Shown piece by piece: positions 1 through 37,170 of a stretch of DNA of 37,170 nt. The position numbers and the translations under genes are program-made. How positions within the stretch are numbered: position 1 is the stretch's first letter; each line of letters begins with the position of its first letter. The notes beneath the pieces are model-generated. The model did no database searches, had not been told where the DNA came from, and worked only from the letters and a program-made list of their open reading frames with translations. Source of the stretch: Plectonema cf. radiosum LEGE 06105. Lineage in GTDB: Bacteria > Cyanobacteriota > Cyanobacteriia > Cyanobacteriales > Nostocaceae. The DNA lies in the NCBI RefSeq assembly GCF_015207665.1, contig NZ_JADEWL010000064.1, positions 1-37,170 on the forward strand, in the 5' to 3' direction.

Positions 1-70
1 GGGGAGAGGGGGGAGAAGAGAATTTAGATATTTCCGATTACCACTCATAACTAATGCAAAGAACTACTAG

Positions 71-100
71 TACTCCGCCACATTAATTTTGATGGGTAAC
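71..100 (+). repeat. Dispersed CCACATTAATTTT...GGGTAAC repeat, copy 1
   Basis: The block TACTCCGCCACATTAATTTT followed by GATGGGTAAC matches 29008-29036 almost base for base and 29228-29254 with a small deletion. It lies outside genes in all three cases. It carries no ORF and looks like a short intergenic repeat of unknown role. Confidence 0.6.
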
Positions 101-243
101 GTTCTCGTAGTGGGAGCGTCTCGCTCCCTCGTTACAACCAGCGAGCTTTCCGGCTCGCACTACTTCAACCCCTCAGAACTAATGCAAAGGGCTACTAGTA
201 GTTCATTTCATTAATTATGGGGAGTTCTGATCGCGATCATTTA

Positions 244-264
244 AGCGGGAATGAAATTCCCGCT
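244..264 (-). terminator. Hairpin downstream of the haloperoxidase gene
   Basis: AGCGGGAAT and ATTCCCGCT form a perfect 9-bp stem with a 3-nt loop about 48 bp past the haloperoxidase stop codon. The run after the stem on the minus strand is TTAAATGAT, which is a poor U-tract, so this may stabilise the transcript end or be a mere repeat hairpin instead of a true intrinsic terminator. Confidence 0.35.
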
Positions 265-311
265 CTAATAACACAAGCCCTATGAATGGAATAAAAAATC
301 AATCAGAAAAA

Positions 312-2186
312 TCAAAACTGAAAACTATCTGAGCTTAAATTATCTGTTCGTATATCTACAACCATCTGACTGAATTCGGGGGTTACATTATCATTAAAAA
401 AGATACCTGTTTCTTGTGGAGAAACACCAAGGTAATAATCCTTTGAAGAGCCAATTAGTGGAATAATATCTTCGTCAAACTCTGTATTTACAATGTTTAG
501 AGTATCATCCCATATTCCGCCGTTCAGAATATAATCTTCATTGGTGTCAATTACACTTTCGTATCCACCGTTAATAAAGTATTGAGTTTTATCCCAAACG
601 GCTTGCCCTACCTGTTCTCCCAATATTCTTCCGTTAACGTCACCATCCGTAAAATGAATTCCACCATAGATACGAGAAATACCAGCTTCTTCCGCAGCTT
701 CACTGAAGGTATCCCACTCTAAAGTAACTGGTTCTGAAGGAGTTTTGCCGGGTTCAAAACGAGATTTACCTGTGTTAAAGCTTACAGAAGCGCCAAATTC
801 ATCGCTACCTGTGAACAATTCTAATATTTCTGCACCCGCAGCGCTAAAGCTACTGTGTCCAGAGGTATATTCAGCAAAAGGTGGTGATGGGTTTCCTCCA
901 GGAGTTTGAAAGGTAAGGAAATCGGTTGCTAATATTGTCTGAGTTCCTTCTCCTGGTTTCCATGCATCAATTGCATAACCACCGAGTTCTTGATTGAATT
1001 CCCCGATTAATCCGAGTTCCCCCAATTCCCGAATCGCTCTAACTGGACGAGTATAATCATAGTGAGTTTTGGCTTCCCAAGTAGCGATACCTGCATCAAA
1101 CACTGCGTTACCCAAGCCAAAGAATAATTGAGCATCTTCGTCGAGGGTATTATTATCTCGTGCCGAGACGAATTGTCCAAAAGTCATCCAAGTACCGGGA
1201 GGAAAGGATGTTCCACCACCCATTTCCCAAAACTCTGCAACTAATTTATGCTCGTCGGTAAGATTAGCGCTGATATCAATAACTTCTTGGGCTTGAGCGA
1301 TAAATTCGGGGTTAATTACATCTCCGATCAGACTCTTATCGATATTTAATACAGAGCCATCTTCAAGGGTAATTGTTTTCTCTTCTAAATTTAGATCTCC
1401 ATCTACCAGCAAAAATGGTTTTGGTGCTTCTGGACGGAATTGCTCACCAGATTCTAAAGCAAAAGGTGTAACATTACCCCATTGAGGTGTCAGAAACTGT
1501 TGAGTAGATGCTTCTGTTCCTAGTTTTGCATCAATCGCTACTAATTCCGGTGTCCAACGTTCAATATCAACGATTTTACCAGGAGCATTAATGGGTTGAT
1601 AACCACTGATATCTGAATAAGGAACCCCATCAATTCCATTCAGGCTCTCACCTAATTGGTTAGAACCATCTTGATGACGAAATTCTAATAACTCCCCTGC
1701 CATTACATTACCAATACCAGCAGCCGTGGTAATATCGGTAGTATTATTGCTCGTATCTAAACCTAATTCACCCATCAATTGGTCAAAAATCTCAGTTTGG
1801 GTGGGGAATAGGTCGTTTAGAACCCGATAAGCAGCATAACTCATTGCTTCTGATTTATTTGCGTCAGTAATTTCCGCATCGGGACGCTGTAAATAATCAC
1901 CAAGTTGAGTTGATATTGCTGTGGAGTCGTATGCTGACCAAGCATTGTATGTAGCAGTATGCAACATTGCATAAGCACGAGATGCAACTGTCGGACCTGG
2001 TGATGTATTAATTACAGCTTGTTGAACTGCTTGGTCCCAGATTACGGAAACTGTTGGAGTAGCATCGTCAACGGTTACTAATTGAGTATCTGGGTCAATT
2101 TGAAGTTCAACTTGATTACTCCCTTGTTTCTCTACATTACATTCGTGAGTGGAGTTGGTATTATTGTATAAGTTTGAGTATTGCAT
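312..2186 (-). CDS. Vanadium-dependent haloperoxidase (PAP2 superfamily)
   Basis: The 624-aa product should oxidise halide with H2O2 to a hypohalous species that halogenates organic substrates. The vanadate-binding motifs of the family are all visible: Lys373 with Arg380-Pro381 (KTHYDYTRP), SGH with His444, and SRIYGGIHFTDGD with Arg505 and the axial-type His511. No signal peptide is evident, so location is unclear. The ATG at 2186 is preceded by an A-rich stretch without a clear Shine-Dalgarno and by imperfect repeats of TTGAGTGAATTA. It is the last gene of a three-gene minus-strand set and follows the reductase gene after 119 bp, so it may have its own promoter. Family assignment is firm; halide preference and substrate cannot be read from sequence. 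A PAP2 phosphatase role is possible but less likely because of the full haloperoxidase-type motif set and length. Confidence 0.9.
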   Translation of the reverse strand: MQYSNLYNNTNSTHECNVEKQGSNQVELQIDPDTQLVTVDDATPTVSVIWDQAVQQAVINTSPGPTVASRAYAMLHTATYNAWSAYDSTAISTQLGDYLQRPDAEITDANKSEAMSYAAYRVLNDLFPTQTEIFDQLMGELGLDTSNNTTDITTAAGIGNVMAGELLEFRHQDGSNQLGESLNGIDGVPYSDISGYQPINAPGKIVDIERWTPELVAIDAKLGTEASTQQFLTPQWGNVTPFALESGEQFRPEAPKPFLLVDGDLNLEEKTITLEDGSVLNIDKSLIGDVINPEFIAQAQEVIDISANLTDEHKLVAEFWEMGGGTSFPPGTWMTFGQFVSARDNNTLDEDAQLFFGLGNAVFDAGIATWEAKTHYDYTRPVRAIRELGELGLIGEFNQELGGYAIDAWKPGEGTQTILATDFLTFQTPGGNPSPPFAEYTSGHSSFSAAGAEILELFTGSDEFGASVSFNTGKSRFEPGKTPSEPVTLEWDTFSEAAEEAGISRIYGGIHFTDGDVNGRILGEQVGQAVWDKTQYFINGGYESVIDTNEDYILNGGIWDDTLNIVNTEFDEDIIPLIGSSKDYYLGVSPQETGIFFNDNVTPEFSQMVVDIRTDNLSSDSFQF

Positions 2187-2305
2187 TTTTTTGAGTTAAT
2201 TATTGAGTGAATTATTGAGTGAATTTTAAGTGAATTAATTATCGGAAATTCAAGAGTCAAATTGTAATCTTGCGTTGCTTTTTTGGTGCGTCCAAGTATG
2301 ATATA

Positions 2306-3790
2306 TTAGCCTTCAATAACTACATTTCCATCAGCTTTAGCTACACAAGTAAGAACATAATCCTCTTCACAATTAGAGTCTTCTTCGTAATAGACTTCTC
2401 CAGAAAGCTTGCGTAACTTGCATTGACCACAAGCTCCCATCTGACAACCGTAGGGTAATGTTATCCCTTCTTTTTGAGCAGCTTGTAAAATAGTTTCTTT
2501 AGCATCGCAAAGTACTTCTTTTTGAGATTTAGTAAAAGCTACAACATTGCTTTTTTCAGGCATTGGTGCATAAGACGTAGAGTAAAAATGTGTTGGAGCA
2601 TCATCAGCTACTACTAATTGAGGTTGTTTTTGCTGTTTATTTTGCTTTTTAGAAGAACCAAAGCTTTCTTCATGGTAGTTTTCCATGGGGAATTCTAATT
2701 CCCTCAATATTGCTTTTACGCTTTCTCGAAAGCCATCGGGACCACAAACATATACAATACGTTCTTGAAAATCATCGCTAATCGTCTTGATCATCGTCTC
2801 GTTCAACCTGCCAGTATATCCCAACCAATTTGGGTTATATTGCATACCAGTTAAAGTGATAGCTAGTTGAAAATTGGGATATCGGTTAGCCATAAATTCT
2901 AATTCGTGACAGAAAGCTATATCCTGAACAGTTTTAGCGCTGTGGACAAAGACAATATCGGCATTTGGAGTTGTATCACACAACCATCGAGACATTGACA
3001 TCATTGGTGTGATACCGCTACCAGCAGAGATAAACATAAATTTACGATTGGGATTATTTTGAATCGTAAAATTACCAGTTGGGGGACTAATTTTAATTTG
3101 ATTACCAACAGTAAAATTATCGTGTAACCAGTTAGAAACTAATCCAGGAGGAGCATCCGGTATATCATTTGGAGCAGGAACTCGTTTAACGGTAATTTCT
3201 AAATTATGGGGACGTGAAGGAGTAGAAGAAATTGAGTAAGGGCGTTTTACTAATTTACCATCAATTTCTAATTCTAATGTTACGAATTGACCTGGTTGAT
3301 AATTAAACATTGTGGGTGGAGAAGCAATAAAGCAAAAGGTTTTAACATCATATGTTTCTTCGATTATTTGGGAACAATTAACTATTAATTCATTCTCTTT
3401 ACCCGATTCTTTTTGGTTATAAACATCAGTAGATTGAGGTTTTAAATACCAATAAGGATTTGACTTTTCTATTTTTTCTTCTTCAGGTAAAAACAATAAG
3501 AAAAAATCACCAATTCTCAAATTATCACCAGGCTGTAAAATGCAGTTTTGATTCACCAAAACTTCTTGATTATTAAGCCGCGAACCACCAGTACTAGCAA
3601 GCTCGACAAAGTAATAATTTTGCTGAAAGTAAGTAATTAAACCATGTACTCGACTCACTTCTGGTGTATTTAAAATTAAATCGCTGTTGGGATGTCTACC
3701 AATTAGAAATAATGAAGGTTTGTCTGTAGAAACAACAAGGTTTTTTTCGGCTAAAAAACCTATTTTGGGGTTAAATACTGTAATTTTCAT
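2306..3790 (-). CDS. FHA domain - FAD/NAD(P)H reductase - 2Fe-2S ferredoxin fusion
   Basis: The 494-aa protein has three parts. Residues about 5-100 form a forkhead-associated domain with G31-R32, S46-x2-H49 and a Gly-Ser-Arg-Leu-Asn-Asn turn, the phosphothreonine-binding pattern. Residues about 135-375 form a ferredoxin-reductase-type FAD/NAD(P)H module with R183-P-Y-S, the nucleotide motif GSGITPMMSM and CGPDGF. The C-terminal 80 residues form a plant-type 2Fe-2S ferredoxin with C449-x4-C454-x2-C457-x24-C482. The FAD-NAD-Fe/S order is that of Hcr- and vanillate-demethylase-type reductases; the N-terminal FHA is an extra. It probably passes electrons from NAD(P)H to a partner. The start lies 24 bp after the stop of the membrane Fe-S gene, implying co-transcription and a shared electron path. 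The electron acceptor is unknown. Confidence 0.87.
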   Translation of the reverse strand: MKITVFNPKIGFLAEKNLVVSTDKPSLFLIGRHPNSDLILNTPEVSRVHGLITYFQQNYYFVELASTGGSRLNNQEVLVNQNCILQPGDNLRIGDFFLLFLPEEEKIEKSNPYWYLKPQSTDVYNQKESGKENELIVNCSQIIEETYDVKTFCFIASPPTMFNYQPGQFVTLELEIDGKLVKRPYSISSTPSRPHNLEITVKRVPAPNDIPDAPPGLVSNWLHDNFTVGNQIKISPPTGNFTIQNNPNRKFMFISAGSGITPMMSMSRWLCDTTPNADIVFVHSAKTVQDIAFCHELEFMANRYPNFQLAITLTGMQYNPNWLGYTGRLNETMIKTISDDFQERIVYVCGPDGFRESVKAILRELEFPMENYHEESFGSSKKQNKQQKQPQLVVADDAPTHFYSTSYAPMPEKSNVVAFTKSQKEVLCDAKETILQAAQKEGITLPYGCQMGACGQCKLRKLSGEVYYEEDSNCEEDYVLTCVAKADGNVVIEG

Positions 3791-3814
3791 AATTAATTAA
3801 ACTCTTGTGAACAT

Positions 3815-5455
3815 CTAACGACGATGAGTTTTTAACAATCTGGTTTGTGTAAGTTCAACGTGAGAATTAGCAGGATTTATCCTCTGATTTGGATAAATTA
3901 GAAATGGTTGCTCGCTGCTGATTTCTGATAGTATGGAGAAATGCTCATTTTCACTCAAAGCTAATTTCTGACGTATTTCCTGTAAAATTTCTAAACTATT
4001 AGAAGAAGTGAAGTTTTTTTGTATTAATCCTTCTAACAGAATTGATTTATAAATTTCTAATCGGTCTTTTTGTCGATATTCTGGTAAAACCGAAGCTAGG
4101 ATAAACAATTCGTTTGATGATAATTCATCGAGAGAACGTCCTTTTAAAAATTGAGAATTATTAATCGATAACTTAGACAATTGACGACGGAAACTATCAA
4201 GATTACTATCTCTTTGATACTGCTCAAAACTACGTCCCCAAGTCCGAACTAACCACATAGTACTAACTATTACGACCAAGGTGTTAAATAATAGTTGTGC
4301 TGGAACGGGTAATCTTAAAATTTCTGGTCTTCCACCGTAAATAAAGAAACTGTTGAAAGCTATAAAGGTGCAAATCGTCAGCATCCTGTGTAAAACTTGT
4401 TCCGAATTTATGCGGGAATTGTGTTTTTTTAGATAAGCACGATAAGCTTTTTCGATTTTAGTCAAACTCCAGTAACTTAACGCAACTGCAAAAGCTAATG
4501 TTAACGGAACTGCGATGATTTTAGGTATATTAATTGGTTCGTTGAATAAGTAAAAACCTGGTTTCCAAAGTGTTGATAATTGATTTTCTTCGTGCATCCA
4601 AGCACCGGAGAAGTAATAATCAAAGTTACCAGCGTATAATCTGTAGTAGACGAAATAACCGATTACCAGTCCCAAATAACCGTATTGAACAAATCTGCGT
4701 CCTGGCTTTTTTAAATCGTTCCAGTAAGATTTTTCTGCGTCGATATCCATACAAGCAGATTTACAGCCGATACAAGCGCTTTTTTCCTGGTTTGTAGTTA
4801 TATCTACAGTACGACACATTGATTGAGTTATACTTTGGGGAGATGCAGATATCCCATTACTTCCTAATAAACTACGCGGACCAGTAAAAACCGTTTGCAC
4901 AACTCCGAAAGGACATACATAATGGCACCAACTGCGACCTCCGTATAAAAATATAACCGTAATTGAACTTGCGATCGCAGTCAATAAAAACAATCCCAAA
5001 GCCAGACGTGCTGAATTAATGAACAGGATACGGAAGTTTAAGCCGATAAATAACAGAGCAAACTGTACGTAAAAATGGTTGCGCGTTAACCAAGTATTTT
5101 TATTGATATTCAATCTTGGTTTTAATCCTAAAGCACGAGGAATTTGAGAAAGAAAGTATAAAGGACAAATCCGCCGCCAAGTCTCGTGTCCAAAAACTAG
5201 TACAATCATGATGGCGCTGGGTACAACCATTCCCCAAAATACTCTTGCACCAATGGGATAAGGTTGTTCTTTTAAGGGTTTTCCTTGTACAATAACTTGT
5301 GGAAGTGAGTCACGGAAGGGAGATAAGAAGTTACTGGGATTAGTCAAGTGATGGGTTATCGGGTCGTAAAATAGCGAAAATATCAACAGCAACCATCCAA
5401 TTACTAGTACCAATCTAACAGCGTGCATTCTCTTTTCGGATACTTTACTCAGCAT
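3815..5455 (-). CDS. NapH/NosR-like membrane 4Fe-4S protein
   Basis: The 546-aa product is a multi-pass membrane protein with hydrophobic segments near residues 15-30, 75-95, 125-170 and 255-275 and further on. Cysteine motifs are RRICPLYF near residue 96, WCHYVCPFG near 175-182 and CIGCKSACMDID near 225-235, which resemble the C-x3-CP and CxxCxxxC patterns of NapH/NosR/CcoG-type polyferredoxins. The C-terminal 130 residues are soluble and not recognised. It starts at an ATG with a good GAAGAGG Shine-Dalgarno and is the first gene of the minus-strand set. It likely moves electrons across or into the membrane, fed by the downstream FHA-reductase. It has no visible FMN-binding periplasmic domain, so it is not a standard NosR. 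Its promoter region carries copy 1 of a three-copy regulatory element. Confidence 0.8.
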   Translation of the reverse strand: MLSKVSEKRMHAVRLVLVIGWLLLIFSLFYDPITHHLTNPSNFLSPFRDSLPQVIVQGKPLKEQPYPIGARVFWGMVVPSAIMIVLVFGHETWRRICPLYFLSQIPRALGLKPRLNINKNTWLTRNHFYVQFALLFIGLNFRILFINSARLALGLFLLTAIASSITVIFLYGGRSWCHYVCPFGVVQTVFTGPRSLLGSNGISASPQSITQSMCRTVDITTNQEKSACIGCKSACMDIDAEKSYWNDLKKPGRRFVQYGYLGLVIGYFVYYRLYAGNFDYYFSGAWMHEENQLSTLWKPGFYLFNEPINIPKIIAVPLTLAFAVALSYWSLTKIEKAYRAYLKKHNSRINSEQVLHRMLTICTFIAFNSFFIYGGRPEILRLPVPAQLLFNTLVVIVSTMWLVRTWGRSFEQYQRDSNLDSFRRQLSKLSINNSQFLKGRSLDELSSNELFILASVLPEYRQKDRLEIYKSILLEGLIQKNFTSSNSLEILQEIRQKLALSENEHFSILSEISSEQPFLIYPNQRINPANSHVELTQTRLLKTHRR

Positions 5456-5560
5456 TTTACCTCTTCAGTAAACTAGTTCCTTACGTAAACAAATTGAATT
5501 GAAAATTAAACTACCTGGTTATTTTTCACTAAAAAAAAACCTCAAAATATCAATATGACC

Positions 5561-5602
5561 TTTAACCTTTAACCTTTAACCTTTAACCTTTAACCTTTAA
5601 CC
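5561..5602 (+). repeat. Heptanucleotide STRR array (TTTAACC)6
   Basis: Six perfect consecutive copies of TTTAACC, flanked by partial units, lie between the Fe-S operon promoter element and its start codon. Short tandemly repeated heptamers are a known feature of heterocystous cyanobacterial genomes. Its position in the 5' leader of the operon could place it in the transcript. Confidence 0.9.
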
Positions 5603-5650
5603 TTTTCATTCCCCCTGTGCTTTAATAACATAATAAGAAATCTAATAACC

Positions 5651-5740
5651 AAAATAAACTACAATTTATGGTGTCTTCAATACATCTTATTGAAAGGGAA
5701 AAAACACAATTGTGCTGTTCGGATTACAGAAAACTGTACG
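5651..5740 (-). promoter_or_regulatory. Three-copy upstream element, copy 1 (palindrome + TGTAGTTTATTT)
   Basis: Read on the minus strand, TACAG-TTTT-CTGTA (5738-5725) is followed after exactly 61 bp by TGTAGTTTATTT (5663-5652), with CACCATAAAT just before it and TGTATT about 25 bp before it. The same arrangement and spacing occur at 12600-12690 and 20690-20776. It points to the Fe-S gene, whose ATG is about 195 bp downstream. This is best read as a regulated promoter with an operator; no factor can be named. Confidence 0.65.
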
Positions 5741-6241
5741 GTAAGGGGTAATGGGCATTCATGGTAGTTATCTCGCAAATTCTCTATCGCTTGTGCAAAC
5801 AAACACGAATCGGTTGTTGAGGACGAAGTGTTAAAGAAATATTCCAGAAGCAGCACTAGCAAAGAATAAAAAGCCTGTTTTGGGAACTTGAGATGAGTGT
5901 ATTTTCATAAAATTATCCTTGAATTTAATCAGATTTTCATGAGGTATTTTTTGTCCTCACTATCAATAACAGATAAAGGAAAATAAATATTCCAAAATTT
6001 ATCAAAAATTTTTGTAGTAAATAGGACTTACCCATGGGTAATTGGTAATGTCAAAGAAGTCGGCACAACAGATTAACTACTCCTATCTCGCTGGAAAATT
6101 ACCTATTTCTCTTTATCTCTTTCCTCTGCGTACTCTGCGCGGCAGTTGCTACAACGGTGCGTGTTCCTCCGCAACGCACTGCCTTGTCTGTGCGGTTTTT
6201 TTTATCGGTAATCTTCTGCCAGGAAAAGAGTAATTACCATA

Positions 6242-7987
6242 TCAAAACGGTTGATAACGCAAGGAGAAATAAACACCATTTTCTTGTAATGAGTCGCCTT
6301 GATCTTCAACTGCTATTAAGGGAATACCGTAATCTAATTGTAAAAATAAGTCTCTTCGTGGTTGCCAGCTTAAACCTAATCCTAAACCCGCAACTGTTTG
6401 TGGGTCGGGATTTTCTGCTTTGTTATTCCAAACTGTACCGATATCAAAAAAAGGTCTGATTTGTAACGAGTTATCTGATGTGACGGGAAGACGTAATTCT
6501 ACTGAACCAATAATGGCATTATCCGCCACAAGTTCGTTTTGGCGATATCCTCGCACGGTATCTACTCCACCCAAACTAATTTTTTCTAAAGGTAGTAAAC
6601 CATCGGGTGTGAGTTGAGTGTTGATTTTGGCTATTATTAAAGTTTTGGGTGACATTTGCTGTACCCATTGAAATTGTCCCAACCAGATAAAAAATCGTCC
6701 GTCAATACCACTTTCGTTGATGGTAGCGTCAAATGCATCGATACCGAAACTAAATTGCGATCGCGCTGCGAGTACTTGTTTTGCATTTCGTTGTAGCCAC
6801 TCTTGGGAAAAGCGAATTGCTGTAACTCTAGATTTACCATCTTCTGGTCCTTCTGAAAAGGAAAAGGGTTCATCATCAAGTAAAAATGTTTGCGATCGAC
6901 GTATATCTAAGGCTAATCCAAGAGCAAGTTCTGTATCTGCTTTTTTGACTAAAGGTTGTCGGAACCCAAATGATAAAGATTGTGAGTCACTGCGAATACC
7001 CAAGTCAGCAAATTGATCTTCGATTATCTGGCTAGTGTTGTTACTGTAGCGGATATTAAATGTACCGTCTCGGGCATTTACTGGTATTTTATAACCTAAA
7101 CCATATATATCTAGACCGTCTGTCAAACCGTACTCAGCGGATAATTGGTCGCCAAAACCTAATAGATTATTATAACTAGCAAATACAATACCTTGCAGGG
7201 AACCGATAGTGGGAGATTGGTTATTATCAATGACAATACCTGCGTTAAATGCAGGTGCTTCTTTTAATTGCAGTCGTAAAATGTTTTTACCAGGGCTGCT
7301 ACCTGGGATTAATTCGGCGTTAACTTGTTGTAATAAAGGATCAAGTTGTAATAGCTGCAATGCCGATTCTAAGCGTTTGCGGTTTAAGGGGGGTTTGGTT
7401 GCTATTCTAAGACGACTGCGGACATAATTTGTTTGTAATCTATTAAGTCCGTTGATTTCAATTCGTTCTAATTCACCTTCTACTATTTGGATTTCTATAA
7501 TTCCACTTTCTAAGGGTTGGTTATTTAAAATAAATGCACCGGATGTAATATAACCGTTATCAATATAAAGTTGGGTAATGGTAGAGCGTAGTTGAACTAA
7601 ATCTTCAAAAGGGACAGAGCAAGTTTGTTTTGAACAGTTTTCATATTTTTTTATCAGTTTGTTAATATCATCAATGAGAACAGTATTACCTAAAACTTCA
7701 ATTTTCTTAACATTAATCCCTTCATTAATGGGAGTAGTCGGTGCTGTTGGTGTATCGGTGGAAGGTGTTTGTAAAGCAGGAGGTAAAGAAGGTTCTGGTT
7801 TAGAGGGTAAAGGTGTTTCCGTCGGTTTGGGAATAGTTTCTTCAATTCGTTCGGGTGTATTTGGAGGAATTGTGATTCCATCGGGAGGAGTTGATTGAGC
7901 GCGAGCTAATTGTTTGAATGGTATAAAACTGGCGATAATTAAGCTAAAAAACAATAATATGATTATTTTTGTATTTGTTGAGTGCAT
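6242..7987 (-). CDS. TpsB outer-membrane transporter (ShlB/FhaC/HecB family)
   Basis: The 581-aa protein should be the outer-membrane pore that exports the neighbouring TpsA exoproteins. A signal peptide covers the first ~30 residues (hydrophobic IIILLFFSLIIASFIPF). A proline-rich linker follows (about 32-88), then a ShlB-type POTRA segment (about 90-165, starting at VKKIEVLGNTVLIDD), a second POTRA-like part and a beta-barrel with the conserved VRGY motif near residue 477. The chain ends in SLRYQPF with a terminal Phe, as expected for an Omp85-superfamily barrel. It is the last gene of the tpsA2-tpsA1-tpsB set, 279 bp after tpsA1. No Shine-Dalgarno is obvious before the ATG. Family call is firm; substrate pairing is inferred from position. 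Confidence 0.9.
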   Translation of the reverse strand: MHSTNTKIIILLFFSLIIASFIPFKQLARAQSTPPDGITIPPNTPERIEETIPKPTETPLPSKPEPSLPPALQTPSTDTPTAPTTPINEGINVKKIEVLGNTVLIDDINKLIKKYENCSKQTCSVPFEDLVQLRSTITQLYIDNGYITSGAFILNNQPLESGIIEIQIVEGELERIEINGLNRLQTNYVRSRLRIATKPPLNRKRLESALQLLQLDPLLQQVNAELIPGSSPGKNILRLQLKEAPAFNAGIVIDNNQSPTIGSLQGIVFASYNNLLGFGDQLSAEYGLTDGLDIYGLGYKIPVNARDGTFNIRYSNNTSQIIEDQFADLGIRSDSQSLSFGFRQPLVKKADTELALGLALDIRRSQTFLLDDEPFSFSEGPEDGKSRVTAIRFSQEWLQRNAKQVLAARSQFSFGIDAFDATINESGIDGRFFIWLGQFQWVQQMSPKTLIIAKINTQLTPDGLLPLEKISLGGVDTVRGYRQNELVADNAIIGSVELRLPVTSDNSLQIRPFFDIGTVWNNKAENPDPQTVAGLGLGLSWQPRRDLFLQLDYGIPLIAVEDQGDSLQENGVYFSLRYQPF

Positions 7988-8092
7988 ATATATGTTTGTT
8001 TAAGTAGTAGCAACCTGAAAAATAATTGACTAGAAAATATCATCAAATCATTTCACCAAGTTAATTTTTTAAGGTTTGTTAGCTCCGCGTGT

Positions 8093-8244
8093 CCGTCAGG
8101 ACATAGCCCCCGGATTTATCCGTGGATGTCCCTGACGGGGCGGCAATGTTGAAGCACCATTATTTTATTTATGGGGCAATAATTACGTAGCTTGCGTGGC
8201 GCGAATGCGCCATATTACGTAGCGAAGCGTCACCCGGAGGGTGA
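8093..8244. repeat. Cluster of intergenic hairpin repeats between tpsA1 and tpsB
   Basis: Three hairpins are visible: a nested one at 8093-8138 (CCGTCAG/CTGACGG outer stem, CGGAT-TT-ATCCG inner stem), TGGCGC-GAAT-GCGCCA at 8197-8212, and TCACCC-GGA-GGGTGA at 8230-8244. The phrase TTACGTAGC occurs twice. These are GC-rich relative to surroundings and look like dispersed palindromic repeats; they may also act as mRNA processing or termination points between the two genes. Confidence 0.6.
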
Positions 8245-8266
8245 TATTACGAATTACGAATTATAT

Positions 8267-8546
8267 TCACCTGCTACACTCCCGACTAAGTATACGTCGT
8301 CCATTTTCCAAACGATAAACCCCAGATGGCTCCACAATGGGGTCGCCAATTTTCCAGCGACGACGAGGCTTGACAGATGTATTATTTGGTACAGATTGCA
8401 CTCCAACAGTAGAGTAGACAGAAGGTACTGGATCACCGGGACGATAAGAGAAACCTTCACCACCAGTAATAAAGAAAGTACCGTTTCTTTCCCGACTTCT
8501 AACTACGCAACTGCTAGCAATTAAAGCTTCGCTATCAATAGGGTTT
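8267..8546 (-). repeat. Shared 3' tail of TpsA genes, copy 1
   Basis: The last ~280 bp of tpsA1 match the last ~279 bp of tpsA2 (12728-13006) almost base for base, encoding the same tail from ENPIDSEALIASSCVVRS (NPIDSEALIASSCVVRS in both) to the stop codon, whereas the bodies differ. The direct repeats lie about 4.46 kb apart and suggest gene conversion or strong selection on the tail. Confidence 0.85.
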
Positions 8547-11500
8547 TGTGGTAATTCTGTAATTCCTTGAGTAGGGTCTATATCGAATTCACTAATTTCT
8601 GTAATACCACTTAAATTAGGGGTTGCGCCTGTAGCAGTAATATCACTTTGAGGAGTAAGTGCGTCGCGGACTTGAGTACCAAAGATTCCTTCAGTTTCTA
8701 TTGTCACTCGTCCTCCACGGGAGTTTTGAGAATTGGCGCTGATATCGCTGTTTTCTAAGGCAACGATCGCATCACTATCAATATTAATATTTCCCCCTTG
8801 AACATTTTCACCTTTTGCGTTAGTAAGGATTTGGCTATCACGACGTAAAATTAAATTTCGTGCGTTGATAATATTAATTGTTGCCTGTTCCTTATTGACA
8901 TCTGCACTTTGGGTACTGGCATTAAGTAACGCATTGTTGTCTAAATTAATAAAACGAGCATTTAATGTTAAAGTTCCTGCATTTCCCGTTCCAAGACTTT
9001 CCACAGAGACTTGAGCATTGTCCTTAACTAGTAAAGTATTAGTATTAACTGTTAAATTGCCCGCCTTACCACTTCCATTTTCTAGAACTCTTGCGAATAA
9101 AGCACTACCAGTGCCAATTAATTTAACATCTTCGGCATTTACAGTTAATTCTCCTCCATCACCTGCTGAAAATGTACCGGCTGCAACCTGTGCGCCATCT
9201 TGAACAAGCATTTGTTCAGTATTAATAATCAAGTCTCCGGCTTTCTTTCCTGATGATTCTTTCTCTGCCGAAGTAAACAAACCACTCACATATGGCTGAT
9301 TATTATTTCCTGGATTATTACCACCCGTACCAATAATTTGTAAGTCTTGGGCATTAATATTCAAATCTCCTCCATTGCCTTCACCTCTAGTACTAGTTGC
9401 TACAAATGCTCCATCTCTAACAAGTATTTGTTTAGTTGTGATATTTACATTTCCCGCATCTTTTTTTGAGTTTAATGATGCTGAAGTACTTAAAGAACTC
9501 GGAGTATTACCGTTATTCCCCGTACCAATTAATTGTATATCTTTTGCTTTAAGGGTTAAATTTCCACCCTTGCCTCCACTATTTGTACCAGCGCTGATTT
9601 CTGCTCCATCTTTAATTAGGATAGTATCGGCATTAATATTTAAATCTCCTCCATCACCTGGTGAATCAGTACTTGTACTAATAGTTGCTCCATCTTGTAC
9701 AAGGATTTGTTTAGTTTTAATAGTTACTTTACCTGCATTGCTTGTTGAGGTTTTTTCTGCTCTAGCAAACAAACCGCTCGCATATGGCTGATTATTTTCA
9801 GGATTGTTACCACCTTTACCAATCACATATACATATTCTTCAGCATTAATATTCAAATCTCCTCCAATGCCTTCTCCAGATGTACCAGTAGATAAAAATG
9901 CTCCATCTTCAATTTGTATTCTTTTAGTGTTTATATTTAAACTTCCGCCGTCACCTGTTGAGTTTGTCTTGGTTGAAACAACCAAGCTACTAGGAGTATT
10001 ACCATTATTGCCTGTACCAATAACTTTTATATCCTGGGCATCAATATTTAAATTCCCGCTTGTACCTGATGTACCAGCCTGCATCGCAGATCCACTTTCA
10101 ACTAATAAGTTATTGGTTTTAATCGTTAAATTTCCTACATTCTTATCTTCGGTAACTCTGCCGACAAAAAAACGTGCATTATTTTTGAGTAACAAGTCAT
10201 GAGTTGTAATTTTCATATCTCCTGCACCACCTTGACTATTATTACTAGCACTAACAAATGCTCCATCTTGTACAAGCATTTGTTTAGTATCAATAATCAA
10301 AGAGCCTGAATCTCCTGTTGAAGGTTGTTCAGCTACAACGAATAAAGCACTGGGATATTGATTATTTTCACCACCTTGACCAATAATTTTTACTGATTCA
10401 ATGGCATTAATTGTCATATTACCTCCATTACCTTTACCGGATGTACCAGCAAAGATAAATCCCCCACCATCAACGAGTAAGTTATTAGTGTTAATCTTTA
10501 AGTCTCCACCACTTCCTGTTGAATCTTTCTCTACAGAAACACTCAATAAACTCGGAGAATTGCCATTATTCCCCGTACCAATTACTTCCACTTCTTCGGC
10601 ATCAATATTCAAATTTCCTGCATTACCAGCATTATAGGTATTAACACTAATTTTTGCACCACCTTCAACTTCCAAATTATTGGCATTAATTGTCATATTA
10701 CCTCCATTACCTTTACCGGATGTACCAGCAAAGATAAATCCCCCACCATCAACGAGTAAGTTATTAGTGTTAATCTTTAAGTCTCCACCACTTCCTGTTG
10801 AATTTTCTTTCTCTACAGAAACACTCAATAAACTCGGTGAATTCCCATTATTCCCCGTACCAATTACTTCCACTTCTTCGGCATCAATATTCAAATTTCC
10901 TGCATTACCAGCATTATGTGTATTAACACTAATTTTGGCACCACCTTCAATTCTCAAACCATTAGCTTTTATATCAATATCCCCAGCATTACCTGCACTC
11001 CAAGCATTAGTAATGACAGTAGCTCCATTTTGTACTGTCAATTGTTGAGTATCAATCCTTATATTTCCTGTATTTTCCGTGGCATTTCCACTCACATTAT
11101 TGGCATATAAACCGCTGGGGATAAAAGTGTCATTGATACCATTTAAGTTAACAGAATCCGTCGAATTAATTACTATACCACCGCTTTTTTCTGTTCCTGT
11201 TTGAGTTGATACAATTACCGAATTATCTCTAAGAGTGAGATTTTTACCTGTTAGCTGCACATCACCGGCACCATCTCCAGTAGCATCAACTACCGTATTT
11301 TTAGATAATTCAATTTCACCAAAATTCTCTAAATTATCAAAACCAAAAGCAAAACCTTTTTCTTGTGGTGTAATACTTACTAAACCTTCTCCGTTAACGC
11401 TGCCTAATTCAATTCTGCCACTCTCAGCTTTTAAGGTTGCGCCATTCAATAAAACATCGCCACCAAGCAAAGCTAATGTTTTATCGGATAGTACTTGCAA

Positions 11501-12169
11501 ACCAGATTTTGGGTCATACAATTCTGGTATTTCTCTTTCTGTATCACCCTTACCATTTATCTCAATTTTTCCGGGATTTGTGCCATATTGCAACCCCAGA
11601 GGAACACTTACTGTTAGTAAAGATGTATTTTGTGGATTTTTGGCACTAAATTCAATATCATCTGCAAATTTGATACTCTCAGCAGTACTCCCTACAAAAG
11701 AACCACGAATATCTAACTTGGCATTTTCACCAAAAACAATCCCGTTGGGATTAATTAAAAATAAATTTGCCTTATCATTAGCTTTAATTAATCCATCAAT
11801 ATTAGAAATCGAATCACCCGTTACACGAGTAATAATATTACTGATGTCAACCGCATTATTAAAGTATGCTTCACTGCCCGTAGGTACGATAAAGTCTTTA
11901 AAACTGTGAAATAAATTACTACCAGCAGTAGTTCCACCTTCAATAAGGTTAGTATTTCCTTGTACTTTGACACTAGAATTATTGAGTAAAGTGTTGTCAG
12001 GAGTAATTTGAGCGTTAACAGAATTTACCCAAAAAGCGCCGATACCAGCGCAAGTAATTCTTAAAAAGCAACTCCAAGACAAACTTATCTTAAAAAGGGA
12101 TTGATGAATATTGCACTTGCGTCCCGAAAACCTGATATAATATTTGTTTATCCTGCTATTGCACTTCAT
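8267..12169 (-). CDS. TpsA1: filamentous-haemagglutinin-type exoprotein
   Basis: The 1300-aa product is a two-partner-secretion adhesin-like surface protein. It has a long N-terminal extension before a hydrophobic signal segment ending at VNAQITPDNTL (about residue 55), the TPS secretion domain with FLINPNGIVFGENAKLD and GSFVGST, then a long beta-helical body of Gly/Asn-rich repeats (GGDLNINA, GNAGNLNIDA). The last ~90 residues form a Cys-containing tail (SSCVVRSRERNGTFFITGG to RILSRECSR) nearly identical to that of TpsA2. The ATG at 12169 has AAGGGGG upstream. A 279-bp in-frame tandem duplication lies inside the body. It is probably exported by the TpsB encoded next to it. The binding target is unknown. 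Confidence 0.9.
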   Translation of the reverse strand: MKCNSRINKYYIRFSGRKCNIHQSLFKISLSWSCFLRITCAGIGAFWVNSVNAQITPDNTLLNNSSVKVQGNTNLIEGGTTAGSNLFHSFKDFIVPTGSEAYFNNAVDISNIITRVTGDSISNIDGLIKANDKANLFLINPNGIVFGENAKLDIRGSFVGSTAESIKFADDIEFSAKNPQNTSLLTVSVPLGLQYGTNPGKIEINGKGDTEREIPELYDPKSGLQVLSDKTLALLGGDVLLNGATLKAESGRIELGSVNGEGLVSITPQEKGFAFGFDNLENFGEIELSKNTVVDATGDGAGDVQLTGKNLTLRDNSVIVSTQTGTEKSGGIVINSTDSVNLNGINDTFIPSGLYANNVSGNATENTGNIRIDTQQLTVQNGATVITNAWSAGNAGDIDIKANGLRIEGGAKISVNTHNAGNAGNLNIDAEEVEVIGTGNNGNSPSLLSVSVEKENSTGSGGDLKINTNNLLVDGGGFIFAGTSGKGNGGNMTINANNLEVEGGAKISVNTYNAGNAGNLNIDAEEVEVIGTGNNGNSPSLLSVSVEKDSTGSGGDLKINTNNLLVDGGGFIFAGTSGKGNGGNMTINAIESVKIIGQGGENNQYPSALFVVAEQPSTGDSGSLIIDTKQMLVQDGAFVSASNNSQGGAGDMKITTHDLLLKNNARFFVGRVTEDKNVGNLTIKTNNLLVESGSAMQAGTSGTSGNLNIDAQDIKVIGTGNNGNTPSSLVVSTKTNSTGDGGSLNINTKRIQIEDGAFLSTGTSGEGIGGDLNINAEEYVYVIGKGGNNPENNQPYASGLFARAEKTSTSNAGKVTIKTKQILVQDGATISTSTDSPGDGGDLNINADTILIKDGAEISAGTNSGGKGGNLTLKAKDIQLIGTGNNGNTPSSLSTSASLNSKKDAGNVNITTKQILVRDGAFVATSTRGEGNGGDLNINAQDLQIIGTGGNNPGNNNQPYVSGLFTSAEKESSGKKAGDLIINTEQMLVQDGAQVAAGTFSAGDGGELTVNAEDVKLIGTGSALFARVLENGSGKAGNLTVNTNTLLVKDNAQVSVESLGTGNAGTLTLNARFINLDNNALLNASTQSADVNKEQATINIINARNLILRRDSQILTNAKGENVQGGNINIDSDAIVALENSDISANSQNSRGGRVTIETEGIFGTQVRDALTPQSDITATGATPNLSGITEISEFDIDPTQGITELPQNPIDSEALIASSCVVRSRERNGTFFITGGEGFSYRPGDPVPSVYSTVGVQSVPNNTSVKPRRRWKIGDPIVEPSGVYRLENGRRILSRECSR
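10403..10960 (-). repeat. 279-bp in-frame tandem duplication in tpsA1
   Basis: Units 10403-10681 and 10682-10960 (93 codons each) are nearly identical, differing by a few substitutions and one 3-nt indel (SVEKENSTG versus SVEKDSTG). Each encodes a segment running from a VEGGAKISVNT-type stretch to GKGNGGNMTINA. The low divergence indicates a recent duplication that lengthened the beta-helical body. Confidence 0.85.
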
Positions 12170-12185
12170 TACACCCCCTTACGCT

Positions 12186-12533
12186 TCAAAAGTACTTTTT
12201 AATTATTTCGAGGTTGCACGGGAAAGTGGGAAAATTTACTCCGAGCTTCTCTCCAAAAGGTTCTCTCCTCGGTAGAAGAGACTTTGAACTGAAAAGAAGA
12301 TTATGAGTTATGTATCTTATCTCACGTGCAGCATTAGCGGAGCGTCTCTGAAAGAGATAGCTATGCTTAAGGCTTATTGTACAACCACTTGCTATTTTCT
12401 CACTAAAATGTTTATTTTCAAAAATAAACTCGCTATAGTCAGCCAAATCATCTATTCCGAGGAAATTAAGCACAATTTCCGATGCTAACCAAAAGGATAT
12501 TTTGACAAATAATTTTCGCCAACGTATATTCAT
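12186..12533 (-). CDS. Small ORF with hydrophobic N-terminus, unknown
   Basis: The 115-codon ORF starts at an ATG preceded by GAGAGTCCCC. The first ~42 residues (MNIRWRKLFVKISFWLASEI, then VLNFLGIDDLADYSEFIFEN) look like a short membrane-associated protein of the type seen in cyanobacteria, from memory. The rest reads through sequence that resembles intergenic repeat (CAGAGACGCTCCGCTAATGC on the coding strand), so the native product may have been shorter and the C-terminal ~65 residues may be an artefact of repeat insertion. It lies about 66 bp downstream of copy 2 of the conserved upstream element, which supports transcription. It could instead be only a leader for tpsA1. Confidence 0.4.
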   Translation of the reverse strand: MNIRWRKLFVKISFWLASEIVLNFLGIDDLADYSEFIFENKHFSEKIASGCTISLKHSYLFQRRSANAAREIRYITHNLLFSSKSLLPRREPFGEKLGVNFPTFPCNLEIIKKYF

Positions 12534-12599
12534 GGGGACTCTCTAGCACCTAATTAATGAAGTTGAGATTTAATAACACGGTAAGCAATTTACCAAGTT

Positions 12600-12690
12600 A
12601 AATAAACTACAATTCATGGTGTTTTGAATGCACTTTTTAGTATAGAGAGTCACTCAAATGTGTTGTGAGGATTACAGAAATCTGTATGGG
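12600..12690 (-). promoter_or_regulatory. Three-copy upstream element, copy 2
   Basis: On the minus strand TACAG-ATTT-CTGTA (12686-12673) precedes TGTAGTTTATTT (12611-12600) by exactly 61 bp, with CACCATGAAT before the latter. The match to copy 3 continues about 30 bp further downstream (TTGGTAAATTGCTTACCGTG versus TTGATAAATTCTTTACTGTA). The small ORF starts 66 bp downstream and tpsA1 430 bp downstream. Confidence 0.65.
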
Positions 12691-12727
12691 ATATGTGAAA
12701 ATAATGATGCGGATTCTCCGTTACCTC

Positions 12728-13006
12728 TCACCTGCTACACTCGCGACTAAGTATACGTCTTCCATTTTCCAAACGATAAACCCCCGATGGTTCCACAATG
12801 GGGTCTCCAATTTTCCAGCGACGACGAGGTTTTGCAGATGTATTATTTGGTACAGATTGCACCCCAACGGTAGAATAGACAGAAGGTACTGCATCACCGG
12901 GACGATAGGGGAAACCTTGAGCGCCAGTAATAAAGAAAGTACCGTTTCTTTCGTTACTTCTGACTACGCAGCTACTCGCGATTAAAGCTTCGCTATCAAT
13001 TGGGTT
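12728..13006 (-). repeat. Shared 3' tail of TpsA genes, copy 2
   Basis: This is the 3' end of tpsA2 and a near-perfect direct repeat of 8267-8546. The identity stops shortly after the stop codon on one side and at the NPIDSEAL segment on the other. Confidence 0.85.
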
Positions 13007-16000
13007 TTCTAGTAATTCTGTGAGGCTATTCTGGATACCGCTATTGTCTGGAGCAGTGAGATTAACATTTCCCGCAACTCCTAATTGGGAACTGGCTGTA
13101 ATATCGCTTTGAGCAGTTTCATGAGTGCGGGGTTCGATACCAAAGATACCTTGAGAGTTAATTTCAACATTACCACCATTACCCCTGAAAGCATTGGCGC
13201 TGATGTCGCTGTTTTCTTTGGGAAAGGCAACGATAAAGCCATTAGGAGCGTTGATTGTGATGTTGCCACCATTAGCGTCATTGAGAGCTTCAGCCGATAT
13301 TAGACTGCGATCGCGCATTTCTAATAATCCTAAGTTTGAGAGCAATATGTTACCGCCAGTTCCTGCTGCTGTAAAAGCAGTGAATTTTCCTTGGTTTTCT
13401 AGGCGAATCAAGTCAGCGTTAATATGTAGGTTGCCTGCATTTGCTGATCCATTACTACTCACAGTAACTTCAGCCCTATCTTGGATGGTAAACTGCTCAG
13501 TCTTAATCTCTATGCTTCCCCCTTCATTTGTGGAGTTGTTCAGAGCGTTAGCAAATAGACCACTAGCAGCACCTGTTTCTGTAAGATTGTTGGCGATCAA
13601 TGATAATTGGAATGAAGCAGCATCATCTTCTGGAAAAAGTTGGCGGATACGTTGTTCATTCGCCTGAATTTGATTAATGCGAGCATCATATTTCTGGTCA
13701 ACACCAGAGATAGTCACTCGGTCTTTTGCATTGAGCAGAATATTACCTGCTTTCCCAGAACCAGATGTTGTAGTCACTAATTGAGCACCGTTTTGCCCCT
13801 CGAATAAATTAGTATCCACCTTAATAGCACCACCGTCTCCACCTGAGCGAGTACGAGTGCTTAAAGCAGCCCCATCGGCAATCCGGAATATTTCAGTATC
13901 AATAATTATATCGCCAGCCTTAAAAGAAGTATCAGTACTGGTAAATAATCCGCTGGATAATCCACTATTGGGACTACTACCTGAAATATCGGCAACCTTA
14001 GTATTAATATTAATATTTCCTGCTGCACCTTCTCCTTGAGTACTGGCTTTAATAAAAGCGCCGTCTCTTAGTACTAAAGAATTAGCTTTGATTGTTAGGT
14101 TTCCACCCGATCCTTTCCCCCCTTGCTGCACTCCCAAAGTAATTCTGGTCGTTTCCCCAGTAGCGGCAATTTCAGTTTTGCCTCCTATAAGTGAAATGGT
14201 ATCTTCGACAACCAAATTAATATTTCCTCCCCCCTTGCCATTAGATCCCACATCCCCTATCAGTGCTGCATTTGAACTTAACGAAAACTCTTTGGCATTA
14301 ATTTTGATGTTACCCGCAGTACCTTCTCCTCTAGTGCTGACCTCTAATTCACTATTCCTTGCGGCAGAAAACGATCCTGTTTCGACTGTAATGTTCCCTC
14401 CGTCGCCCATCGCGTTATCTTGAATTCCGGTAGACAACCGAGAACCATTATCGAGAGAGACTGAGTTGGTTTTAACATAAATATTACCACTATCACCCTT
14501 TGCTGCTAATTCCATATCCGCAGACAGGAAAGCACCATTGGTTAAAGACAAGGAGCCAGCAGAAATATGAATATTCCCCCCATTACCCACGCCTTCTGCT
14601 TCCACGGTGCTGAAGATACGAGCATCTGTAAGGGAAACTGTATCTTTAGCTGTTACCGTCACATTCCCCGCATCCCCTTCACCAAATGTTGCGGCAGAAA
14701 GCCTAGCACGTTCTGCTAAATTCAAGGAACCGGCATCAACGGTAATATTTCCCCCATTACCAATTGTTCCTGTTCCCACCCTACTGAAAATCGCACTAGG
14801 GAATCCATTTTTGACACCAGCAATATCCACAACACCTGTTACATTCACATTCACATCCCCCGCATTGCCTCTTCCTGCTGGTTGGGTATCAGATGCACGA
14901 CGAATACTAGTTTGCAGTTGAGCGCTATCTCGTAGTGTCAGGCTAGCAGCATTAATCTCAATATTCCCCCCATCACCCACACCACCTGCTTGCACCGTGC
15001 TGAAGATATTAGCATCTGTAAGGGAAACTGTATCAGTAGCATTAATTCTAACGCTACCTGCTTTTCCTTCCCCAAAAGTGCTTGCTGATAGTCGAGCCCT
15101 ATCTGTAAGGGAAAGTTTGTTAGTATCAATGTTAATATTGCCACCTTTACCCACACCTCCTCTTCCTACCCTGCTGAAGATATCGGCATCTGCAAGGGAA
15201 ACAGAATCGATTGCTTTCACAAATACATTGCCTGCATTTCCCTGTCCTCGCGTCAGGGCTTCCATCTGAGCACCATTATTTAAAGACAAAGAACCAGCAG
15301 AAATATCAATGTTTCCCCCTTTGCCAATTGCTCCCGTTTCCAATGTGCTGTACACACCACTAAAGTACCCATTACTCTTACCACTAAAGGAAACAATATC
15401 ATTGGCAGCAATCGTAACATTTCCTGCATCACCCCGTTCTCCTCGAACTCGAGATTCAAGTAAAGCGCCATTTATGACCTCAAGCGACCCAGTTGTAATT
15501 TTGATGTTACCCGCGTTCCCAATGGCTCCTTGCTCTACATTGGTCAATGCTGAGGTGGGCAATCCATTGCTATCTATCCCATTCAACAAGACCATATCGC
15601 GAGCGTTAATATTTATGCTGCCTGCATTCCCATACCCGGAAATACCAGTATTTAGCCGAGCGCCGTTTGTAACCTCAACAGACTCAGTTGTAATGTTAAT
15701 CTTCCCCCCATTACCTCTTGAATCCCGGCGCACGTTATTAAAAATGCTGCTATCAGCAACTGTTATTTCTCCAGTCGCATTCAGGGTAACATCTCCCGCA
15801 ACAGTTTCAGGTGTCCCCAAACCTTCCCCAATCCCAGCGGAAAGAAAACTTCCTTCCCTAATTTCCACATTTCCAGCATTAACTACGATATCACCGCCAC
15901 CAGCACCTTCTACATATACCTTGGCTTGATTTGTCAGCGATACATCAGCACGAGTAACATTATCGGGAAATTCCAACCTGAAATTATTCCCATTTATATC

Positions 16001-16789
16001 TAGTGCTACAGTTCCAGTTTCTGCCAATCCTCCTAACTCAACCCTCCCACCATAAGCGTTTAATTCTCCACCATTCATGTTGACATTGCCACCTACTAGC
16101 AGCAAACTCTTACCATCGGGTACGCGCAAACCAAATGCATCACTACCTGATGGACTTTGTTGTGCTGGTGCAATTGAATTATTTTGAATCGATGCTGTTT
16201 GATTAATTTGACTGAATAAAAAAGCCGAAGGATTCACCGTCAATAAAGCTGGTGGTTGAGGATTTATCGTACTAAAAAACCCTTGCTCTGCAAACTGAAT
16301 TGCATTTGCAGTAGTCCCTACAAAGGAACCATTTATGTCTAAACTGGCATTTTCTCCAAAAACAATCCCGTTGGGATTAATTAAAAATAAATTTGCATTA
16401 CTAGGGTCAAAATTTCTATTGGATATCGTACCCAAAATTCCGAAAATTTCAGAACGATTATTTCCTGTTACTCTTGTTAAAACATTTTGGATATTATCAT
16501 TGGGAACAACAAAATAAGCTCCTCTTCCTTCACCGACATTTAATTCTTGCAAACTATGAAATAAATTTTGACCCCGCTCTGCTCCACCTTCTATCAAGGT
16601 GCTGGGTATACCATTTCTATTTACATTATTATTATTATTAATTTGTGAAGGTTCAGTACCTAAAGTGTTATCCGGTACAATATTGCTTTGAGCAAAACCC
16701 GATTCTATTGATGTGACGCTGACACTCAAAAATCCTAGTAAAATTTTTATTGAAAATTTCCATAACCTGTTACAGCTAACATCTTTCAT
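12728..16789 (-). CDS. TpsA2: filamentous-haemagglutinin-type exoprotein
   Basis: The 1353-aa product has a signal peptide (ILLGFLSVSVTSIESGFAQS, cleavage near residue 34), a TPS secretion domain with LFLINPNGIVFGENASLD and GSFVGTTANAI, and a long beta-helical repeat body (GKGGNINI, AGNVTVTAKDTVSLTD). It ends in the same Cys-bearing tail as TpsA1. The ATG at 16789 follows AAGAGGTTGAA, the same leader as in the third TpsA gene at 35029. Its first ~1.08 kb is nearly identical to 35029-36115 in inverted orientation. It is the first gene of the tpsA2-tpsA1-tpsB set and is divergent from the CHAT gene across a repeat block. Export by the nearby TpsB is inferred. Confidence 0.9.
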   Translation of the reverse strand: MKDVSCNRLWKFSIKILLGFLSVSVTSIESGFAQSNIVPDNTLGTEPSQINNNNNVNRNGIPSTLIEGGAERGQNLFHSLQELNVGEGRGAYFVVPNDNIQNVLTRVTGNNRSEIFGILGTISNRNFDPSNANLFLINPNGIVFGENASLDINGSFVGTTANAIQFAEQGFFSTINPQPPALLTVNPSAFLFSQINQTASIQNNSIAPAQQSPSGSDAFGLRVPDGKSLLLVGGNVNMNGGELNAYGGRVELGGLAETGTVALDINGNNFRLEFPDNVTRADVSLTNQAKVYVEGAGGGDIVVNAGNVEIREGSFLSAGIGEGLGTPETVAGDVTLNATGEITVADSSIFNNVRRDSRGNGGKINITTESVEVTNGARLNTGISGYGNAGSININARDMVLLNGIDSNGLPTSALTNVEQGAIGNAGNIKITTGSLEVINGALLESRVRGERGDAGNVTIAANDIVSFSGKSNGYFSGVYSTLETGAIGKGGNIDISAGSLSLNNGAQMEALTRGQGNAGNVFVKAIDSVSLADADIFSRVGRGGVGKGGNINIDTNKLSLTDRARLSASTFGEGKAGSVRINATDTVSLTDANIFSTVQAGGVGDGGNIEINAASLTLRDSAQLQTSIRRASDTQPAGRGNAGDVNVNVTGVVDIAGVKNGFPSAIFSRVGTGTIGNGGNITVDAGSLNLAERARLSAATFGEGDAGNVTVTAKDTVSLTDARIFSTVEAEGVGNGGNIHISAGSLSLTNGAFLSADMELAAKGDSGNIYVKTNSVSLDNGSRLSTGIQDNAMGDGGNITVETGSFSAARNSELEVSTRGEGTAGNIKINAKEFSLSSNAALIGDVGSNGKGGGNINLVVEDTISLIGGKTEIAATGETTRITLGVQQGGKGSGGNLTIKANSLVLRDGAFIKASTQGEGAAGNININTKVADISGSSPNSGLSSGLFTSTDTSFKAGDIIIDTEIFRIADGAALSTRTRSGGDGGAIKVDTNLFEGQNGAQLVTTTSGSGKAGNILLNAKDRVTISGVDQKYDARINQIQANEQRIRQLFPEDDAASFQLSLIANNLTETGAASGLFANALNNSTNEGGSIEIKTEQFTIQDRAEVTVSSNGSANAGNLHINADLIRLENQGKFTAFTAAGTGGNILLSNLGLLEMRDRSLISAEALNDANGGNITINAPNGFIVAFPKENSDISANAFRGNGGNVEINSQGIFGIEPRTHETAQSDITASSQLGVAGNVNLTAPDNSGIQNSLTELLENPIDSEALIASSCVVRSNERNGTFFITGAQGFPYRPGDAVPSVYSTVGVQSVPNNTSAKPRRRWKIGDPIVEPSGVYRLENGRRILSRECSR
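15710..16789 (-). repeat. Left arm of a large inverted repeat (tpsA2 5' part)
   Basis: The 5' part of tpsA2 matches 35029-36115 on the opposite strand, with only scattered substitutions and a short variable spot (IAPAQQSPSGSDAF versus IADSGIDPAGFNVF). The identity begins at the shared GCATAAGAGGTTGAA leader. Beyond it the two genes still share repeat units in a different order. Confidence 0.85.
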
Positions 16790-17697
16790 TTCAACCTCTT
16801 ATGCTTCAAATTATGTTTGAAAAATATATCTCGCTCCATCTAAATTTTAGAAGATGTTTATAAAAATATCCGGCGGTTTAAACCGCGACTACATAAACAA
16901 AGTCCACCTGCGTGGACTAATATATTTGAAACCCGTGCAGACGGGTTTCGTTTGTGTAGCCGCGACTTCTAGTCGCCAGGTATAGTATTAAATTAGACTG
17001 TTCAAGCAGCCAAGCCTTAGAGGGTGTTTTAGAAATATCCGGCGGTTTAAACCGCGACTACATAAACAAAGTCCATCTGTATCCGGCGGTTTAAACCGCG
17101 ACTACATAAACAAAGTCCACCTGCGTGGACTAATATATTTGAAACCCGTGCAGACGGGTTTCGTTTGTGTAGCCGCGACTTCTAGTCGCCAGGTATAGTA
17201 TTAAAGTTTAAACCGCGACTACATAAACAAAGTCCATCTGTATCCGGCGGTTTAAACCGCGACTACATGAACAAAGTCCGGCGACCTGGACTAATTATTT
17301 GAAACCCGTGCAGACGGGTTTCGTTTGTGTAGCCGCGACTTCTAGTCGCCAGATAAAATATTAAATTAGACATTCAAAACACTCTCTAAGAAGATGTTTA
17401 TAAAAATATCCGGCGGTTTAAACCGCGACTACATAAACAAAGTCCGGCGACCTGGACTAATTATTTGAAACCCGTGCAGACGAGTGCCGGTTTGTGTAGA
17501 TGCGGTTTTAACCGCCCGATAAAGTATGAAAAGTTTTTTTATCAAACAAGTGATATTATACATTTTTGTACTAATCTTTATCTAATTAGCATAATTATTT
17601 TTTTATCATCTTCTACATATATAAAAATTCATGATTCTTGAGTTATTGGTGACAAAAACTACTTGTAATTTATTTATAAAACCAACTAGAGTTAATC
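16790..17697. other. Divergent intergenic region between tpsA2 and the CHAT gene
   Basis: No gene is supported. Most of the region is the palindromic repeat block at 16868-17518. The last ~175 bp (17520-17697) is very AT-rich and must hold the CHAT gene promoter; a TACA-TTTT-TGTA palindrome is visible at 17559-17570 and TGTAATTTATTT at 17664-17675. Confidence 0.6.
16868..17518. repeat. Six-start array of cloverleaf-like palindromic repeats
   Basis: Four full copies (16868-16980, 17081-17193, 17242-17352, 17408-17518) and two 5' fragments (17037-17080, 17206-17241) are present. Each full copy can fold into a multi-arm structure: GCGACTACA paired to TGTAGCCGCG as outer stem, AGTCCACC-TGC-GTGGACT and GAAACCCGT-GCAG-ACGGGTTTC as arms, plus GCGACTTCTAGTCGC. 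In the last copy the right end is GCGGTTTTAACCGCC, which mirrors the left end. The fragment-plus-copy pair is itself tandemly duplicated with a 161-bp period. No ORF is inside. Confidence 0.85.
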
Positions 17698-20523
17698 ATG
17701 CCAAAGCAATACCCAAAACAAAAGCGTCGCATCTTAACAGCCTTTTTCGTAGTGAGCTTTATACTTACATTATTTCTCAGCAATGTTTTTATTAACACTA
17801 GTGGAATAGCATTTGCTACGGTTGTCAAAATACAAAATCAAGATACTAATCAACTGGTAGAGAAAGGAATTGAATATTATAACAATGGGAAATTTAGAGA
17901 AGCAGTTCAAGAATGGGAAACAGCTTTAAATATATACCAAAAAAACAAACAACTTCCAGAACAAGCAATTGTTCGAGGAAATTTGGCTAATGCATTTGAA
18001 AAACTTGGTGATTTAGAAGAAAGTATTAAACATTGGAATGCAGCAGTAAATTTATATCAACAAGTTGAAAATCCCCGCGAAACTGGAAGAGCGCTGACAC
18101 AATTAGCACAAGCATATAGTAATTCAGGACAATATAAAAAGGCGATCGCAATTTTATGTGGTGCAGAAGAAACAGAAATAGATGATAATCAAATAAAGAA
18201 CAAAAAAAATACACATCAATCAAATTGTTTAGAGAAAAGTGCTTTAGAAATATCTCGCACTCAAAAAGATATTAAGGGAGAAATTGCAGCATTAGGAAGT
18301 CTTGGGGAAGCTTATCGTTTGTTAGCTAAATATAATTTGGCAACTCAATATTTAGATTATGCTCAACAGAAAGTTGATGTCGATAATTTTTCTTTACAAT
18401 CAAAAATATCAAATAGTTTAGGTAACGTGTATTTAGGTAAAGGACAACTTTGGAGTTTTTATGCAGATTCTGCGAAAGAAAGCGAATTACCTAAGTTCGA
18501 TGAAATTGTATTAGAGGCTAAATCTTATTATCAAAATGCTCGGAATAATTTTCAAAATAGTTACCAAATTGCAGTCAAACAAAATAATAAACCCGCTCAA
18601 ATGGGAGCGCTGATGAATTTAATTCAAGTTGATCTTCGCAGTCAAAAATTAAAATCATCTCCTAATAACAACTTACAACTTGGAAATCAAATAGATAATA
18701 AAAAACAAGCTTTAGCACTGCTGGATGAATTACCCGATTCACCACAAAAAGTATTTGCAACAATTGATTTAGCAAATCTATCTGCTGATGAAAAGATTAC
18801 TTCACCATTAACTCAATGTCCAACAAAACGGCAATTATCAGATGAAGAAGTTGTCAGATTACTAAATCAAGCTATCAAAACTGGTAATAATATTCAAGAT
18901 TCTCGTTCCGAGTCTTTTGCTTTAGGAGCCGCAGGACATTTTTATGAATGTCAAAAGGATTATAATCAAGCTTTAGAATTAACCAAAAAAGCACTATTAG
19001 CTGCTGAATATAAACTGCAAGCGAAAGATAGTTTATATTTGTGGGAATGGCAACAAGCAAGACTTTTAGAAAAAACAGGAAGCCAGTCAGAGACAATTTC
19101 TGCTGCTTACGAACGAGCTTTTCAAACATTAGAAATAATCCGCAGTGATATCATCACAGCAGATAGAGACTTGCAGTTAGATTTTCGGGATGTCATTCAA
19201 CCTCTATACCGTAAATTAGCTTCCTTAAAACTGGAAAAAGCAACTGCGGAAACTAACTTAAGTCAAAAATCAAATAAAGAAGTTGAGCAACAAAATCAAA
19301 ACAATCAAGAACTTGATACCGCTCGTGAAATCATTGATTCTCTGAGATTAGCTGAATTACAAAACTATTTTGGTAATGATTGTATTGCAGCATTAATTAC
19401 ACCGCAAAAAGTTGACGAATTACTCGGAGGGGAACAAGGTAAAACTGCTGTATTTAGCTCGATTTTTCTCGAAGACAAAGCCGCAATTCTACTTAGTCTA
19501 CCAGATAAATCTCAACATATTCAGTGGATTGAGCAAACAAACAATCAACAAATTACCCGCAAAGAATTAGAATCACAGATCAGAAGCTTTTTTGAAGAGT
19601 TAAAAGGACAACAAAAATTTCGCATCGAAGATTCACCCGAAGCTCAAAAAGTATACAGTCAAGCTCAAAAAATTTATGATTGGATAATTAGACCTTTTGA
19701 AGAAAAAGGTTACTTAAACCAAGACAAAATTCAAACACTGGTTTTTGTTCAAGATGGGTTATTTCGTAGCATTCCCATGTCTGCTTTAATCGACAAAAAA
19801 CAAAATCAATACCTCATTGAAAAATATGCGATCGCCACAACACCAAGTTTACGCTTAACAGCACCAAAAGCAGATAAAAGAAAACCTAATCGGGCGATGA
19901 TATTTGCTTTTGATAAAGCATCTGAAATAGACAGGAAAGAATTTCAAGCTTTGGATTTTATTAGTAAGGAAATAGAAGCACTGGAAAAACTTTTCCCTGA
20001 TATAAAGCAACTTACTAAGCAAGATTTTACTTCATCTGACTCAAACCAGAAACCCCAAAAAACTGATTACCCAATCATTCACATCGCAACTCATGCACAA
20101 TTTGGAATTATTCCAGAAGATACATTTTTAGTAATAGGAAAGAATCAAAAGCTAACTATTAGTGACTTAGAAAAAACTTTGAGAAAATTTGACGATGATA
20201 TCAATGGAATTGATTTATTAACATTAAGTGCTTGTCAAACCGCAGCAGGAGATGAACGTGCTACTCTGGGTTTAGCTGGAATTGCCTTAGAAGCAGGAGT
20301 GAACAGTGCTTTAGCTTCCTTATGGTCAGTAGATGACAAATCCACATCAATTCTAGTTAAAAATTTCTATGCAAATTTACAAGCCGGAAAAAGTAAAGCA
20401 CAAGCTTTGCAACAAGCTCAACTTGCGTTAATTCATAATTCGAGCAAAATATCGGAAATACAAGAAGAATACAAGAAACCTTATTATTGGTCACCTTTTA
20501 TTATGATTGGTAATTGGTTGTAA
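17698..20523 (+). CDS. Exported TPR-CHAT domain protein (caspase-like)
   Basis: The 941-aa protein begins with a signal or anchor segment (FFVVSFILTLFLSNVFI, residues about 16-33). Tetratricopeptide-type helices fill residues about 50-480 (for example GIEYYNNGKFREAVQEWETA and NLANAFEKLGDLEESIKHWN). The C-terminal CHAT domain (about 600-941) shows the caspase-like dyad: His799 in IHIATHAQFG and Cys846 in TLSACQTAAGD. CHAT proteins of this layout are common in cyanobacteria, often beside TPS adhesin genes. It may process or scaffold exported proteins; that is inference from family and position. AGAG lies 9 bp before the ATG. It is divergent from tpsA2. Both catalytic residues are present, so it is probably an active peptidase. 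Confidence 0.88.
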   Translation: MPKQYPKQKRRILTAFFVVSFILTLFLSNVFINTSGIAFATVVKIQNQDTNQLVEKGIEYYNNGKFREAVQEWETALNIYQKNKQLPEQAIVRGNLANAFEKLGDLEESIKHWNAAVNLYQQVENPRETGRALTQLAQAYSNSGQYKKAIAILCGAEETEIDDNQIKNKKNTHQSNCLEKSALEISRTQKDIKGEIAALGSLGEAYRLLAKYNLATQYLDYAQQKVDVDNFSLQSKISNSLGNVYLGKGQLWSFYADSAKESELPKFDEIVLEAKSYYQNARNNFQNSYQIAVKQNNKPAQMGALMNLIQVDLRSQKLKSSPNNNLQLGNQIDNKKQALALLDELPDSPQKVFATIDLANLSADEKITSPLTQCPTKRQLSDEEVVRLLNQAIKTGNNIQDSRSESFALGAAGHFYECQKDYNQALELTKKALLAAEYKLQAKDSLYLWEWQQARLLEKTGSQSETISAAYERAFQTLEIIRSDIITADRDLQLDFRDVIQPLYRKLASLKLEKATAETNLSQKSNKEVEQQNQNNQELDTAREIIDSLRLAELQNYFGNDCIAALITPQKVDELLGGEQGKTAVFSSIFLEDKAAILLSLPDKSQHIQWIEQTNNQQITRKELESQIRSFFEELKGQQKFRIEDSPEAQKVYSQAQKIYDWIIRPFEEKGYLNQDKIQTLVFVQDGLFRSIPMSALIDKKQNQYLIEKYAIATTPSLRLTAPKADKRKPNRAMIFAFDKASEIDRKEFQALDFISKEIEALEKLFPDIKQLTKQDFTSSDSNQKPQKTDYPIIHIATHAQFGIIPEDTFLVIGKNQKLTISDLEKTLRKFDDDINGIDLLTLSACQTAAGDERATLGLAGIALEAGVNSALASLWSVDDKSTSILVKNFYANLQAGKSKAQALQQAQLALIHNSSKISEIQEEYKKPYYWSPFIMIGNWL

Positions 20524-20920
20524 TCTACACATCATGATTGTGGTGTGGTTTCTTCGGGAGTAGTTTGACCAATTTTTTAGAATCCAATAAATCACGGATG
20601 CTCCCGATTTTTCGCCCTTGAATCCTTAGAGGAGAAAGGTTGTATTCCTAAGTCTCTAGATTTTTACACAGATATTTACTCCCATACTATACACTTTTCT
20701 GTAATTTTACTTACACGTTTAGGTTATCCTCAATTCAAAAAAATGTATTCTAAGCACCACAAACTGTAGTTTATTTAATTTGATAAATTCTTTACTGTAT
20801 TAATTAGAGCAACGGAGAATAAATAAAAGTTTATTTATTACTTTAATTATTCCCACGCTTTTTTCTATCCATTCATGATCATTACAATCATTAATTGATA
20901 AATTAAACAAAGAGTACATC
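20524..20920. other. Intergenic region upstream of the AraC-type regulator
   Basis: No gene is supported. CGGGAG (20555-20560) and CTCCCG (20601-20606) followed by ATTTTT could form a long-loop terminator for the CHAT gene, but the 40-nt loop makes this weak. The remainder holds copy 3 of the upstream element and an AT-rich leader ending in AAAGAG before the regulator ATG. Confidence 0.5.
20690..20776 (+). promoter_or_regulatory. Three-copy upstream element, copy 3
   Basis: TACAC-TTTT-CTGTA (20690-20703, one mismatch in the palindrome) is followed after exactly 61 bp by TGTAGTTTATTT (20765-20776), preceded by CACCACAAAC. The element faces the AraC-type regulator, whose ATG lies 144 bp downstream. 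Confidence 0.65.
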
Positions 20921-21832
20921 ATGAAAAAGATACTAGTAATTGAAAATCAAGTAACACTGCGAAACTTCTTTTTAAAATTTCTCAATGATAGGGGTTTTGA
21001 TGCTATTGGTGCAGAAAATGGATCTATGGGTGTTAAGTTAGCAAAAGAACATTCACCTTTATTGGTTATTTGTAATGTTAAGGCATTAGAGCTAAATTAT
21101 CATAGTATTATCACAGATTTTCGTCAAAATGCTGCGACAAAAATTACTCCATTTATTTTTATAGCTACAGAAACAATTGATCGTCAGCTTCTTACTGAAA
21201 ATAAATTACTATCCAATAGCTATGATACGTATTTAACTCAGCCTTACCAAGAAGAAGAACTATTGTTAACAATTAACGTTCAACTTCAAAAACGAATAAT
21301 TATTCAACAATGGTGTGTTTCCCGCGAATTTTGCCAACAAAACCAAACTAGTGAAGCAATAAATACCTTTAAATCGGAGTCGTCGTTACTCCGCCGTGCA
21401 ACGGCGGAACCTGCGACGACCGGCGTTCCCCAGTCCATATTTCCTATTTCTAATTGTTCCTTACTAAACAAAGTGTTCCAATTTATTGAAGAAAATTATC
21501 ACCAGCAAATAAATCTTGGTGATGTAGCTGAAGCTGTTGGTTATACAGCTACTTATCTTACTAACTTAGTGAAACGTCAAACTCAAAAGGGTATATACGG
21601 CTGGATTATTGAGCGTCGTATGGCTGAGGCTCGCTGTTTACTAATCAAAACTGACCAATCTGTAAGTTGGATTGCGGCAAAAGTCGGCTATCCAGACTCC
21701 GGTCATTTTAGCCGCTTGTTTCGCCAAAACTATTCTATATCTCCCAAAGCTTGGAGAGATACTTATAGCGAAAATATATTAGTAGAGGAAACATTTCACG
21801 GAACATCAAGGATGTTACTCACTAAAAGTTAA
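20921..21832 (+). CDS. AraC-family regulator with degenerate receiver domain
   Basis: The 303-aa protein has an N-terminal CheY-like fold (residues 1-125) and a C-terminal AraC/XylS DNA-binding domain with two helix-turn-helix units (about 185-290; INLGDVAEAVGYTATYLTNL and VSWIAAKVGYPDSGHFSRLF). The receiver lacks key phosphorylation residues: the phospho-acceptor Asp is Asn52 (VICNVKA), the acidic pair is Glu8-Asn9, and the conserved Lys is Gln107 (LTQPYQ). It therefore probably works without phosphorylation, through ligand, dimer or partner binding. The linker (about 150-172) is encoded by a GC-rich palindromic insertion. It lies upstream of the PEP-CTERM-like gene and the biosynthetic cluster, all on the same strand, so it may control them; its own promoter carries the three-copy element. 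Confidence 0.88.
   Translation: MKKILVIENQVTLRNFFLKFLNDRGFDAIGAENGSMGVKLAKEHSPLLVICNVKALELNYHSIITDFRQNAATKITPFIFIATETIDRQLLTENKLLSNSYDTYLTQPYQEEELLLTINVQLQKRIIIQQWCVSREFCQQNQTSEAINTFKSESSLLRRATAEPATTGVPQSIFPISNCSLLNKVFQFIEENYHQQINLGDVAEAVGYTATYLTNLVKRQTQKGIYGWIIERRMAEARCLLIKTDQSVSWIAAKVGYPDSGHFSRLFRQNYSISPKAWRDTYSENILVEETFHGTSRMLLTKS
21379..21420. repeat. Palindromic GC-rich element inside the regulator CDS
   Basis: GTCGTCG (21379-21385) pairs with CGACGAC (21414-21420), and inside it TCCGCCG pairs with CGGCGGA around a TGCAA loop. The element sits in an AT-rich gene, keeps the frame and encodes the inter-domain linker LLRRATAEPATTGVPQS. It looks like a mobile palindromic repeat that landed in a tolerant linker. 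Confidence 0.7.
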
Positions 21833-21929
21833 TTTCGGTATTTTAACTTACTAAACTTTAGATTGCTATACACTAAAGAGTAGTGATAATATGCAAACAA
21901 ACTTCTAAGACTTCGATCAAATTTTAATT

Positions 21930-22931
21930 ATGCGTACATACCAGATATCCGCTTTCCTCTTTACAACCCCTTTATTATCTTTTGTAATAGCTCCAGCATC
22001 TGTAAAGGCTGCCACTTTTAATTTTGATCAACTGAGATTTATTGAACCCAGACCGATCGAATCTAATGTTTTTTTGGATTTTCAGGGTTTACCTTCACAA
22101 AATGAAGGATTTGTTGCTTTCTATAACCAAGATGCTGATGCTCTAGATAGAGGTCATAGATTAGTTCCGTTGAATTCTCGTGCCGATATTCCAGGTGTTC
22201 CCGATAATGCTCCTTACTATGGTACTGGAAGACAAGGTAGCCCGGAAGTACCCTCAACTAACGCGACTAGAACAGCTAGTTTAGTTAATAATTCCGGTTT
22301 TTCAAACTTTAATAGTTATTTAACAAATAATGGTATTGAATTTAGTGATATTGGTTTTGCATTCGGGCAAAAAGAAGGTCAGGATTTTACAAAAACCTGG
22401 AACTTAGGTGCAGACGTTATTGGTGAAAATTGGTTTGCCGAACCAGATTCACCTATTGAAGAAAGAATTTATAGCGCTAATCCTAATGATGTTGAATTAG
22501 GTTTATATAATGGTACGACTAAAATAATTGACTTCGGATATTCTGATTATTATGCAGTTGTTGATTATGGTCCAACAACTTCATTTCAAGATGATATTGA
22601 GAGTAATTTTACAGACCCAATTACGGTAAATAAAGTACCCAATTTATCTTCATTCAATCAAGGTTTGGCTGATGCTTTTGTTAAAGATGTCTCTGCTGCT
22701 GGAAATAGAGTCCAGATAGTTAACTCTTTTGACGGAGATGATTTATTCCAAAGAAGCGGAAATGGATTTGATATGTTTATTCTTCCATTTCCATTAGAAT
22801 TACGAGTGGTTAGAGCCGTGCCGGAAAAATCTTTGACATGGACGCTATTAATGTTTGGAGTTTTGGCTGCGATATCTAGACGTAAAAAAGCAAGTAATCA
22901 AGTTGAATGTAAAAGGTTCTTGAGCAAATAG
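21930..22931 (+). CDS. Exported protein with PEP-CTERM-like C-terminus
   Basis: The 333-aa protein has an N-terminal signal peptide (FLFTTPLLSFVIAPASVKAA, cleavage near residue 28). Its C-terminus has the layout of a PEP-CTERM sorting signal: VPEKSLTWTLLMFGVLAAIS followed by the basic run RRKK. The core motif is VPEK instead of VPEP, and about 12 residues follow the basic run, which is unusual. If functional, it would be processed by an exosortase and anchored or released at the surface. The body (Asp/Asn/Ser-rich) is not recognised. It lies 97 bp after the regulator gene, without a clear Shine-Dalgarno, and is followed by a terminator-like hairpin, so it could be the regulator's co-transcribed partner. 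Confidence 0.7.
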   Translation: MRTYQISAFLFTTPLLSFVIAPASVKAATFNFDQLRFIEPRPIESNVFLDFQGLPSQNEGFVAFYNQDADALDRGHRLVPLNSRADIPGVPDNAPYYGTGRQGSPEVPSTNATRTASLVNNSGFSNFNSYLTNNGIEFSDIGFAFGQKEGQDFTKTWNLGADVIGENWFAEPDSPIEERIYSANPNDVELGLYNGTTKIIDFGYSDYYAVVDYGPTTSFQDDIESNFTDPITVNKVPNLSSFNQGLADAFVKDVSAAGNRVQIVNSFDGDDLFQRSGNGFDMFILPFPLELRVVRAVPEKSLTWTLLMFGVLAAISRRKKASNQVECKRFLSK

Positions 22932-23355
22932 ATCATAAATAAGCATTACTTAAAATTAGTATCTTTTAAGGGGGTTTAGACTTGATATTTAATTCAAGTA
23001 TTAGCCCTTCTTTTTATTGTTAAATTCGTTTTATCAACTCCATCTCCGCTAACTATACAAGAGAAATGATGCTCGCTTCACTAATCTGATTTTTAGTATA
23101 TTACTTATTTAATGCTATTCTCCGTTTCCTATTTTGCCTTAAAAACTATTGTAGAGTTATAAAATTAAAACAAAAGAATATCCTATTCAAGCTCAATATT
23201 TTTCATGGAAAATTGATTTAATATCTCTTAAAATTAAATGATTAACAGTGATGAACTCTGTCACCCGGTACTCATCAAAACAAATTTGTATCTAATCCAA
23301 CAATTTCATTTTGTTCTGTGAAAAGGTACAGTAAAACTCATCAAAGGATTTTAAA
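22932..23355. other. Intergenic region upstream of the biosynthetic cluster
   Basis: Apart from the terminator at its start, the stretch is plain AT-rich sequence with no ORF or repeat of note. It should contain the promoter of the first cluster gene; AAAGGA lies before the ATG at 23356. No copy of the three-copy element was found here. Confidence 0.5.
22971..23016 (+). terminator. Probable intrinsic terminator after the PEP-CTERM-like gene
   Basis: GGGTTTAGACTTGA and TCAAGTATTAGCCC form an interrupted stem (GGG/CCC base, ACTTGA/TCAAGT top) followed by TTCTTTTTATTG. This separates the regulator and PEP-CTERM-like genes from the biosynthetic cluster. Confidence 0.5.
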
Positions 23356-23715
23356 ATGTTTGAATTAAATGCAAAATCTGGCGCACCCGCAATTAGCAAA
23401 GGTGCTAATTTACTTGGTTTAACTCTCTCTTATTCTGAGTTAAACGAGCTGCAATCTGGCAATCATATTTCTCTTGAAAATAGAAGTTTAAGTGAAATTG
23501 GTTCATTATTTATTATGGTGTCAGCACTTGCTGATATTAATGCGGGTAAAACAAAGACTAATGTAACTTTTGGTGATTTACCGAAAGCAACTACTGATTC
23601 TCAATGCTGTTCGGGTATTCCTATTTATTGTTGGGAGTCTAATTCTCAGAAAATATGTCTTTTTCTGACTATGGTAGATGGTAAGCCTGCAATTCGCAGT
23701 TGCTGTCATTCATAA
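23356..23715 (+). CDS. Small Cys-rich protein of unknown function
   Basis: The 119-aa product is not recognised. It has a good AAAGGA Shine-Dalgarno and an ATG. The N-terminal ~80 residues are soluble and low in Cys; all six Cys lie in the last 37 residues (DSQCCSG, YCWES, QKICLF, RSCCHS), with vicinal Cys pairs at both ends of that segment. No signal peptide, double-glycine cleavage site or Nif11/nitrile-hydratase leader is visible, so a RiPP precursor is only a possibility; a metal-binding or disulfide-bonded small protein is equally possible. It is the first gene of the plus-strand cluster, 201 bp before DAHP synthase, and may be co-transcribed with it. Confidence 0.6.
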   Translation: MFELNAKSGAPAISKGANLLGLTLSYSELNELQSGNHISLENRSLSEIGSLFIMVSALADINAGKTKTNVTFGDLPKATTDSQCCSGIPIYCWESNSQKICLFLTMVDGKPAIRSCCHS

Positions 23716-23916
23716 GTGAAGAAGTTACCCTGGATTTATCTCGGTATTCTATTATTTCGATTACAACAAATTAATATCCTATACTACCGAAATATTTTCC
23801 ATTCTTCTTTACTTATTATCCGATTAATATAAATATTATGAGGATAAAAGATTAACTACAACGAATAGCAACGATATCTGTTTTATTTGAAATTCATTTC
23901 CGGAGAATTAACATCA

Positions 23917-25017
23917 ATGATTGTAATAATGAAATCTGCAACTCCAGCAATGGAAGTTGAACGAATTACTCAAGAAATTCGCCTTTTGAATATCCATCCA
24001 GAAAAGTCTGTTGGTATTCATCACACTTTAATCGGTTTAGTAGGTGATACTACATCTATTAACGTTCAACAAATTGAAAAACTTAGCCCTTTTATTGAAA
24101 GAGTAATGCGTGTAGAAAAACCTTTTAAACGTGCTAGCTTACAATGGACTAATGGACAACCCAGTACGGTTTATGTAACTACACCAAATGAAATCGTTGC
24201 TTTCGGTCAACATTCTCCCATAGTTGTGGTTGCAGGTCCTTGTTCGGTTGAAAATGAAGAAATGATTGTGGAGACAGCACAATCAGTCAAGGCTGCTGGT
24301 GCCAAGTTTTTGCGTGGTGGTGCTTATAAACCACGTACTTCTCCTTATTCATTTCAAGGACATGGTGAGAGCGGTTTGGAATTACTTGCAAAAGCCAAAG
24401 CTGTCACTGGTTTGGGAATTGTCACTGAAGTGATGGATACGGCAGATTTAGATAAAATCGCAGATGTAGCCGATATTATCCAAATCGGAGCCAGAAATAT
24501 GCAGAATTTTTCACTGTTGAAACAAGTCGGAGCCATTAATAAACCTGTGTTGCTCAAGCGAGGGATGGCTGCAACTATAGAAGATTGGCTAATGGCTGCC
24601 GAGTATATTCTTGCGGCTGGTAATCCCAATGTAATTCTTTGCGAGCGTGGAATCCGCACTTTTGACTGCAAATATGTGCGAAATACTTTGGATATATCCG
24701 CCATACCTGTTTTGCGTACTCTAACTCACTTACCGATTATGGTTGACCCTAGTCATGCAACGGGTAAATCTGAGTTTGTATCATCAATGACAATGGCAGC
24801 AATCGCTGCTGGTACAGATTCATTAATGATTGAAGTTCATCCCGACCCAGCAAACGCATTATCTGATGGACCCCAATCTTTAACACCGCAACAATATCGA
24901 GAGTTAATGCAAGAAGTAGCTCCTATTGCTGAGATATTTGGTCGTTGGTCGAATAAACATACTATGACAATGCCATACTGTTCTCTAACAGAAAAAGAAT
25001 TAGTATATAGCGTTTAA
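23917..25017 (+). CDS. aroF: 3-deoxy-D-arabino-heptulosonate 7-phosphate synthase (type I-beta)
   Basis: The 366-aa enzyme condenses phosphoenolpyruvate and erythrose 4-phosphate, the first step of the shikimate pathway. An N-terminal ferredoxin-like regulatory domain (about residues 1-80) precedes the TIM barrel, as in the feedback-regulated I-beta enzymes. Active-site motifs are GPCSVE, KPRTSPYSFQG, GARNMQNF, LLKRG, CERGIRTF and DPSHATG. The ATG at 23917 was chosen over an upstream TTG because GGAG lies 11 bp before it. It sits 46 bp before the PAL gene, so it is probably a dedicated copy that raises phenylalanine supply for the cluster; a housekeeping copy should exist elsewhere. Retention of the regulatory domain suggests it may still be feedback-controlled. 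Confidence 0.92.
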   Translation: MIVIMKSATPAMEVERITQEIRLLNIHPEKSVGIHHTLIGLVGDTTSINVQQIEKLSPFIERVMRVEKPFKRASLQWTNGQPSTVYVTTPNEIVAFGQHSPIVVVAGPCSVENEEMIVETAQSVKAAGAKFLRGGAYKPRTSPYSFQGHGESGLELLAKAKAVTGLGIVTEVMDTADLDKIADVADIIQIGARNMQNFSLLKQVGAINKPVLLKRGMAATIEDWLMAAEYILAAGNPNVILCERGIRTFDCKYVRNTLDISAIPVLRTLTHLPIMVDPSHATGKSEFVSSMTMAAIAAGTDSLMIEVHPDPANALSDGPQSLTPQQYRELMQEVAPIAEIFGRWSNKHTMTMPYCSLTEKELVYSV

Positions 25018-25063
25018 GTTTTGATCGAAAAAATCTACAATCCACATCTATTTCACAAATATC

Positions 25064-26752
25064 ATGAAATTAACATCTCTACAAAAAAGCAATACTGCTT
25101 CCGCTCAATTAGCTTACAGTGAATATTCGGATTCAACTGTGAATGTAGGTAACGATTCTCTCACCATAGATGACCTTGCGAGTGTCGCTCGCGATCAAAA
25201 ACAAGTACGGTTAACAGAGAATGCAGACATTTTACAGGGTATTCAAGCATCATGTGATTTCATTAGCAATGCAGTTGAATCTGGAAAGCCAATTTATGGT
25301 GTGACATCAGGATTTGGTGGCATGGCTGATGTGGTGATTTCTCCGGAAGAAGCATCGGAATTACAAACAAATCTGGTTTGGTTCCTCAAGTCGGGTGCTG
25401 GAAAGAAATTGCCTATTTCAGATGTCCGTGCAGCAATGCTGTTACGAGCTAACTCACATTTACATGGTGCATCTGGTATCCGTCTCGAACTAATTCGACG
25501 CATGGAAATTTTCCTCAACGCTGGGGTTACTCCTCATGTATACGAATTTGGTTCGATTGGTGCAAGTGGCGATTTAGTGCCGTTATCTTACATTACTGGT
25601 GCCTTGATTGGTTTGGATTCTAGCTTTAAAGTTGATTTCAACGGTAAAGAAATGGATGCTCCCACTGCTCTATCTAAACTTGGTTTGTCTCCTTTGCAGC
25701 TATTACCCAAAGAGGGTTTAGCAATGATGAACGGTACTTCTGTAATGACTGGTATTGCTGCTAATTGTGTTTACGATGCGCGAATATTGCTCAAGCTGGC
25801 AATGGGTGTTAATGCTCTATTTATTCAGGGTTTAAACGGTACAAATCAATCATTTCATCCGTTTATCCACGAGTGCAAACCCCACCCTGGACAATTATGG
25901 GCAGCAGAACAAATGATTTCTTTGCTTGCTGGTTCTCGTTTAATTCGCGACGAGTTAGATGGTAAACATGAATATCGCAAGCAAGAATTGATTCAAGATC
26001 GTTATTCGTTGCGTTGTTTGCCACAATATATGGGTCCAATTGTTGATGGAATCTCTCAAGTTGGCTCGCAGATTGAAATTGAGATGAATTCTGTTACAGA
26101 TAATCCTCTAATAGATGTGGCAAATAATGCAAGCTATCATGGGGGCAATTTCCTGGGACAGTATGTAGGTATGGGAATGGATCACCTACGCTATTATTTA
26201 GGACTTTTGGCTAAACACATAGACGTACAAATTGCCCTGCTTGTCTCTCCGGAATTTAACAATGGATTGCCTCCTTCTTTGGTGGGGAATCAACAGCGTA
26301 AGGTAAATATGGGGTTGAAAGGTCTGCAAATATGCGGTAATTCAATTATGCCTTTGTTAACCTTTTACGGAAATTCCCTTGCAGATAGATATCCCACTCA
26401 CGCAGAACAGTTTAACCAGAACGTCAATTCTCAAGGTTATATGAGTGCAAATTTAGCTCGTCGTTCTGTTGAAATATTTCAACAATATATGGCGATCGCC
26501 TTAATGTTTGGGGTGCAAGCGGTTGATTTACGCTCTTATAAAATAAGTGGTGATTATGATGCTCGGACTTGTCTTTCTCCTGGGACTCAAGAGTTGTATT
26601 CGGCAGTGTATCAGGTAATTGAGCAAAAACCAAGTTCTACTCGTCCCTACATTTGTAATGATAACGAACAGTCTTTAGATGAGCATATTGCTCGGATTGC
26701 AGCGGATATAGCTGCTGGGGGCTTAATTGTGGATGCAGTTAAAGGTTGTTAA
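25064..26752 (+). CDS. pal: Phenylalanine ammonia-lyase
   Basis: The 562-aa enzyme converts L-phenylalanine to trans-cinnamate and ammonia. The MIO cofactor triad Ala167-Ser168-Gly169 is present in GSIGASGDLVPL, with catalytic Tyr78 (PIYGVTSGFGG). The selectivity pair is Phe107-Leu108 (NLVWFLKSGAG), the Phe-type signature; tyrosine lyases carry His there. As recalled, the chain aligns without gaps through this region with the Anabaena variabilis PAL, and differs mainly in a shorter C-terminus. Histidine ammonia-lyase is unlikely given the Phe-Leu pair and length. It lies between DAHP synthase and the acyl-activating ligase, which fits production of a cinnamate starter. A strong hairpin follows the stop codon. 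Confidence 0.93.
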   Translation: MKLTSLQKSNTASAQLAYSEYSDSTVNVGNDSLTIDDLASVARDQKQVRLTENADILQGIQASCDFISNAVESGKPIYGVTSGFGGMADVVISPEEASELQTNLVWFLKSGAGKKLPISDVRAAMLLRANSHLHGASGIRLELIRRMEIFLNAGVTPHVYEFGSIGASGDLVPLSYITGALIGLDSSFKVDFNGKEMDAPTALSKLGLSPLQLLPKEGLAMMNGTSVMTGIAANCVYDARILLKLAMGVNALFIQGLNGTNQSFHPFIHECKPHPGQLWAAEQMISLLAGSRLIRDELDGKHEYRKQELIQDRYSLRCLPQYMGPIVDGISQVGSQIEIEMNSVTDNPLIDVANNASYHGGNFLGQYVGMGMDHLRYYLGLLAKHIDVQIALLVSPEFNNGLPPSLVGNQQRKVNMGLKGLQICGNSIMPLLTFYGNSLADRYPTHAEQFNQNVNSQGYMSANLARRSVEIFQQYMAIALMFGVQAVDLRSYKISGDYDARTCLSPGTQELYSAVYQVIEQKPSSTRPYICNDNEQSLDEHIARIAADIAAGGLIVDAVKGC

Positions 26753-26783
26753 TTGTTTGATGTCGAATAATATTACTGCGCCC

Positions 26784-26812
26784 AGAGGAGGTGTTAAAAT
26801 TTTACCTCCTCT
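26784..26812 (+). promoter_or_regulatory. Hairpin between PAL and ligase genes
   Basis: AGAGGAGGT (26784-26792) and ACCTCCTCT (26804-26812) form a perfect 9-bp stem around an AT-rich loop, 32 bp after the PAL stop. No T-run follows, so it is not a standard intrinsic terminator. The left arm contains a perfect Shine-Dalgarno core and the right arm the complementary anti-Shine-Dalgarno sequence. It may act in mRNA processing or in setting the ratio of PAL to ligase. Two direct copies of AATTAAAGGT follow. Confidence 0.5.
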
Positions 26813-26859
26813 AGCAAGTAATTAAAGGTAATTAAAGGTAGTTTTAGAATAATCAGGTC

Positions 26860-28797
26860 ATGAACATAGCACAAAATGTAGAGCGTGGTTGCTGTCTATT
26901 TCCGAATAAACCAGCAGTGATTTTTGAAGGTAAGTATTTGACTTACAAACATCTCAACCAAATGGTAAATCGGGCTGCTAATGCTTTGAGCGAACTGGGG
27001 ATGAAGCGAGGTGAACGAATTGGATTGTTTTTACCTAATATTCCTGAATTTATCATTTCTTACCTGGCGATCCAAAAAATTGGTGCGATCGCGGTTTCAA
27101 TAAATATTAGTCTCCAAGAAGATGAAGTTAAGTTTATTCTGGATGATTGTCAAGCCACAGTATTGATTACGACTCCACAGCTTTATGAAAAAATTTCTCA
27201 AGCGGATTTACCATACTTACAACATCTTTTGATTACTGAAGGTAAATCGACTGCCGGTATTTCTTTAGATGAATTAATGTCGAAGGTTTCAGATGAAGCT
27301 CGTGCTGTGATCATGGAACGAGATGAACCAGCAGCAATTCTTTATACTTCTGGGACTACGGGTTTTCCGAAAGGGGCGACTCTTTCCCACGGTAATGTGA
27401 TTTCTAATATGTATTCGATGAATCACAATTGTGGAATGAGTAGTAAAGATAATATTTTGTTATTTTTGCCGATGTTTCACTGTTTTGGGCAGAATGCTAT
27501 CTTCAACAGTGCTTTAAATGCCTGTGCGACGATTGTACTGCATCGCTCTTTTGAACCAGACACGATTATTAATTCGGTGGCTGAGTATGATATTACAATG
27601 TTTTTCGGAGTACCAACAACTTTTATTCTGTTACTAGAGAAAGCATCTAAAACGGATTTAACCGCAAATTATTACTTTTCTGCTGCTGCTGGTTTACCTG
27701 TAGAAATTGCCAAACAATGGCAAGAAAAGTTTGGTCAAGTGATTCATCAAGGATATGGTTTAACTGAGACATCACCCCTAGCTAGTTACAATCATCGGCT
27801 CAAATATAAGCTTGGTTCGATTGGTACACCAATTGAAAACGTGGAGATGAAGATTGTTGATACTGAAAATGGTAGGGAAGTCACACCGGGTAAGTTGGGG
27901 GAAATCTTGATTCGGGGTGTCAATGTCATGTTGGGTTACTGGAATCGTCCATCGGAAACGGCTCAAGCCATTAAAGATGGATGGTTTCATACTGGTGATA
28001 TCGGTCAAATGGATGAGTTGGGTTACTTCTACATTGTTGACCGTTTGAAAGATATGATTAATTGTGGCGGTTTGAAGGTGTACCCTGCTGAGGTAGAAAA
28101 TGTAATTTATCAACATCCATCTATCGCAGAAGTGGCAGTGTACGGTGTTCCTAATACCTTAATGGGGGAACAGGTTCGGGCTTGTATTGTACTTAAGGCT
28201 AATCAAATAGTTACAGAAGAGGAAATAATTGCTTTATGTCAGCAGCGACTGGCACAGTATAAGGTTCCGAGTAAAGTCCTATTCGTTACATCTATACCAA
28301 AAAATCCCACAGGAAAAATACTGAAGCGATTGTTACGGGAAGAAAATTCTTGTCCTGGGGAAGTGGTAAAAGTTGTGGAAACTCAGTTGATTACGACTAA
28401 AGCAAGTAACATTCAACAGCAAACTCTTAAATTGCAACCAGGTTTCGAGCAAGTTGCCAATTGGATAACTGATTGGATGGTGAAAAAGTTGCTCCTAAGT
28501 GACGGTAAAATTGATCGCAATAAATCTTTTGCCGATTATGGTTTGGATTCTCTAAGAGCGGTAAAGTTAGCTGAAGATTTGAGTAACTGGTTGCAACGGG
28601 AGATTTTACCAACCATAACTTGGAATTTTTCCACGGTTGATTCTTTAGCACATCATTTAGGCAGTGTAGATATTTCCCAAGAGAATCAGCTTGATACGAA
28701 GGCGCTTTTGAATCCACAATCCACCGATTTTGAAGCATTGAATGATAGAGAGTTAGCTGAGTTACTTGCTCAAGAAATTGCAGCGTTAAACATTTAA
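26860..28797 (+). CDS. Acyl-activating (AMP-forming) ligase fused to acyl carrier domain
   Basis: The 645-aa protein is an ANL-superfamily ligase (residues 1-500) with YTSGTTGFPKG (about 162-172), GYGLTETSP, WFHTGDIG and catalytic-type Lys486 in NPTGKILKR. A carrier domain follows (about 530-605) with DYGLDSLRAV and phosphopantetheine Ser564. The last ~20 residues (LNDRELAELLAQEIAALNI) resemble the helical docking tails of modular synthases. The likely role is to adenylate cinnamate from PAL and load it on its own carrier as the PKS starter; another aryl or acyl acid is possible. The sequence resembles CoA ligases and I did not see a clear FAAL insertion. It starts 107 bp after PAL and ends 19 bp before a MITE-like insertion that separates it from the PKS gene. 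Confidence 0.87.
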   Translation: MNIAQNVERGCCLFPNKPAVIFEGKYLTYKHLNQMVNRAANALSELGMKRGERIGLFLPNIPEFIISYLAIQKIGAIAVSINISLQEDEVKFILDDCQATVLITTPQLYEKISQADLPYLQHLLITEGKSTAGISLDELMSKVSDEARAVIMERDEPAAILYTSGTTGFPKGATLSHGNVISNMYSMNHNCGMSSKDNILLFLPMFHCFGQNAIFNSALNACATIVLHRSFEPDTIINSVAEYDITMFFGVPTTFILLLEKASKTDLTANYYFSAAAGLPVEIAKQWQEKFGQVIHQGYGLTETSPLASYNHRLKYKLGSIGTPIENVEMKIVDTENGREVTPGKLGEILIRGVNVMLGYWNRPSETAQAIKDGWFHTGDIGQMDELGYFYIVDRLKDMINCGGLKVYPAEVENVIYQHPSIAEVAVYGVPNTLMGEQVRACIVLKANQIVTEEEIIALCQQRLAQYKVPSKVLFVTSIPKNPTGKILKRLLREENSCPGEVVKVVETQLITTKASNIQQQTLKLQPGFEQVANWITDWMVKKLLLSDGKIDRNKSFADYGLDSLRAVKLAEDLSNWLQREILPTITWNFSTVDSLAHHLGSVDISQENQLDTKALLNPQSTDFEALNDRELAELLAQEIAALNI

Positions 28798-28815
28798 ATT
28801 TAGTGACATGAACTA

Positions 28816-29007
28816 CTATAGGAATCCTACTTGAAAATTGAAAAAACTCAGTACACCTTAATCTTCTAGAAAGAATCATGAAAGCATGAATGCAAGAAAG
28901 CAAGAAAGCAAGAAAGCCTCCCTACACAAATAATTATGGCTACGCCACGCTGCGCGTTCGTGTAGCGTGCCCGAAGGGCATACAAAAATCAAACCGGATT
29001 CCTATAG
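28816..29007. mobile_element. MITE-like element with 12-bp perfect terminal inverted repeats
   Basis: CTATAGGAATCC (28816-28827) and GGATTCCTATAG (28996-29007) are perfect inverted ends, and the similarity continues inward (TTGA/TCAA). TA dinucleotides flank both ends (28814-28815, 29008-29009), as expected for a TA target duplication of the Tc1/IS630 type. The 192-bp inside encodes no transposase and holds hairpins (CTACGCCACG..., GCCCGAAGGGC). It is best read as a non-autonomous element. Confidence 0.7.
28892..28915 (+). repeat. (GCAAGAAA)3 tandem octamer
   Basis: Three perfect consecutive GCAAGAAA units lie inside the MITE-like element, preceded by related GCATGAA units. Such A/G-rich short tandem arrays vary easily between strains. 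Confidence 0.85.
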
Positions 29008-29036
29008 TACTCCACCACATTAATTTTAAAGGGTAA
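29008..29036 (+). repeat. Dispersed CCACATTAATTTT...GGGTAAC repeat, copy 2
   Basis: It matches the block at 71-100, and its extension GGGTAACTCCCGGTTCGTAG followed by TAGCGC (29031-29056) recurs at 29247-29272. It begins exactly at the right flank of the MITE-like element. Confidence 0.65.
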
Positions 29037-29105
29037 CTCCCGGTTCGTAGTAGCGCAGAGGGCGCTTCATCCACCAGGAATCCCGAAGAGTTAAAATACC
29101 TCTTC

Positions 29106-29222
29106 GTAGGTTGGGTTAAGCGTTGGCGAAGCCTGTCCGACAGGACATAGCGCAACCCAACGCGGGTGCCGAGGCTCCACTACGTTTTGCTTCGCAACGC
29201 TTGCGCGAACAGCCCAACCTAC
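29106..29222. mobile_element. Palindromic element with GTAGGTTGGG ends
   Basis: GTAGGTTGGG (29106-29115) and CCCAACCTAC (29213-29222) are perfect 10-bp inverted ends of a 117-bp GC-rich element with internal hairpins (TGTCC-GACA-GGACA; GCGTTG/CAACGC). No ORF is inside. It resembles the short palindromic repeats widespread in cyanobacterial intergenic DNA and lies between two copies of another repeat. Confidence 0.65.
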
Positions 29223-29227
29223 AATAT

Positions 29228-29254
29228 TACTTGACCACATTTTAAGGGGTAACT
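29228..29254 (+). repeat. Dispersed CCACATTAATTTT...GGGTAAC repeat, copy 3
   Basis: This shorter copy (CCACATTTTAAGGGGTAAC) is followed by the same CTCCCGGTTCGTAGTAGCGC extension as copy 2. The last bases lie about 60 bp before the PKS start codon, so the repeat may form part of the PKS leader. Confidence 0.6.
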
Positions 29255-29314
29255 CCCGGTTCGTAGTAGCGCTTGGGCGCAATATTCACCATCAACCATC
29301 AACTATCAAATAAC

Positions 29315-32300
29315 ATGAATTACCCAGAAAATCAAAATTATCGTCCGTTGTTAGAAAAAGCATTGTTGCAATTAAGAAATATGCGTTCTGTTGTCGATAA
29401 TATGCAGCAGGTGCAGAGGGAACCAATAGCAATTATTGGTATGGGATGTCGCTTTCCTGGTGGTGCTGATAATCCAGAGGCTTACTGGCATTTGTTGCAT
29501 GATGGAATCGATGCCATTAAAGAAATTCCATCTCAACGTTGGGATGTAGATAAATATTATCATTCAGACTCCGAAGTTCCGGGAAAAATGTACACTAAGT
29601 ACGGTGGATTTTTAGATCAAGTAGATCAATTTGATGCACATTTCTTTGGTATCTCTCCTAGGGAAGCAGTAAATTTAGACCCCCAACAACGATTACTTTT
29701 AGAAGTAAGCTGGGAAGCTTTGGAACATTCGGGAATTCCCGCAGATAAATTAAAAGGTAGTTCCACCGGAGTCTTTATTGGACTTTGTATGGATGATTAT
29801 TCTCAGTTGGGTTTTAACAGTGGCGATCGCACTCAAATTGATGCTTACAATACTTTGAGTATTCTCAGAAGTATGGCTGCGGGACGTTTGGCTTATACTT
29901 TAGGTTTGCAAGGTTCGACGATGCAGTTAGATACTGCTTGTTCGTCTTCGCTGTTAGCGGTGCATTTGGCTTGTCAAAGTTTGCGTACTGGGGAATGTAA
30001 GATGGCTTTGGCTGGTGGAGTGAATTTAATTCTTTCTCCGTCAGCAAGTATTGGTTTGTCTAAGTTAAAGGCTTTGTCTAAGGATGGGCGCTGTAAAACT
30101 TTTGATGCTGCGGCTGATGGTTACAGTCGGGGTGAAGGTTGTGGAATAGTTATACTCAAACGATTGTCAGATGCAATTTCTCACGGGGATAATATACTGG
30201 CTGTAATTCGCGGCTCGGCTGTCAATCATGATGGTGCAAGTAATGGTTTAACTGCTCCCAACGGTGCAGCACAAGAAGCATTATTACGTAAAGCTTTAGA
30301 AAATGCTCGGCTCGAACCTCATCAAATTCAGTATGTGGAAGCACATGGTACAGGAACTAGTTTAGGAGATCCAATTGAAGTTTTAGCACTAGGAAATATA
30401 TTGGGTGAAAATCGTAGTCAAGATAATCCTTTAACCATCGGTTCAGTAAAAACTCAGTTAGGACATTTAGAATCTGCTGCTGGAATAGCGGGTTTAATCA
30501 AAGTAATATTAAGTTTGCAGCAGGCTGAAATTCCCGCTCACCTACATTTTAATCAGCCCAATCCTTACATCCCTTGGGGCAAACTTCCCGTGAGAGTACC
30601 TACTTCCCTCACAACATGGGATGCTCCCCAACGTTTGGCTGGAATCAGTTCCTTTGGTATGAGTGGTACTAACGTACATTTGATTTTAGAATCTGCACCG
30701 CAAGTTGAACCCAAAACCCAACCGGATATCGAACGTCCGCTACATTTATTGAGTTTATCAGCCAAAACTGAAGCAGCACTAATTAATTTAGTTGAAGATT
30801 ACCACAGCTTTTTATCATCTCGTCCCCAAACAGCTTTGACAGATATTTGTTTTACAGCTAATACAGGGCGATCGCATTTTGAGCATCGACTGGCTTTTAT
30901 TGCGGAATCGACTACAGATTTACAGCAACAAATTAGCAAGTTTATTAATAATCCATCTGCGGGAATTACTGATAAAAGTGAGCATCAACAAAATCAAAAA
31001 ATCGCCTTTTTGTTTACGGGACAAGGTTCCCAGTATGCGGGAATGGCAAGAGAACTTTACGAAACTCAACCGATGTTTCGTCAAATTATTAACCGCTGCG
31101 ATGAAATTTTACGTCCATATTTAGAACAGCCTTTGCTGTCGGTGCTTTACGGTAGTAACACCAACTTGATAAACGATACAGCTTACGCTCAACCGGCTTT
31201 ATTTGCTATTGAGTACGCTGTCTTCCAATTATGGAAGTCTTGGGGTATTGAACCAGATATGGTTTTGGGACATAGTTTAGGTGAATATGTTGCGGCTTGT
31301 GTGGCGGGAGTCTTTAGTTTAGAAGACGGTTTAAAATTGATTGCGAAACGAGCTAGGTTAATGCAAGCTATGCCGGGCAACGGTACAATGGTAAGCGTTT
31401 TTGCCACAGAAGCAGTCGTTTCCACAGCGATTCAAGCTTTTAGCGATCGAGTTTCCATCGCAGCGATAAATGGACCGGAAAGTGTGGTAATTTCGGGAGA
31501 AAATCAAGCGATAGATATTGTTGTTGAAAAGTTAGAAGCTAAAGATATTAATACCGTCAAATTAAATGTTTCTCACGCTTTCCATTCGGCTTTGATGGAA
31601 CCAATGTTAGGGGATTTTGAGCAGGTATTATCAGAAGTTTGCTTTGCAACCCCCAAGATAGATTTAGTTTCCAATGTTACTGGTGAGTTAGTCACCACAG
31701 AGCTACAAAATCCTCAATATTGGTTAGATCATTTGCGGGGAACAGTAAGATTTGCACCTGCAATGAAAACTCTTGCACAACAGGGTTGCCAAGTATTTTT
31801 GGAAGTAGGGGCCAAATCTATTTTATTAGGAATGGGACGTAAATGTGTAGATACAAATGTGGGAATGTGGCTTTCTAGTTTGCATTCTTCTCAGTCGGAT
31901 TGGCAACAGATGCTGTCAACTTTAGCACAATTGTATATCCATGGAAAAACCGTAAACTGGTTTGCTTTTGACTCTGATTATTCTCGTCAGCGATTGGTAT
32001 TACCAACTTATCCATTTCAACGTCAGCGTTATTGGGTTGATACATCTCAGATAAATATTCCTCAATCACCAACTTTAACCCCAAGTAATAATCAAGCGCT
32101 GCATCCGGTATTAGGTAAAAGGCTGAGATTGCCATTTTCTCCAGAAACTCGTTTTGAAGTAGAATTCAGTGCCAATTCACCGGCTTATTTAAATGATCAC
32201 AAACTGTATGGAAAAGCAATAGTTCCGGCAGCATCTTACGTTTCGATGATTTTATCGGCTGTTAAGGAGACTTTTTCGGATGAATCTTGTGTGATTGAGA

Positions 32301-34903
32301 ATTTATTACTTTCACATCCTTTGATTTGTGATCATGATAGTACCCAGACGGTTCAGTTAGTGTTGACACCGCAATCAAATCAAGGCACAGGATTACAAAT
32401 TATTAGTCTACAAAATCCAACTTCGGAAAACCATATTGAAGCTTGGGAATCTCACGCAAAGGCAATAGTTAATCTGGTGACAACAGAAATAAATTTTGTC
32501 AATAACTCGATAAATATTGAAACATTAAAACAGCAATGCGATCAAATATCGGGAACAGAATTTTACTCCACATTCCGAGATAGGGGCTATCACTGGGAAA
32601 ATTCATTTCAATGGATTGACACAATTTGGCTGGGAGAAAATCAAGCTTTATGTCAAATGAAACAGCCTCAATTACCAGATAAAATTGATAATTATCAACT
32701 TTATCCCGGTTTAATTGATTCTTGTTTACAACTACTTAACAGTTGGGAACTAACTAAATCCGAGCAAGATTATATGTACGTTCCCTTTAACATTGCCAAA
32801 TTAAAATTTTACCATCGTCCTAATTGCGATCGTAAACTATGGTGTCACGCTCAAAAACAAGAATCAGACGATAATAGTTTACTTGGTAATATCAGTTTGT
32901 ACGACGAATCCGGACGTTTAATTGCGGAAATTATCGGTTTTGAAGCCAGAAGAACTCGTCAAAAAACCGTTTTCCAAAACATCACTAAAGCAGAACACGA
33001 TTGGTTGTATGAAATTGCTTGGGAAAACAAGGATGTTGATAAGAATCAAGAATTAATTCCACAAGAAAAGGGTAGTTGGCTGATATTCGCTCAAGATACA
33101 GGAATAGGCGCTCAACTTGCAAGAAAATTACAGCAAAATGGCGAAGATTATGTTTTAGTTGTTCCCGGTACGGAATATAAAGCTTTTCCGCAACAGTTTT
33201 ACATCAACCCCGAAAATCCCCAAGACTTTCAACGATTGCTGGAGGAGATCACAAATAATCAAACTGCTTTACGGGGAATAGTATACTTATGGGGATTAGA
33301 TGACACTTTTAAGACAAATAACCAAGTTCGTAATTGCGGTAGCGTTTTACATTTAGTCCAAGCTTTGACTAAAGCTGAATTATCTCCATATCCCCGATTG
33401 TGGTTGGTAACGAAAGCAACTCAAGCAACAACAGCATCCGATGATTTACAATTAACCGGAGCTTCATTGTGGGGATTGGGTAAAGTAATTGCTTTAGAAC
33501 ATCCAGAACTATTATGTACCCGCTTGGATTTAGATGCAGCAAACCATAATCAAGTTCAAGAATTGTACGAGCAATTATTATTTGCAGACACAGAAAATGA
33601 AATTGCTCTACGTCAAGGAATTCGTAAAGTTGCTCGCTTAGTAAGACGCAATTATCAAACTAACGCACAACAACAGTTTAAGTTTAATTCAGAAAGCAGC
33701 TATTTAATTACCGGCGGATTAGGAGCTTTGGGACTTGTAGTTGCTCGTTGGATGATTGATAAAGGGGCTAGAAATTTAGTTTTAACTACCAGAAGGGGAA
33801 TTACCAACGACACTCAACAAGAAATTTTACAACTAGAACAAGCCGGAGCGAAAGTACTGGTTGTCAAAGCAGATGTTTCCCAAGTAGAAGATGTATCTGG
33901 AATATTAACCAAAATCAAGACATCCCATCCACCTTTAAGAGGTATTATTCACGCTGCGGGTGTCTTAGATGATGGGTTACTGTTACAGCAAACTTGGCAA
34001 CGATTCGAGAGAGTTATGGCTGCGAAAGTCAGGGGAACTTGGAATTTACATCATCTAACTCAAGATATACCTCTAGACTTCTTTGTTTGTTTCTCCTCAG
34101 TAGCTTCCTTATTGGGTTCCCCAACTCAAGGAAACTATGCTGCTGCGAATGCTTTTATGGATACCTTAGTTAATTATCGCCGAAATCAAGGTAAGCCAGG
34201 TTTGAGCATTAACTGGGGTGCTTGGGGTGAAGTCGGGATGGCTGCTAAATTAGACATTCGTCACCAACAACGAATAACAGCAAGTGGTTTTTCCACAATT
34301 GCACCACAACAAGCATTACAAATATTAGGAGATTTATTAACGCAAAACGCAACACAAGTAGGAGTTACACCCGTTAATTGGACGAAGTTTTTACAACAAT
34401 TTTCCCCAGGAAAACAACCACCTTTAGTTAATAACTTCCTTAGTCAAACCCAAGCAAAAGTAAAACAAGAATCATCAACCCAGCATTTAGAACTTCTCCA
34501 TCAACTCCAAGAAACCATCGTTAGCGAGCGAGAAAATTTATTGATTGCTCGTATTCAAGATGAAGTTGTCAAAGTTCTGCAATTTGATTCCTCATTTCGT
34601 CCAAATCCCCGTACCGGATTCTTCGACATGGGAATGGATTCTTTAATGTCGATGGAATTAAAAAATCAGTTAGAGAAAATGTTGGGAAACTCCTTACCTT
34701 CTACCTTGACATTTGAATATTCCACCATTGAAGCTTTAGCACAGTATTTACTAGATAAAGTTATTTCCTTGGAAGTTGTAGAAATCGAAGAAACCTTAGA
34801 GGTGAAACCAGTACAAGATTTTGTTGATGACATCTTACAACTTTCCGAAGCAGAATTGTCAAACTTGATCGATCAAGAATTGGCAGAATTATTAAGAGTT
34901 TAG
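29315..34903 (+). CDS. Type I modular polyketide synthase, KS-AT-DH-KR-ACP
   Basis: The 1862-aa protein is one complete module. An N-terminal coiled-coil-like docking segment (residues 1-33) leads to a ketosynthase (about 35-465; Cys209 in DTACSSS, His344, His384). The acyltransferase has Ser654 in GHSLGEY and His754-AFH, the malonyl-CoA signature. The dehydratase has His962 (HKLYGKAIVP) and Asp1135 (YPGLIDSCLQ). The ketoreductase has GGLGALG (1467 on), an LDD motif (B-type) and Tyr1608. The ACP has Ser1776 (GMDSLMSM). No enoylreductase, methyltransferase or thioesterase is seen. The C-terminus (LSEAELSNLIDQELAELLRV) is docking-like. It should extend the starter by one malonyl unit and leave an alpha,beta-unsaturated thioester. 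The ATG at 29315 was preferred over an upstream TTG that starts inside repeat DNA. Confidence 0.92.
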   Translation: MNYPENQNYRPLLEKALLQLRNMRSVVDNMQQVQREPIAIIGMGCRFPGGADNPEAYWHLLHDGIDAIKEIPSQRWDVDKYYHSDSEVPGKMYTKYGGFLDQVDQFDAHFFGISPREAVNLDPQQRLLLEVSWEALEHSGIPADKLKGSSTGVFIGLCMDDYSQLGFNSGDRTQIDAYNTLSILRSMAAGRLAYTLGLQGSTMQLDTACSSSLLAVHLACQSLRTGECKMALAGGVNLILSPSASIGLSKLKALSKDGRCKTFDAAADGYSRGEGCGIVILKRLSDAISHGDNILAVIRGSAVNHDGASNGLTAPNGAAQEALLRKALENARLEPHQIQYVEAHGTGTSLGDPIEVLALGNILGENRSQDNPLTIGSVKTQLGHLESAAGIAGLIKVILSLQQAEIPAHLHFNQPNPYIPWGKLPVRVPTSLTTWDAPQRLAGISSFGMSGTNVHLILESAPQVEPKTQPDIERPLHLLSLSAKTEAALINLVEDYHSFLSSRPQTALTDICFTANTGRSHFEHRLAFIAESTTDLQQQISKFINNPSAGITDKSEHQQNQKIAFLFTGQGSQYAGMARELYETQPMFRQIINRCDEILRPYLEQPLLSVLYGSNTNLINDTAYAQPALFAIEYAVFQLWKSWGIEPDMVLGHSLGEYVAACVAGVFSLEDGLKLIAKRARLMQAMPGNGTMVSVFATEAVVSTAIQAFSDRVSIAAINGPESVVISGENQAIDIVVEKLEAKDINTVKLNVSHAFHSALMEPMLGDFEQVLSEVCFATPKIDLVSNVTGELVTTELQNPQYWLDHLRGTVRFAPAMKTLAQQGCQVFLEVGAKSILLGMGRKCVDTNVGMWLSSLHSSQSDWQQMLSTLAQLYIHGKTVNWFAFDSDYSRQRLVLPTYPFQRQRYWVDTSQINIPQSPTLTPSNNQALHPVLGKRLRLPFSPETRFEVEFSANSPAYLNDHKLYGKAIVPAASYVSMILSAVKETFSDESCVIENLLLSHPLICDHDSTQTVQLVLTPQSNQGTGLQIISLQNPTSENHIEAWESHAKAIVNLVTTEINFVNNSINIETLKQQCDQISGTEFYSTFRDRGYHWENSFQWIDTIWLGENQALCQMKQPQLPDKIDNYQLYPGLIDSCLQLLNSWELTKSEQDYMYVPFNIAKLKFYHRPNCDRKLWCHAQKQESDDNSLLGNISLYDESGRLIAEIIGFEARRTRQKTVFQNITKAEHDWLYEIAWENKDVDKNQELIPQEKGSWLIFAQDTGIGAQLARKLQQNGEDYVLVVPGTEYKAFPQQFYINPENPQDFQRLLEEITNNQTALRGIVYLWGLDDTFKTNNQVRNCGSVLHLVQALTKAELSPYPRLWLVTKATQATTASDDLQLTGASLWGLGKVIALEHPELLCTRLDLDAANHNQVQELYEQLLFADTENEIALRQGIRKVARLVRRNYQTNAQQQFKFNSESSYLITGGLGALGLVVARWMIDKGARNLVLTTRRGITNDTQQEILQLEQAGAKVLVVKADVSQVEDVSGILTKIKTSHPPLRGIIHAAGVLDDGLLLQQTWQRFERVMAAKVRGTWNLHHLTQDIPLDFFVCFSSVASLLGSPTQGNYAAANAFMDTLVNYRRNQGKPGLSINWGAWGEVGMAAKLDIRHQQRITASGFSTIAPQQALQILGDLLTQNATQVGVTPVNWTKFLQQFSPGKQPPLVNNFLSQTQAKVKQESSTQHLELLHQLQETIVSERENLLIARIQDEVVKVLQFDSSFRPNPRTGFFDMGMDSLMSMELKNQLEKMLGNSLPSTLTFEYSTIEALAQYLLDKVISLEVVEIEETLEVKPVQDFVDDILQLSEAELSNLIDQELAELLRV

Positions 34904-34918
34904 GGGATAAATTAACAG

Positions 34919-34944
34919 CCTCTCCCCTTGCTGGGGGAGGTTTT
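34919..34944 (+). terminator. Intrinsic terminator after the PKS gene
   Basis: CCTCTCCC pairs with GGGGGAGG (8 bp with one G-T wobble) around a short CTTGCT-type loop, followed by TTTTG, 15 bp after the PKS stop. It marks the likely end of the cluster transcript and argues that the docking partner is not simply further down the same mRNA. Confidence 0.65.
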
Positions 34945-35028
34945 GAAAGGTAAGGTTAAAATTTCCGTAAAAAGCAGGCTCCTTTTACCTAAAATATTAA
35001 AAGTATTTTTAACGCATAAGAGGTTGAA

Positions 35029-36115
35029 ATGAACGAAATTAATTATAACAGCTTATGGAAATTTTCTCTAAAAATATTACTAGGATTTTTGAGTGTCAGC
35101 GTCACATCAATAGAATCGGGTTTTGCTCAAAGCAATATTGTACCGGATAACACTTTAGGTACTGAACCTTCACAAATTAATAATAATAATAATGTAAATA
35201 GAAATGGTATACCCAGCACCTTGATAGAAGGTGGAGCAGAGCGGGGTCAAAATTTATTTCATAGTTTGCAAGAATTAAATGTCGGTGAAGGAAGAGGTGC
35301 TTATTTTGTTGTTCCTAATGATAATATTCAAAATGTTTTAACAAGAGTCACGGGAAATAATCCTTCAGAAATATTAGGCATTTTGGGTACGATATCCAAT
35401 AGAAATTTTGACCCTAGTAATGCAAATTTATTTTTAATTAATCCCAACGGGATTGTTTTTGGAGAAAATGCCAGTTTGGATATAAATGGTTCCTTTGTAG
35501 GGACTACTGCAAATGCAATTGAGTTTGCAGAGCAAGGGTTTTTTAGTACGATAAATCCTCAACCACCAGCTTTATTGACGGTGAATCCTTCGGCTTTTTT
35601 GTTTAGTCAAATTAATCAAACAGCATCGATTCAAAATAATTCAATTGCAGACTCTGGAATAGATCCAGCAGGTTTTAACGTATTTGGTTTGCGGGTTCCC
35701 GATGGTAAGAGTTTGCTGCTGGTGGGTGGCAATGTCAACATGAATGGTGGAGAATTAAACGCTTATGGTGGGAGGGTTGAGTTAGGAGGATTGGCAGAAA
35801 CTGGAACTGTAGCACTAGATATAAATGGGAATAATTTCAGGTTGGAATTTCCCGATAATGTTACTCGTGCTGATGTATCGCTGACAAATCAAGCCAAGGT
35901 ATATGTAGAAGGTGCTGGTGGCGGTGATATCGTAGTTAATGCTGGAAATGTGGAAATTACTGGAGGAAGTTTTCTTTCCGCTGGGATTGGGCAAGGTTTG
36001 GGGACACCTGAAACTGTTGCCGGAGATATTACCCTAGATGCGACTGGAGAAATAACAGTTGCTGATTCTGGGAGCCAAATTCGCAATCGGGTGCGCCGGG
36101 ATTCAAGAGGTAATG
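35029..36115 (+). repeat. Right arm of a large inverted repeat (tpsA3 5' part)
   Basis: It is the counterpart of 15710-16789 on the opposite strand. Together they flank about 18 kb that carries the CHAT gene, the regulator and the complete biosynthetic cluster. Confidence 0.85.
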
Positions 36116-37170
36116 CAGGAAATATTACCGTTAATACAGGTTCCTTGAATTTAGCAGAAGGTGCTAGTCTTTCTGCCTCAACATTGGGAGAAGGAAAAGC
36201 GGGGAGTGTGACGGTAACAGCCAATGATACTGTTTCCCTTACAGATGCTAATATCTTTAGCAGGGTGGAAGCAGGTGGTGTGGGTAATGGGGGAAATATT
36301 GAGATTAATGCTGCTAACCTGACACTACGAGATAGCGCTCAAATAACAACTAGTATTCGTCGTGCATCTGATACCCAAAGTGCAGGAAGAGGCAATGCGG
36401 GGGATGTGAATGTGAATGTAACGGGTGTTGTTGATATTGCTGATAGAAGAGATACATTTCCCAGTGGGATTAGAAGTACTGTGGGTACAGGAACTATTGG
36501 TAATGGGGGAAATATTACCGTTAATGCCGGTTCCTTCAACTTAACAGAAGGTGCTGAACTTATTGCCTCAACATTCGGAGAAGGAAATGCGGGGAATGTG
36601 ACGGTAACAGCCAATGATACTGTTTCCCTTACAGATGCTAATATCTTCAGCACAGTGGAAGCAGGTGGTGTGGGTAAAGGGGGAAATATTGAGATTAATG
36701 CTGCTAACCTGACACTACGAGATAGCGCTCAATTACAAACTAGTACTCGTGGTGCATCTGATACCCAAAGTGCAGGAAGAGGCAATGCGGGAGATGTGAA
36801 TGTGAATGTAACGGGTGTTGTTGATATTGCTGGGGAAAAAAATGGATTCCCTAGTGCGATTTTCAGTGATGTGGAAACAGGAACTATTGGTAAAGGGGGA
36901 AATATTACCGTTAATGCCGGTTCCTTGAATTTAGCAGAAGGTGCTGAACTTACTGCCGCAACATTCGGAGAAGGAAATGCTGGGAGTGTGACGGTGAAAG
37001 CCAAAGATACTGTTTCCCTTACAGATGCTAATATTTTCAGCAGGGTGCAAGCAGGTGGTGTGGGTGATGGGGGAAATATTACCGTTGATGCCGGTTCCTT
37101 TAACTTAACAGAAGGTGCTAGTCTTACTGCCTCAACATTCGGAGAAGGAAATGCTGGGAGTGTGACGGTG
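35029..37170 (+). CDS. TpsA3: filamentous-haemagglutinin-type exoprotein, 3' end outside window
   Basis: The reading frame is open for all 714 codons from the ATG at 35029 to the window edge, so the gene is partial here. It begins with AGAGGTTGAA before the ATG, a signal peptide (ILLGFLSVSVTSIESGFAQS), and the TPS secretion domain with LFLINPNGIVFGENASLD. The first ~350 residues are nearly identical to TpsA2. From about 36121 the body is made of 130-residue tandem units. No TpsB gene is next to it in the window, so export may depend on the TpsB at 6242-7987 or on one beyond the edge. It lies 125 bp after the PKS stop, past a terminator. Confidence 0.88.
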   Translation, partial: MNEINYNSLWKFSLKILLGFLSVSVTSIESGFAQSNIVPDNTLGTEPSQINNNNNVNRNGIPSTLIEGGAERGQNLFHSLQELNVGEGRGAYFVVPNDNIQNVLTRVTGNNPSEILGILGTISNRNFDPSNANLFLINPNGIVFGENASLDINGSFVGTTANAIEFAEQGFFSTINPQPPALLTVNPSAFLFSQINQTASIQNNSIADSGIDPAGFNVFGLRVPDGKSLLLVGGNVNMNGGELNAYGGRVELGGLAETGTVALDINGNNFRLEFPDNVTRADVSLTNQAKVYVEGAGGGDIVVNAGNVEITGGSFLSAGIGQGLGTPETVAGDITLDATGEITVADSGSQIRNRVRRDSRGNAGNITVNTGSLNLAEGASLSASTLGEGKAGSVTVTANDTVSLTDANIFSRVEAGGVGNGGNIEINAANLTLRDSAQITTSIRRASDTQSAGRGNAGDVNVNVTGVVDIADRRDTFPSGIRSTVGTGTIGNGGNITVNAGSFNLTEGAELIASTFGEGNAGNVTVTANDTVSLTDANIFSTVEAGGVGKGGNIEINAANLTLRDSAQLQTSTRGASDTQSAGRGNAGDVNVNVTGVVDIAGEKNGFPSAIFSDVETGTIGKGGNITVNAGSLNLAEGAELTAATFGEGNAGSVTVKAKDTVSLTDANIFSRVQAGGVGDGGNITVDAGSFNLTEGASLTASTFGEGNAGSVTV
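36121..37170 (+). repeat. 390-bp in-frame tandem repeats in tpsA3
   Basis: The landmark AATATTACCG recurs at 36121, 36511 and 36901, an exact 390-bp (130-codon) period. Units are highly similar (ITVNAGSLNLAEGA, TVTANDTVSLTDANIFS, RRASDTQSAGRGNAGDV). A sub-unit shift of 174 bp places the next landmark at 37075. TpsA2 contains only one full version of this unit (around 14.7-15.1 kb), so copy number differs between paralogues. Confidence 0.85.

Follow-up and report, generated by a model that had tools for sequence, protein, structure and literature searches.

A phenylalanine ammonia-lyase, a ligase-carrier protein and a polyketide synthase in a cyanobacterial family: probable loading end of a PKS-NRPS line

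Introduction

The locus raises the question of whether four neighbouring genes of Plectonema cf. radiosum LEGE 06105, encoding a DAHP synthase, a phenylalanine ammonia-lyase (PAL), an AMP-forming ligase fused to a carrier domain and a polyketide synthase (PKS1), constitute a pathway of their own or the beginning of a longer one. A first-pass annotation of the window (the whole stretch of DNA that was analysed, 37170 bases) had described them as a self-contained, cinnamate-primed pathway. The evidence collated here makes a longer PKS-NRPS line probable, with this locus as its loading end and a cinnamate-derived chain that would be joined to serine. The question also touches AvPAL of Anabaena variabilis, the enzyme behind pegvaliase, a drug for phenylketonuria (PKU). 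An association of cyanobacterial PALs with secondary-metabolite clusters was reportedly described by Moffitt et al. in 2007, so this general association would already be in print.

Gene content of the window

The four genes lie head to tail on one strand, and their open reading frames, together with a Pfam scan, confirmed the place, strand and domain content first read from the letters. The features are collated in Table 1.

Table 1. Features at and near the four genes (window positions), and loci of relatives in which PAL, ligase-ACP, PKS1, PKS2 and NRPS are contiguous.
Feature	Position	Strand	Evidence and remarks
Response-regulator/AraC-type regulator	20921..21832	+	Pfam HTH_18, Response_reg weak; 95% copy in L032
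333-aa secreted-looking protein	21930..22931	+	PEP-CTERM-like by eye: signal-peptide-like start, VPE...hydrophobic...RRKK end
119-aa small conserved protein	23356..23715	+	Relatives 49-54% in L125-L129, 51% in L036 and L120
DAHP synthase	23917..25017	+	Pfam PF00793 DAHP_synth_1, E 8e-89; NCBIfam PRK13396 over cut-off; open frame from 23887, ATG at 23917 in agreement with the first pass
PAL	25064..26752	+	Pfam PF00221 Lyase_aromatic, E 4e-150; PDB matches 2nyn, 3czo, 5ltm, 2nyf
AMP-forming ligase fused to carrier domain	26860..28797	+	Pfam AMP-binding PF00501, E 1e-95; AMP-binding_C PF13193; PP-binding PF00550
PKS1, KS-AT(malonyl)-DH-KR(B-type)-ACP	29315..34903	+	Pfam, motifs; open frame from 29273, first ATG 29315
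Exoprotein gene (two-partner secretion)	35029..37170	+	Pfam TPS; 3' of PKS1, runs off contig within its repeats
Terminal 89 bases	37082..37170	+	100% identical to first 89 bases of contig C64 (blastn)
Contiguous order in relatives			G118 (L112/L113), G117 (L114/L115), G211 (L117/L126), G129 (L118/L125), G119 (L119/L127)
Contiguous order, further relatives			G011 (L033/L128), G120 (L094/L129), G131 (L034/L130), G111 (L035/L149)

The window PAL was aligned to the AvPAL sequence taken from genome G211, with which it shares 449 of 560 residues. The selectivity pair F107-L108 and the MIO triad A167-S168-G169 match AvPAL position by position, in agreement at each residue with the Phe-type assignment (Phe107-Leu108, MIO triad) of the first pass. 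Homology thus supports the deamination of phenylalanine to trans-cinnamate as the predicted reaction of this enzyme.

In PKS1, the Pfam order is ketoacyl-synt, Acyl_transf_1, PKS DH, KR and PP-binding, and the motifs comprise the Cys/His/His set of the KS, GHSLG with HAFH in the AT, HKLYGKAIVP in the DH, LDD in the KR and GMDSL in the ACP. HAFH marks a malonyl-type AT and LDD a B-type KR; by these rules, the motifs suggest use of malonate and B-type ketoreduction, and so an E double bond. Both the domain order and the motifs agree with the malonyl-type module named in the first pass. The ends of PKS1 look docking-like by eye.

Three matches to the DAHP synthase were found in the genome (G000); the paralogues, at C226 and C9, are 67-69% identical. 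The cluster gene is presumably an extra copy for aromatic precursor supply; it would raise the supply of aromatic amino acids and need not be obligatory.

Judging from its position, the response-regulator/AraC-type protein is a possible cluster regulator. Upstream of it, a TPR-CHAT protein is encoded at 17698-20523, CHAT being a caspase-like peptidase family. At 312-5455, a vanadium-haloperoxidase-like protein adjoins an FHA-FAD-ferredoxin oxidoreductase and a protein with a 4Fe-4S-type domain.

Starter unit and loading

Two features were looked for as marks of a cinnamate-primed modular type I PKS. The first, a loading AMP ligase joined to a carrier, is present in one protein (motifs YTSGTTG and PKNPTGK in the ligase, YGLDSL in the carrier); the second, extension modules with intact KS, AT and ACP behind the loading protein, is represented by PKS1 and by the first module of PKS2 on contig C64. 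Among the closest known systems is that of phenylnannolone A from Nannocystis, which shares with the present locus a ligase-carrier didomain joined to a modular type I PKS; the AMP ligase-carrier didomain Phn2 is reported to accept cinnamate in vitro as the PKS starter (PMC5577590, PMC4901931). The cinnamate of phenylnannolone is proposed to derive from extended phenylacetate and not from an ammonia-lyase (PMC5577590), whereas here the cluster has a PAL of its own and an NRPS seems to form the end of the line.

Of the 43 ligase places in the 217 family genomes, 38 have a full-length PAL within 6 kb. Among the other five, a PAL fragment stands about 100 bases from the ligase in G003 and a short one about 170 bases from it in G118; the remaining three have no PAL on the contig. 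The ligase genes at G118:C1:4642559-4644292 and G003:C1:3451664-3453614, beside PAL fragments only, look as if their PAL had decayed.

A ligase tree of 64 rows, from which 26 ligase rows had been dropped, places the 11 cyanobacterial PKS-type ligases in a single clade (support 100/99). Its neighbour, at a fork that the tree leaves unresolved, is a clade with furanolide-type and Herpetosiphon ligases. The tree label FUR denotes a CybF-like or KAS III-like match in the locus, and the label OTH at L112, a PKS-type locus, reflects a piece that ends within PKS1. Among the furanolide-type enzymes, CybC activates 4-coumarate (PMC12395478), and the maculalactone pathway prefers cinnamoyl-CoA (PMC13288894); kinship to such PAL-linked coumaroyl/cinnamoyl ligases supports the loading of cinnamate.

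The labels assigned to the ligase point in part the other way. The NCBIfam model over cut-off is a broad one for long-chain fatty-acid CoA ligases, and the nearest solved structures carry mixed names: the top match, 8weu, is labelled fatty-acyl-CoA synthase, and the near-equal second match, 8wev, has the sequence of the same protein but the label feruloyl-CoA synthetase. A ligase that loads a fatty or other non-aromatic acid, with the PAL serving another product, would agree with the first two of these labels, and the feruloyl label of 8wev argues against it, as do the pairing with full-length PAL at 38 of 43 places and the PAL remnants near two of the other five; we judge it unlikely. Cinnamate is taken as the probable starter in view of the PAL pairing, the relationship to furanolide ligases and the phenylnannolone didomain taken together. 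The ligase would then adenylate cinnamate and load its own fused carrier.

PKS1 would add one malonate, followed by reduction and dehydration, to give 5-phenyl-2,4-pentadienoyl-ACP. The first-pass proposal of cinnamate loading and of this thioester is likely for the first steps, as judged from homology and motifs; in the line proposed here, 5-phenyl-2,4-pentadienoyl-ACP would be an intermediate.

Continuation of the line on contig C64

The window is the entire contig G000:C42 (37170 bases) of an assembly of 323 contigs, so the cluster ends at this point through assembly. Contig C64 opens in the same repeats as the exoprotein gene of the window, on the same strand and with an ORF to base 962. 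In the near twin G188, one contig breaks off just within the start of this exoprotein gene, and a second contig begins about 0.7 kb ahead of PKS2. The end overlap of 89 bases, the repeats that open C64 and the contig ends of G188 strongly suggest that C42 and C64 are adjacent; the link consists of a repeat-bearing end overlap and synteny. The exoprotein gene most likely sits between PKS1 and PKS2. Part of the gene at 12728-16789 recurs in it as an inverted, 96% alike copy.

The two-partner-secretion genes of the window (6242-16789 and 35029-37170) comprise three TPS exoprotein genes and a single pore gene of the ShlB/FhaC type. Two of the exoprotein genes are 96% alike over about 1 kb in opposite orientation, and one lies after PKS1.

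After base 962, C64 encodes PKS2, an NRPS, a PEP-CTERM-motif protein, a type II thioesterase, an MFS protein and a DUF4386 protein. PKS2 and the NRPS are 81% and 84% identical to their counterparts in G118. The domains of PKS2 are KS-AT-KR-ACP-KS, followed by an AT-like stretch in which no GHS motif was seen by eye, and those of the NRPS are ACP-C-PCP-A-C. Serine is kept in both carrier domains of the NRPS (PCP motif GVDSL), and of the HHxxxDG motif, the second His and the Asp are conserved in the two C domains (EHLISDA, HHMIGDL). The succession expected of a PKS-NRPS hybrid, PKS modules and then an NRPS with A, PCP and C domains, is thus found, and it is contiguous in 9 relatives; in G000, the order of the NRPS domains is unusual and the connection to C64 is that of the 89-base overlap and synteny.

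The A-domain code of the NRPS is DIWHISLIDK. DIWH[IVM]SLIDK was found in 21 of 21 NRPSs read, from the 11 genomes with a fused ligase and 10 further NRPS places; these are 21 of the 28 NRPS places, and the most distant of the proteins is 54% identical to that of G000. The code is close to the serine code DVWHLSLIDK, and this suggests serine as the predicted substrate.

PKS2 would add a malonate and reduce it to the hydroxyl level, and the further KS and the AT-like stretch would hand the chain to the ACP of the NRPS, whose A domain would bring in serine. The last KS lacks a GHS-type AT and the NRPS order is not that of the textbook, so that the steps beyond the first module of PKS2 are guesses. 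Least certain are the final ones, in which the terminal C domain and/or the separate thioesterase would release an N-acyl-serine type product and the MFS protein would export it. We read the terminal C domain as the candidate agent of release and the thioesterase as an editor. The crocacin PKS-NRPS of Chondromyces, among the closest known systems, combines a styryl starter with a terminal condensation-like domain that has a release function. Among the literature matches listed, no described product of the PKS-NRPS cluster was found.

The designation as self-contained has to be given up: PKS2 and the NRPS lie on C64, and all 11 genomes that carry the fused ligase also carry the NRPS (at least 69%). 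A pathway of four genes that stops at 5-phenyl-2,4-pentadienoate or a simple derivative, freed by hydrolysis or by a general thioesterase, would accord with the way the genes stand together and with the secretion gene that follows them in the window, and a Myxococcales contig (L110) has PAL, ligase-ACP and a one-module PKS, then long ORFs on the opposite strand. It is nevertheless very improbable here. Relatives of the PKS2 and NRPS found on C64 directly follow PKS1 in 9 other genomes, the Pfam scan found no release domain in the four proteins (DAHP synthase, PAL, ligase-carrier, PKS1), and the tail of PKS1 is docking-like by eye.

The secretion gene after PKS1 in G000 and G188 makes the co-expression of PKS1 with PKS2 uncertain in these two genomes. 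In a further alternative, this lineage has a decaying or split cluster, in which the secretion gene parts PKS1 from PKS2 and no product is made. To the exoprotein gene in both genomes is added a broken NRPS frame in G188; against such decay, the cluster frames of G000 are open, and the motifs searched for are present in PKS1, in the first module of PKS2, in its second KS and in the NRPS. Decay is on balance rather unlikely, and a line extending over both contigs is retained as the preferred reading. The G188 NRPS is represented by two overlapping ORFs in L132 (8186-9421 and 9415-13062), through either a broken frame or an assembly error.

Distribution in the family and the setting of AvPAL

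The fused ligase (at least 69%) occurs in 11 of the 217 family genomes: G000, G188, G118, G117, G129, G119, G131, G111, G120, G011 and G211. Fused ligase, PAL and this NRPS co-occur in these 11 of 217. The ligase and NRPS genome counts are lower bounds, as 5 and 2 candidates per genome, respectively, were scored with cut-offs of our own (E 1e-200, 1e-300). PAL itself gave a match in 40 of the 217 genomes, with 44 places at full length as defined by our own cut. PAL, ligase-ACP, PKS1, PKS2 and NRPS are contiguous in 9 of the 11, all except G000 and its near twin G188.

The exact order DAHP synthase-PAL-ligase-PKS is limited to G000 and G188, and the four-gene set proposed initially does not hold as a unit across the family. 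The co-occurrence that had been named as a check is borne out for PAL, ligase and PKS1, which are found together in 11 genomes; the DAHP synthase varies in position or is absent nearby. It stands directly ahead of PAL only in G000 and G188 and beyond the NRPS in seven genomes (G129, G211, G119, G011, G120, G131 and G111); no match was found near the G118 cluster, and none in the stretches fetched from G117.

An inherited DAHP synthase as part of the PKS clusters was considered and rejected, since the cluster copies fall apart in a tree of 41 rows (row L043, with a stop in the aligned span, was dropped). The G000/G188 cluster copy stands apart from the copies of the seven other PKS clusters, and 7 of 8 copies from elsewhere in the genomes group together, apart from the cluster copies. 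Two changes are needed, and never one in 200 bootstrap trees, while the strongly supported branches alone do not force the split. Two separate additions of supply genes are therefore probable, in keeping with a role that is useful without being required.

Outside the cyanobacteria, tblastn matches of weak to fair quality place PAL, ligase-ACP and a KS-AT-DH-KR-ACP protein one after the other in L101 (Acidobacteriales) and L110, so that the arrangement has either spread or arisen more than once. L110 (9962-18015), in which the single KS-AT-DH-KR-ACP protein is followed by the opposite-strand ORFs, may represent a genuinely short pathway primed with cinnamate.

Crystallised AvPAL (2nyn) and the PAL of G211 agree at every aligned residue outside the MIO group. 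In G211 the order is thioesterase, MFS protein, PAL, ligase-ACP, PKS1, PKS2, NRPS, 333-aa protein and DAHP synthase. The native setting of AvPAL is thus a cluster of this kind, and in nature AvPAL most likely supplies a polyketide starter. AvPAL (PDB 2nyn, 3czo, 5ltm), with which the window PAL shares its active-site residues, is known as a catalyst and drug source; its source strain is Anabaena variabilis ATCC 29413. No product linked to the cluster of AvPAL was found among the literature matches listed.

Comparison with furanolide clusters

The furanolide clusters cyb, ncl and mac share with the present locus an ammonia-lyase and a related ligase, and a DAHP synthase is present in mac and in L038-type loci. 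The window likewise has the ammonia-lyase and ligase as a pair, the PAL adjoining the ligase. A furanolide cluster of the cyanobacterin, nostoclide or maculalactone type could be suspected from the DAHP synthase-PAL-ligase set that heads L038 and other furanolide-type loci, and from the DAHP synthase macA of the mac cluster (PMC13288894). Neither the TPP acyloin enzyme CybE nor the KAS III-like synthase CybF gave a match in the near-identical contig L032 or in C64, and no TPP-enzyme or CybF-type family was detected by Pfam in the 16 window proteins scanned. Furanolide membership was rejected on the missing CybE and CybF matches and is extremely improbable. In the furanolide loci seen, CybE and CybF are present and the ligase has no carrier fusion, whereas here a carrier-fused ligase feeds modular PKSs.

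In two genomes, G076 and G011, the NRPS cluster adjoins a furanolide set that has its own PAL. The serine-type NRPS cluster stands there beside a PAL-ligase-CybE-CybF set (L134/L036, G011:C15; L120/L135, G076:C1). The PALs of these L036 and L120 loci join the PKS-type PAL clade, in a tree made by a quick method with one PAL row dropped, and their ligases join the furanolide-type clade.

A shared back end and its secreted-looking partner

Genomes such as G004, G105, G160 and G214 have the NRPS without a PAL match; in the stretches fetched, it is accompanied by other PKS modules or another ligase-like protein. The NRPS without PAL in some genomes and with furanolide neighbours in others suggests that one back end is shared and that the front ends vary.

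The 333-aa protein gave no Pfam or NCBIfam family match. It occurs, at 43 places, in 29 of 217 genomes: in 26 of 26 with the NRPS and in 3 of 191 without it (Fisher p of about 1e-30, not corrected for relatedness). At 23 of 28 places it shares a contig with the NRPS and is no more than 20 kb from it; at the other 5, including those of G000 and G188, the two are on different contigs. A search of solved structures gave a single match (E 0.3), taken as chance. Structure prediction was poor, with a mean pLDDT of 27.5 for this protein and 53.6 for the 119-aa protein, with only 2 and 3 input sequences, respectively. The 119-aa protein, also without a Pfam or NCBIfam match, is conserved in the PKS-NRPS clusters as well as at L036 and L120, two loci that carry furanolide genes.

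We put forward tentatively, as a reading less likely than not, a back end (serine-type A domain, terminal C domain and dedicated PEP-CTERM-like surface partner; 26 of 217 genomes) that would combine with exchangeable starter front ends, the cinnamate/PAL one being the native setting of AvPAL. At the cell envelope, the role of the surface protein may be to bind or display the acyl-serine product, or to give protection against it.

Conclusion

On this reading, the best-known bacterial PAL would gain a concrete and testable biosynthetic setting, the supply of the starter for a PKS-NRPS line present in 11 of 217 genomes of the family, and this line keeps its genes and its adenylation code across the 11 genomes. 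An unstudied secreted-looking protein travels with the NRPS back end. The PAL-ligase pair plugs into quite different pathways, modular PKS-NRPS lines and furanolide clusters, which makes it useful for genome mining.
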